Below are positions 1-64,000 of a stretch of DNA of 64,000 nucleotides, in pieces (positions within the stretch are counted from its first letter, which is position 1; every line of letters starts with the position of its first letter). The notes under the pieces are model-generated. The model saw only the letters and a program-made list of their open reading frames with translations. It did no database searches and was not told the origin of the DNA. The stretch spans positions 1 through 64,000 of the forward strand of contig AP026169.1 of the NCBI GenBank assembly GCA_030295235.1, read 5' to 3'. The position numbers and the translations under genes are program-made. The stretch is from Fistulifera solaris. Its lineage: Eukaryota; Bacillariophyta; Bacillariophyceae; Naviculales; Stauroneidaceae.

Positions 1-113
1 AACCTAACCCTAACTCCTAACTCCTAACCCTAACCCTAACCCTAACTCCTAACCCTAACCCTAACCCTAACCCTAACCCTAACCCTAACCCTAACCCTAA
101 CCCTAACCCTAAC
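1..113. repeat. Telomere, (CCCTAA)n
   Basis: Tandem CCCTAA units run from the first base to about 113, so the G-rich TTAGGG strand points outward and this is the left end of a chromosome. The outermost 60 bases contain several variant units (CTAACTC-type insertions), while the inner half is uniform. The junction with the satellite is abrupt at 'CCCTAAC|TTGCAC'. Confidence 0.97.
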
Positions 114-3100
114 TTGCACTTGCACAACGACTTGCACAACTTGCACTTGCACTTGCACAACCTGCACAATGCATTTGCACTTCTGCACAACGCACTTGCA
201 CTACTTGCACACTTGCACTTGAACTTCTTGCACTTGCACTTTAACAACGACTTGCACAACTTGCACTTGCACAACGCACTTGCACTTGCACTTGCACAAC
301 CTGCACAATGCACTTGCACAACCTGCACAATGCATTTGCACTTGCACAACACACTTGCACAACTAGAACTTGCATTTGCACAACTTGCACAACGCACTTG
401 CCAACAAGCTGCACTTGCACTTGCACTTGCACAACGACTTGCACAACTTGCACTTGCACTCTATCAACCTGCACAACTTGGAAAACGACATGCACAACGA
501 CTTGCACAACTTGCACTTGCACTTGCACTTGCACAACCTGCACAATGCATTTGCACTTCTTGCACAATGCACTTGCACTACTTGCACACTTGCACTTGAA
601 CTTCTTGCACTTGCACTTTAACAACGACTTGCACAACTTGCACTTGCACAACGACTTGCACTTGCACTTGCACAACCTGCACAATGCACTTGCACAACCT
701 GCACAATGCATTTGCACTTGCACAACACACTTGCACAACTAGAACTTGCATTTGCACAACTTGCACAACGCGACTTTGCCAACAAGCTGCACTTGCACAA
801 CGACTTGCACAACTTGCACTTGCAAAACCTGCACTTGCACAAAGAACTTGCACAACTTGCACTTGCACAACATGCACAACGACTTGCACTTGCACAACCT
901 GCACAATGCACTTGCACAACCTGCACAATGCATTTGCACTTGCACAACACACTTGCACAACTAGAACTTGCATTTGCACAACTTGCACAACGACTTGCCA
1001 ACAAGCTGCACTTGCACTTGCACTTGCACAACGCACTTGCACAACTTGCACTTGCCAACAACTTGCACTTGCACTTGCACTTGCACAAAGAACTTGCACA
1101 ACTTGCACTTGCACAACATGCACAACGACTTGCACAACTTGCACTTGCACTTGCACAACTTGCACAACGCGACTTGCATAACTTGAAGAATGCACTTGCA
1201 CAACCTGCACTTGCACAACACACAACTTGCACTTGCAGAACTTGCACTTGCACTACTTGCACAACTTGCACACTTGCACTTGAACTTCTTGCACTTGCAC
1301 TTGCACTACTTGCACACTTGCACTTGAACTTCTTGCACTTGCAATGTAACAACGACTTGCACTTGCACTTGAACAACACACTTGCACTTGCACTTGCACT
1401 TGCACAACTTGCACTTTCATTTTGCACTTTGCAAACGCGACATGCACAACTTGCACTTGCACAACGACTAGCACAACATGCACTTGCACTTGCACTTGCA
1501 CAACCTGCACAATGCATTTGCACTTCTTGCACAACGACTTGCACAACTTGCACTTGCACAACTTGCACTTGCATTTGCACTTGCACTCGCGACAACTTGC
1601 ACTTGCACAACGACTAGCACAACATGCACTTGCACTTGCACAACCTGCACAATGCATTTGCACTTCTTGCACAACGCACTTGCACTTGCACAACTTGCAC
1701 TTGCACTTGCAAAACGACATGCACAACTTGCACTTGCACAACGACTTGCACAACTTGCACTTGCAGTTGCACTTGCACAACCTGCACAATGCATTTGCAC
1801 TTCTTGCACAACGCACTTGCACTACTTGTACACTTGCACTTGAACTTCTTGCACTTGCACTGTAACAACGACTTGCACAACTTGCACTTGCACAACGACT
1901 TGCACTTGCACAACCTGCACAATGCATTTGCACTTCTTGCACAACGCACTTGCACAACTTGCACTTGCATTTGCACTTGCACTCGCGACAACTTGCACTT
2001 GCACAACGACTTGCACATCGACTTGCACAACCTGCACAATGCACTTGCACTTGCACTTGCACAACCTGCACAATGCATTTGCACTTCATGGAAAAACGCA
2101 CTTGCACAACTTGCACTTGCACAACTTGCACTTGAACTACTTGCACTTGCACTTGAACAACTACTTGCACAACTTTCACACTTGCACTTGAACTTCTTGC
2201 ACTTGCACTTGCACTACTTGCACAACTTGCACACTTGCACTTGAACTTCTTGCACTTGCACTTGAACTTCTTGCACTTGCACTTGAACAACGACTTGCAC
2301 TTGCACTTGAGCAACACACTTGCACTTGCACTTGCACAACTTGCACTTGCACTTGCACTTGCACTTGCAAAACGCACATGCACAACTTGCACTTGCACAA
2401 CGACTTGCACAACTTGCACTTGCACTTGCACTTGCACAACCTGCACAATGCATTTGCACTTCTTGCACAACGCACTTGCACTACTTGCAGACTTGCACTT
2501 GAACTTCTTGCACTTGCAATGTAACAACGCACTTGCACAACTTGCACTTTCACAACTTGCACTTGCATTTGCACTTGCACAACGCACTTGCACTTGCACA
2601 ACACACTTGCACAACTAGAACTTGCATTTGCACAACTTGCACAACGCACTTGCCAACAAGCTGCACTTGCACTTGCACTTGCACTTGCACAACTTGCACT
2701 TTCACAACGCACTTGCACTTGCACAACCTGCACAATGCACTTGCACTTGCACAACACACTTGCACAACTAGAACTTGCATTTGCACAACTTGCACAACGA
2801 CTTGCCAACAAGCTGCACTTGCACTTGCACTTACACTTGCACAACGCACTTGCACAACTTGCACTTGCACTTGCACAACTTGCACTTGCACAACTTGCAC
2901 ACTTGCACTTGAACTTCTTGCACTTGCACTTGCACTACTTGCACACTTGCACTTGAACTTCTTGCACTTGCACTTTAACAACGACGCACTTGCACTTGAA
3001 CAACACACCTGCACTTGCACTTGCACAACTTGCACTTGCATTTGCACTTGCAAAACGCACTTGCACAACGCACTTGCACAACATGCACACTTGCACTTGA

Positions 3101-3688
3101 ACTTCTTGCACTTGCACTTGCACTACTTGCACAACTTGCACACTTGCACTTGAACTTCTTGCACTTGCACTTGAACAACGCACTTGCACTTGCACTTGAA
3201 CAACACACTTGCACTTGCACTTGCACAACTTGCACTTGCATTTGCACTTGCAAAACGCACATGCACAACTTGCACTTGCACAATGCACTTGCACAACTTG
3301 CACTTGCACTTGCACTTGCACAACCTGCACAATGCATTTGCACTTCTTGCACAACGCACTTGCACTACTTGCACACTTGCACTTGAACTTCTTGCACTTG
3401 CACTTTAACAACGCACTTGCACAACTTGCACTTGCACAACGACTTGCACTTGCACAACCTGCACAATGCACTTGCACAACCTGCACAATGCATTTGCACT
3501 TGCACAACACACTTGCACAACTAGAACTTGCATTTGCACAACTTGCACAATGCACTTGCCAACAAGCTGCACTTGCACTTGCACTTGCACAACGCGACTT
3601 GCACAACTTGCACTTGCACTTGCACAACCTGCACAACTTGCACAACGCACTTGCACAACTTGCACTTGCAGAACCTGCACAACGCACT
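114..3688. repeat. Subtelomeric TTGCAC satellite with higher-order repeats
   Basis: About 3.6 kb built almost entirely from the hexamer TTGCAC, interspersed with AAC, GAC, GCAC and similar short insertions. Longer modules recur: an 'AACTAGAACTTGCA...CCAACAAGCTGCAC' module appears about six times (near 360, 737, 958, 2606, 2766 and 3521), and a 'CTGCACAATGCATTTGCAC' module about a dozen times. Because most units are multiples of three bases and contain few stop triplets, open frames of 300-450 codons exist on both strands and in several frames (Leu-His-Asn-rich on +, Cys-Lys or Cys-Ala-Ser-rich on -). These are compositional artefacts, with no sign of a gene start, splice site or conserved domain. 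Confidence 0.93.
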
Positions 3689-4201
3689 GGTTTTCGTAGT
3701 TCTAGCTTAGTTTCTTCCTATAGCTGTGTTTTTCCACCCAAACCCGAACCCTAACCCAAAAATATAAATGTCAACTTCATCATGAAATTGCTGTCAATTA
3801 AGTATTTATTTTACATCTTTTACTAAATCTTCTTCTTTCCCTTATTTCCACCATTTCCTTCTATTCCATCTTCCTTACTCCCTTGTTACTGATTCCTACT
3901 TCCTATTTACCTAGTTCTAAGTTCCTTTTCCAAGTTCCAAGTTCCATATCCCAATTTCCAAATTTCTAACCCTAACCGACTATAGCTGATAATGTTTTTA
4001 GTGATTCTGAGACAGATTTTTGCCGCGGCAGATTTTTAACGCCGTTTCCCGAAATGCTAAATTACCTGGTATTACCTTAAAGCAAGCACCCGTTCACACT
4101 CGTAAGCAACCGGCATCTCGTTCCTTTAAAATACATTTTTATTTCGCCTGGGCCTTTGTAGTTCTTTGCTTCAACAATCATTTCAACTATCAATTCAAAC
4201 C
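3689..4201. other. Subtelomere-to-gene transition with degenerate telomere motifs
   Basis: This spacer is non-coding. It is rich in pyrimidines on the + strand, with tandem TTCCAAGTTCCA-like units near 3920-3960. Two short telomere-like tracts occur, CCGAACCCTAACCC near 3743 and CTAACCCTAACC near 3967, both in the same orientation as the real telomere. I infer an old telomere or recombination boundary. No gene is visible. Confidence 0.6.
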
Positions 4202-6304
4202 ATGGCAAACTTAGCATCGGACCCTCCGTTGTGGGAATTCGATGAAAATGAAGCCTCTGATTGGTTAACGAAAACGTTGCGCGAAGCGTACAGAATCGTT
4301 TCAGAGGATGGCCTTGTAGAAACGGCTTCGAACGAAAAGCTCGATCTGTGGCAAAAAAATATAGTTTCGTCGGCGCAGGCAGTTGCTTTTCATCGGTACA
4401 TCAAGGAAGTAATGGAGAAGATGACGACGATGCCCCACCTGCAAAAGAAGAAAGCAAGCGTTTCTCGACGATCCCTGTCATGTCTGGTGGATATCGAAAT
4501 ACACGGAGAAACCGGCGGACTTAGAGGAAGACGAAGATGACTTACCCGCGGTGTTGGGTGGAAGACTTGCTCAATTTACTCCTGGTGCGTGGTTGAATGC
4601 AATGGCAGCAGCACCAGTCGTTCGAAAATCACATCCGTCGTCGAAATTAGTTCAAGAAGGAGCCAAGGCATGTCACGTCTCTCTCTTCTTGCCTTCGAAT
4701 GCAACGACTGAAATTGAAAAATACATGTTGGAAGTCTGGGGAGTCGCGCAGGGAGTCTATCGGTTGGCACAGGCAGCCGTTCAGAAAGACATTTGGCGTA
4801 CAACGCCTTATCGAATTCAGCAACGTCTGGCTCCGGAAGTGCCAGCCCAAGAGTTCGCGTCGATCCGAAAGCGAATTTACGATACTGTCATTCTGGGAAA
4901 AGGTCTGCATGTGAATGAAGAGGATGATGATACCGCTGTCGCTATTGGCTCGCAAGTTCACGAGAGCGAAAAGTTTAAAAAGTGTCCGAATTGTGGAAAT
5001 ATGGATCAGTCGTCATTTGCGTTGGATCAGAAAAATGGCGATATTATCTGCTCGAATTGCGGCGTCGTCGTTTCGGAGTCATTGATGCATGAAGGTTCAG
5101 CGTACCGTAAATTCGAAGGCGAAGAAGATCGAAATCACCATGGCGATGCACCCAATTCTCTTTTCTCAAATGCGCGGAATTTATCGACGAGCTTGTCTGG
5201 AATAGCTCCGACCAGTGGCATTGGGGGCTACAAAGGAGGCGGTGGAAGTCTGGAAACCATCTTACGCAATACGCATGCATATACAGAACTCAATGTCAGT
5301 CAGTACGGAAAAACAGACCGTCGCACGCGAGAGGGGTACAAAGATCGACAAAGAAGGAAGCTTTCGTTCAAATGACTCATACTGGTGATGCTTTGAATTT
5401 GCACGAAGCTGTTGTTCGGCGTGCCAAAGAATTGTTTGCAGGATTTCGTGATGATCGTGAACTGGTGCAGCAATTCAAAGGCGTGTTGGCAGCTTGTTTG
5501 TGCGAAGCGTTCGAGCAACTAGCTGCAGAAGGTTCAGACGGTATGCTCGTGAAAGGGGTTGGTTCTTCTGCTATTAATTTAGCAATCGAGGAACTCGATG
5601 AATCTCAGCTTACGGGTCGAGCAGCTAGGAGGAATCAGCTACACAAAGTAACACTAGCTGGAAAAGGTGGATTGCAAGTTGATTTTAGCAGCATCGAAGA
5701 AAAGGAGCAACGATTAGGGAAAACCGTCGCGCAGTGGAATTTGGAAGATTGTCGATCGTGGCTTTTACAAGCTTCGAGAAAGATTGCGCAACAGTGGGTT
5801 GAGGACCGGCAAGCCGCTCCCGCTTCCAAGCGTAATCAATGGCCCGAGGGTTCTCTGGAAGAACTGGAAGGCCAACTTGTAGAGCACTCGATTACATTGT
5901 GTGAGCACTTAGAGGAAGAACTTAAATCACGCAACAAAGGCGACACTAAAACGCGCATAGTTACACCTCGGATTATTGACATGTCCAAGCTGGGTATAAA
6001 ATGGCAGCACATGCACGAGCGTGGCTCGGGTGGAAAAGGTGGACTCGGTGGGAGCGGTCCGCAGGCAGCGAACGTGACAGGGTCAGAGCGGACGGCTGGT
6101 CAAACTATGCTGAGACAAAATGCGAAAAAGCTGGCGATGATCATAAAGGACCAACGAGCAGCGGAAGCATTGCACAAAGAGCTTCGGCGGGAAGTGGGAA
6201 AGGAGGAAGAGCTGAAACGAAAACAGATTCATGAACAAGCATCTCGTCAAAGACTGAAGCAAATGCAGCGTAAGCGATGGTTGCAAGCCAAAGTACAAGG
6301 GTAA
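4202..6304 (+). CDS. TFIIB-family transcription factor, frame interrupted about three times
   Basis: Start ATG at 4202 (MANLASDPP). The central part carries a zinc ribbon of the TFIIB/BRF type, CPNCG...ICSNCGVVV (Cys-x2-Cys, about 15 residues, Cys-x2-Cys; near 4983-5075), followed by the conserved GSAYRKFEGEED stretch. Downstream, around 5385-5520, comes a helical segment (LHEAVVRRAKELF...LAACLCEAF) that looks like one cyclin-fold repeat of TFIIB. The C-terminus is basic and helical. It should bind promoter DNA with RNA polymerase II or III. It could be TFIIB, BRF1 or a lineage-specific paralogue: only one cyclin repeat is obvious, and a roughly 250-residue N-terminal extension precedes the zinc ribbon, which is unusual. 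Coding phase moves by one base near 4420, 4498 and 5356, each as if a base were missing. No intron signals fit these points. It may be a decaying subtelomeric copy or an assembly-damaged intact gene. Confidence 0.65.
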
Positions 6305-6444
6305 ACTGTTGATCCGATATGGACGTTTGTCACAGACCGAGAAGTATTAGTGGGGACTAAATCCAAAATTTAGAAAAATTTAAATTAAAAAGGTCCCCCG
6401 AAAATACATCAAAATAAAAATTAACATGTGCTCGCCCGGATCTT

Positions 6445-8019
6445 TTACGGAGCTCCTTCCTGTCCCAGCCGCTTCTTGTGTCGGCGCTCTTCCAGTTCCG
6501 CTAGCGCTTTCATGTCAATATCATCATCGGGCGCAGCCACAAGTGCGTTAGCGTGATAGCTCATGTCCAAGCCCACAAGCTCTTCCAAACTGTCGGATCG
6601 TAGCCATCCCATGTAATTCAACCATAAAAAGAAGGGAGACATGACTCCGATTGGCCATCCGATAAAAAACAGCATAGCCAACAGTTGATTGGCTAAAAGT
6701 GTCGCGTCGGCTTCCCCACGGCCGAGGGAATAAAACCATCCAACATGGTCTGAGGAACCAAACGCTGCTGACACGCGGGCCGGAGAAGTAAACAATCCCG
6801 TCGCAATCAAACCCCAGACGCCGCTGAACAAATGAACAGGAATAGCATCTACAGCATCATCAATCTTCCACTTGATTAGCAAAGCGGACCCGCCAATGTA
6901 GATCCAGCCTGCCGCCATTCCAATCAGACACGCGGCCCACGGTTCAATCGTGGCACAGGGAGCTGTGACAGCTACGAGGCCACTTAACAAACCATTCATG
7001 GCCATCGTGAGACTAAAAGATAGATCGCCCGTCCGTCGTTCTTCCAAGTACAGATTGGTAAATATAGCGGTGATTGCCCCCGAAGCGGCCGATAGAGATG
7101 TGTTGATGGCGGCAAGAGCCGCAATGGATCCAGCGTTCTCCACGCCTAACAATAACGCAGAACCCGGATTGAATCCATACCCTATTGTGTGTGGAAAAGA
7201 GTGTGCGTTAGCATAGGCTGATGATGCAACTTAGATGTGAGAACTCATGGCACTTACATCCGAACCACAACACCATAGTACCCATGAGCTGCAAAGCGAC
7301 CGAATGCCCGGGAAAATCTTTCGGAACAGCTAAGGGCGCTCCTTTGGCATCATAAAAACGACCCTTTCGAGCACCTAAAATCTTGGCGGCAATCAGAGCC
7401 GTCATTCCTCCAGTAGTGTGTACAACACCGCTACCCGCAAAATCAATGGCACCGATTCCTCCCAGTGGATTGGGTTGCGTAGCGCTGAGAAATCCGTACG
7501 AGCTCCAGATGGCACGAGCCGAGATGGGATATACAAAACCTGTCAAAAACAAACTGTACATCAAATAGGCGGCCATTTGGCAACGTTCCGCTAAAGTGCC
7601 GGCAACAATCGTCACGGCTGTTGCCGAGAAAGCGTATTGAAAGAACCAAAACGCCGGATCCACATCACCCATGTATAAAAAGCTACCAGAGCCGATGTAC
7701 GACGTGTCACCGGAACCAGGTTTACCAAAGGCAAAAGCAAAGCCGGTGACATACCAAGCCAAAGCAGCGCCACAGGCGTCGAGTAAATTCTTCAGCATCG
7801 TGTTTTGTACGTTTTTCTTGCGCACACAGCCGGCGCAAAGCATCGCAAATCCAGCTTGCATGAAAAGACTAACGCACCAGTTAGAACAAGCAGCCAGGAA
7901 TGTGTATTAGAGATTGCCGCTTGTGCCTCGGCCTGCAGCTGGTCGGCGATGCACTGCAACACTGCATCCGTCTCGCCATGGTATTCGACGGCGCAGCTCT
8001 GATAAAGCGTGTGACTCAT
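6445..8019 (-). CDS. Ammonium transporter (AMT family), copy 1
   Basis: Integral membrane ammonium/ammonia channel of the AMT/Rh family (AMT1-like), expected in the plasma membrane. Start ATG at 8019 (MSHTLYQSC); stop TAA at 6445. Recognisable family blocks in order: MQAGFAMLCAGCVR at the first membrane helix, GSGVVHTTGG, ARKGRFYD, GHSVALQLMG, WFGWYGFNPGSAL, AMNGLLSGLVAVTA, DAVDAIPVHLFSGVWG. One GT-AG intron, 7182-7257 (76 bp), splits the Trp codon of WFGW. A one-base phase offset falls at the A4 run 7863-7866 (T4 in the gene, five expected) just before MQAGF. The C-terminus is a short charged cytoplasmic tail. The adjacent gene at 9003-10687 is a close tandem copy on the same strand. Confidence 0.93.
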
Positions 8020-9002
8020 TATTTTAAAGGCACGGAACGACTTGAATTGTTAATAGTGAGTGTCTCGCAAAATATTTTTCGTCGTCTTTCTGTAAAAGAG
8101 TTTCGCCTTTGTGTTTTTTTTATCTTCTCGGAAAACGCTCGGAAGTTTGACAAGATTGGTCATTGACCGCTATTGATTATTGTTTGGGCTTTTTTCCATT
8201 CATAAACATGATGCATTAAGCAGTATAGCCGTAGTCCGTAGTATTACTTTGTACTTATTCTTTGAAAAGTACTTTGTACGAACGGCCAACGGCCAACGGC
8301 CGGAAACAAAGAAGGGACAAGGGTCATTGATCTTATGACCCTACTTTTCATTGATGTCCGGCGCTTGCACATTCATGGACAGAAAACAACATCAAACGTC
8401 AAGAATCAAGAACCACGATCAGCCTCCGTGCCGCGTGCCGTGCTGTGTAGCTTGCGGAGTGCGGAGTGCGTGCGGAGCGCAGACGTCTCTTTCAGGACCC
8501 AGCCAGTTCCGAGTTCCGACAGCTCTCGGGACTCCTCTTCCCCGAGATGCCAATGTTCTTATGCTTTCGATGACCAAATCAAAAATGAGAAGGATTGTTG
8601 CAAAAGTTGCAATGGGTCAAGGCATAAGAAATCGTTAACATTGGCATCAAAAAAGATCACAGTCACGAGAGCGCAATTTTTCCAAACGCAGCAGCGTGAT
8701 GATTCAGGCAGATTTAAGAGCACATCGGCGAGTTCCACAAATGCTGTTCAGCGACGAGCTCATTGATCACGAGCAAAAATATTGATTTCTTTGATCAACT
8801 GTAACCAATGCTTTGCCCTCTTATTTGTAACTCGATAATCCTTTTGGGGCTCACTACACCGGGAGGTTTTTGAAAGTCGTTTCGTCGTGAGTTACGTCTT
8901 TCCAGTACGTTTTTGTTAGACGGTTTTTATAGTTTAATTTGCATTTTCTATTCTTTGTCATTTACACCTGCCGTATGTATTGCTGGGTGATAGAATCTTG
9001 AC
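8020..9002. other. Intergenic region upstream of AMT copy 1
   Basis: About 1 kb between the tandem AMT genes. It holds a short tandem ACGGCCA array near 8280-8300 and a GCGGAGT-rich patch near 8454-8482. Open frames here lack family features and overlap both strands. No gene, RNA or clear promoter element could be supported. It must contain the promoter of the AMT that starts at 8019. Confidence 0.5.
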
Positions 9003-10687
9003 TTATAGGTTGCACTCAGGGCGCTCCTTCTTGTCCGGTGCGCTTTTGTGTTTTCTTTCCTCCAGTTCAGCCAGCGCCTTCTCATCAACATCGTCGTCTC
9101 GTAGCACCGTTGGTGCGTTCACATGATAAGCCATATCCAGACCCACCAACTCTTCCAGGGTATCCGATCGTAACCATTTCATATAGTTCAACCACAAGAA
9201 GAAAGGGGTTATTGTTCCTAACGGCCATGCAAGTAGAAACAACACAGCCAAGATTTGATTTCCCAAAAGTGTCGCGTCGACTTCTCCTCGTCCAAGAGAG
9301 TAAAACCAACCCACATGATCCGAAGAACCAAATGCGGTGAGTATGCGAGTCGGGGCCGTAAATAGCCCGGTCGCGATCATGCCCCAAACGCCACTAAATA
9401 AATGAACTGGAATCGCATCCACAGCGTCATCGATTCTCCATCGGATGAGCAAAGACGACCCGGCAACGTAAATCCAGCCTGCTGTCATTCCGATCAGACC
9501 AGCCGCCCACGGTTCGATAAGAGCACAAGAAGCTGTGACAGCCACGAGTCCGCTCAATAGACCGTTCATAGCCATGGTTAGGTTGAAGGACAAGCCCCCG
9601 TTCGTCGCTCTTCCAGGTACAATTCGGTGAACATTGCCGTTATGGCCCCAGAAGCACCCGAGATCGATGTATTGATGGCAGCCAGAGCGGCAATCGGACC
9701 GGAATTCTCCACTCCTAGCAGCAACGCAGATCCTGGATTAAATCCATACCCTTTATAGTGTGAATAGAGTAAGAATAAGCATCCAAAAGGATTGATGAAG
9801 TTGAGCGAAAAGGAGAAACGCGTCACTTACAGCCAAACCACAACATCATCGTCCCCATGAGTTGCAGAGCGATCGAATGACCGGGAAAATGTTTTGGTTT
9901 GGACAATGGTGACCCTTTGGAGTCATAGAATCGACCTTTTCGAGCTCCCAATATCTTCGCAGCAATCAGAGCTGTCATTCCTCCAGTAATATGAACGACA
10001 CCGCTGCCAGCAAAATCAATGGCTCCAATTCCTCCTAGCGGATCGGGCTGCTTAGCACTTAGGAATCCATGCGAGCTCCACATGGCACGAGCCGACATGG
10101 GATAGACGAACCCAGTCAAAAACAAGCTGTATAGTAGATAAGCGGTCATCTGACAGCGTTCAGCCAATGTACCGGCTACGATAGTAACAGCCGTCGCCGA
10201 AAAGGCGTATTGGAAAAACCAATAGGCCGCGTCAACATCTCCAATGTACAAAAAACCACCTGTGCCGATAAACGAAGTTTCGCCCGATCCAGGTTGACCA
10301 AAGGCAAAAGCGTAACCGGTAGTATACCAAGCCAAAGCAGCGCCACAAGCGTCGAGTAAATTCTTGAGCATTGTATTTTGTACGTTTTTCTTGCGCACAC
10401 AGCCTAAAAACGAGTTGAAAAGCAAAGGAGTCTTTGCGTGAGACACTTTATGGAAAAGAACGATGCGCAATTGATCAGTGTTGACGAATTTCGACTTACC
10501 AGCACAAAGGACTGCAAAGCCAGCTTGCATGAAAAGAGAAGTGCAGCTGACAAGACGAGAAGCCACGTGTGAGTGTCTAAAGCGGCTTTTGGGTCTCAGC
10601 CTGTAGTTTATCGGTAATACATTGTAGAACGGCATCGGTCTCGCCTTCGTAAAGGATTGCGCAGCTCGAGTAAAACGAATTACTCAT
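9003..10687 (-). CDS. Ammonium transporter (AMT family), copy 2
   Basis: Tandem paralogue of the upstream-neighbour AMT at 6445-8019, with the same blocks (MQAGFAVLCAG, GSGVVHITGG, WFGWYGFNPGSAL, DAVDAIPVHLFSGVWG). Start ATG at 10687 (MSNSFYSSC); stop TAA at 9003. Two GT-AG introns: 10404-10499 (96 bp, inside the Gly of LCAGC and absent from copy 1) and 9751-9830 (80 bp, at the shared WFGW site). One-base phase offsets coincide with homopolymers at 10587-10590, 10532-10535 and 9595-9599. Each is repaired by one extra base in the run and restores residues conserved with copy 1, so I read them as consensus errors. Role: ammonium uptake at the plasma membrane. Confidence 0.9.
10404..10499 (-). 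other. Copy-specific intron in AMT copy 2
   Basis: 96-bp phase-1 GT-AG intron (GTAAGT...TTTTAG) located between MLCAG and CVRKK. The tandem copy at 6445-8019 reads straight through the same codons, so the intron was gained here or lost there. The exon bases GCTG occur on both sides of the intron. Confidence 0.8.
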
Positions 10688-11114
10688 TCTTTCTCTATAG
10701 GCAGTCTATGTTATGAACAATGTTTCGTCGCAATACGTTTTCGTCTGCTTTCAGATGAAGTTGTGAATGACAATGAAAATACAAAGCCAAATCCGACCAG
10801 ACAGACTATGAAAGCCGATCGATCGACGCAGTGCGGTGTTTCGGAAAAAGCGTGAGGCTTTTGTCCTCCAATCTCGATCCTGGACCATCAGAAATGTTGC
10901 AATAAATGTCACGTATGAAAATACCGGGAAAATGATGCATCATTGCCTGTGGCTCGCCTACGACGTACGTAGTATTAAGAACAAAATGCTTGACTCTTGT
11001 TCTTTCGAATGTCTGCAACGTACGTACGATGAATTCGACTCCGTGCAGTTTTTGATTAGGGCCTCTGGCTTTCCTACTTTTCGTATGCATTTTGAATTTT
11101 GATGATGTCTGTTG

Positions 11115-11451
11115 TCTGTTTAGACTTCTGTCCGTTCTCCGTTTAACAGGGAATTCCCAACTGGGATCACAGTTCAATTCCCTTCCTCGTTCATTTTCCC
11201 AATTCCCTGTTTAACAGGGAATAAGTGGGTGGATGTCTGACCGGCACTCAAAGGCCTTTATTCCCTTGTTTGCGCGGTGAATGAACAGAAAATCTCTTGT
11301 CTAAAGCGTTAAGGATTAGGGACTGACTACCATATTTCGTACACGGGACTCATTAATTCGAACAGGGAATGCTCCCAGTTCACTCCTTGTTCGATCAAAA
11401 TCCCTGTTCACTCCCTCCCTGTTGGAGTGAACTGGGAACGGACAGAGGTCT
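11115..11451. mobile_element. Candidate non-autonomous inverted-repeat (MITE-like) element
   Basis: The left end has AGACTTCTGTCCGTTCTCCG at 11122, and the reverse complement of the right end reads AGACCTCTGTCCGTTCCCAG: 17 of 20 bases match. The segment is bracketed by the identical 10-mer ATGTCTGTTG (11105-11114 and 11452-11461), consistent with a target duplication. The interior is rich in short palindromes built on CCCTGTT/AACAGGG. It has no coding capacity. The superfamily cannot be named from this one copy. Confidence 0.55.
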
Positions 11452-11532
11452 ATGTCTGTTGCAGTTTAGTTTGTAAATAATGACATTAAAGGGAATTCGG
11501 AATTCACGGACCCAAGCCCCAAGTATAAGTAA

Positions 11533-11609
11533 TCATCAGTTCAATGTTTGATACCCGGCAGTTCGTGACCACAAATAATGAGAAACGCAAGGCCTTGCTT
11601 TTGTAAGCC
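11533..11609. repeat. Direct repeat, unit 1 of 2
   Basis: Roughly 75-bp unit containing GATACCCGGCAGTTCGTGAC and ending in TTGTAAGCC. It is repeated with several substitutions and small indels at 11802-11874, about 270 bp away in the same orientation. Function unknown. It could be a remnant of a dispersed element or of a local duplication. Confidence 0.65.
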
Positions 11610-11801
11610 ATCATTAAATAATAATCATCTCAACGATGAGATGGACAATAAGAATATATCGTGATGATTTAAAAAAACATTGTTTTGTCCGCTGTTCAGA
11701 TTATCCATTCATTGCGACATTGCAATGAATTCGTACCAAAAAGTCCCGGGAATGAGTAAAGGTCATGCCATAGTGTAAAAAAGACTTTCTCACACTTGCA
11801 G

Positions 11802-11874
11802 TCATCAGTGCAATATTCGATACCCGGCAGTTCGTGACTACAAATGAGAAACTCGAAGCCTTGCTTTGTAAGCC
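11802..11874. repeat. Direct repeat, unit 2 of 2
   Basis: Second unit of the repeat described at 11533-11609, sharing GATACCCGGCAGTTCGTGAC and the TTGTAAGCC end. Confidence 0.65.
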
Positions 11875-12718
11875 CTAATCAATTGATGTCTTGTACCTCT
11901 TTACGCCTTTCGCTTTAAACTCTCTTTTCAGCATACGCGACCTTTAGTAATACTGTTTTCGACTATCTCGGCGTCGATTCCGATCAGCATTTAAGACCAT
12001 AATCCAGACCAAAGCTGAAGTCTTAACGCAATCTAGTAAGCCATGCAGCAAGTCTATTGCGGGTTTGTATGCCGCCTGGGGCTGCTATTTATTTAAGGAT
12101 GTGGCGCACTTTTGTTTTTTTAACCGAACTTGGCTGTTTTAAGATTTGTCGATGTACCAGATATCGTGCTATGCTCGTAGGTCCTCCTTCTCTCTAGCCA
12201 ATATTCACTATCAACCGTCTTATGCTCATGCCACCTAAAAAAGTCAATATACTGATTTTGAATTGCATGTGGTTGTGGGAGAGAACGATGGATTTGTGAT
12301 TATTATTTGTGATCGTTCGTGACAGAGTGTGCCTTGGCCACTTCGGTCTTCGGTGTCGATTGTCGATCAAACGCTATGGGACATTTCACATTTTATTCTA
12401 TAGAGTGCACGAACACAAAGAAATGATGATCAGGCCCAATTTAAGAAGCCTACCTGAGAAACTATCATAAGAAAAGTACTTCGTTTTAAAACTCTGATTC
12501 AAGCTGGTTCGTGGATGACGTTTTGAGGTCACTGAAACACATTGAGCACAGCACGGAGAAACAAAGCGGTCATTTTCATGTCCAGTATCATTCTCAGCCC
12601 CTCATTCTTCGATATTATAATCGAACACAACGAACCCGTTAACGCAAACAAAAGCCTCTCAACACAACATCTACGACGTCGTCCAGAGTCGAGGACTGCT
12701 GTTACTTTCACAATAATC

Positions 12719-14455
12719 ATGGGCTTCCTTCGACTTTGCTCTCTGGCTCTTCTTGTCCTGCTGAAAAGCAGCGTATTAAAGGCACTCGAAGTGATAGAAG
12801 TGCCGGCTGCCAGTATGACGAAAAGCGACGGCACAAGTGTCGTCTTTACGACGGAACGCTTCGAGAGCTACGCTTTTATACGCACGGGTGATGAGATCCG
12901 ATTCAGCATTACTACCAATTCGAGTGGTATCTTTACCTTACATGCCAGTATATCGAATCCTTCCGATTTAGGAGCTTTTGCGATTACGAATAGCGAAACG
13001 TCCCAAATTTACGGAGCTTCGGTCAGTTTGCCCGTTTCACAAAGCTGGGATGAATGGCATACCATTACAGTTGACAACATTCGTCTTAGAGAAGGAACAC
13101 ATCCACTGGAGTTGACCGTCATTGAAGGCGGCTGGAAAATACAGTATCTTTATCTCGTTCAAATGGAAGAAGTCGATGTCATCGGTCCTCATCACTACAT
13201 GATTCCTGGAGTTGACTTGATGGATTTTTATGGTATCGAGTATTATCCCTACGAGAAAATTGTTGCAAAAATTGAGCGAGGGGATTGGTTTGCTTACAAT
13301 TTGCCCGTCAAGACCGCCGGAAATTACACATTGCACTTTTGGGTCGCGAGTCCAGAGGGAGGAGGGAGCTTTCGCGTTTTGAATGGCGCCACTAAGAAAC
13401 CATACGCCAGCATTCGAAAATTGCCCATGACTGGCGACTGGTTGGATTGGGCAATTGTTGATGTGCCGGATGTACAACTTATTGCGGGTAATGTTCCCAT
13501 TAATATATCGGTTACCAGCGACGGGTGGAACTTTTGCATGTTGTCGTACGAGTTATACGATCCTGCACACGATCCTATGAATACAGAAACTACTTGTGGA
13601 ACCAACTTAACAACCACAAATATGGCGGTGGGTGCCTCGACGACTTTTGCAGCCGAGACCATTTGCGACAATGAAGGCATTTCCTTCGAAACGAGTTCCG
13701 AAGGTGGCCTGAATATTGGGTGGTTGGACGAAGGCAACTGGGTTGCTTACGATGTGAACCTTGCGACTGCAGGCATCTACGACGTGGGTGTTCGATATTC
13801 TTCGGTTGATGGTGACGGAGGATTCATGCTTTCGAATTTACTCACTGGTACAGTCTATCACGTGCAGCAAGAACTCGAGTCCACGGGAGATTGGCAGGCC
13901 TGGAGTACCCTTCAAAATGCCACAGTGTCGTTACCGAGTGGTATATCTGTAATACAACTGAAGTCGTTAGGAGGTGGCTGGAATCTCCAATCTATTCAAC
14001 TGACGCGAAGAGAAGCAGGAGCTCCAGTGTCGCCTCCGGTTGCTCCACCGGTGCTACGGCCGGCAGAGTCCCCGGTGCAGGCTCCACTAATTCTTGGTCA
14101 AGTACCAGGTGTAGCCCCTGTTGGTATCACGCCTGTTCAAAGTCCGCTTCTTGCTGTACCGGGAATGCCGGTATTAGCCCCAGTTCCGGTACAAATTCCA
14201 GTAAGGCCAGTTGGTCAGGTAATGCCAATACAATCTCCAGTCCCAGCACCGTTGCCGGCGAGACCCTCGAGTACGTTGCCCGTTGTAGTCACCCAAACTG
14301 AGGGTGCTCCTGTCCGATCCCCAACGCCCCTTTTACCAGTGCAGGCGCCGATTCCATTACCAGCTCAATTAATGCCCACAACTCTGTCTCCGCTTCCACT
14401 GCAACCCGTTCTAGTACCCGCTCGAGCACCCTTTATGTCCCCTACTCTGCTGTGA
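12719..14455 (+). CDS. Secreted protein with three CBM6-like domains and a Pro-rich tail
   Basis: I chose ATG 12719 because it opens directly onto a signal peptide (MGFLRLCSLALLVLLKSS); the frame is open further upstream but has no better start. The mature part has three tandem beta-sandwich modules that resemble carbohydrate-binding module family 6: residues about 40-160, 165-280 and 295-430. Tell-tale strings are GDWFAYNLPVKTAGNYTLHF, TGDWLDW, GWLDEGNWVAYDV, TGDWQAW and GGGWNLQSIQL. The last 140 residues are a Pro/Val/Ala-rich linker with PVQAP and PVLAP motifs, as in extracellular or wall-anchored glycoproteins. No catalytic domain is seen. I infer a polysaccharide-binding protein of the cell surface or frustule. 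The frame is intact over 579 codons. Confidence 0.8.
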   Translation: MGFLRLCSLALLVLLKSSVLKALEVIEVPAASMTKSDGTSVVFTTERFESYAFIRTGDEIRFSITTNSSGIFTLHASISNPSDLGAFAITNSETSQIYGASVSLPVSQSWDEWHTITVDNIRLREGTHPLELTVIEGGWKIQYLYLVQMEEVDVIGPHHYMIPGVDLMDFYGIEYYPYEKIVAKIERGDWFAYNLPVKTAGNYTLHFWVASPEGGGSFRVLNGATKKPYASIRKLPMTGDWLDWAIVDVPDVQLIAGNVPINISVTSDGWNFCMLSYELYDPAHDPMNTETTCGTNLTTTNMAVGASTTFAAETICDNEGISFETSSEGGLNIGWLDEGNWVAYDVNLATAGIYDVGVRYSSVDGDGGFMLSNLLTGTVYHVQQELESTGDWQAWSTLQNATVSLPSGISVIQLKSLGGGWNLQSIQLTRREAGAPVSPPVAPPVLRPAESPVQAPLILGQVPGVAPVGITPVQSPLLAVPGMPVLAPVPVQIPVRPVGQVMPIQSPVPAPLPARPSSTLPVVVTQTEGAPVRSPTPLLPVQAPIPLPAQLMPTTLSPLPLQPVLVPARAPFMSPTLL

Positions 14456-14560
14456 TGGAAACCCACGATCGCGATACCTTGCGTAGTCGTCACTCAACAG
14501 TGGCGATTTGCATGATTTTCACAAAACGTTACTATCTCATAACAATACGTTAGAGAAAAA

Positions 14561-15840
14561 TTAATCTCGCGGTTTTTCATCCGTGAACATCTTCACAATC
14601 CGCTGCAATCCGTTATTGTACTTCCAAAGTCCCATAATTTGTTTCGATGTTATAATGTCATGCGCTTGTTCGTGATGCGTTACATCATAAGTTGTTCCGA
14701 ATGCAGCGTAGAAGGGCATTGTGTAGAATGTGGACACGCCCCCGCGAAACTTTGATTTGCCATGATGAGTCGAGTAAATGCGAGCGCGACGCTTTCATCG
14801 GGAGAATTGCGGAGCTCGACTCGAGCTTGAGGAAATTTCTTCTTCAAGTATTGTTGCAATGCATTCAATAAGCGAGGACACCGACGCTTTTTCGAACGGT
14901 CGACCTTGCGAGTCTGGCCACTGAAAGGCTGTGTGACAATACCGATGGACTGCGCTTCTGAAGAGATAAGTTTTGCTAAGGCTGACCACCGAACGTAGTT
15001 ATAATTCGGATGAAAGTGCCGTTCTATGATATCGCCACAACGGAAGTGGATTGCAACGTCATCTATATCGGCATTCGGAAATAGAGGCGAAGCTTCCATT
15101 GGTACCTGCAAATGCTGTTCTCGCAAGTCATCCTTTAAGAAGTGAGCCGCCGGGTGGCCCGCGTAAGGGACTCCGACTATACTCAAAGTCATGCGACGAA
15201 GTTCATACTTGATATCATTAATGATAATGGGTGCATTTTTTGGCTGAAATCTCTCACAGGCATCCGCAAGCACAGACAATTGCTTAGAATCAGATGATGC
15301 GTTACTGGGCTTAAAGGTTCCCATAATCCACGGAAAGACCAAGCTGCTCTTCGTCTCCAGTGCATCTCCACATTCCATCTTCACTTCGACGTTTCCGACT
15401 AAGTGTGCAACAATCCGAATATTATAAATCGTACGGAGTACGTTTCCTGTACCAAACTTGTTCGATTCAAACAAATGAGCACAACTCATTCGAAAAGAGG
15501 TCTGAACAGCAAAACCGGGAGGCGAAGGAAGCTCGTTGGGCGACTTCTTTTCCAGCTTTGCCAGATCGGAGCAAAGCACATTGTGATGCAGCATCATTGA
15601 TTGATGAATAGCTGGTACAATATCGTTCGGTGTGTGGTCGATGACAACATTGGTAGCGTCTATATTGGTGGGCTCTTGCGCATCCGTTGCAGAAGAAAAT
15701 GAAGAATAAAAGTCAGTGAAAGACAAAAGAGTTTGTAGCATAAGGATTCCCAAAACGCAGACCAGAATTCGGATGATCCCAATAGTTCTTTGATGTCGTT
15801 GCTGTTTAGGCACATGGATTAAACTTCCAAAGCCACTCAT
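14561..15840 (-). CDS. Glycosyltransferase-like type II membrane protein
   Basis: Start ATG 15840 (MSGFGSLIHVPK). A single membrane anchor, IIRILVCVLGILMLQTLLSF, lies near residues 20-40 and is followed by a luminal domain, the layout of Golgi enzymes. The strings VAIHFRCGDI and, near the C-terminus, SFAGGVSTF and MPFYAAFG resemble the nucleotide-sugar-binding HxRxGD region and C-terminal block of fucosyltransferase-like proteins found in stramenopiles. The end requires one extra base in the C5 run at 14739-14743; without it the frame stops at 14680 and loses about 60 conserved-looking residues. Assignment to a specific GT family is not possible here. Confidence 0.6.
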
Positions 15841-16126
15841 CTTTGCTCTTATCAAAGGTTCGTTGACGAGCAATTGATGGTTTAAGGTCGACTTAAAAAT
15901 ATGGAGAATGAGAACAATGATGATAAGAACTTCATCGCTTCAATAATTATCGTCGTTTTCATTGGCGCTGCTGCAGGAGATACAGAACACAAAAAAAGCC
16001 ACGATGTCCACGATCCACGATACAAACTCTCGGAGACAAGGACAATGGCATAAGCAAGAAAAGAGTGTGTCAAGTAGAAAATGCACTGGCAATAGAGGCG
16101 CCCACGTCTCGACCCACAGTACTGAG

Positions 16127-17720
16127 TCACTTTTCTCTCTGTTCCTCTTGCAAGGCCAGAAGCCGAGCTATACCGGCATAAGGTTCACATATCCGTGATC
16201 GACACGGCACAAATCCTCGCGAAAACCAGTCAGGATATTCGATCCCAAGGTCCCTAAGTCGTTTCGCAAACCTTTCTTCTTGATCCATCAAATATAGAGC
16301 GAGATCTCCAAATCCTTGCATTCCCGCAATATCGGACGGTAAACAGCCATCCTCATCCGGTCCTATCAGACGCCAGTCAGATTCAAGGCAAAGGACAAAC
16401 TTCACAAACCATTCACAAATATCGCGATTCCCTCGCTGCGCCGCCTTGTGTAATACGCCATGCTGTGCATAATTGACCACGTTCAGAGGACATTCCATGT
16501 TTTGTAATAGTCGAAACGTAGCCACACCGGCTGCACCTTGTGCGGCCCACAAGGCCGCATTGCATCCGTACGAGTTCGAATGATGTACCAATCTTTTTGA
16601 ATCGTCGGTCGATTCAATCAACAGCTGCAGAATGTCCACGTGTCCTTGCCAGGCAGTCCAGTGAAATGCTGTGGTTCCATCCTCCGTCTCAGCATATATA
16701 TCGGCTCCTTGTTGTAGCAAATACTGAACAAGCTGAACGTGACCGTTTCGTGCCGCCCAATGCAATGCCGTCCGACCCGAAAACGATCTCCTTCCGTGTT
16801 GTGCTTGCTGGACGCAACATTCGATATCTTCGACTAAATAACGGACCATTTCCAATCGACCACTCCCGGCGGCCCACATGAGAATTGTGGCGCCGTTCCG
16901 ATCTCTCGCGGTTTCGGGATGGAAGTGCGGATTGTTGATCAAATACTGTTGCAGTTTGCGTAAATTTCCTTCTTTGCATATAACCACGGATTTTCGGATT
17001 GCTCGTTTAACTTGTTCTTTTGTTGGTTGTCGTGTTATCACTGGTAGTGTTGTTCTTTGCAGATAAACAAAGATGACTGAGTGCCGTTCTGTTTTCCTGA
17101 TACACGATGAGAGCGAGCTCATTCTCCAGTGGTGATTGCTGCAATGTGACATGAAACTCTTGTTGATGCTGTTGCAGACAGTGCCAACGCAACCCTTTGA
17201 TACCTTTGAGCCACTCGGCACATTCTGGGCACGGTAACCAACCGTCACTTTCGAGTTGCAACGCACGTTCGGGTGTTGTAATACACACAAAGCCGTGTTC
17301 GATACGCACAATCGGTTTTGTGTCGAACGTAGCACGAAAGAAATCAAACGTACACGTTTCCAGAGAAGGTAATAGCTCTTGGGCTAATTGTTGGGCCGAA
17401 TCAAAGGTCCGTGATACATTCCAAGGCGATACAGCCGTCCATTTTTTCGTTTTGTGATCACGAAATCGTTTCATTAGAGCCGGAAGCGTACGAATTACCA
17501 CGTCGTAGTGCTTATTGGAAGCGATAGAAACGCTTTTGTGACACATTTGAAGAAGTTTCTCTCTCCATTGATTGATTGTTACATTATTAGCGCTTGAATT
17601 ATCGCTACACGTATCGTCGTTTTCTTGTTCGAGTGCGGATCGACCCGCAATTTGAAGTAGGACTGGGTAAACGACTTTTTCCGCTATCAGAGCACCCAAC
17701 TCGTTATGAGAATTACTCAT
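16127..17720 (-). CDS. Zinc-finger and ankyrin-repeat protein
   Basis: Start ATG 17720 (MSNSHNELG). The N-terminal 200 residues are novel except for a C2H2-like finger, CPECAEWLKGIKGLRWHCLQQH (17227 to about 17165). The C-terminal half has at least four ankyrin repeats, with signatures such as GATILMWAAGSGRLEMVRYL, GRTALHWAARNGHVQLV and GTTAFHWTAWQGHVDILQ. It probably mediates protein-protein contacts in the cytosol or nucleus. The two halves are offset by one phase near 17035-17050, close to an A4 run; no plausible intron lies there, so the two frames probably form one protein. Known relatives combine ankyrin repeats with many partners, so no pathway is implied. Confidence 0.7.
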
Positions 17721-17798
17721 TGCTCATTCTGAAATATTGAATAAAAATGCTAACCGCAACTTATAGCTTTGATAGATGATTGAACAAGAGGTAGCGCG

Positions 17799-18258
17799 TT
17801 GCCAACCAACAACATTGTTATTATTTTGTGTTTAGTGTGTTGCGTTTTTGGTTGGACGGAGTTTTGTGCGGTCAAGGAGGTCAACATTACCCGGGACTGC
17901 GATTATTGCGAGTCGCGGAAAAAGACTGAATTTTTATTGCCGCTAGGAAAATCGGCACAATTTTATTCCTACACAATCGTCAAGATGAACAACGTCAAGA
18001 AAATCATACTCCGTAAGTAAATAATGTGTACCATTCAACTTTATAAGTTTATCTATTATCCAACGGGTGAAAAGGATAGCTTGGATTTCAAATCAATTGA
18101 ATTCGAAAAAGGCAGCTTACTTGAAACATTGTAAAATGTAATATTTCCCTGAAGCAGCATCGAAGCTGCTTACATTGATGATTCTCTAGATGCCTTTCTT
18201 TTAAACTATGAAAATGAGAAGAACTTCCACGTCAGGATTGGATATAACATGGAAAACT
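17799..18258 (+). pseudogene. Possible remnant of a small secreted-protein gene
   Basis: A single reading frame starting near a hydrophobic segment (VIILCLVCCVFGWTEFC) continues for about 150 codons with in-frame stops at about 18018, 18132 and 18150. The part TEFLLPLGK...TIVKMNN resembles the QFLC.G..DIVKLN core of the secreted family at 18388, 21515, 23213 and 25462. There is no ATG at the expected start. A splice donor-like GTAAGT sits at 18013, but no acceptor keeps frame. I treat it as a decayed relative, at low confidence. Confidence 0.3.
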
Positions 18259-18387
18259 AAATGAGTCCCGCTTGTAAAACCAGTATGAACGGGCCAAACC
18301 TCATCGTCACTTTTCCTTCAGCAACACCAATCATCAATACTATAGTATTCACATCGGCAATCCACTCGACGATGAGATCGTAATACG

Positions 18388-18904
18388 ATGATGCAACTCG
18401 ACAAAATCCGTGTAGCCCCTCTTCTGGCTCTGCTCGTAACAAGGGCAATATTGCCTCACTCAAAGACCGCCAATATCAAACTCGATCTCTTTGATCGATA
18501 TCAAGCAAGTCAGAGAGGTCTGTTCTTATGCTATGGCGACCGAATCACTGACATTGTTCAATTGAAGTTGGGCTTGTTCGATGGTTCAACGTTTTGATGT
18601 CTGACGACTATGATGGTTATTCCTTCCGTTCCGTATGTTGTTGTTTGGTCTCAATCATGCCATTTGTTTTACAGAGGGCGTTGAGAGTCATGACATGGGT
18701 CACGTAGACGTGTATGTTTGTTCGGACCCCGATCCTGAACTATGTTGGAAAGATCCGGAGTATTCTTCCATGAGCGGCACAAAAGAGGAGGAGATAAAAA
18801 CAGTGAATGGTCCGAAAGTGTGGTACGTGATGGTTAAAGCAGTCGTGGGCACCTCGTCCTATATGAATCATCGATGTGATGAAAAACGAGCATTCTTTGA
18901 CTGA
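18388..18904 (+). CDS. Small secreted PPC-like family protein, member 1
   Basis: ATG 18388 (MMQLDKIRV) opens a signal peptide (VAPLLALLVTRAIL). The mature part follows the family pattern: FLCYG...DIVQL, YSF, GHVDVYVC, an acidic C-containing loop, VWYVMVKA and a final CDE. It is the most divergent member and the only one on the + strand. The two halves join if T4 at 18592-18595 is read as T5 and a short GT-AG intron (about 18633-18676, GTATGT...CAGAG) is removed; that restores the YSFRS to GVES junction. Function unknown. The domain recalls the bacterial pre-peptidase C-terminal (PPC) beta-sandwich. Confidence 0.6.
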
Positions 18905-19431
18905 TAATTCCGTAACGCATAGCCATCCTTGATTCTTCCGCCGAAAGAATTTCATCTCTTGTGTCGGCAGAAAATCGTGTCACAGAATCAAATAGATCCA
19001 ACTTCTTTCTCCTTTGTATGTCGCACTCAAACGAACCCACGCTACTAGGATATCAGTAAAGCACCTCCAATTGATTCTTATTGTGCATGTCATCGGGCAT
19101 GCTTACTAGGAGAGAGACGGCCCGCAGCCAACAGCTAGCACACAAGCGCATCAGAAATGCCACGTTTGCATTACCGTTGACTTTTCTGTATCATCTGTAC
19201 CGTACATCTTCGGAAAAGGCTTCTCCTTCTGTAGATTCTCATTGACAATATAGTCGATGGATGAGCATTCAACGTGGCTTACGTCATCCTTACAAAGTTT
19301 GCTACGTCACATTGACGACAAAGATTGCGCGTCCCTCTAGTGATGAGACAAGTTCCGTTACGTCGCTCCTTTCTCATTCCTTTTTCGCAATCTTTCATTC
19401 ATTCGAATAAGAAGATTGTATTATTTCCATC
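18905..19431. other. Intergenic region
   Basis: About 530 bp between a secreted family member and the bestrophin-like gene. It presumably contains the latter's promoter. The short open frames here overlap on both strands and show no family features; I see nothing else. Confidence 0.4.
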
Positions 19432-20942
19432 ATGCGAATTTCTTCTTCTTCTTATTCTTCTTTCTATTGCGTCCTCCTGTTGTTGCCGGCATGCATCGCG
19501 GCCAGCCCTCCCAAGTCGCGGTCGCTCCGCCGGCAACTTCGACGACGATGACACCGACGAAGAATTCTCCTTTGCAGAAAGTTCAAGCGGTCGTCCCTCC
19601 CATCGGCACTACTGTTTCGTCGACCGACAACAGTCCCACTACGTATGCTTTCATGAAGCGCCCCTCTGCGGATTCTGGAATGCGTTACAGCAGTAACGAC
19701 TGGTTTATTACTTTGCTTGCAACACCGACTTCTTACATCTTGCGTCGCATCGGAAGTCACTTTCTCTTCAATTTAATGATCAGTATTGCCGTCGCGTATG
19801 CTTCAATTCGTTATCCGGATATCAATTTATCAATTCCCATGGTCGGACACAATCTCTTGGGTTCGTCGCTCGGTCTGCTGTTGTCGTATCGCACGAACTC
19901 GGCGTATGCACGCTTCTGGGAGGCACGCGGATACTGGACGCAATGCAAATCGACTTGCCGCAACTTGGCGACTATGATGCAATCCTACATATCGCATCAT
20001 TCCCCAAAGTCTGCAGAAAAGTTCTTGGTCTATTTAGCTGCCTACCCTCTCGCTCTTATGGTACGAAGAATGCTCGAGTATAATCCGTTGAAACATTCCC
20101 CTTTCACTTAAGCCTTTCCTTTCACTGACCCTACCCCTAAAACAGCACCTTTGTCTTGGTGGGCACGCCATCCTGTCGGAACAAGTGCAAAAACTGATTC
20201 CACAGCCCGCGTATCCTGAACAATTCTACGAGAGCCCTTCCTTGCCGGCAATCTTATTGGGCCGTGAATTGCACAACTTGTTGCGCCAGGCGGCCGACGA
20301 ATCGCCCACCAGTCAACGACACTTGGTGGAAGCCAAGCACTTGTGCGAATGCAGTCACATGGTGGATAGTTTAATCAGTAGTATGTCGAGCTGTGAAAAG
20401 ATCTTGCGTACGCCTGTGCCGTGGACGTATTCGCGACACACGTCGCGCTTCCTGACGCTTTGGATGGGCACTCTCCCTTTGCTCTCGTCGGTACGGTCAA
20501 GCCTTTCATGATTGTAGCCGTGGTAGCTGCAACGTCCTTTTGCATGTTCGGAATTGAAGGTAAGTACATAGACGTCGCGGACAACTCACGTTCAATCGCG
20601 TTGCTAACCAATTAACTTTAACCATGCGTCGCGCGGGTTTTGGCTTTTATCAATAGAGCTGGGCCATTTGATAGAGCAACCGTACCTCGGTGATCCACTG
20701 GGAAGCGATGATATGTTTGTGGCAGGTCGAATGGAAAATGGTAAACTGACGGATTTAATGGAGCGCGGTCAGAAGACTCGTCCATACGATATTGGTATTC
20801 CGGTCTGCTCTTTGGCGGTACAAATACGCAAGGAAGTGCAGTTGATTGCTTCTATTGGAGGTAAGAAGCATTAAAAGGAAGAAAGACTTTGATCAGAGAC
20901 GAATAGTTTATGGCAACAGGTTTTGAAAGGAGTAGTGCTTAG
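19432..20942 (+). CDS. Bestrophin-like anion channel
   Basis: The preferred ATG is 19432, which gives a signal peptide (MRISSSSYSSFYCVLLLLPA) and joins the main frame if one C is added near 19502. The core matches bestrophin-family channels of algae: SSNDWFITLLATPTSYILRRIG, GLLLSYRTNSAYARFWEARG, CRNLATMM, ILRTPVPWTYSRHTSRFLTLW and the GIPVC-like segment. Introns: 20061-20145 (85 bp) and 20560-20656 (97 bp). A possible third, 20861-20919, would replace the stop at 20874 by one at 20942. A one-base offset lies near 20477 (LPFALVGTV is restored by one base). In green algae and diatoms such proteins conduct chloride or bicarbonate in the thylakoid; the presequence fits plastid or secretory routing. 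Confidence 0.8.
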
Positions 20943-21039
20943 ATTCGAGAACCGGTGTGACTACGGATTTATACCGGGTATAGTCAACTTTAACCCTACT
21001 GATATGAAAATGGTTCATTTGTTTTTACTACGTAATAGA

Positions 21040-21515
21040 TTACGGTAGGGGCAAGTTCTCGTCGCATCGGACTGAGAACGAAGTCGGCGCCAAGCCCGCC
21101 TTGACGATCACATACCAGGTTTGCGCTCCTACAATCGTAGCAACAGATTCGCTAGTACCACTTTCGGTCGAGGAATCGTGTGGGTTTTCCATGCAGGCGC
21201 CGGCATCGGAGGTATCGCAAATGAACAAATCGACATCGCCGTTGTCGCCTCCTGTAGTGACGCATTCGGCGATGTTCGTTTCTGTGGTCACGGTGAACGA
21301 ATAGCGACGAAAAGGTTCGCACCCAACACAGACGTTCTGGTGGCTTGACCGTCGTTCAGTTTGACGATATCAAAGTCTTCTCCCAAACACAGAAACTGGT
21401 TCCGGCGCCCACCAAACAAATTCATGTCGATGGCTGAGCTTTGGCCTAAAGAAAGGGCCAAACTTGACAGCATCAAAGCAAAGAAAGTGGAACCACAAGT
21501 CCTGTTGAAAGTCAT
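21040..21515 (-). CDS. Small secreted PPC-like family protein, member 2
   Basis: ATG 21515 gives a signal peptide (FFALMLSSLALSLGQSSA) directly followed by the family signature LFGGRRNQFLC, DIVKLNDG, NGDVDLFIC, QTWYVIVKA and a terminal VRCDE. The mature protein is about 130 residues with five conserved Cys. A one-base offset near 21310 (NLFRRYSF expected) separates the two halves. The protein is probably secreted or surface-bound. It is closely related to members 3 and 4, also on the - strand. Confidence 0.75.
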
Positions 21516-21970
21516 GGTCTCGGTTGAATGTTTTGGTAGAAGAATCGATGACCTTTTTCTTCAGCAAGTATCTGGTAGAATTATTATGAGATGAGATTCA
21601 AATGATCGATGCATTCTTCGGTCTCCGATGCCGGCAGAAAACGGCACATTTTTGTTTTCGGTTTTCGGTGAAACTTACGTAAACGCCCAATGCGTTGGCT
21701 CGGTCATCGATGATTTCGTTCTGTACAGACTTGCCCGAGTTTCAGGATCTTCAGGATTCAGGATGCTTCATTTTTTTAATAAAAAGCAAAAAACTCTACT
21801 GGTAGCCTACAGTCTACAGAATGTACCAAAAGTTACTCCGTTTTATTTTTACGACCTGTAATTCTGAATTCTACCCCGTATCCGTCACATGAGTCGTCGT
21901 TGTCAACGTTTTCAATCGCCTGCGTCCAGTCGTCAGTCGTCAGTCTTAGGAGCGGGGATAGCAGTCACTA

Positions 21971-22513
21971 TAGTTCGTCATAAACATGTTTATGAAAAAT
22001 CGTATGCAGTTTATGCAAGTTTATTCAGTTTATTGTCTGTCCCTCGTCCCGCTCGCACCAGCAGAGGTTATCCCGTCTTCAATGATTTTAGACATATCTA
22101 AGTATGTTAAATTGCTCCACATTTGAATGGTCAACAACTATTTTGATGGTGGCTTTGAATGTTGGACGAATTTATGCACCTTTTCTACTTTTTAACATCA
22201 TATCTATATTTTGCGGTCTTTTGGTTGATCAGCAACCCGGCTAACCAAAGCACAACGAATAATTTTTAGGACATTCAAGCTTTCCAAGTTGTTTGTGTTG
22301 CCGTTGTTTAGCTGGTTCAATGCTCAGGGCTTAAAAACCATGTTTAGGTTGCTCTGTAATAATTCACGCATGCAAACAATGCACGCACAAACCCGTACCA
22401 CGGACAGACGCTAAAGGCATAAACATGTTTATGAAAAATCGTAAACGAATAAACACGTTTATAAACCGTTTAAACAGTTTATGTTTATTGACCAAATAAA
22501 CACGTGCCGAACT
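21971..22513. mobile_element. Candidate 543-bp inverted-repeat element with 13-bp direct repeat
   Basis: The segment begins TAGTTCG and ends CGAACT(A), short inverted termini. It is flanked on both sides by the identical 13-mer ATAGCAGTCACTA (21958-21970 and 22514-22526). Two copies of CATAAACATGTTTATGAAAAATCG lie inside, near each end (21979 and 22418); the first 16 bases are a perfect palindrome. Further TTTAT-rich motifs fill the right third. It has no coding capacity. This is best read as a non-autonomous DNA transposon or a similar mobile insertion; a family name cannot be given. Confidence 0.6.
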
Positions 22514-22759
22514 ATAGCAGTCACTACTTGTAGATACTTCTCTACGTAAACGGGCCATGGAGCAAGCGGCATGGCGCCTGGCCACATGGCCACCGAAGTG
22601 TCGCCCTAAAGATGTTTCATGGTTCATGATTCGAAATTGAAGAGTTTGCTGGAACAAATCAACGGCTGCATCAGTGCTGTGTATGATACGAAGAACCAAT
22701 CTAACTTATATTTTTCAGCAAGTTAATTGTTTTATACACTGCCATTACTCGCTGGTAAC

Positions 22760-23213
22760 TTAGAAGAGAGGAACCTCGTTACACGTGATCGTGTATTCAG
22801 AGACTTCGGGCTGCGCTTTGACAATGATGTACCAAGTTCTTTTTCCGCCAGCAGTAAAAACGGTTTCAGAGCTACTTTTTTGGGTTGCGCGACTCATGTT
22901 GGGGGTTTTGAATACACTCTTCTCCATCGGGATCCTCACAAACGAACAGATCAATGTCACCCGATCCAGTTGTCGTGCATTCAGCTTTGCTTAGACTTTC
23001 CTGGACGTAGAAGGAGTAGCGACGGAAAAGGTTTGCGGCGAGAATGCCACTCTTAGGCTCACCATCGTTCAACTTGACAATGTCAGAGTTTCTTCCGAAG
23101 CACAAGAACTGGTTTTCGCGTCCTCCGAAGAGGTTCGAGTCGACGCCGTAACTCTGACCCATGGAGAGGGCAAAGAGAGTCGTCATGAGAGCGAAGATGT
23201 TGAAAGAGGTCAT
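22760..23213 (-). CDS. Small secreted PPC-like family protein, member 3
   Basis: ATG 23213, signal peptide FNIFALMTTLFALSMGQ, then LFGGRENQFLCFG, DIVKLNDGEP, NLFRRYSFYV, GDIDLFVCEDPDGEEC, TWYIIVKA and TITC. One extra base in the G5 run at 22901-22905 joins the two halves and restores the NP-NMS segment seen in member 4. The stop is TAA at 22760. Same predicted location and unknown function as its paralogues. Confidence 0.75.
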
Positions 23214-24295
23214 GATTTGAAGTTTTTTTGCTGAAGAACTGATGAAGTTGATCGTTTTGACAAAACAAATGAATTATGAGACCAGGAAGGAGGATAATTT
23301 GCGATGGATGCGATGAACTCTTGACACGATGACCGAAAACGATTACAAAACGTAAAAGTCCTCTTCACAAGTGCCACGAAGTCATTTTCGTGCATTCGTA
23401 AGGCCCAGAGACACTATATGTAAACGTGTACGTCAATCAGATGGACGTAATGCCAGCTATCTTCTTCGTAAGATTCATCATCAATTCGAAGGCTAACGAT
23501 TTCTTGATACCGATACCGGTACCTGTCAGTATAATAACAATTTAATCGTCAGTCTTTCTTCAGTGGACATTTTTGGGCGTGGGGCATGGCACTTGGCACT
23601 TCGCACGCAGTATTGTCAGCTGGCAAGATCGAGAATGAATCAATCAAGAATCAAGATCAGCGTGTGCAATACGCAATACAAGTAGATCCAAAATAACTTT
23701 ATCATCACGGTTTGAGCTGAGCTTTCTTAGCTCTTAGTCTTGTTTGAAGTAGTAGCTAGGTAGCTAGTACTCCGTAGTACTTAACTACCAAACTCTTTGT
23801 TTTTATTTTATTCCGCTGAATGTACGTGAAACGTAAAATCTGTATCCAATCTATGATGTGAGACCTGAGACTGAGACTATCAGCTATCAGATACCAGATA
23901 CCATGTAAGACGTAAGAACGATGACTATGACCAACTCACTGACTCACGACTCCTCGTGACGTTTACTACAATATGCTGGGCGACTTAAAACTTCGTTCTT
24001 CGTTCACACTTCACACCACTACATGATATTTATATAGTCGTTTCATGTGTGTCCAACGATGACGCAGAGAACGTCAGCTGTTTCACGACCGACCAGGTGA
24101 TTGTGAGTTGTGAGCTGTGGACTGTGAACCTCTGGCTTCTGGCTAGATTGAGACCCAGTCAGACGTGAACTTTTTCCTAGGACCTGATACAACATGGATG
24201 TACAAAGGTACGGTACGTAGTGGCACCGTGCCGTACTGGTACTGTACCATACCAGTACAAGTATCTTCCAACTTCGAACGCATCACGCCGCAACA
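23214..24295. other. Non-coding interval
   Basis: About 1.1 kb without a supportable gene. The stretch near 23870-24130 is full of short diverged repeats of CAGATACC, TGTGAGTTG and GAGACTGAG type. It contains the presumed promoters of the two flanking divergent genes. No RNA gene was recognised. Confidence 0.4.
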
Positions 24296-24835
24296 ATGGC
24301 AGCGGCTACTTTATCAATGGGATGTTCACTCTGCCATGGGACGCCGATCCTCTTTCACTCCTCAAGGTGTGTTGAGTATCTCCATACGAGTAGCTTTACG
24401 AACGATCAGACAACGATATCGCAAAGACGTTTTTCCGTCGAAACCAAGGGGAACGAGGTTCGCTTACTCCGTCAATCGCGGCCGTTGACAACTACTTTCT
24501 TTTACGACTTACATTATATGCCAGAGGATTATCTCGTTGTTGGGATTTTGACGCCTCCCAAAGACGATGGGACCTGTGAAGCACAAATTCTACTCGATCC
24601 GTACGGAAGAATATTAGGAGAACAGCGTTATGTCACGGTCACTTCCTACAAAGGACGATCGACGGCCGCATCACTTTCTCAACAGTTTCGACAGCGACGG
24701 GAAGAACGAATCAAAGAAGAAGACACGAAACAGTACAGGTATTTCAGATTTGGGGATCGATTTGTCGATTGCGCTTCTTTACCCTTTGTTGTGGAGGAAG
24801 TGGATGGATTGCCTGAGAAGGAATCAACGCTGTAA
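24296..24835 (+). CDS. Uncharacterised 179-residue protein
   Basis: ATG 24296 (MAAATLSMG), intact frame to TAA at 24835. The N-terminal 60 residues are Ser/Thr/Arg-rich with few acids and could be a mitochondrial presequence. The rest is soluble, with a beta-rich LVVGILTPPKDDG...AQILLDPYGRILGE segment and a charged helical stretch (QQFRQRREERIKEEDTK). I do not recognise the family. It lies between members 3 and 4 of the secreted family but has no sequence relation to them. Confidence 0.55.
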   Translation: MAAATLSMGCSLCHGTPILFHSSRCVEYLHTSSFTNDQTTISQRRFSVETKGNEVRLLRQSRPLTTTFFYDLHYMPEDYLVVGILTPPKDDGTCEAQILLDPYGRILGEQRYVTVTSYKGRSTAASLSQQFRQRREERIKEEDTKQYRYFRFGDRFVDCASLPFVVEEVDGLPEKESTL

Positions 24836-24979
24836 CGTATTATTTCGTCTTTAAAGCTTATCCATATGTGGTTTCAAGCAACGAACGATGAAATAAAAAA
24901 AAGAGAATGGAGACTACAGGTTCGGAATAGCAATGAGTTATACCAGGTATACATCTTATCGAAGTGGGTCGTCAACCGC

Positions 24980-25462
24980 TTAAAAGAAGTCCTTTTCGTC
25001 ACAACGAACGGTGTACGTGACTGCATCCAAATTGGCTTTCACAATCACGTACCACGTCTGTGCACCGAATCCCGTCGTTATTTCCTCTTCGCTATCCGGA
25101 GAGATGGAAGAAAAGTTGGGATTGGCAAAGCAATCTTCCGCATCGGGGTTCTTACAGAGAAACAAGTCAACATCGCCGTTTTGATCATTCCCGACGCCTA
25201 CGGTGATGCACCGGGCTCGATTGAAGTTACTACGCACGGTGAAGGAATAACGTCGGAAGAGGTTCAAGCCCAAGACATTGGGACCATTCGGTTCACCGTT
25301 GTTCAGTTTGATGATGTCTGTCGTTCCTCCAAAGCACAGGAATTGTGTTCCTCGACCGCCTTCAAACAAGCTCGCTTGAATGTTGCTCGATCTACCCAAA
25401 GTGAAGCAGAACACAGCCATGCTGATGAGAACGGCAATCGATGTTGCGGCGGTTCGTGTCAT
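24980..25462 (-). CDS. Small secreted PPC-like family protein, member 4 (intact)
   Basis: The only member with a fully intact frame. I chose ATG 25462 (MTRTAATS) because its signal peptide then aligns with members 2 and 3; in-frame ATGs at 25477 and 25498 are alternatives. Signature blocks: GGRGTQFLCFG, DIIKLNNGEP, NLFRRYSFTV, NGDVDLFLCKNPDAEDC, GAQTWYVIVKA, YTVRCDEKDFF. The alternation YSFTV...DVDLFLC...WYVIVKA...YTV is what a PPC-like jelly-roll would give; this fold is inference. Five Cys are shared with members 2 and 3. Confidence 0.85.
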   Translation of the reverse strand: MTRTAATSIAVLISMAVFCFTLGRSSNIQASLFEGGRGTQFLCFGGTTDIIKLNNGEPNGPNVLGLNLFRRYSFTVRSNFNRARCITVGVGNDQNGDVDLFLCKNPDAEDCFANPNFSSISPDSEEEITTGFGAQTWYVIVKANLDAVTYTVRCDEKDFF

Positions 25463-25501
25463 GGTCGATTCGGTCATCTTGGAAATATGTTCCTGCATCA
25501 A

Positions 25502-25968
25502 GTAATGAATGTTGGGAAGGCGTGCCGCAAGAAGCGTTCGTATTTGTGTAAAACGACAGACTAGGCTTCCTCTTCTGAGAAATCTTTGTGCGAGACTTAG
25601 TGCGTGTCAAGAACGACGAAGAAAGTTCCAGTCAAAAATTTAGAGTAGCGAAAAAGTACTTTCAGTCTTGCCAACTCATCCGTGATGCAAGGAGACCCGA
25701 CTGGACCTAAGTCTGGCCTAAATTCAATGAGCAGGTCTTTATTTGAACGAGGGTGGAAAATAGGCTTGTGACGGGGAAGTTGGCGCGTGTTCAAGTCGTA
25801 GTTGAGAAAGGCTTTGACAGGTAATCATCGAAGCCATTGGATCGCCAGCGTATGCGTATTCCTTAGCCATACACTCCAATTCATGCCATGTTAATTAGTT
25901 ATCAACGGCACAATATCAATATGATGTATTCATAATAATTCTAACTTAACAGCTACACCAGTCCCTTC
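25502..25968. other. Intergenic region
   Basis: About 470 bp. It holds the upstream region of secreted member 4 and the 3' flank of the carboxypeptidase gene. No gene or structured element is visible. Confidence 0.4.
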
Positions 25969-27380
25969 TTATTCTTTCTTCCCTTGATCCAAACCGCTCG
26001 TTTCTTTCTTGTGAATTTCGTGCACATCCGAATAAAAGCGTCTATTCAATTGAATAAACTGATAGAGCGGCATGGTTTCTTCCAAATGGCGATAATCATC
26101 GGTGGGTTCAACGTAACGATCCTCCAACGGCAACTGCGTCCAAAATTCCGTGTCATCCCGCAAATAAGGATGCACGTAAACGAATGCTTCCAAAACGCCA
26201 GCACCCAATTGTCGCGAACGAGCTGGACTCCATCCTCGTTCAGGATTCTTGTTAGTCCAGCAATCCTTGAAAGGCATTTCCAATGTCATACCCAAGCAAT
26301 TGAAGCGATTGCTCACTTGATTCGTAGCCACATTCATATACTGCGCAGCCTGTTCGGGTGACTCGGGCGGCGGATAACCGATTTCTAATTGCATGTCCGA
26401 GTTCGAACGTTCGTAGGCAGCACCAAAGGCTCCGTGCAAAGCTTGCAACCGTGGTCCCCATGCTGGGGTCTGTTCCGCACCACTAAGGAAATTGTAGGGA
26501 ATCTCTTCATCTCCGTGTACATCCAAAAGACGTCCACACCGGTTTCGTCCATGTGTCGTAACACCCAAAACACTTCCGGACTACGTTCCAACGTGGGTGC
26601 CTCGTAATAGTGTTTGGTCGCCCATTCTCGATTCAAATTTGCTCCGGCCGCGTTGGTGCGCAAATGGCCTCGTACCGCACCGTCAGGGCACATGCACGGA
26701 ACAATATAAAACGTGTACATTTCGAGAACTTGTTTTACCACAGGATCGTTCGTCGAATCATCATCATTGAGATTCAACAAACGACTCAACAATCCTTCGG
26801 CATAGAATTCTGCCATGGTTTCTCCCGGATGTTGTCGATGAATGATCCAGGCAAGGCGTTCTCCGGTTCCTACTTTAACACATTCGATTTCACGCCCCTC
26901 CAACGACTGTCCCAATGATAGGACAGTTGTCTTTTGCTGACACTTGGAAATCAGATCCAAGTGACGTTGATACGAGAAAGGAGGAAAATAGGCAAAGTAC
27001 ATGGTCCCCGTGTGTTGCATATCCCAAACGAGCTTGCCATTTTCGTAACGCGTATTCAAGACACGTTTCCAACTATCCGGATCGTACAAATCAGAACTGT
27101 AGCACACCGTAGCATCCTTCCAAGCTTCTGGATAAGAAGTCGTAGAAGCATTATCGAGAATGTATCGACATTTGGTTATGGAATCGTTGACCGTCGAACG
27201 AAAGGAAAAGTATTGCTTGTGTGCAATCTGCTCGAGTTCGGTGTATTCATCTTGTTTTACAACGACAATTACATCCGTAATGGTAGAATCTAATTCATTG
27301 GGACGTGTACTGCGAAACTGAATGTTCCCTCCGTCATAAGCACAAGAAATACGAACCGTGTTGTGATTGCTGTTCATCAT
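25969..27380 (-). CDS. M14 metallocarboxypeptidase, cytosolic carboxypeptidase (CCP)-like
   Basis: ATG 27380 (MMNSNHN); stop TAA 25969. The N-terminal beta domain ends in the CCP hallmark YFAYFPPFSYQRH. The zinc site is HPGETMAEF (the HxxE motif) with a later His in FLDVHGDEE. The substrate block PDGAVRGHLRTNAAGANLNREW and the presumed catalytic Glu in MTLEMPFKD are present. The family removes C-terminal Glu residues from tubulin or other proteins; bacterial-type members of this subgroup have unknown substrates. A one-base offset at the A4 run 26525-26528 (five needed) splits the frame exactly within VFLDVHGDEE, otherwise perfect. Soluble, no signal peptide. Confidence 0.85.
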
Positions 27381-27716
27381 TATTTGAAGACTACTACTGC
27401 TGCTCGATGTTGTCCGTGCAAGACACTGCGAAGTCGGCCACGAAAAAAGCCCGTGAAGTCACAAGGAAATAAGACTGTACAAGGGGAATGCAGCGAAACC
27501 GCATTCACTATCAAAAGATTAAGAAGAGATGAAATAGAATGGATTACTCTAGTCACCGCGATGCAAAAGACAAGTAGTAATGAGTGATGATGTATTTGAT
27601 GCGTTGTTGCGTTGTTGCGTTGATGTTGTCTCGCTCCTCAATCTGTACGTCGTCAGTTTCCGCGACTGTAATTCAGTCACGAATGATTTTTTAGAATGAT
27701 AAAAATACGAGTACTT
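27381..27716. other. Intergenic region
   Basis: Short spacer between two genes on the - strand; nothing recognised. Confidence 0.35.
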
Positions 27717-30195
27717 TCAACTAAACTGGTCATGAAAGGGTCTACCTGTCATATCTATGTTAAGACTCGGCTGTAGTTCCGTCAACCAAAGTCCAATCAC
27801 GTTGCAATCCGCAGGCTTCGGCGCATTCCCCTGACGCTCGGAAAAGGAAGCGTACAGACTGCACAATCCACGACGCGCGGCCGCTTGGCACCATCCCAAG
27901 CGAGCCGGTCGAGGCTTCTGGTAATTGTCACGTCGTAATAACTGCTCTTGCAAGTCTGTGGCCCAACCGAATGTTGGTAGTTCTTGGTCAAGACTTTGTC
28001 CCTTCCGCGAGCCGCTTTCAGAGTCGCATCCTTATGAAACAATGCCGACGGATAAATCGTAAAATCAAACAAAGCACTTTCAATTTCTTCTTGTTCGTGC
28101 AGTTGTTTGCGTTCTTTCACGCGCTTTCGTTCTTCTTCACGTTCGTTTCCACGGCTGTATCCAGGACGGCGATCTTTGATGTGTTCTTTTCCCAAAGCCG
28201 TGTTGGGCGTAAAGTTGATCAAAAATGATTCCAAATCACCCAGTGGCATGACAGCTTGAGGAAGCGGCGGACAATTGTCGGCGTGCGAGGCATCCCTGTG
28301 GCGACAGGTCAATGCCTGAACCAACTGCAAACGCTGTTGCTCCGATACCATCCAGACAAAGTTGGAACCTCCTTGCACGACGGCGGGGGTGATTTCGTTC
28401 GCAAATACTTCAGGGGAGACGGGCATTTGCAACTCAGTAAAGTACACCCACCATTGACCGGCGGCATCGTCGGCACTGTGACCAATCCAAGTCACGTCGA
28501 ATGAGTCCTTGCAAATTTCCCAGGCGGCGGGGTGGAAGAAATCACCATGCATACGCCACTTGGCGACCTTGGCGTTCTCTTCACTTACGTACGAGACACG
28601 AACAAAGGAAGGAACCAAAAATGGACTCGATGGTCCTTCAATGACCGCGTCCGAGTTTTGTGCAGCATTGGTCAGGTCGGTGGAGGCCTGCAAAAAAAGC
28701 ATGCACGGCACGAATGGTGACCAAAGAAGACCATTTGGTCGATACGTACAAGTCGTGATGATCACTACTGACCAAATCGGGGTGCGTTGCCTTGTATAAC
28801 GAACTCGCATTTTCATCCAAATACGGTGGCGCCAATACCAAATCTTGTTGTCGCTTCTCCATAAATCCTGATTTCAGGTCATGACACGTATCGGCAGTGG
28901 TGGCACTAGCGGCTACCACAATCTGCACCGGACTGGGTCGTTCCTCCAAAGTCACATCCTCTTCGCCGAGCTTGCGATGCAACTTCCAGGGCTTTCCTCC
29001 ACAGGCTGTCAACTTCGAATCCATCCAGTCGGTCCATCGGTGACTAATAGGTTCGCAGACCATAATTTGGACTCGAGCAGCAATCAAGCCAGAAGCACAC
29101 ATCTGATTGATTTCTTCCAATTGTCGTTCTAAATGTGTAGCAGCGGTCTCTTGTTCCGACGTCCAAACAGCAGGACCCTCCGCATTCGGGAGCGGAGGCG
29201 CGGTTTCCCAGAGCATCGTACTGCCGCGACCGACACCGACGGTATTGATATTGAAGAGAATGCGACAGCGATCGGGAGCTTCCGTCGACGAACTGCCGCT
29301 GCCAAACCAATCGTTCCAGAGAGAACCCGTACCACGTGCCGGACGAGTCAAACTACCCAACGCCAAGCACTGTTTCAGCAATGCCTGATTCTCAGTATGA
29401 GGCGGAGGAGCATAAAAGTCACGAAATTCTTGTGTACCTCCTGCATCCGCAATGAAGCGAGCCGACACGACACCCGAATCGTCTCTTCCTTCAAAGTAAT
29501 CGGCCTTGCCGCGGGAACGAGAAAAGCGGTAGTAGTATTTCTGTGTGATACATATATAGAGAGAGAGTAAGAGAAATGTGAGATTTGAATATTTAAAAAC
29601 AAACGAAAAAAGACGCTTTTTCACGGTGGATGCGACAAGGATCTGAACATGTTGGGATGATAAACTGTCATTCAATGACGGAACACGCATGAAAAAGGAT
29701 GACTTTATCGTGAAATGCTCCTTTCAGATGAACTATGCTTATAATATCAATGGTCTCTTCCTTTCCTTGTCGTCTAACAATACTCAACGGAAACATCACC
29801 AAGCTCCAAACCAATTTTCACCGAGACACAAATCAACGTACCTGCAGGGGCCCTGCATACTCAAACCAGTATTTGACTTCCTCGGGTGGTGTATTCGCAA
29901 ACAACTGCTCTCGTTCGTGCAAATCTTGATACAAGGGTGCCAAGAAAGGAGCCAAGGGAGACGATTGTGCGGCCACGGGCATGTGCGTTGTATCGACTTC
30001 CGTCAAACGACGATGCTGTAGCGATGATTTGACCGATGACTGGTACGTTTCCTTCGATGAGTAATACATGGTGTGCGCATTCCAGCAGAAAAAAGCCGCC
30101 GCAATAAGCTTCGCACTCGTCCAACCCCAAGAAACGCCTCGCGACGATGATTCGTCCTCGATGGTTGTTGTTGTTGTATTCGTTTCTATTGACAT
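27717..30195 (-). CDS. Uncharacterised single-pass membrane protein
   Basis: ATG 30195 (MSIETNTTTTTIED) with one membrane helix near residues 25-45 (SAKLIAAAFFCWNAHTMYY). A 301-bp GT-AG intron (29541-29841) joins GPLQ to KYYYRF in phase. The large second exon encodes about 700 residues, probably luminal, with several conserved-looking blocks (ESLVSARF-like start, VQIMVCEPISHRW, VLAPPYLDENA, VFANEITPAVVQGGSNFVWM, FTIYPSALFH) and a Glu/Arg-rich helix. Phase offsets occur near 28705 (a T7 run in the gene) and near 27950; otherwise the frames are long and non-overlapping. A protein of this layout could belong to an ER multi-subunit enzyme, but I cannot assign a family. The neighbouring gene on the right is divergent. 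Confidence 0.6.
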
Positions 30196-30726
30196 GTTTT
30201 CGCCTTATTCTGCTGCGATCCTCAGTATTTTTGTTGAAGTGTTCTTGGTGAAAAGGAGAAGGATACGAACAACGATCAATTACAAGCAACAGTTCCAGCA
30301 ACAATGAATACACACAAGGCAAGAAAGTAGCAGTCTTACAAAGCTGTACCTGGTGCTGTAAAATCACGTGATAAAATTCTTTGGTGCGTTTTTTAACGCG
30401 GGGCGACACGTGTGTGCGAATAATCATCATCGACGCTCAACGGACACATTGCTGATACAAGAGAGTACACGCGGGGACAACCGTGACTGACAATTTTATC
30501 CGTGGATGGGCGGAAGAACGCACGGCAAACAGGGACTCAAATAATAAAGGATCAGTTCAGTCATGTCAGCCCTATTCCTACCAACAGAAGGCTATCCGCA
30601 GCGTGCGGCGCAACAAGAACCAATTTAACACGACGACGATAAAACAAAAAGAACAAAGGAATACAAAGTCAAAAAGAGCAGATTCGTTTTTCATACGCAA
30701 AGGAATCAAAAGAGGATTAGTATCTT
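30196..30726. other. Divergent promoter region
   Basis: 530-bp spacer between two divergently transcribed genes, so it likely carries both promoters. No conserved box was identified. Confidence 0.4.
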
Positions 30727-31267
30727 ATGAATATGACATCTTCACGTAGCAGTCAAAGTCACAAGGACGCGAGAACAGCAGCAGTAACAAACGACAGCAA
30801 CGACTTGAACGACTCTCAATCAGATATTCTTTTTCTACGCGGGGGCCATTCTGGTTGTTTTGATTGCGGTGAAAGCAGTGTTACAAGCTCTCACGAGTTC
30901 TTTGATCGTTCTGCCTTTATTGTATTTCTATTTATTGTCATCGTGTCCTCCCCTTGCGTCATTTCATGCCAAACAAGAATTAAAACGAGTCCTACGTGGT
31001 CATCATTTGCCGGAACAACATCCGAATAAACCGACGGGATTTTGGGAACAAACGATCGCTCGCGTTACCGCTAGTGTCACGACCGAGCTGGCAACGACAG
31101 TGGCGGGCTATGAAGTGACGTCTGTCTCTTTGGCGGGCGGTGCGGCTTGGTTTCAAACCGTCAAGCTGGGGCAACAAGAATTTTACTGGATCGGAGCCGC
31201 ACAGCGATGGTGGTATTTGTTTTCGCGAGAATTGTCGCCGTCATCGAGCTCTACAAAAAAGAAGTGA
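30727..31267 (+). CDS. Small uncharacterised membrane protein
   Basis: ATG 30727 gives a Ser/Asn/Asp-rich N-terminus. After a phase offset at the T5 run near 30830 the frame continues through a strongly hydrophobic region (AILVVLIAVKAVLQALTSSL, LIVLPLLYFYLLSS), then a soluble part with TVAGYEVTSVSLAGGAAWFQ and EFYWIGAAQRWWYLFSREL. The total is about 178 residues with two closely spaced membrane helices or a helical hairpin. Family unknown. Confidence 0.5.
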
Positions 31268-31677
31268 TTTGAATAAGGCAAGGAAAAAGGAGAAGGGAGA
31301 AACAATCAAGCCATCAAGGAGGGGTATATTTATAGTGTTGTGAAATTAGGTTTTTGAACTTCATACTTGCCGTAGTCGAGGCTCAGTTTATCTTTTTTAT
31401 TCCTTTTTATTCAATCTGATTTTGAGGGAGGTCTTACCAGCAACAAAGATCATCAAGCTGTTGACTCGCGCGACAATCTGGTTGTCAGAAGCCTCGGGCA
31501 CTCATCAGGATTTTATAACACGAGAAATACACTAGATTGAGGACCAACAGGGCTTGTTTAAACGGTAATATTTTAAAAGCTGAGTACTATTCTAAAGTTC
31601 CTTTACCCTTCTAATTAACGCGACCAACAACAACACAGAACACAGACACGGCGATAACACCCTCTTTCTCCTCTATT
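31268..31677. other. Intergenic region
   Basis: Convergent 3' flanks of the small membrane protein and AMT copy 3. Several AT-rich stretches could serve polyadenylation; nothing else is visible. Confidence 0.35.
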
Positions 31678-33844
31678 CTACTCAGCAGCGTTTTCGACAG
31701 CTTTCACTTCCTTTGTCGTGTCGATTTTGCCGTGTTTCGACGCTCGAACTTCCATGAGCTCATCCACATCTTCCTTTCTGGGACCACTTATGTCGTACGC
31801 CGAACCGCGGTGACTGGAAATGTCCAAACCCACCTCTTCTTCCAAGGGGTCGACACGGAACATACCGGCCGCGTTCAAAAGCATGAAAAACGGGGTTGTG
31901 ACACAACTGACCCATCCAATAATCCAAAAGATACAGCAGACCTGTACCAACAAAAGATGACCATCAAAACCGCCCTCCGAGTAAAACAAACCAGGATTGG
32001 CTGAGTTGTACCCGGCAAGGTCCATTAGTTCCGGCTTGGCAAACAAGCCGGCGGCGATGAGGCCCCACATGCCGTTACCCAAATGCACGGGGATACCGTC
32101 CACGGAATCATCAACTTTTAGAGCGATGAGTAGTTTCGACCAGGCAATGTAAACCCATCCTCCGACGATTCCAATGATGATGGCAGCCCAGGGAGTCACA
32201 CAAGCCGTTCCAGCAGTGACAGCCACAAGACCACCAAGACCTCCATTCATGGCCATAGTGAGATCGTAACTGGTTTCTCCCGTCGCCATGGATTCCAAAA
32301 TCGAATCCGTAAACAAGGCAGATACACAAGCGGATGCACCGGCTAGAGTCGTCGTGACGGCACTTAGGGAAGCAACGGCTGCCGAGTCCTCGTTTGCAAT
32401 TGCGAGAGCCGATCCGGAATTGAATCCGTACCCTGGTGGAAGCAACCGAAGCCAAAGAAGGAAAGGTCAGCGTTGGCTATTCGAGTAGCGCATGAACTCG
32501 ACATTCGGTTAGCCATCAGTGGCACTTACATCCAAACCACAAAATCAATGTACCCAACACCTGAAGAGCAACGCTGTGGGGCTGGAAGGTGACGGGTGTC
32601 TCCCAGGGGTTTCCATCTTCGTCGTAGAAACGTCCCTTGCGCGGTCCGAGGATAACAGCAGCAATCAATGCCGTGAGACCACCCGTCATATGGACGACAC
32701 CAGATCCCGCAAAATCGATGCATCCCACATCGCGAAAGTAACCGTCGTTATTGAAAGCCGACAGAAAGCCGTTGGAGCTCCACATGGAGTGTGCTACGAC
32801 AGGGTACACAAAACCCGTCAAGAAGATCGAGTAACAGAGATAGGCTGACATTTTGCATCGTTCGGCGACAGTACCAGCGACGATTGTGGCACAAGTCGCG
32901 GCGAAAGCAAACTGGAAGAAGAAACTAGCCCAAGAGTTGAAGTCACGGAGTCCAAAATAACTGTTACCAATGAAGGTCGAGCCAATGTGGTCGGCTCCAC
33001 CGTATGCAAATCCGTAACCGACGGTGTAGAATCCGATCGATCCAGCACAAATATCGAGAATATTTTGCAGCATAATGTTCTTGACGTTCTTGGCGCGAAT
33101 GCACCCAGCGCAGAGCATGGCAAAGCCAGCTTGCATCACAAAGACGAGCGATCCCTATGGAAATGAATACCATGAAACGGAAATGTGAAAGCGTGACATG
33201 TAGCAAGGATTGTTTGGTCATTTCAAATAAAAAAATAGAAGATGAACCAAAGTCACAAGGAGAAATCAAGAAAGAAGATAAAAAGTGAGAGGCGATGCTT
33301 CAGCAGAACGTCCTCCTTTCGGACAGACTTTGAATATACACGCAATAAGTGGGAAAGGTGTCACCCTTCTACTCTTTGTACCGCATTCCAATTCCCACGA
33401 AGTCAGCTGGCAATAATTGACATTGCAGCTCATAGGCACGATGAGAATGTTGCAACAATTTGAACCAAACAAGCAAGGAGAATCAGCAGCATCGTCGCTC
33501 ACAAACCAATCGAATGTGATCGTAGGATAACGGCGGCGCGTATTCGATTCAAATCGAGAGGCGGCCCTCCCATTCAAGCTACAAAAAGGATTTCGCATAC
33601 AAAAATGATAACAAATCGGAAATAACACAGTCATTCCTCGTCTTGTTTTCGAATAAAAGCAGCTGAAACAGTGCTCAAAGAGCTTCGTCAAGCGCAGCAG
33701 TGTGTAGCTTTTCGTGCTTACCGCATAGATAAGATAGAAGGTATCCAAACCAGTGGTGAGGCCCATCGTAATGTCGTAAACATTACAGATTTGCGTCGCG
33801 AATTCACCGTCTCGGGCGGAGCAGTACGTTTCGATATCACTCAT
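31678..33844 (-). CDS. Ammonium transporter (AMT family), copy 3
   Basis: Intact AMT gene with three exons: 33722-33844 (ATG 33844, MSDIETYCS), 32530-33154 and 31678-32432. The first intron (33155-33721, 567 bp) is long for this locus; the second (32433-32529, 97 bp) sits at the same WFGW codon as in copies 1 and 2. Blocks: LVFVMQAGFAMLCAGCIR, GSGVVHMTGGLTAL, GPRKGRFYD, WFGWYGFNSGSAL, AMNGGLGGLVAVTAG, DSVDGIPVHLGNGMWG. The C-terminus is longer than in copies 1 and 2 and Lys/Glu-rich. It belongs with copy 4 to a second AMT subgroup (SANPGLFYSEGGFDG block). It is a plasma-membrane ammonium transporter. Confidence 0.95.
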
Positions 33845-34279
33845 GGCAAATAAAAGGACGCTGAGAAAGAGCTTGACAATTCAAAAACCCGAGTAATAAA
33901 ATACTCCGTAATGATGAAAAGGTAGCGAAAGAATGTGAAGCGAAGTTGTTGTCATCCGCCACAAAAAAGTTTGGATTCGGGTTCGCGCGGTCACGCGCAA
34001 GGTACATTACTGCCATACGAAGGAGCCACTCGATACGAGACAACGATGGAACTTTCGTCGGAGGTGTTGCAACTTCTTGCACCTTCAACGGCACCTATAA
34101 CTATGCACAAGCATAAAACTAAGAAATCGATAAGTATTTTTCAACGATAGAAAACGTCAGGAGCACAAACATTGAAATTGATAAAAGCCGTAAATTGATA
34201 ACACTCGCGTGAATAACGACAATTTCCAAAACAAACAAGAAACAAATAGCATCATCCCAACAAGGGATAATTCGCCTGT
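33845..34279. other. Intergenic region between AMT copies 3 and 4
   Basis: 435 bp containing the promoter of AMT copy 3. No obvious element shared with the region upstream of copy 4 was found by eye. Confidence 0.35.
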
Positions 34280-36357
34280 TTAGGCATCCGCGTCTTCCGC
34301 AGCCTGAGCGACCTCTTTGGGAACTTCGACCTTGCCGTGCTTCGAGGCACGGACTTCCATAAGCTCATCGACATCTTCTTTCTTGGGACCGGTCAAGTCA
34401 TAGGCGGAACCACGGTGGTGCGAGATATCCAGACCAACTTCCTCTTCCAAAGCATCCACGCGGAACATACCAGCAGCGTTCAACAACATAAAGAATGGTG
34501 TCATGGTAAAAGCGACCCATCCAAAAACCCAGCAGACAGAGCAGATTTGCACCAACAAAAGTTGACCGTCAAAACCACCTTCCGAGTAGAATAAACCAGG
34601 GTTGGCCGAGTTGTATCCGGCCAAATCCATAAGCTCGGGCTTGGCGAATAAGCCGACGGCCAAGACACCCCACATACCGTTGGCAAAGTGTACTGGAACA
34701 GCATCGACAGCGTCATCAATCTTCAAGGCAACCAACGTCTTGGACATGGCAATGTACGCCCAGCCCCGACGGTACCAATGAGGATCGCAGCCCAGGGAGT
34801 AATGACAGAACATCCGGCAGTGACAGCCACAAGACCACCAAGTGCACCGTTCATGGCCATGGTTAAGTCGTAGCTGGTTTCACCTGAGGACAGGCCTTCC
34901 AAAATGGAATCCGTAAACATGGCAGAAATGCAACCGGCAGCGGCACCCATGGTGGTGGTGACAGCGCACAGAGAAGCGACTTGGGCAGATCCGGCGTTGG
35001 CAATCACGAGAGCGGAACCGGGGTTGAATCCGTACCCTAATTAAAATCAAGAGAAAAAGTGAGTTACGAATGGTACAAAATCAACACCCTTCGACTTCAG
35101 TCCTTGCAACTTACAGCCGACCCAGAGGATGAAGGTACCCAAGATCTGCAAAGCGACACTGTGGGGCTGGAAGGTGACGGGTGTCTCCAAGGGGTTACCA
35201 TCTTCGTCATAGAAGCGTCCCTTGCGGGGTCCGAGCACAATCGCCGCAATGAGGGCGGTGACACCACCAGTCATGTGCACGACACCGGATCCGGCAAAGT
35301 CGATGACACCAATATCGCGGAACAAGCTTTCGTTGTTAAAAGCGGAAAGGAAACCATTCGAGCTCCACATAGAGTGGACTACGACGGGGTACACGAAACC
35401 CGTCAAAAAGACGGAGTAGCACAAGTAGGCAGCCATCTTGCATCGCTCGGCAACCGTACCGGCAACGATCGTGGCAGCCGTCGCCGCGAACGCGAATTGG
35501 AAGAAGAAACCAATCCACGAGTCGAAATCACGTAGACCAAAGTAGCTGTCACCAATAAAGGTGCTACCAATGCGGTCAGATCCGCCGTAGGCAAATCCGT
35601 ATCCGACCGTGAAGAAACCAATGGCTCCACCACAGGCATCCAACAAGTTCTTGAGCATGATGTTCTTGACGTTCTTGGCACGCACGGAACCAGCGCAAAG
35701 CATGGCGAAACCGGCTTGCATCATGAAGACGAGGGCTCCCTGTTGTTAAAGTTGAGATACGACCAAGATGACAAACAGGAGAAGATCGCGCAGTCAAGAA
35801 GGATAGAGCAAGCAACCATAAAGTTGAAGATAGAGAGAAAGAAAGTGAGACGTTGTCATGCAAAGCAATCCGAATAAGGATTCTTTGACCGATCAACGGT
35901 AGGCGAAACACGACGCTCTCGCTCTCTTTAAACACACGCACGCAGCGTCAGAGGCAACACTTGGTATCGCCTCTGCAATGCTATCCCCTAAGCACAATCA
36001 GGCTTCGAAGCGATCCAAGTGGATGTTGATACTGCGGAACGACAGAGCGCGATACTACCGTTCGACGACGACGACGACGACGACAAAAACAACAACAACA
36101 AGCCTTCCTGTCTTGCTATCGGAAGACAGCCTTTGTGATGTGTCTTTTCGTTGTAAACCAGCCGCTCTAGACAACATATCTCACAACAGCAGAGGCAATC
36201 GTGTCAATACGAATGAGATCCGATCGCAACTTACCGCAAAAAGGAGAAAGAAGGTATCGACACCGGTGACAATGTCATTCGTAATATCGTAGACTCCGCA
36301 AATATGAACGGCGACATCTCCATCCGGAGCGGCGCAATAAGCTTCAAAGTCTGCCAT
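34280..36357 (-). CDS. Ammonium transporter (AMT family), copy 4
   Basis: Tandem paralogue of copy 3, with identical exon structure: exon 1 36235-36357 (ATG 36357, MADFEAYCAAPDGD, only 41 codons), intron 35740-36234 (495 bp), exon 2 35115-35739, intron 35037-35114 (78 bp), exon 3 34280-35036. Blocks: LVFMMQAGFAMLCAGSVR, GSGVVHMTGGVTAL, GPRKGRFYDEDGNP, YGFNPGSALVIANAG, DAVDAVPVHFANGMWG. A one-base offset at the C4 run 34764-34767 (VGGWAYIAM expected) looks like a consensus error. The residue after ILW is Val-Gly rather than Phe-Gly, a small deviation from the other three copies. Function: ammonium uptake. Confidence 0.93.
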
Positions 36358-37476
36358 TGTATTAAACTGAATTCAATCGATGAAGGATAATGAACAAAAA
36401 GAAAGTAAACCTCCTATCAGGCTAATGCCTTCTTTTGTGACAACAAACGTCAAAAATGAGAAAAAGAGAAGATGTCGATCTTTGTTCGGCCGCGTTGAAA
36501 CGCGCGATCGCGCGGCTCCTACTCTTAACGCGACAGTGAGTCAGTCCAGTCCAGCCGAACGTCAAACTTCCGTTCCTTCAAATGGAACTTTCTCAATTGG
36601 AACGATCGGCTTCGATTTCATTATTACACTCAGCGGTGGTACACCTTTCTCTACACTGAGACTTTTTACACGGATTACGCAACTTACGGCTCACCTACTG
36701 GAACCGTTTTTCACCGACTTGAGGAGTCATTTATTTCTTGTGTATTCTGAATCACACAGAATATTTCTGTGTCTTTGTAGCTAATAGTCAAAGCGATAAG
36801 ATTTATTCGTGACTGATGTTAAAACTGGAAAAGCCAACGCAAACGCACGTGTCAACCAAGATCGATGCATCATTGTGTGGCGGACAAGCTGGCGTGGGAT
36901 ACTGCCACAGGCATTCGTTGAGTCACGACGTCATTATTTTCTGATTCAGGGGGAACGACAGAAAAGGACCACAAGAATAAGGGAACTTTTTCAAGTTCTC
37001 AATCGCCAAGGGGAACTTTGTCTTGCCGTATCAACGTACCCTACCAGGTACGGCGTCAAAAACCCTTTTCCTTTGGTTCACGGAATTCTATGCATCGCGC
37101 GCATTGGGATATCGGTTCGCAGTTTTAGTTACGTAGTCGATGATCGAGCTGCGTGGGACTACTCGAAGCTGTAGAAAGCACCACGCAAGAAACCACAAAA
37201 TTTTGTACGAATGAGCGCTTCTCTGGCTGCTGGCGTGGATTTATGTGTTTGTATTTTTAGTTTCTATGATCAGGTATAGTAGTTTAATAAGAGAATGGGA
37301 TCAGTTGACCAGCTTTCTTCTAGCTGGAAACAGGAGTCGAATGGTTGATCGAGGAACTAGGCGCCCCCAGAAGTTAAAGCTAGCTCAAGCGTCGCTCAAC
37401 GGTGAGAAACGAACTTCTCGAATGCATAGTATGATTTGAGAGAAGGCAATGAGAAAACTCCAGTCGCATATGAGGC
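36358..37476. other. Intergenic region
   Basis: About 1.1 kb with no supportable gene. A 134-codon frame at 36380-36784 lacks any domain and is probably fortuitous. The region includes the promoter of AMT copy 4 and the 3' flank of the phosphatase. Confidence 0.4.
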
Positions 37477-38376
37477 TCAGTCATGAAAGCTCCATTGACA
37501 AATGCCACAGTTTGGCACTTCAACTTGTGTAAAATGATGTAAAACGCCCCAATGTGTCACGAGCACTACCGTCTTCCCGACAAACTCACGCCGCAACCAC
37601 TCCTCTAATACTTGCAATCGCTCCCGAAACACATCCTCAGGTTCACCCGGAACAGCATAATGTTGCTGCTCATCACAGGGACGCCATTCTACCGGCGGTG
37701 TTTGCCCGTCAGGTATCGTATACCACCATGATTCGTCGACCGCGTGGGAGTCTTGCAGAAGACTCCAGTCCAAGCTTGCCGCAATATCCTTTGTGAAAAG
37801 TTCACGACATTTGTTTTGCAGAAGGCCCCAAGGCTGTCCAGTATCGCTCGCGGAATAGATTCGTTCTCGTAATAACGGCACAATCATGGTAGGCACCGAC
37901 GGAAGCAACGGCTGCACACCGTAAAACCAAGTTTGCAAGCACCTCATTAACGGTGACACCAAAACAATTACATCATCAAGGTTCGTTGAATCAAGAATGC
38001 ATTGCAACTCTTTCGGTAATTCTTGTTGTGCTTGTGCGATTCCTGTTTCCGATAGAGGCGAATCGGCCAACTGAATATCATCGCAAAACGTGGGAGAAAA
38101 CCAAGCATTCGAACCTGTCATCCATTCATTTGAAACACTGCTGCCATGGCGAATAGCGATGATGTTGATTGTTGATGTCGTTGTTGTAGATGTTTCTTCG
38201 CAGGTCAAATCGGATTGCGGCGGCATTTTTGCGTTTCTGATCGAAAGACCGTGTCGACGCCGTAAAAGAGAGGTCAAAGGGCTTACAAAGGCGACACAAA
38301 GGCTTTCCTTCCACCAAACAAGACAAAAGAGTAGATAGAAAGAGAAACAATCGAGATTATAAGATGTCGCGTACAT
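37477..38376 (-). CDS. Plastid-targeted histidine phosphatase (phosphoglycerate mutase-like)
   Basis: ATG 38376. Residues 10-30 are a signal peptide ending in CVAF|VSPLTSLLRRRHG: the A-F junction followed by a basic, Ser-rich stretch is the bipartite plastid-targeting signal of diatoms. The catalytic domain has the RHG motif (IIAIRHGSSVSNEW), the second conserved Arg block (VSPLMRCLQTWF), ERIYSASD and the distal THWGVLHH. It belongs to the histidine phosphatase superfamily; members include phosphoglycerate mutases, fructose-2,6-bisphosphatases and phytases, and the substrate cannot be told here. Intact 299-codon frame. Confidence 0.88.
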   Translation of the reverse strand: MYATSYNLDCFSFYLLFCLVWWKESLCVAFVSPLTSLLRRRHGLSIRNAKMPPQSDLTCEETSTTTTSTINIIAIRHGSSVSNEWMTGSNAWFSPTFCDDIQLADSPLSETGIAQAQQELPKELQCILDSTNLDDVIVLVSPLMRCLQTWFYGVQPLLPSVPTMIVPLLRERIYSASDTGQPWGLLQNKCRELFTKDIAASLDWSLLQDSHAVDESWWYTIPDGQTPPVEWRPCDEQQHYAVPGEPEDVFRERLQVLEEWLRREFVGKTVVLVTHWGVLHHFTQVEVPNCGICQWSFHD

Positions 38377-39206
38377 GAATCAGTGTTTGTGTGTTCAGTG
38401 AAACGGGAAACGGGTGTTTAATCGGGTGTGACTATGGGCGTTGTGTGATGACGGGTGTGACCACGTGACCACTGATTAATTTTACCTAAGGACTGAGTAC
38501 CGTTGCGCAGGAGTGAGAAGCGAGCTTTTGAGTCACGACTCAGGGCTAAAGTCAAAATGCAACTTTGACATTCGACTGATTTTTCCATTGTTCTTTTCAT
38601 TTTCTCACAAATAGTTCAATCTCTAGCACTGTGCTTTAGGAAATCCTAACTTCGCAAAAGCGAAATGCGCGCGTGATTAGAAACTAGAACAGTTAGCAGA
38701 ATTACGAATTATCACTTGAAAACATTGCAACTAAAACGAGTGTCCCCAAAATTAGGTCGAATGAAATTCCAAAAGGAATTTTTGACTGTCCTCCCTGGTA
38801 AGTCTTTGTGGTTGGTGATTTTAGTGCTATGTGGTGCTATGTGCTATCCATTCACAGTGTGTGGAGTGGGGAGTTAAAAAAGTTAAAAGCTGAAGAATCC
38901 GCATGAATTGGGGGGCCATTGAAGTAGTGTACAGCCCTACAGCGCACAGCATTTCCCAAGATCCCGACAGTTGATCATTCCTGTGCTTTACAAGATGGAT
39001 TGCAGATTTTAGTAAACCTCAACAAAAACATTAAGTAGCATGTAGCATGTTCGTGGAACTGTAACCGCTGAAGCGGATTCTAGGGTCTTCGCAACTACTT
39101 CCCTGCACAACAATCATTGCTTCGTGACCCAAGACGAAAATGAAACAAACAGACAACGCGAAGTCCGTTAGTCATTGGATACAAGTTAAAACGAAAGTAA
39201 AGAACC
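38377..39206. other. Intergenic region
   Basis: About 830 bp, AT-rich and unstructured. It contains the phosphatase promoter. No RNA gene or repeat was recognised. Confidence 0.4.
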
Positions 39207-39437
39207 ATGAAGGCCTCCGACGAGACGAATCATCCCCGATTACAGAGAGAAGTGCTGCGTCTATCTAACTTGTCGATACTGCCAGTAATTCATTCTGACC
39301 CCAAAAATAACCTTTCCCTTCAGTTTGGTGAGGTGGCACACAGCAAGATTTCAAGTGAAAGGTTGAGAGTGATCCTCAACCAAGCTCTCGCTCTGCTAGA
39401 GGACGACACGAAAAGCGTCTTCGGTGACCATTTCTAA
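39207..39437 (+). CDS. Possible small protein, 76 residues
   Basis: ATG 39207 opens a frame of 76 codons with ordinary composition and a helical C-terminus (SSERLRVILNQALALLEDD). No family recognised and no supporting context; it may be fortuitous. Confidence 0.25.
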   Translation: MKASDETNHPRLQREVLRLSNLSILPVIHSDPKNNLSLQFGEVAHSKISSERLRVILNQALALLEDDTKSVFGDHF

Positions 39438-39614
39438 GACTTTCATCATAGACATCAACCGAAGTATCATGACTATGTCAAGAGTCATTGTTCCAGTCAG
39501 CAGGTGTTTTCAAAGCAAACATCTCTTAAAACTTATTAGAAAGCTTTTTTGAAATGAGTGCTTTTCGTGGTATAACTCGTACAGCATGTATGGCGAACGG
39601 TTTCTTTTTGTAGT

Positions 39615-41691
39615 CTATAACTTCATTTGCGCTACTCCCACAGCCAATCGCGCTGTCTTAGTTTGCGGAGCCACGGCCACTGCGGATCGAATACGGTCCA
39701 TGTCCAAAGGGCGCCCTGTCTGGGAAGGAGACGAAAGAGAAGGTTGCAAGTCCACATCCGCCAAGACTTGTGTTCGCACCAACCATGATTCCATCCAGGG
39801 AGCATCTCCCATGGCCGCCAACAAGGGTGCGAACAACGAAGAAAACACCAGCGGCGGTAAGTCAAACAAGGCTTCCGCACCCCTGGTCACGAGACCAAAT
39901 TCTCCGACAAAGAAGAGCACTTCGAAAGCAACTGCTCGAAACGCTTTGCGCGCTCGTTTGGGTATCTTCCAACGATCCGCAGTCTGTTTAAGCGACTGAA
40001 TCGACATGGATAAAGTTCTATCCTGTATTTCAATCGAGTCTTGATACCCCGCCACGTCGATTGCAATGATGGCTGCCAATCGCTCTTGCACTAGCGCTCG
40101 GAGAGCAAATGACGGTTTTTGAATCACCATGAGAGTATCAGCCCCGAAGGATCCGATGAATTCGCCTTGACAAACTCAGAGGTAGCCAGCACAGCTTTAC
40201 CACCACCATCATCCGATTGAGCCAGGTCCGCATGGACTGCTTGCAGTACTTCTCGCATAGTTATCATGGACGAGGTAGCCTCTTGTGTGGTTGTAGTACT
40301 GGCCGTCGAGGCGGTGGAAGTATCGTCGGAAGGAGTTGGCGTTATTGTTTCGACAGAAAACGACGACAGGGGCTGCTGTTCAACGGTTTGCAATATCCGT
40401 TCGCGACGATGTTTGGCCGAACCTAATGTCCCAAACAGTCGTCGCACTGCATGTCGCCGTTTCCTGCGTTGTTGTTGTCGTAATTTCTCGTGACGAGGAA
40501 TATTTTCGAATCCATCACCGTCCTGACTTCGAGTGCTCTTTCTACTGACTCCTTCCATTTCACCACCTGACGACTCGGGATCCGTTTCGTCATCATCATC
40601 ATCATCGTGATCCAACTCGTTTCCGTTTGTATCATTCGGATCAGCACTGTCATGATGACGGTGTTCTCCTCTACTTTCGTCCCAGTGCCGTTTCCGTTGC
40701 AAAATTTGAGCCTTGCGCAATTGCTGTTCAATGCGCAAAATGTTCGAATCCGATAATCGTATGTAAAACGCTGCCACATTCGTCAAATACAGCGACATGA
40801 ATCCGACACTGAAGGGCAGCCAAATGACACAAAACCAAATACTCGCCGATTGTGTCGGATAATAATCCCCGAATCCGACGGTCGTTAATGAAACAACACT
40901 GAAATACAAGGCTTCCACAATCGTCCATCCTTCCAGAGGCCCTACTACCAAAGCACCCAAACCGATCAAGCCAACAAACGGAAACAATACCGACAATCCT
41001 CGTCCTACTTCATCTTCTTTAAAGAACGTTTGCAATTGATCAATGATCTGAAAGAATTGATCCATCGTATGCGTCGGAACATGCAAGAAATCTCCCAATT
41101 GCGTGACCGATTGTCGTGTCATGGTCGTCCGACGATGATGTTGGGCCAAGGGCGACGTAAGAGGTTGTTCGCGTTCCGACTGCGCTCGACTCGCTTCGAG
41201 TGCGACACATTGATAGACTTGTGCGACCAGAATGGTCAACGTCGCAATCCCCATGAGAATAAAGAATATCGTGTAAAGTTGAAAGGCTGGTGTATCCGGA
41301 CTGTGCAAATGTCCGTATCCGACGGTCGTCATCGCGTAGACACTAAACAAGAGAGCATCTTTCGTATCCCAATCTTCGGTTTGTTGTACAAAAAGATGAC
41401 ACTGATGGTCATGAAAACGGTCATGAAAGTAACGGCACAGCAAGCCGATTGTCGGACGGATTGATAACGAGCGTGATAGGCGACATCTCGTTCTTCTAAA
41501 GCCCATTCGTATTCTTGATCCAGTTGTTGAGTTAATTGTGTATCGACTATTCGTCGTGTAGGTATAGGAGAAGAGATAGAAGGACTCTCTGCATCATGAA
41601 TAACAGTAGGATTCCTCGGGGACAATGTCGAAGAATCCGTTTCGTTCTTGGATGTCTCTGTGCGCGATAATTCGACCACCCCGCTTGTCAT
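39615..41691 (-). CDS. Two-pore-domain potassium channel
   Basis: ATG 41691 (MTSGVVELSRT); an upstream Glu-run encoded by a GAA repeat is open but lacks an ATG. Membrane helix CCAVTFMTVFMTISVIF is followed by the first pore filter TTVGYGHLHSP, two more helices (FFILMGIATLTILVAQVY and SVLFPFVGLIGLGALVV), and the second filter TTVGFGDYYPT. Two filters per subunit are the TPK/KCNK plan; these channels set K+ permeability of the plasma or vacuolar membrane. The C-terminal 250 residues are hydrophilic with an Asp-rich run and many basic residues. Phase offsets sit at the A5 run 41390-41394 and near 40145. The final 170-residue frame (39615-40130) is probably part of the same protein, but that is less sure. 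Confidence 0.82.
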
Positions 41692-42264
41692 TTCTTCTTC
41701 TTCTTCTTCTTCTTTTACAATCAATTCCTTTGATTGAGAGACCGCGATGAGAGCCAAGACGGTAATTCAACTAAATGAGGAGCAATACCTGGTAATGATT
41801 GTGAAGAAAAGTCGTTGCGTTTATCGATTGTTTCTCCGCTCGTCGCGTTTGCAGCACGATGATAATAATATGCGAGGGCGGGGGGACGAGAGAGAGACGT
41901 TGGGGATTGGGGATTAATTGCGGACAGAGAACCGAAAAGTAGCTCTGTAGGGCTATTGTGTAGCCGAGACTCTCACGATTGGAGTGTTGCAATCATGAGG
42001 TCGTTTTGGAAGTTGAGTGATTCACGCTTTATTAGGTCTCCCCAATCCCCAATCGATCCTGCGGAGAATAAGATAAACTGCTGGTCGGACAGACCACTAT
42101 ACCATCACCACGAAAACAGAAACGCCACAATTTCCCACATTCTTTTTGTTCGAAGGGATCCTTCCCTATAATTGTTAATATCGTTTCGTTTTTCGTCTCA
42201 AACCTATCCTATCTATTATTACCTCTTCCATTCTCTTCAAATATAACATCCAACTGAAAGCATC
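41692..42264. other. Divergent promoter region with GAA/TTC repeat
   Basis: Lies between the K+ channel and UTP15, which are transcribed apart. A TTC trinucleotide tract (about 41692-41714) abuts the channel start. An inverted match between the two copies of GGGGATTGGGGATT near 41902 and CCCCAATCCCCAATC near 42038 could form a stem. No gene is present. Confidence 0.45.
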
Positions 42265-44088
42265 ATGACGACAACGGCTACTTTAACGACAACTACAACA
42301 AATACAAGTTCTACAACAACACCCTTTCAATCCTCACAGGATTTGCGGACACTCGTAACAAGCACGCGATCGCTGTTACCGCCCTCCGAAGACTATCATC
42401 CCCGGGAAGAGCGATATTGGAACAACGATCAGACCCATTATCAGCCATTGCAACACACGGAAACACTCGGAATTCAACAATTGGCCTTATCGCCGCAACG
42501 CACGCTGGCGGCGACGGGAGGACCCTGCATTTCGTTTTGGACGTCGCCCCTCGACAAGTCGTTGCATCACACGCAACAACGCTTTTCGTCGGCACAAATC
42601 AAAGCGAAACAAATCTCGACGTCGGGTCAGTTAACCACGGCAGTTGCATTTCGACACGATGGGCAGTTAATGGCGGTCGGTAATCTCAAAGGACAAGTGC
42701 AAATCATTCAGTGTGCGACACGAGCGGTCTTGACGACGTGGTCGTGTTCCACGTTGCCGATTCGGGCGGTCGTTTGGCAAGATGATCAAACCGTGTGGGT
42801 GGGTGGAGATGATGCGCGATTGTCGAAATGGTCCTTGCAATCGACGAAACCGACACCGATCACTTATGCAGGACACGGGGATGGAATTACCTGTATTCGA
42901 TTACAAGATGAATATGTTGTCTCGGTCAGTGCGGATCATACCGTTCGTTTGTGGATGAAATCACCAGAGGCGAATGATGAAATACAAAGTAATGATATTG
43001 ATACAAAAGAAGCCCTCGCGGTTTGGAGACACGCCGGACCGGTGCAAGATATAGTGTGGGTACCCAGTTCCGTTCAAGACACGAATGCGAAAAGCACTGC
43101 GTGTTGCATTACCGCCTCAGGTACCGAATTGACGGTATGGAATCCAAATCACGTCCAATTGTTGCAACAAGTGCCGACACGACATGTCAAGACCATTACT
43201 GCATTGTGTTACATACTACGAAGACGTCGCAAGACGAATGCGAGTAGCAGTAGCAAAAAGAACGAGGAAGAAGACGATTTTCAACATTGCGTTTTTACCG
43301 CAGCGTTGGATGGGGCATTGCGATTGCATGAATGGAATCCGCAGACCCGACAACTCGTTTCATTGATTCGATTGTCACTTCCTTCGCAGCAGCCCGAGAC
43401 CAGTACGCCTAGTACCATGCAACGCGCGATCACCGCGTTGACGGTGTTTTCGCATCGTGGATGTATTGTCTTGGCGTGCGGCTTCAGTCATGGCCAGGTT
43501 TTGTTGCGAACGACGGCACCACCGCCGACGGTCATGAAACGACGTGTTCAAGAACCACCCGCGGGGACCTATGCGTACTTTATGCGAGGACCACGTGTCC
43601 CATTGACTACCACGACGGATGACCTCGATACGACCGTTGTAGCTGCCACTGGCAATAAGAAACGAAAGTACAAGTCGTACGATTTGTGTTTGAAACAATT
43701 TAGGTATGCGGACGCCTTGGACGAGGCCTTGGCGACCCGCAATGCACAAACTGTATTGAATGTACTGGAGGCGTTGGGACAGCGTCCGAATGGATTGGAT
43801 ACGGCCTTATCAAATGCATCAACGCTGGAGCCTCTAATAAGTTTCTGTTTGTCATTTCTACGCAAGCAGCATACCCAGCATCAACATGCGACAACCTGTG
43901 TGTTGGGTGTCTTGAACGAATGTTGGCGTCGACGAGCTAACAATGAAGCAGATGAATTGTGGTGGAAGATTCGGCAAGCTGTGCAACAGGAAGTGCAAAC
44001 GCAAACATGTTTGTTGCGGACGTTGGGACAGATTGATGGATTGCTGGGGACTCGTGCTTTGGAAGGCAATCAAACTGATGATGATTAG
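42265..44088 (+). CDS. UTP15: U3 snoRNP small-subunit processome protein UTP15
   Basis: Intact 607-codon frame from ATG 42265. After a Thr-rich start, seven or so WD40 blades run through residues 60-410 (for example ALSPQRTLAATGG, AFRHDGQLMAVGNLKGQVQI, YVVSVSADHTVRLW). The C-terminal 130 residues form the UTP15 helical domain: YDLCLKQFRYADALDEALA, TVLNVLEALGQR, LEPLISFCLSFLRKQ. UTP15 is a t-UTP component needed for 18S pre-rRNA transcription and processing in the nucleolus. The WD repeats alone would be ambiguous; the C-terminal domain makes the call. Confidence 0.93.
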   Translation: MTTTATLTTTTTNTSSTTTPFQSSQDLRTLVTSTRSLLPPSEDYHPREERYWNNDQTHYQPLQHTETLGIQQLALSPQRTLAATGGPCISFWTSPLDKSLHHTQQRFSSAQIKAKQISTSGQLTTAVAFRHDGQLMAVGNLKGQVQIIQCATRAVLTTWSCSTLPIRAVVWQDDQTVWVGGDDARLSKWSLQSTKPTPITYAGHGDGITCIRLQDEYVVSVSADHTVRLWMKSPEANDEIQSNDIDTKEALAVWRHAGPVQDIVWVPSSVQDTNAKSTACCITASGTELTVWNPNHVQLLQQVPTRHVKTITALCYILRRRRKTNASSSSKKNEEEDDFQHCVFTAALDGALRLHEWNPQTRQLVSLIRLSLPSQQPETSTPSTMQRAITALTVFSHRGCIVLACGFSHGQVLLRTTAPPPTVMKRRVQEPPAGTYAYFMRGPRVPLTTTTDDLDTTVVAATGNKKRKYKSYDLCLKQFRYADALDEALATRNAQTVLNVLEALGQRPNGLDTALSNASTLEPLISFCLSFLRKQHTQHQHATTCVLGVLNECWRRRANNEADELWWKIRQAVQQEVQTQTCLLRTLGQIDGLLGTRALEGNQTDDD

Positions 44089-44264
44089 TTGAAAATAGCT
44101 CGTAAGAAGAGCGACAAAGTACGTAGAGAATATTATGACAAAATGCACAAGCTGCATAGAAAGTTAACTTATACTCCAGTACAAGGTAACCCTTTCGTTA
44201 ATGGTAGCATTTCGTGCAAAAAGTTATGAACATTATAATAGATTGTCTGTGCTCGTTGCGAAAG

Positions 44265-46374
44265 TTACAATTGTGAATTCATGGACTTTTCACGTGTTGT
44301 AGACAAGCTCAAACGTCGAGTCGTTTGTTTCCACCATCGACTCTTGGACGATTGTGTTGTCGTACCAGTCGGCGAAGGGCCCATAGTGACAACTTCTCGT
44401 TGAGCAATACCATGACCCAAAGGACCCACGAGGGACGAAGCAGCGGACAAGGAAGAAACAGTAGAAGCAGCCGTCGAAACTGTTCGCAAAGTTGATGCAT
44501 TGCTCGTCATCGACCATCGTCTGGAACGATGCAGCGATGCTTTGCGTTGCAACGGTGATGTCTGAGTGGAGTCCGCATGCGATGATTTCCAATGCGTGTA
44601 CAACATGTGATTCAATGAACCACGTCGGGGCAACTTCGAATCACTCCTTGTTTTGGACCATATGTCTTTCATATCATCATCAATTGACGGCTGAGAATGA
44701 TTTAACGACAATCGTTTCCAAGCACGTCGGAGTACGTTTGATTTCGTCGTAGAAGAATCTGGTACTTCGCAGCAACTTTCATTCTCGAATGTACTCGACG
44801 TGACATCTCTCTTTTCGACTTCGTCTTGATAGTACTTCTTGTATTCTTCTTCGTCGTTGTGGCTTTCGTCCACGTCGATACTAAAGTCTTCCTCGTGTTT
44901 CTCGGCATTTGAAGGTTCCTCTTTGATGATGTCTACCTCCGAGCTCGAGTCCGACGATTCATTTAACATTTCTTCTGTAGATTCGTCTTCAATTTCTTCA
45001 AAATCAGAGTCGGACGACGCAAACGATTCATTTCTCAGCATCCTTTCTACACTCGACTCGGATGACGAAGCAAAAGATGCATTGGTTGTGATCTCTCCGT
45101 CCAAACTACTAGAATTGGACGACGCGAAAGAATCGTTTCGCTGAAAAATGTTCTCTTCCCTTTCTCCCAAGCCACAATTAAATGCCGCCGCTCGTATTCT
45201 AGCTTGTTCTTCCGCGTACGATTCATAACTACTCGTGCGGTGTGTTCGTCTTTGCCGTTGCTGTTGTGGCGATTCGTTCTTCGTGGCATTCTTAGGGCTG
45301 TTGGAATCTCCGTGTAAACTGGACCGCCGTACTGGCATGGTAAGCACCTGCCGGAAAGCTTCAAAGCCACTTCGACGCTTGGATGGACTAGCTTCCGCCG
45401 AAGGAGGAGAAGTCGATAAAGTAGATTGCAGCTCATTCTTTCCTTGTTGTTGTTCATCGTCTTGATCAAAACTGGAGTTTCGCTCCGGTTTCGGAAGGGA
45501 TTTTGCTAAACGGATCGAGGTTTCATCTTCAAAATAAGACTGGCAGCTGCTATTGCGTTGAAAAGAAGATTTCAGAGAAGATCTTCGGACGGGCATGCGG
45601 AGTGCAGTGCTCACTGAGTGAGAAGGCAAGGAGGAAGTGTGACTTTGAATTTTACCCGTCGCGGAAGTGCTTCTTTTTCTCTGCGCGGGTTGAATCATAT
45701 CCGATGAAAAGGTACCGGAAGCAACATATGGGCGGCGCAAGGGCATTTTCAATTCACTTTGCGGAGTTGATTGATTTGTTTCGAGAATATCGATAGGAGC
45801 TATGTAATCTTTGATCGATTCAGCTTTGACGGAAGAGCGCCGTATTGGCTTATTGGGAGAAGAAGACTGCTCAGTTCCTAAAGATCCTAAAGGAGATAAA
45901 GGTGATGGTGAAGGTGATTTGGATAGGGATGCTAATGATGATTGTTGCATAGAATGCCGTATTCGTTGTTTGGGAATTGTGGGTATAGGAGAATCCCTCG
46001 ATACCACAGGAGGCGCAGCTGTCGACCAGCGGTTCGGTAAAACCATTCCGCGACGTTGGTAACTCCTTTTCCTTCTCAGTTTACTTATTCGTTGCAACGG
46101 CGCCATTTGTTGTCGCTCAGAAACAGAAAAAGGTGGCGTTTTCGCGTTGTCGACACGAATGACAACGTCTCCCTCATGCCGCGCTATTAACGAATGCACG
46201 GCTGCGGGAAGCATCACAATTGAAATTACAGCAAAGAGAGAAAACGCACAGGAAAGGCTTGCAACAAAGAGAACTATAGCAACACCTCTTTCGATAAAGC
46301 GCTTTGCTATCGTTCTTGTCTCTGCTGGTTGCCCCACCTACATTTTTTTTCGTTGGAAGGGCCAAGGATCTCAT
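44265..46374 (-). CDS. Ser-rich membrane protein with repeated RRSS-type motifs
   Basis: Probable ATG 46374 (MRSLALPTKK); a one-base offset near 46335 joins it to the main frame. One strong membrane helix (VAIVLFVASLSCAFSLFAVISIVML) lies near residues 30-55. The remaining 640 residues are disordered, with at least eight basophilic phosphosite-like motifs: PIRRSSV, MPVRRSSL (twice), LPRRGSL, LQRKASL, RRWSM and RRLSL. The middle part is very acidic with alternating Ser and Asp/Glu (ESSDSSSEVD). I recognise no domain. It could be a membrane-anchored kinase target or an adaptor. The main frame is intact. Confidence 0.6.
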
Positions 46375-47399
46375 TCACGTCCGTGTGTCCGTGCTAACGT
46401 AACGTCTCTATCCTCTATCTACGAAGTGTACTAAGTAAGCCACTTGCATTGCGCTGAGCGTTAAACTATTTAACTCGACCAAGATATAATTGCTCCGGTG
46501 TGTACTACGTAGTAAGAGGGGCGCGATAGAGAACAACTGATGATTCTTCTACCGGCACTCAAAATTGCTATGATTACGTTTTCGAACAGCGAATACAACA
46601 TAGAACACGGCATTCAACCATTACATTCAACATCAAACCTCAATTCGCAATTCGCGGTTCCGAGGCTCGCATGTCTGTAATTCCGTTTTCGTTCTTCACA
46701 AGCGAAACATTTCTCACCTGAAGAGCAGTATCAAACAAAGTGTGATGTGTGATGATGACTTTCTAAGTAAGGATTGACGTCCATTAAGTAATTGACCAAC
46801 GGATCGCATTCCGTTTTATAGTAGTTTGGACTCCTATTATTCTTTAACGTTTAACCCTTGTGGGGTTTGGTATTCGGCCGACGTATTGCGACTTGCGACG
46901 CCGACATTATAGAAACCCGCAGTTCTCCGCACAAAGTGAGTTGTTGCAGTTAAACGTTCCACATTGACACTCACGTTTCCCTTTCAATAGCCCCAGGCCT
47001 TCGACAAACGGAGCAACGGAATGCAAAAAACATCCTCTGTCGCCGGGAAAGCATCTTGGTTCACCAACAACTACCCACTCCGGCCACGAGTTTTCAATTT
47101 TCTTTGCCTCTCGTCCTCCCGTTGAAATTGGTGTATGAGCATTGAGTGTCGAAAATGCCAGCTTGATCAAGCATTAGGCGGCTTAAACAAATGGTGTGCT
47201 AGTTGATTGTTAAAAGGAAAAGCTCAGAGTCTCCTCAGAATTACCAGTAACGCTCGTGTTAGCAGGGTATTATTTAGAAGTAAATTATTATTCTTTTTAT
47301 TCATGATAATGATGCCGTAATTTCATTGATTGTTACATTGCGAAACAAGTGAGATCCGAATAGCGGTAGCTGTGTTGTACAGAGGTTATCCTGCTATTG
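46375..47399. other. Intergenic region
   Basis: About 1 kb. An 87-codon - strand frame at 46907-47170 has no recognisable feature. Nothing else is visible. Confidence 0.4.
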
Positions 47400-48089
47400 T
47401 CATGCCGCTTCTGCTGCTCGTCGTCCCATGTCCAATATGATGGAGGAATTGATGATAAGCTCTTCGATGATAGCTTTGGGGAAGCCGTGTTTGGGCTGCA
47501 AAACACCCATCATTAAAATATCCACTAAGCGTTCGGCGGCATCGTGCTCTGCAGCAATATCACAAAGCTCGTAATGACAGTTGGCCTTGTTGTTTAAGAC
47601 GAGGGCTTCGATCATGAGCGCTACCCGACTTTGAAGTGCGTCGGAATCGGCCAACAATTGCAAGGTAAACCTGTACAGATTTAAAGCTTGTTGAATCAAC
47701 TTTGAGTGACCTTTGATTCCTCGTTTGTGAAAGCATAGCGCCAAATTGAAGAGAACGATTGAGCTGTAAAAGGAAAGCTCCCTTTCGCCGAATGATTCTC
47801 GTTCTTGAAGAAGGAAAGGAACGCTGTACATGAAAGTCGATCCGTCCCAATTTCCGAAACTCAACTTTTCTGGAAAGGCGACAGCCTCAAGCAAAGTAAA
47901 CCCAAGAGACGAATCTTCGTCGAACTTGCTTCGGTTGTGGCTCGCGACGGATAATTGAGCCGCTAATTGCTTCAAGACAACAAGTGATTCTTGGAAATAC
48001 TTGGCCGCCGTTTGGCAATCACCATTGATAAAAATTTGAACACCGGCGTTGTTCAATGTTAGATACGATGAGTCCATTGGAAATACCAT
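47400..48089 (-). CDS. TPR-like protein of the diatom type
   Basis: I prefer ATG 48089 (MVFPMDSSYLTLNNAGV), 50 codons inside the longest frame, because the upstream part is Lys/Gln-rich and looks like untranslated leader. The protein is 229 residues and all helical. The first helix pair, LNNAGVQIFINGDCQTAAKYF, and the later SIVLFNLALCFHKRGIKG are typical of degenerate tetratricopeptide repeats. This kind of protein is expanded in diatom genomes; partners are unknown. Frame intact. Confidence 0.7.
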   Translation of the reverse strand: MVFPMDSSYLTLNNAGVQIFINGDCQTAAKYFQESLVVLKQLAAQLSVASHNRSKFDEDSSLGFTLLEAVAFPEKLSFGNWDGSTFMYSVPFLLQERESFGERELSFYSSIVLFNLALCFHKRGIKGHSKLIQQALNLYRFTLQLLADSDALQSRVALMIEALVLNNKANCHYELCDIAAEHDAAERLVDILMMGVLQPKHGFPKAIIEELIINSSIILDMGRRAAEAA

Positions 48090-49229
48090 GTTTTGTTGAT
48101 TGCAATTGTGATGAAGACGCGACTGTGTTTTTTTTTGAATGTTTTTTTTCTGTTCGAATGTCTTGTCTGTTTGGCTTTTGACAACTTGGGGCTGGCTGGG
48201 GGCGAATGGAATTGCCCACTTCACCACTTCATGCTTCATGAAATAGAACAGCGGGGGAGAGGCGAGCGGCGAGCTTTCCTCTATTTTCGTTTCCGTAGAT
48301 CTTCGTCCATAGCCCGTTGACCAAACCGGAATGACAGAAGCCGGGTGTCTGCACCTTCTACTGTACGGACTAGACTGTACATCTGCTTAAGGAAGTACAA
48401 CGAATGTCGGAATAATTTCGGGGAGTAAAGTACAAAGCGTTCTTCACAGTTCGCTAGATGCATAAAGGTTTAATAAAGGTAATACGAAAAAATATGGGTC
48501 TTAAGACATTCTGCTCGATTGGTCATAATATAGTGATTATAGTAGATGGACTCTTTTCGTTCTGCCAACTTAGTGGACGTGGCGCGCATTACCTTGAAGT
48601 TGAAGGAAAGATCCTTTTCGCTTGCATAAGGGAACAACTACGGTGCTTGCAGTTCCAACTTACAACAATTGACCAACTTGAAGTCCACCCCGCACAACAA
48701 ACACATAGACACATAGTACCAGTACCCGGTACCAGTACTTGTAAACTTACTTCTACAATCGAAATTCGAAATTCATTCGGGTTGACATTGTTTATTGATT
48801 GATTAGGGTTTGGGAGCATGAAGGGCACGAGTGTTCTAGGTGACTTACCGGTACTGGATTCGCTCTCGTGAAATGAGTCAACCAGCGTGTGCCGCACGTC
48901 GGTTGGTTGTTGGTTCTCGTTTCTCGTTGTTTCGAAAACCTCCAAAACGCCAAACGCCACGGCAGAAAAAAAAAGTGTTCGTTTCACCCGATGCATTTTC
49001 ATCCTTATCCAACTCGTAAGAACACTATTTTATGACAAGAAAGACCTTTCAGATCACAACGTTTCCCTTCACGTAAACAGTTCACAAGCAACTGAGACAT
49101 TAAGTGAGCTAGCGAGCGCAATCGCAAAGCCTGTTAGCAAAAGACTTTCTTTTTCTCCATAATTCGATCCTTCTTTCTCAAACGAAAACACAGCAAAGAC
49201 TCTTCCATACACTCTCCTAAAGAACGAAC
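48090..49229. other. Intergenic region
   Basis: About 1.1 kb including a short-repeat patch near 48710-48750 (ACACATAGACACATAGTACCAGTACCC). No supportable gene; the - strand frame 48589-49002 lacks recognisable features. Confidence 0.4.
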
Positions 49230-50711
49230 ATGCCTCGAAGGAACCGCGCTTTCACAATTCGCACTACATCCTTTTTAATACTCTTATCAGTCACACAATG
49301 CTACCAAATACCCAAACCCTTGGCGGCTTCCCTTACAACCGACGTTTCTCGAAGGACCCCCACGACGTTTGCAACAACCCGCCCCCATCATCCCCGCACG
49401 CGCTCAACAAGACATTCAAATAACAATGGAAAACATGAGAGCCATGACGCGGGTTGAAATGGTTGCCATGACATCAACCGGTGCGGTCTTGTTGTTGGGA
49501 ATTATTGCGCTTCTGGCGAGTTCGATGGAAACACCTTCTGTCGAACAAGCGCCCATGGCCGCATTCGAAGAAGTAGTAGCGAATGTGGTGGATGCCGCTG
49601 TGCCCTTGACCGCCACGGATGTCGTGTCGGTGTCCATGGGAGAAGGTTTGGCAGGTCTGTTGAGTGCGGGCTTTACGTATTTGTTGAGTCAACTGCGGAC
49701 CGTGGCAATGCAACAATTGTTAACGCAGAATCGAAAACGTTCTTCCCCAACAACAGTCACTACGCCTCCCTCCCAAGTGACACCCACATTTTCGGATGCC
49801 GTGGCGGATGGGGACTTTTTATTGACACGAGCCGCCGCGACGCCCTTTTTGGCGGCAGCGGGTGTGTCTCCGGTGTTAGCGGCCACTTTGAGTGCGGCTT
49901 TTGCCATTGTACCGTCGGAATCCATTCGGTTGAAAGCACGAGCTCGACAACGCCGACTGGAAGAAGATCAATTGTTGCAGGAAATGCTACAACAACAATT
50001 GGAAGAACAAAAACAGAATGCCTCCATCCTTCAAAAAGTTCAAAATGTCATTCAAATTCGAGACCCATCACAGCAACAACAAATCGTCGATCCCGACAGT
50101 CTGAAACCCATTGTTTCGGAAAAATCAGCCAAAGGCTTGAATTTTGTCGAAATCTTTTGTGATATAACACGATGGCTGGAGTATTCGGTTCTCATGAATG
50201 ATTACAAGGGCATGTTTCCGTTTCTTGACCCCGCCATGGAAAGTGCCGTCTTTGGGGCACTCGCCAGTCTTTCCGCACTCCTTTATGCCGATGTCTTTAA
50301 TGCATACTTTGGTTTAGGAGGATCCGAAGTCCGACGAGCACTGGAACAACGGACGGTGGAGGATTGGTCTTCGGCCTATTTGACGCGTATGTTTTACGGA
50401 GCCGTCCTGTTTGGGGTGTACGAAGGAGCGCAAGGTCCGGTTACAGAATTGGTCGAATCCTTCTTATCGGGTGGTGTCGACGGTTGCGTAGGATCCGACT
50501 ATTGTACGTAGAGTCTCGTATCGTGCGGCGGTGTATTGATCTGTGTGGATGCTGACATATTCTTTCTTGTTTCTTAGATCAACAATGTGTGGATACGTAT
50601 GTCACCGAAAATCCAACCGGTTCATCGTTTGAAACTCAGGTGCAAGATGTATTGGTCAACATGGCCAGCTTTGTGGACCGTTTCATGAAACAATTTAGCA
50701 AGGGTTCATGA
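49230..50711 (+). CDS. Uncharacterised multi-pass membrane protein, probably organellar
   Basis: ATG 49230 gives a signal-like segment (TTSFLILLSVTQC). The main frame is reached by a net one-base shift among the C runs at 49356-49385. Then come a helix (TGAVLLLGIIALLASSM), Ala-rich hydrophobic stretches (ATPFLAAAGVSPVLAATLSAAFAIV), a Gln/Glu coiled-coil (RRLEEDQLLQEMLQQQLEEQ) and a C-terminal membrane part (FGALASLSALLYADVFNAYF). A 74-bp GT-AG intron (50504-50577) joins VGSDY to the tail QQCVDTYVTENP and moves the stop to 50711. The presequence suggests plastid or endomembrane targeting. Family unknown. Confidence 0.65.
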
Positions 50712-51073
50712 GTTTCTGCGTTCTTGTGGGAATTGCTTTTGGTGCACTTCACTAGTTTATTTTTGTACATAGCTCTCTTCGATTGATATACGTTGAATGA
50801 TGATGTGGAGTGTTAATAGTTCTTTTGAATAGATCAATACTACATTTCGTTTTCATTATTGCCTAGTTACACAATAACATCGACACTCATGGTGAATACA
50901 GAAAATAATAATATGAAACAAGGGAGCTATGTTAAAGTGCTACAACGGCCACTCAGTCTTGCTGCGGCCTCTGCAAAATTGTGACAACCTTTTGCATTCC
51001 GTTTCGAAGTTTAAGATGCGTTCGGACTCCGACATCCAAGGCGGTCTGCACAACTTGCTTCGCGCCCCAACTC
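50712..51073. other. Convergent intergenic region
   Basis: 360 bp between two converging genes; only 3' flanks are expected and nothing is recognised. Confidence 0.35.
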
Positions 51074-52279
51074 TTAAGACGCACGCTTACGAGCTTCTTC
51101 GGAAGCACGTAGCAGCGATCCTATGCACTTGGCGGACAGTGTGGCATTGTGCGGTTTGGCTTCGGCCTTGCCAAGTTCCGCCACCAGCGTCTTGAGAATA
51201 TCGCTGCGAATGTTCGCCCGCTTGATTCAAAAAACTCCTCCAGCGACTTCGTTGGAGGATGTTGTTCGTAGACGAGCGCGCGGCTTGGTGTCTTCTGGTT
51301 CGTTATCGTCCATGTCATTGAATCGATCCGACTGCTCTATCACGTCGAGCGAGTTGGCCAAGACCGCGAGAGCCAGATTGTGTAGCACTTTATGATGTTC
51401 TTCATCAATCGATTCTTCTACTTCATCCGCGGCTTCTTCCATGTCCACGATCCGATTGAACTGAACCAAGTTCAAAATGTGCTCTCGAATTTCCTGAAAC
51501 GGACTTTCATCTAACATGACATCGGATGGAGTTTCACCCAACTCTTCGATCGAAATTCCTTGAATGCTCCCCAACAACACCACATGGGCTGCGAGTACTG
51601 CCGTGACGTGTCCTGTTTTACGAGGATCGGTTAATAGACACAGACTCTCCAGTCCCAGTAAAGTGGCGTCCAAACGATCCTTCTTGAGCAAACTGTGCGC
51701 AATTTCAATGGCAATAATCGCATTCTCCTGCTCCTTGAGATCGCGGTTGTTCATTTCAACCGAAAGCATGCGCTCGACTTTCCTGTATTTGGCCGCGGAA
51801 AAGTCGTCGAGAGGCGTGTAATCACTATCCATGACGGCCGCATCCAGAATACTCCGTGAGTACCGATGAAACGCAATCGAATCGCCCTTGCGCCGTTGCA
51901 ATTCGACCATGATCCCCTGCGGATGATACTCGACCGGCGTTTGCCACAAACACAGATGCAGTTCGACATTCTCGTCCGTCAAGAGGTTGGCGGTGGCCGT
52001 TTCATCGTTGTATTGCGCATGCACCGAAAGTGTGCGCAAACAATCCGAAATTCGTTTCGCAATCTCTGTCGCGGTCGCTCCCTCAATGACGCGAGTTGAC
52101 TTTTCGAGCGGATAAAAGGCGGGAGGAGGTCGTAATTGCTGGGGATTCCAATTGCTCGTTGATGCGGGTTTGGGAGGTAATTTCGCCGGACGATAGTCGT
52201 TCATGTTAATGACTTCCGAGGGAGGTGATTTGAGTTGAGCGTGTTCTATCAAGGTTACATCATTTCGGGCTTCTCCCAT
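51074..52279 (-). CDS. Uncharacterised helical-repeat protein
   Basis: ATG 52279 (MGEARNDVTLIEH); an intron acceptor-like CTGCAG lies just upstream, so an extra 5' exon is possible. The N-terminal 50 residues are Pro-rich. Then comes a beta-alpha module (RVIEGATATEIAKRISDCL, VELHLCLWQ, GIMVELQRRKGDSIAFHRY), like a KA1 or small binding domain, followed by all-helical ARM-like repeats. The TGA at 51227 is not the natural end: reading one frame offset near 51276 and another near 51226 gives LEEFFE followed by IKRANIRSDILKTLVAELG, ending at TAA 51074. No function assigned. Confidence 0.6.
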
Positions 52280-52599
52280 GTGCACGGATCTGCAGAAAAA
52301 AAGAGAGGATGAGTGATAACAATCGGTAGAACTCTTTCGAAGAGATAATCACAAGATAGTTTAACAAAACAAGCTCGTTTCGCTCGTGTGCAGCAGGCTC
52401 GCACACAAACATCACGATCAGCATTGCCTTCGTAACTCTTTCACAGAACGTGCTTTGACTGCAGATTGTTTTTTACGTACTGGAATTGAGGACCCTTGGA
52501 GGGAAACGATCGTTGTGTATTGTCGTTGTCGTTGTCGTTGTTGTTGTTGTTGTTCATTGTATTACAGTTTGTCGTAATGATCTGACGCAATTCTTCCGT

Positions 52600-53261
52600 T
52601 TATGAGCGAAACAGAAAGGAGTCTTTCGTGTCGGTCTTAAAGAATATCACTTCTTCGGAAGCGGAATGAATTGTGTGTATCGTAAAGGGTGTCAAAGCAC
52701 TGTCAAATCGTACTTTCAGGACAGCAACACGCGTTGGTTGTTGCGCTGCAACACAGCTCCAACCGATCGTTGCGCCACGCCACGACTGAGAAGCGCACGT
52801 TGTTCCAAGTTCCATTCGTCCTCTTCGTTGGTAGGAGTATCAATCCGGTACTGGAATGCACTTTGGAGGACAGATCGTAAAACAACATTGGCGTAATGTG
52901 GTCTTGAAACGAGCGCCATTCGGGTTCGATCATTGCCAAATATACAGCCATGAAGAATGCATTTCCGAGTCGTACTTGATGTCACATACGGAGCAGGCTC
53001 GCGGGTCTCGTTCGTTCGAAAACGAATGATGGGATGGCTCCATCGGTATAGCTCTAAAGAGTGGACGCACGTCGGCACGAGAACCGGATGAAAAGTCGTA
53101 TGATGGATTCTAAGTTCCGTATTTTTCATAAAAGTGAATGACTTTGCGGAGCCGAAAAGTCGCTGAAAATGACCCGCCGTGTCAGTGGAACAGTACTCTG
53201 GCATAGATTGTGGAAGCAAGAATATTGCACCGAGCGGTGGCGAGGACGGAGCCGTATCCAC
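52600..53261 (-). CDS. Uncharacterised protein
   Basis: A - strand frame, open upstream to about 53324, with the first in-frame ATG at 53204 (MPEYCSTDTAG). The start is uncertain and a 5' exon may be missing. Segments such as FGSAKSFTFMKNTELRIHH, HSLELYRWSHPIIRF and LRSVLQSAFQYRIDTP look like real protein. A one-base offset near 52718 (CC where CCC is expected) connects to the last 40 residues, ending FLFRS. No domain recognised. Confidence 0.45.
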
Positions 53262-53668
53262 AAGCGTTTTTATGAGGGTATGTATGCCTTTGGCTATTCG
53301 ATTGTATTTATTACGAAATAGTCGACAGTTTCAAATCAATCTTCTCTTTCTTAGAAATATTCCATCTCTTGAAAGGAGAACATTAACGCTGGCTTTGTGG
53401 GAAGATTCTCTACGGAAGACATCACGCCATTTGTCGACTACAAAAGTCGACAGTCATCCTCCTTATCAACATCGGTCGGTTCCAGTAGAAAGACCGCTTC
53501 GTTTGATTGCAAGAAAGCTAACAGCTGAGAGCAGCGAGCAGCGAGCAGCGAGCGGCAGACTATTTAGATTCAGTCAGCTCGTAAAGGAGTCGAATTCAGG
53601 ACTTACGGCGAACGTATTACTGCTTACAAATAATATCTCGTTCGAATCAGCGTCTTCCGTGTCCTCCG

Positions 53669-55465
53669 ATGCCCCGCAACACTCCGGCACCTCCTCCGCC
53701 GGAATCTCCGGCTGTCTATATGACACCTCTTCTATCCAAACGAAAAGATGGAGTCTTTCCCAGTCTCCTTGATCTCAGTGATCCGTCGCGAACGACCAAA
53801 CCAAACGGAGGCCTCAATAAAGCTTACCGAACGAATGCGAAACTTCTCCTCCAATTGCGAGGGAAAAACAACAATGAAGTGAATAGTGATGGAGAAGAAC
53901 TACAAGCACTCAAAGATGCGATTGATGAAACAATATTGGAAATTATGGAAGACAGTGATGATGTCGTGGATGTCAAATTTCAATCTGCCGGATGTTGTTG
54001 GACGATGTATTTCAATGATGATATGAATGACGCGCATGAGAACTTTTGTGTCGAAATCGTCTTGCTTGCCAACGAAATTGCGGGGACTCTTAATTATGTG
54101 GCAGACGTCATGTTGCAGCCCCTGGTGGAAGTCGATCCGGATCCATTGGCGCCGCCGCTCAGAGGATTTCGGGAGGCGAAAGGGGCCTTTGAGAGTATTG
54201 CACTCGCTATACGGAAGTGTATAGTAAGGCTGGAATTTCCAGAGTTTCCAGAAGGTTGCAAGGGGCGAGCCTTCCGTGAAGTCTATCAGTTGAATGCTAG
54301 GGTGAGTAGAAGTTACACATTCATAAGAGGGACGCGATGCTTCCGACACGCATCTACTTGAAATTCTGTGAAGTTGACTCACGTTTTCTTTCTGCCGCCA
54401 CTATCACAGCTCAAATCGGGTTCGTTCGCTACAGTGTGTCGAGGAACGCACCGTGCGACGGGACGCAAAGTCGCCATCAAGTGTGTACTACGCAAAGACT
54501 TGCCACCAGCGGATGATGCCGCCATCTACGATGAAGTAGCCATTCTATCGAGTCTCAATCATCCTCACATTGTTCCGCTCATCGATTTTTTTTGATGAGA
54601 AGGATTGCTACTTTATTGTTATGGAACTGATGAGTGGAGGTGATCTTTTGATCGAATCGGTAAAAAGAAATCCTACAGTGAAGCCGATGCGCGCGATCTG
54701 GTGGTGAAAATGCTCAAGTCGGTGGCCTACTGTCACCAACGCAAGATCGCACATTGCGATATGAAACCCAAAAACTTGCTACTCATGTCCGAAGAAAACG
54801 ATTCTTTCATCAAACTAGCCGATTTCGGTTTTGCAGCCCGTGTCCACGCGCCCAAGACGTTGACCAAACAATGCGGAACCCCATTTTTTGTGGCGCCCGA
54901 AATTCTAATGCGAAAACCATACGATCATCAGTCGGATATGTGGAGTGTGGGATGTATCATTTTCCTCTTATTATCAGGAAACCTCCCTTTCATGGGGAGA
55001 AGTCAGAAGGAGCTATTTCGTAAGATTGTAGCCGGAAAATTCGAATTCAGTGGCGACGACTGGGCCAATGTATCTGATGATGCGAAAGATCTGGTGAGGA
55101 GAATGCTGGTCCTTGACCCAGACGAACGTATCACATCAGCTGAAGCGATCCGACATTCCTGGCTTAAGACATCTCGTGATCGCCTTAACTTGGTCAGTTT
55201 GGAGGGAACATCGCAGAGATTGAAGACATTCAACGCGCGAATGAAGCTAAGAAGTGCAATGATTGCCATCGACTGGGTTCACAGCATTCAGCGTGTATCG
55301 TGGATTTCGAAGAGAGGCTTGAATACAGGATTGAATGGAAAGTCACCTTCACCCTCACCCAAAGTGACCAACAATCGCAAGTCCATCAAATCGGATGTCT
55401 CTAATGACATGTCGAAGCTTTCCATCAAAACGAAGGAAAAGAAAAAGCATACGCTTGAAATCTAA
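53669..55465 (+). CDS. CaMK-type Ser/Thr protein kinase
   Basis: ATG 53669 (MPRNTPAPPPPES). Residues 1-210 are a novel N-terminal domain. A GT-AG intron at 54302-54409 (108 bp) precedes the kinase core. Motifs: LKSGSFATV (Gly loop with Lys in place of the first Gly), VAIKCVLRK (catalytic Lys), IMEL-type hinge MELMSGGDLFD, HCDMKPKNLLL (catalytic loop, Cys for the usual Arg), DFGFA, GTPFFVAPEIL, WSVGCIIFLLLSG and RHSWL at the end. The DFG, catalytic Asp and Lys are kept, so activity is likely; lack of the HRD Arg suggests no activation-loop phosphorylation control. Phase offsets at the T8 run 54586-54593 and T4 run 54646-54649. The C-terminal 100 residues are basic. Confidence 0.88.
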
Positions 55466-55788
55466 GATTAGATGTAATGCGCACATATCTGTTGCTATTG
55501 CCTCGAATGCGAAACGTTTACATCGAGTCGGTGACCTTTATCGTTGCAGAAGATCAAAAGCTGCAATAAATAAATTCCGATATAAATACTGTTGAGATCT
55601 ATGTTAGTGTGTGGTCGTTTAATGTTGCCTTTAACGAAAATTTCGCTTTGTCATTTTTAAGAGGATTGAGGGCGGCAAGAATTGAATTGCGTCCATGAGA
55701 AGGCTGTACACAGCCATAGATTGCACTGATATAGTAAAGTGTGGGACTATTAACTTAACTTGCGAGCGTAACTTATTCCTTGTTCTTT

Positions 55789-57362
55789 TTATCCTTCTTT
55801 TTCTTCTTGTCTTTCTTGTCTTTTCTTCTTCTTGGGCGCATCTTCATTGCTACCTTTACTTCCATCGTCGACAGGACGTTTCTTGCCATCGCCGTTGTCA
55901 TCGACTTCCATGGCTTCCGCTGGTGTTTCGACGAGGGCTTCACCACCACCACTCAGAGCCGGCGGGTTGGATTTGGAGAAATCTTTGTACGATGTCAAAA
56001 AATCCGAAGGCGTTTGATCGTTCGGCTTTCCGTGCTTATCCAACTTTCCCTCCTTGATCAAGTTCTTTTTGCGTTGTGCCATGGGACCCAATCCCCATCG
56101 TCGCGGGTAGACATCCCGTTCCATAATCACACGTTTGATCTTGGCCACGACACCGTGATCACACGTCGCCATGACAGCCGTCGTCATTTGCGCAACAGCT
56201 ACAGCAATAGCTTCGCCCTTGGTGGTCATCAAAACAACTTCAGTCCCGATTTCAATGCCATCGGCAAAGCGCAAAAGACCGGGGATCATAAACTTGGCTC
56301 CGTAACAAATGGCATTCACACAACTATCCTTTACGACCAAGCGCTTGTAATTGGTCAAAAGAACTTCGAGTGGCATGACGACACGACGCAAGTACGTTTC
56401 ATCCTTGGTTTGATCGTACACATGTTGTGCATCAAGAACATCGTGCATTGTGACCATGTTGTCGGCTTCACCCAAGACTCCACTTTTAACACGACGGAGT
56501 TCTTGCATGTGACCACCGGTTCCCACCAACAGCCCCGCATGAACGCAAAGTGTTCGTACGTACGTACCCGCCTCACACTGGACCCAAAAGACACCCAAAC
56601 GGCGTTCGGCATCGAATTCCAACAATTTGGAGTCGTAAATCGTGCGGATGCGCAATTGACGCTTAACAGCCGAGATCAAGGGCGGTCGCTGAAATAGCGC
56701 ACCCCGCAACGTCGTTTCCATGGCGCGTTGCAGTACTTTGGTATCTTCCAAAGCATCGTGCAAGCGTAGCACGCCAATATACTCTTTACCGGCACTTTGT
56801 TGTGCCTTGACGAGACGCGTCGCGCGATCCAAACAGACAATGAGACAGCCGGTCACTTTCGGATCCAAAGTACCGGAATGTCCCGTCTTTTCGACGCGAA
56901 GAATGCGTTTGATCCAGCTAACGACTTCGTGCGAGCTCGGATTTGCCGGTTTATCGAGATTGATGACACCGTAAGATAGGTGTTGCGGCAATGTACGGGC
57001 CAACGGCGAAGAGCCAGTAGGTAGAGGTGTGTAATGAGCCGTGCGAATGTGTAGTTCGTGGTAGTTCTTGAGCAACAAGGGCCACTGGGAAGTGTCAAGC
57101 TTGGGTGTATGCGAAGCAGGTTGAATCATGGCTCCTACTGATGTTTCAACGATTGCACCGCCATCAGAGGCTTTTCGTTTCTTGGCTTTCGAGTCTGTTT
57201 GTCATAACGAAACATTATATGAGAAAGTAACACGACAGACTGGTGAGTGCAATGTTGTCAGAGAGAGACCTCACACCAATTTTTAGGAGGGGTAGAGGCT
57301 CTTTTATGCTCACTTGTTGAGTCGCGCCTAGCAAGCTATCGTTTCGACTTACCGGATCCCAT
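55789..57362 (-). CDS. CBF5: H/ACA snoRNP pseudouridine synthase CBF5 (dyskerin)
   Basis: A 10-nt first coding exon (57353-57362, MGS plus one base) is joined by a 158-bp GT-AG intron (57195-57352) to exon 2, giving [13 protein letters not shown]. Exon 2 holds the dyskerin N-domain ([19 protein letters not shown]), the TruB catalytic core with its Asp ([21 protein letters not shown]) and the [11 protein letters not shown] and [15 protein letters not shown]-type blocks, and the PUA domain ([20 protein letters not shown]). A Lys/Glu tail ends the protein, as in eukaryotic dyskerins. Function: guided pseudouridylation of rRNA and stability of H/ACA RNAs, including telomerase RNA where present; nucleolus. 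The last 15 codons may be off-frame (DKKD-type tail also open). Confidence 0.96.
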
Positions 57363-58584
57363 TTTGATTACAGTGTGCTGTTGTATTGCAAGTGAAAGGA
57401 AATGAAGCCAGATTTAAACAACAGAGTAGGGTGATTATAATCTTGTAGCAACGCAGGAAGCGGTGCAACAAGAGAAAAGATCAGGTTTTGCGTGCCTTCC
57501 GATCTTCATCCGATTGGATGGTGTCGAGAAACCAGCGTCAACGAACAGACCATCAGTCTGTATAGCTCCAAAGTGTAGACAGGACCATCCGAATGACTGA
57601 ATTGCATTCACGAACGATGAGAATTGGGTATTCTGCAGTGTGGGTCTTTGCGTCAGCTGGTACAAAGTATGGTGGGATGGCATGAAACGTTACCTCCAAA
57701 GAGTGTCATACAATTGTGAGCTAATCTTTGTGGAGGTCTGCAATACTTGACGCCGGAAATTCTTCAGTAATTTGCCAGGAACGACTATAGTTCAAAGTGT
57801 TTGGTTCGTATTTCGCCATGACTGGATTTTTAGTCATGAATCAAAATATTTGCTAGTACTTCGCTTTGGCGCCTAGCAAACATAGCTTATGTGCTGTCCG
57901 ATAATCAAAGGTTAATGAAAATATATATATTAGATCATATCTTTTAACTTCATTTGCAATACAAGCTGCAAATTATACGGCCAAAAAATAACCTCCCGAA
58001 CCATTCCAACCGTTACGGAAAGTCCAAAGTGTTATTCGTTTTTTCCCACGAATGCATTCCAGTCATCAATCTGCGATTTCACAAAGACGGTTTGTGTACT
58101 AAAACGGTACGCAATGTCTAAAGACAGTTTCTGTTCGCGTCGTTGGATCATTGTGCGGAACCAATGCTTACGATTTGCGCCTAATTGTGACTACCGCTTT
58201 GCGCGTCCGCCGGTATTTTCGCGCCCAGGTGAACGGAGTTCCGCCCTCTACTAAGACGAGAAAAGCCTCGCGGGCTGCGCTCCTCACTTTCGTACTTTTG
58301 TACGAACCCTCCTCGTCATTCTCTCACACAAGGCAAGACAGTTGCTTCTTTGCGTCGTGAAGTTTCGGCCCGCTGAACTCTCTCATTCATTCTCCTTGTC
58401 TTTCCCTCTTTGCATTCTCATTATTAATTCATCTAAACGAGAGCATATCATCAGAGTTAAAAAGAGTAGAGGGGATCGCGCAAGTGGAGTCTTGACAGAA
58501 AGGATTTTTCATCGTAAATAGAAGCAGCCAAGCAAGACACTGGGAAAACGAGTGCGAACGCGAATTCTTTCAACAATACACACA
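57363..58584. other. Divergent intergenic region
   Basis: About 1.2 kb between CBF5 and the PDZ gene. It carries both promoters. The frames at 57435-57683 and 58151-58360 have no supporting features. No RNA gene was recognised. Confidence 0.4.
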
Positions 58585-60714
58585 ATGGGTTTCTTTTCCA
58601 AAATATTTCGACGCAACAAATCTTCCGAGGCGACTACTACTATTTCTACGGGCAAGCGTGCGAATAAAGTACGATTGTGTCGACGCAACAACAACAAGTA
58701 TTCGAATAACACACAAGATGAGGAACGCGATGATTCTCCGACGGATTTGGAAGACTTGAATGCCTTTGTCCCGATTGCACGGGGACCCGATTTCTTGGAC
58801 GGATCGCAACGACCTTCGCCCCGCGAGTACAATGGAGGACCGGTAGATTTGGATGAAGTTGAGGCCAGTACGGTGGGAGGTGGAGAGGAAGATGTATCAC
58901 CGTTACCCACACATCATCAACGTCCGGAAATGCGATTGAGTTCGGAACGCTTGGCCGAATTCACACAGCAGATACAACAGCAAGAACCGCACTCATCGCC
59001 GCGGAGTCCTAACAACCATCGAACGTTTACCATGGATCCGGAACCCGTCATGAAAACTACGAACAGTGGTAGTGGTAGCAAGAAAATGTATACCCCCGGG
59101 CAATTGGCATTGGCTGTCGATGATCGCTCTGAGAGTAGTTCTTTTAACTTGAGTACGGACGCCGAAGATACGGAGTACGAAGATTTGAAGAAACACGGTA
59201 TTGTACGCAAGAATACGAAAGCAGCCCTCCAAAACAAGAATCAGCTGAATTTGTCCGCAGAGGCTTCTGTCATATCCTTCCGCTCTTCTCCATCACATCA
59301 ACACGGTACGGAGTTCCCAAATCTGCTTACAGACGATGACGGCAATTCCGTTCGTTCCGGTCCTTCCCTGTTGCCGCACTCTCCGCAAGAAAAGACTACG
59401 ACTGGGCGATCGGCATCGAGTCCCATGGCCAATAACTCGGTATTCAGTGGCTCGTATCGGGAAGCCGCTGCATCCCCCAAGTCGAGTCAAGACAATTTTG
59501 CCAACTTTGCTGATTTCTCGAGTTTCGGCAATGATGCGTTCTTCCCCAAGACGGCCGCTATTGTGGAAGACGAGGAGCATACAAGTCCATCTCCTCGAGC
59601 TCATCAGCGCAGTAGTAGTTTTACACGTCATACTCCATCGGTTGGTTCCGACTCATCCATTTCGGAACTCTTGGCTCAAGCTAAAAGCCACTCCAGCCGC
59701 CACCAGCGCTCGGGCAATACGGTTAACTCGGCTCCGGCCATGACGGCTGCTCAGATCCGCGCTCATCACGGTATCCAGCCCCGTGCGAACGATGGCACGT
59801 CGGTTTCCGATATAATCAAAAGTTTGGAAGCCGACAATGCGAGTCGTATGCGACAATCGGGTAACAAACGTCATTCGGACGCGTACTCGACGCAGAGTCG
59901 TGATGCATCGGTCCGTTCTGCCAAGGAGCGGTTGCGTCGACGACGCGAAAGTAATAGTCATCCGGATGATGCTTCTACCGAATCCGACGAAGATGCCGAG
60001 TCGTGGTTGATGGATGAAGTGACGGGCGCCTTGGGACCGAGAGGCATCGCCGCCGATTTGGAATCGCTAAGTGGTCGATCGCACAAGTCTCATCGGAGTC
60101 ATCATTCCCGGAAATCACGACCCTCCACCCGACGCCGCAGCCCCAACAGTGGAGAATCGGTGGACAGTCAAGGCAGCAAACGCAGTTCGGGTAGTCGTCG
60201 CAGTCGTTACTCGCACCGTTCGACGAAATCTTACATGTCTCAAATGTCCGAACAAAGCCGCAGCGTTGCCAACGACTTGTTGCGTCTCGAAATGCAATTG
60301 GCCATGGTGAATCCCAGCAGTGTCTTGAATCCTGATTCGACCCGCTCTTCTCGCAGCCGCCGTAGCAGTAGTGGCAGCGCAGCACCCCGTCGCTCTCGTA
60401 TCAGTGTGGTGGCTCCTCCCGGAAAATTGGGTATCATCTTGGCCAACAAAGCCGATTCTCGGGGTACCGTTGTATCCGGCGTCCGCACCAGCAGTGTATT
60501 GGCTGATCGTATCAGTCCCGGTGATCGCATTGTCGCCATTGATGGGGAAGACGTGAGTCTCATGACCGTCTCGGAAATAACGACGATTATGGCCCGCAAG
60601 AGTGAATATGATCGGACCTTGACGGTGCTCACGACACCGAAACCAACAACGTTGCATTCGCCCGAATCATCATCATCGGCCGCTTCACCACGGGATTATC
60701 GTTCGCGTGGATGA
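58585..60714 (+). CDS. PDZ-domain protein with long disordered Ser/Arg-rich region
   Basis: ATG 58585 (MGFFSKIFRRNKS); the frame is open 11 codons upstream without an ATG. Residues 1-600 are disordered, Ser/Asn/Arg-rich, with patches such as SHKSHRSHHSRKSRPSTRRR and RSSRSRRSSSG. A single PDZ domain sits near the C-terminus (about residues 605-690): the ligand loop is GKLGIILAN, followed by SVLADRISPGDRIVAIDGEDVS. The MGFF start could be myristoylated (Gly2), which with the basic first helix suggests membrane association; this is inference. Frame intact over 709 codons. Confidence 0.78.
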   Translation: MGFFSKIFRRNKSSEATTTISTGKRANKVRLCRRNNNKYSNNTQDEERDDSPTDLEDLNAFVPIARGPDFLDGSQRPSPREYNGGPVDLDEVEASTVGGGEEDVSPLPTHHQRPEMRLSSERLAEFTQQIQQQEPHSSPRSPNNHRTFTMDPEPVMKTTNSGSGSKKMYTPGQLALAVDDRSESSSFNLSTDAEDTEYEDLKKHGIVRKNTKAALQNKNQLNLSAEASVISFRSSPSHQHGTEFPNLLTDDDGNSVRSGPSLLPHSPQEKTTTGRSASSPMANNSVFSGSYREAAASPKSSQDNFANFADFSSFGNDAFFPKTAAIVEDEEHTSPSPRAHQRSSSFTRHTPSVGSDSSISELLAQAKSHSSRHQRSGNTVNSAPAMTAAQIRAHHGIQPRANDGTSVSDIIKSLEADNASRMRQSGNKRHSDAYSTQSRDASVRSAKERLRRRRESNSHPDDASTESDEDAESWLMDEVTGALGPRGIAADLESLSGRSHKSHRSHHSRKSRPSTRRRSPNSGESVDSQGSKRSSGSRRSRYSHRSTKSYMSQMSEQSRSVANDLLRLEMQLAMVNPSSVLNPDSTRSSRSRRSSSGSAAPRRSRISVVAPPGKLGIILANKADSRGTVVSGVRTSSVLADRISPGDRIVAIDGEDVSLMTVSEITTIMARKSEYDRTLTVLTTPKPTTLHSPESSSSAASPRDYRSRG

Positions 60715-61292
60715 AAGTATGCTCGAAAACATCCCAAGTACTGGTAAAAAGAAAAAAATTTAAGCGATCAAGTTATGATTATTACAGAGTACAGAATAAG
60801 TAAGTAAGTAACCCGAAATTGGGTTTATGAAGGGTTTACCATCCATCCATCCATCCATGATCATAGCCATGCTTTTTAGAACGACTCATCCGAATGGTTG
60901 ACAAACAACCACGGTAGGACAATTATTTCACCACTACTTGGAATACACACTCTACTGGATGCTACATCGTACGTCCCTCCTCCGCCCGTGCCGTCAGCCC
61001 GTTTTATCGTCTGTCAGGGAACGGGTCCACACCACCTTCCATCCATCAACCCTTTCAAACCTTTTTTCCCCACACCACACCCATCACACTGGCCAAATAA
61101 GGCAGAAATCACACACGACAATCCCCCCCCCCCCAAAAAAAAACACATTTCCTTGTACTTGTACCTGGTACATCCGAAGAATATATTATTATAACCTTCT
61201 ATTCATTTCTCTTCCTTGTGCATCTAGAAGAAAAAACATTATTCTATTCTATTTTGCTATATTTTATTTTATTTTATATTATATTATATATC
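60715..61292. repeat. Low-complexity intergenic region
   Basis: It contains a (CCAT)n microsatellite at about 60839-60858, a GTAA/AGTA tract near 60800, a C12A9 homopolymer junction at 61123-61143 and a TTTTA/TATTA tract at 61250-61290 just upstream of the next ATG. No gene is visible. Confidence 0.75.
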
Positions 61293-63363
61293 ATGACACA
61301 ATTACCAATGTCTGTTCCGTGTTGGTGGATAAGAATGATAATAGGTTGTTGTGGTTGTTGTTTGGGTGTCGTCAACATAATGGCGTTTACTCTGCCGACC
61401 ATCAGAATCAATCATAAGCCTGCCTTTGTTCCTTTTCTTCCTATCGTGAATCAACAGTATCATAAACAGTCATCACGTCCAGTCGTTTATTCTTTACAAA
61501 TAAAAGTAAATCCTCTGGAAGATGACGACAACAACGACAACGAAGAAGAAGATGTTCCGGATGACTGGAATGGTGAAGATGATATTTTGTTGTCGTTGAA
61601 TGGATTGGAAGATATGAGTGATATTGTTCTCGAAGACGACGATGATGACGATGTCGTGCTTGAAGAAGAAGACGAAGATGGAACAGTAATGAAGCGATCA
61701 AACGACGATGAGGAAGAAGAAGACGAATATGAATTGGAATTAGTATTGGAAGAAGAAGAAGAAGAAGAAGAAGATGAGGAAGAAAAGGAAATTGTCGAAG
61801 AATACGCCATTGATGAGAGTGTCTGGGAAGAAGACGAGGAATATGTTGAAATTACGGCAGGATCGGTCGATTGGGTAGATGATGAAGACGGCGATGATGA
61901 TGATGATGACAGTATGGAGTGGAATGAAGATCCGGAGGATCCACAATTTGCGGCACAAAAAGAATTGATTGATCAAGCCATTGCCGCTTCAATCCAACGG
62001 GCACACGATGAATCTTTTGAACCGATCGAATTCATTGTTGACGAGAACCAGTTGACACCGGAACAGGAAGAATTGTTGGAACAGTCACCTTTACAAAAAC
62101 AGATTCAAGCCATGATGAAAAATATGGAATTAACTGAACAAGATGTCGAAGCGATAGGCGATTTAGAGGAAGCCGTGGCGGCGACGCCCGATCTCATGCG
62201 CGATGATCCGTATCCGGCCGCAGCGTCTCCCGACTATGTCCGCCCACCCGGTGTCACGGACGACCTGTTGCGAGACTACGACGCCACATACAAGCGAATG
62301 GAACAAGTCATCGACGAAGAACCATGGGATAAGGTGGTGTTACGGGAATGGCAAGGCTACGAAGGTCTATCGAATGAAACGTTGTCGGAAATGGAAGATT
62401 GTTTGGAAGAAATGGGTGGTAGTGCGTACAATGTCACTCGATGGTTGTTGTACGACCTCAATTTCAATGTCTCCAACTTGATTTTGGCGGCCGTCAAACA
62501 CAATCGCGAAGCCCCGGTATTGTTTCAACACTGGTACCCGCAATTGGTCACCTACAAACGGTATCAACACGCCCGCGACCGCAATTTCGATTTCAATTGG
62601 CACGATGTGGAACAAGCGGATCTGGGAGAATTAGAGCGCTATTACCAGGGATTCGGATACGACGAAATTCCCACCAAGGCGCCCGCCGAGACGGGTATTA
62701 TCCGTCTCGAAGACTTGGACGAAGAAGAGATCAAAATGGCCGCCTTTGAGAGTTGGATGACGGATGTCTACAATCCCGAATGGGATCGCAAAGATTTTGA
62801 TGATGATGACTTTCAAGACGAGGACAATGTGTTTTCCGAGTTTTATGAACCCCCAGCATCCCGATTTGCCCACGTTCGAGGAAGCCATGGAAGATTTGGA
62901 AGTGTGGAAAGAGCAATTGGGTGAACACGCAGACGATCCAGCCATGGCGGCGTACCGCGACCGCATGGGTCAAAGTTTCAATTACAAGGTCGTCCGCGAT
63001 GAAGAATTCGAACGCGAATTCCGTGGACACATGATAATAGCCTGTACCGCTGCGGAATACGACCTCGACGTGGCCGAGCAGATTACGCTCCGATTCGACA
63101 AAGAATTCGGCAAACAAGTCTTTGTGGAGACCCGCGTGTTGGCCTTGGCTCGTGAAGAAGACAATGTGTACGAGATTTGGTTGGAAAGTTACGATATTGA
63201 ATTATTACACTCAAAGAAGCGGGCTCTTTCGAATTTCAAAGATTGGACGGGCCCTGCCGAAGTGGATGCCGCCCAAATTGACTATTTGGTGGACCGAGTA
63301 CGTTATCTGATCAGTGACGATTCACGGTATAGTTACCGGATGGAAATGGAATATGCGGAATAA
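61293..63363 (+). CDS. Plastid-targeted acidic protein, uncharacterised
   Basis: ATG 61293 (MTQLPMSVPCWW) opens a hydrophobic signal segment that ends in NIMAF|TLPTIRI; an A-F junction followed by a basic stretch is a plastid presequence. Residues 70-220 are dominated by Asp/Glu runs. The conserved part starts near residue 270 and includes VTRWLLYDLNFNVSNLILAAV, YKRYQHARDRNFDFNW, a second domain with MIIACTAAEYDLDVAEQITLRF, and SYRMEMEYAE at the end. One extra base in the C5 run 62850-62854 joins the two long frames (EPPQHPDLPTF). No enzyme motif seen. It is a conserved-looking plastid protein of unknown role. Confidence 0.75.
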
Positions 63364-64000
63364 CATGATTATAATTTAAGTTGAATGGACGAAATGTGCC
63401 TTTTTGTAGACTATGAACTGCACTTCGTAACGAGTCACCTTAGCGACGAGCAACGACAGCTCTTTCTCTGTACCGGTCCGACTTCTATTACTTAGTACAC
63501 GTATTTTTTCGTCATTGGCCTGGCCTTATTACCCAGGACCCAGGCCCGAGGCTCCAGGCCCTTTGCGGATTTGTAGTGTGGCAAAGAAAGAACATGCGTA
63601 GCACCCCATCAAAACGCCGTGTGTTCCCTCTCGTGTTTTGTTCGAAAATAAGAAAGGAACAATAAACGTTGAGCGCGTTCTTGCTGTCACAATGGCGGAA
63701 GCCTATTATTGCGGCGACGCAAAAAAAAGAATAAGAGGACTGAAAACTGATTTTTGATTTACAGTTTTGTTTTAGCACGAGTAATCGATTGATAGCAGGA
63801 GAAAGAAGAAGTCAAGTCAGCGAAACGCAGCAAATAGATTCCTGTAAAGAAAAGAAACTATTTTTTCTCGGGAGAGCGCGCGCTACATTCCCCGAAAACT
63901 TGTTCTTCTGTCATGCGTGTCCTTCTTCGTTATCCAAGAAATAATAGTGACGAAGAAGTAAAAATCGATAGTGTTTTAGTCAGCGAAGCAGAGCAACCGC
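63364..64000. other. Terminal intergenic sequence
   Basis: 640 bp to the window edge. A CCAGGCCC-type imperfect repeat occurs near 63530-63560. The - strand frame 63512-63778 has no recognisable feature. The start of the next gene may lie beyond the window. Confidence 0.35.

Follow-up and report, generated by a model that had tools for sequence, protein, structure and literature searches.

A small, probably secreted protein family with a divergent, stand-alone PPC-like domain and five conserved cysteines near a telomere of Fistulifera solaris

The analyzed window, which is the whole 64,000-nucleotide stretch at positions 1 to 64,000 of Fistulifera solaris contig AP026169.1, contains four related genes whose sequence profiles indicate that they are very probably relatives of the bacterial PPC domain (Pfam PF04151). 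We give about even chances to the fuller reading, in which these genes form a divergent PPC family whose proteins stand alone, are secreted, have five invariant cysteines and serve, as we infer, in binding or adhesion without catalytic activity. The proposed layout comprises a signal-like N-terminus, approximately 40 residues with one conserved cysteine and a single divergent PPC beta-sandwich, with no catalytic domain; the proteins would be secreted, and their conserved cysteines would form disulfide bonds. The family members and two further features of the locus are as follows.

24980..25462, minus strand: intact family member, a 160 aa ORF used as the tblastn anchor, with a signal-like N-terminus followed by the PPC-like domain
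22760..23213, minus strand: 23213 copy, overlapping ORFs 22872-23213 and 22760-22960, with one frame break at about 22876-22906
21040..21515, minus strand: 21515 copy, ORFs 21288-21515 and 21040-21291, with one frame break at about 21309-21318
18388..18904, plus strand: 18388 copy, pieces 18388-18597 and 18635-18904, with two frame switches; the most diverged member
17799..18020, plus strand: ORF once proposed as a remnant of the family, placed outside it by the searches made
21971-22513: insertion-like, mobile-element-like stretch of 543 bases that separates the 21515 copy from the 23213 copy and lies outside the protein family

The four genes were identified by a tblastn search of the window with the intact 25462-24980 protein as the query. 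The 21515 copy is matched at 21327-21058 and 21503-21309 (E 4e-33 together), the 23213 copy at 23177-22881 (E 9e-30) and 22930-22763 (E 5e-8), and the C-terminal piece of the 18388 copy at 18653-18895 on the plus strand (E 3e-18), after which the next match in the window has an E-value of 0.79. These matches bear out the proposal of an earlier note on this DNA that four related genes share a set of motifs, which can be seen in the sequences and have drifted in the 18388 copy (FLCYG, TDIVQLK, GHVDVYVC, and VWYVMVKA). The same note described proteins of about 150 residues, which holds for the intact copy at 160 aa; the other three copies are frame-broken, so that only one of the four genes is a whole ORF. 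A profile of six family pieces, searched against the 1956 segments that run from stop to stop in the window and are 20 aa or longer, detected no further member: the training pieces aside, the best unrelated segment has an E-value of 2.8, and the N-terminal piece of the 18388 copy itself reaches only 7.8 bits (E 0.37). The 17799 ORF, suggested previously as a possible fifth copy, was ruled out, having no tblastn match at E <= 10, no place among the family-profile matches listed (down to an E-value of about 11) and nothing beyond a chance hint in Pfam. The N-terminus of the family proteins, judged by eye, is hydrophobic and signal-like.

The evidence for a PPC relationship comes mainly from comparisons of profiles. 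Among 100 genomes, 26 contain 84 PPC matches, of which 30 were taken as loci and aligned with extensions, and seven of these domains were chosen by us as a subset for their resemblance to protease tails; control sets of PKD (14 domains) and CBM6 (9 domains) were gathered in the same way. By hhalign, the family profile scores 34.2 (probability 82) against the 30 PPC domains and 46.7 (probability 94) against the seven-domain subset, whereas 100 column shuffles of the family profile give maxima of 17.3 and 17.6, the reversed profile gives 10.3 and 13.5, and the scores against PKD and CBM6 are 11.3 and 9.8, with probabilities below 1 (0.09 for CBM6). Thus, the profile-profile similarity of the family to known PPC domains exceeds that of the shuffle, PKD and CBM6 controls. 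Searches of the 1956 window segments with the PPC profiles point the same way: the family pieces occupy ranks 1-5 and 13 with the subset profile, the first five spanning all four genes, and ranks 1, 2, 3, 6, 7, and 84 with the 30-domain profile. The 21515 C-terminal piece is first with both profiles (its N-terminal piece being 13th with the subset and 84th with all 30), the intact copy is fourth with the subset and third with all 30, the 23213 pieces are second and third with the subset and second and sixth with all 30, and the 18388 N-terminal piece falls to ranks 635 and 839, respectively. The best family piece attains 26.3 bits with the subset and 20.2 bits with all 30, against maxima of 6.1 and 7.1 for reversed segments. 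With the PKD and CBM6 profiles, the best family piece ranks 56th and 16th in the window, and the CBM6 profile recovers the real CBM6 gene at 12536-14452.

Several results temper this assignment. No family piece passes the Pfam PPC cut-off of 25.9 bits, and only one of the six pieces has a PPC match at all, namely the 21515 C-terminal piece (E 0.0074, 17.6 bits); the intact copy has none. Taken alone, the intact copy scores 27.0 by hhalign (probability 34) with the subset profile and 24.0 with the 30-domain one, which is no better than the scores of the PPC profiles against PKD, these reaching up to 27.6 (probability 55), with up to 25.3 against CBM6. Since beta-sandwich families cross-score in the twenties, such values are no proof of PPC kinship, and it is because the PPC and PKD profiles themselves reach 27.6 that we slightly lowered our confidence in the four genes as PPC relatives, which stays high. 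The second- and third-best family pieces obtain 9.7 and 8.1 bits from the 30-domain profile, only slightly more than the best non-family segment at 7.2 bits, and when single PPC domains were used as queries, a family piece was ranked first for nine of the 30 and not for the other 21. In the reverse direction, the family profile has no significant match among the bacterial PPC proteins, the best being the PPC locus L002 (E 0.03), which is outranked by the unrelated locus L001 (E 0.013). The weight of the PPC evidence is carried by the family profile as a whole.

The resemblance to bacterial PPC domains extends over 74-78 columns of the profile alignment and includes paired family and PPC motifs (RYSF.V and Y.f.V, GDVDLF and GDADLY, SEE in both, TWYVIVKA and GTWYVRVKA, respectively), the significant alignment beginning at about LFRRYSF. 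In bacteria, PPC domains usually sit on secreted proteases, as tails that are cleaved off or help to bind the substrate, a setting that is customary and no strict requirement. In contrast, the family ORFs contain neither a protease domain nor any other Pfam domain; the family domain stands alone in a protein of 160 aa, is preceded by an extra N-terminal segment and falls below the Pfam cut-off. The mature part carries five cysteines (in the intact copy, residues 43, 85, 103, 111, and 154) that are kept in every row covering them, those rows having no other cysteine after the signal region, and the first of the five is also found in the 18388 N-terminal piece. These cysteines do not align with those of the seven chosen PPC domains, nor do they fall on the cysteines of the PPC sequence displayed in the hhalign alignment. 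Their odd number suggests one free or intermolecular cysteine, through which the protein would be joined covalently to a partner or to a second copy. By eye, an L-N-x-G-x-P stretch before the domain recalls the L-x-N-x-V-P of some PPC domains. The earlier description of a PPC-like domain alone in small proteins with conserved cysteines is supported by the profile tests with their controls, and the structure models discussed below add weak, low-confidence support.

Outside the window, scans confirmed no relative in viral contigs; the sole locus in genome contigs (L001) is a chance match whose ORF we take to resemble a periplasmic binding protein, and plasmids and phages gave only two records each, at E-values of 5 to 8. 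Sequence searches of the PDB with a single protein or with the profile returned no match at E <= 10, and all six family rows lack an NCBIfam match at E <= 1. The other Pfam hints, to Lactococcin (0.22 and 0.18), SO2946-like_C (0.13) and Bfc (0.82), were judged to be chance. A search of openly accessible literature on PPC domains in diatoms, microalgae and eukaryotic gene transfer listed no report of an algal PPC protein.

The copies show signs of both constraint and damage. Compared with the intact copy, and with two pieces summed in each case, differences at codon positions 1/2/3 are 63/41/86 for the 23213 copy (139 codons), 56/42/96 for the 21515 copy (145 codons) and 51/44/83 for the 18388 copy (129 codons), and each of the 11 piece pairs compared has most of its differences at third positions, on either side of each break. 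This is a pattern of constraint at the protein level, under which the family evolved as coding genes. At the DNA level the copies resemble each other only over stretches of 105-119 bases, at 68-71%, so that the duplications were not recent. The reading frame nevertheless switches once in the 21515 copy, once in the 23213 copy and twice in the 18388 copy, on which the earlier note is silent. Introns were ruled out for the 21515 and 23213 copies, as their translations reveal that the two ORFs overlap or abut; an intron was also rejected for the 18388 copy, where removal of a short GT..AG stretch noticed by eye deletes a segment aligned with a conserved cysteine.

These breaks invite the interpretation, unlikely in our estimation, of a decaying subtelomeric family in which the 25462 gene alone works, if any does, the 21515, 23213, and 18388 copies being pseudogenes. 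Three of the four copies are indeed broken, the 18388 copy lacks parts of the motifs, and other parts of the window contain several long, unbroken ORFs; yet the frames of the 21515 and 23213 copies are open and constrained apart from their single breaks. Moreover, four non-family genes (19416-20615, 27380-25969, 29690-27797, and 61218-63363), picked for their suspicious overlapping ORFs and hence not a random sample, switch frame by eye in a similar manner, so that the breaks may be assembly indels. The first two pieces of the bestrophin gene lie in different frames and in order on one Pfam profile, although an intron is a conceivable alternative cause of this switch; the third bestrophin piece and the second carboxypeptidase piece have no Pfam match. 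Homopolymers of at least four bases occur within 36-46 bases around the breaks in the 21515 copy, the 23213 copy and the carboxypeptidase gene, which counts for little because 5.8% of bases lie in such runs and chance co-occurrence is frequent. A mean quality value of 28.86 is reported for the nuclear chromosomes of one diatom assembly, which need not be the source of the window (PMC9266582). Assembly indels are a fair explanation of the single breaks and the 18388 copy has likely decayed in truth; plain pseudogenes are kept as a rival that we do not accept as proven.

Structure prediction and fold search yielded beta-sandwich models, in keeping with the fold proposed earlier, albeit of low confidence and with GOLD and carbohydrate-binding domains matching as well as PPC. 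Model 1, of the whole protein with seven window rows, has a mean pLDDT of 60.7; its residues 71-160 (block pLDDT 71-82) are beta save for one short helix, and residues 1-66 are below 50. Model 2 covers the mature part (pLDDT 58.3). In Foldseek searches of the PDB, neither model has a match at E <= 0.001. The matches of model 1, with E-values of 3.9e-3 at best, are headed by the p24 GOLD domain 5azw and include many carbohydrate-binding modules as well as, at rank 28, the collagen-binding domain of ColH, 3jqw (probability 1.00). Model 2 is matched by the subtilases SubHal 5fax at rank 1 (E 6e-3) and KP-43 1wmd at rank 11, the PPC domain 5sv5 at rank 15 and ColG domains from rank 22, with 1nqd among the PPC/collagen-binding matches (probability 0.93-1.00 for 5fax, 1wmd, 5sv5, and 1nqd), and also by GOLD domains at ranks 2 (5azw), 4, and 5 and by other sandwiches including SIX6 and virus capsid proteins. 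Two BFVD matches at E < 0.001, proteins of 372 and 488 residues with rmsd > 16, were rejected. The models are consistent with PPC and support a beta-sandwich, and they are not decisive alone.

The prominence of GOLD, a similar-sized beta-sandwich found as the first match of model 1 and the second of model 2, and the high positions of several carbohydrate-binding modules suggest another possibility, namely a non-PPC small secreted beta-sandwich (GOLD-like, CBM-like or lineage-specific) whose strand pattern has converged with that of PPC. We hold this to be improbable: although differing sandwich profiles reach 24-28 against one another in hhalign, the family, compared with CBM6, PKD and PPC profiles, obtains 9.8 with CBM6 and 11.3 with PKD against 34.2-46.7 with PPC, and Pfam has no GOLD or CBM match on any family piece, GOLD in particular having none at E <= 1 for the pieces or at E <= 10 for the family alignment rows. 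The p24 proteins are, furthermore, membrane proteins of the secretory route. Membership in CBM6 finds no support in the hhalign score or in the 16th rank of the best family piece in the window.

Turning to function under the divergent PPC reading, the likeliest role, proposed tentatively and with somewhat less than even confidence, is extracellular binding, by analogy with collagen-binding PPC domains. The collagen-binding domains of ColG, ColH and Grimontia hollisae collagenases, which belong to the PPC family, are among the Foldseek matches of both models. Such domains are known to bind an extracellular polymer: collagen binding has been demonstrated for PPC domains of bacterial collagenases, in one instance even when calcium is absent (PMC6168687). 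The family protein would attach in a similar way to an extracellular polymer or partner, although the collagenase domains, unlike the family, are attached to a protease. Some 500 bases upstream of the intact copy, and on its strand, is a gene for an M14 carboxypeptidase, and proteases are the usual location of bacterial PPC domains. We nevertheless consider it improbable that the same PPC-like domain, instead of mediating adhesion, works on a separate protease as its secreted inhibitor, chaperone or targeting partner. Pfam assigns this carboxypeptidase an N-terminal domain of cytosolic carboxypeptidases, so that it would not meet a secreted protein, and the ORFs scanned near the family genes include no further protease.

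The genomic surroundings agree with the earlier placement of the family near a telomere and its interleaving with a mobile element. A telomere repeat (CCTAAC)n occupies positions 3-113, followed by satellite up to about 3.7 kb, and the mobile-element-like stretch between the 21515 and 23213 copies is flanked by 13-base direct repeats (21958-21970 and 22514-22526). This telomere unit is common among eukaryotes. It is the unit reported for Phaeodactylum tricornutum (PMC9266582). The Pfam families recognized in the nearby ORFs scanned are CBM6, ankyrin, bestrophin (in the gene that separates the 18388 copy from the 21515 copy) and M14 carboxypeptidase, and ORF 24296-24835 has no Pfam match. The proposal of an undescribed system was overstated: the genes encode a divergent form of a binding domain that is already known, and the neighboring genes looked at give no sign of a joint system or of a pathway shared with the family. 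A more far-reaching scenario, in which secreted, stand-alone PPC proteins locked by disulfides serve in surface recognition or adhesion and make up a subtelomeric eukaryotic family that originated in a bacterial protease tail, was acquired by gene transfer and diversified through local duplication, is speculative, and we regard it as improbable in this full form.

The PPC domain is already known, and what may be new is its stand-alone, small, cysteine-conserved and multi-copy form in a eukaryote. As the Pfam PPC profile misses three of the four copies and scores the fourth under the threshold, other genomes may contain relatives that are annotated as hypothetical proteins. The family would represent a binding domain of bacterial protease tails that, in a eukaryote, makes up a small, probably secreted protein on its own and in several copies, and, if the binding role is true, its members would be candidates for wall assembly, adhesion or contact with bacteria.

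Four genes outside the family of small PPC-like proteins, chosen for their suspicious overlapping reading frames, each contain frame switches recognized by eye:
19416-20615, otherwise open gene with frame switching
25969-27380, likewise
27797-29690, likewise
61218-63363, likewise

These switches suggest indel errors in the assembly, which would affect every gene call within the window. Four further loci are ORF pairs that presumably represent ammonium transporter-like genes, and the position of the split is common to all four:
6445-7861, putative split gene
9003-10635, putative split gene
31678-33139, putative split gene
34280-35724, putative split gene

The remaining features are a satellite that adjoins the telomere repeat without a gap, a putative mobile element and a carbohydrate-binding-module ORF:
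111-3680, subtelomeric satellite of ACTTGC-type units
21958-22526, 543-base stretch with 13-base direct repeats on either side, putative non-autonomous transposon
12542-14455, CBM6 ORF of 637 aa

The 543-base stretch resembles a small non-autonomous transposon; its ends are short and inverted, a 26-base repeat lies within it, and the bracketing direct repeats are perfect, their motif having no third occurrence within the window. The Pfam CBM6 match (E 1.4e-36) spans three stretches of the ORF, which has a proline-rich tail and possibly encodes a wall or surface protein.
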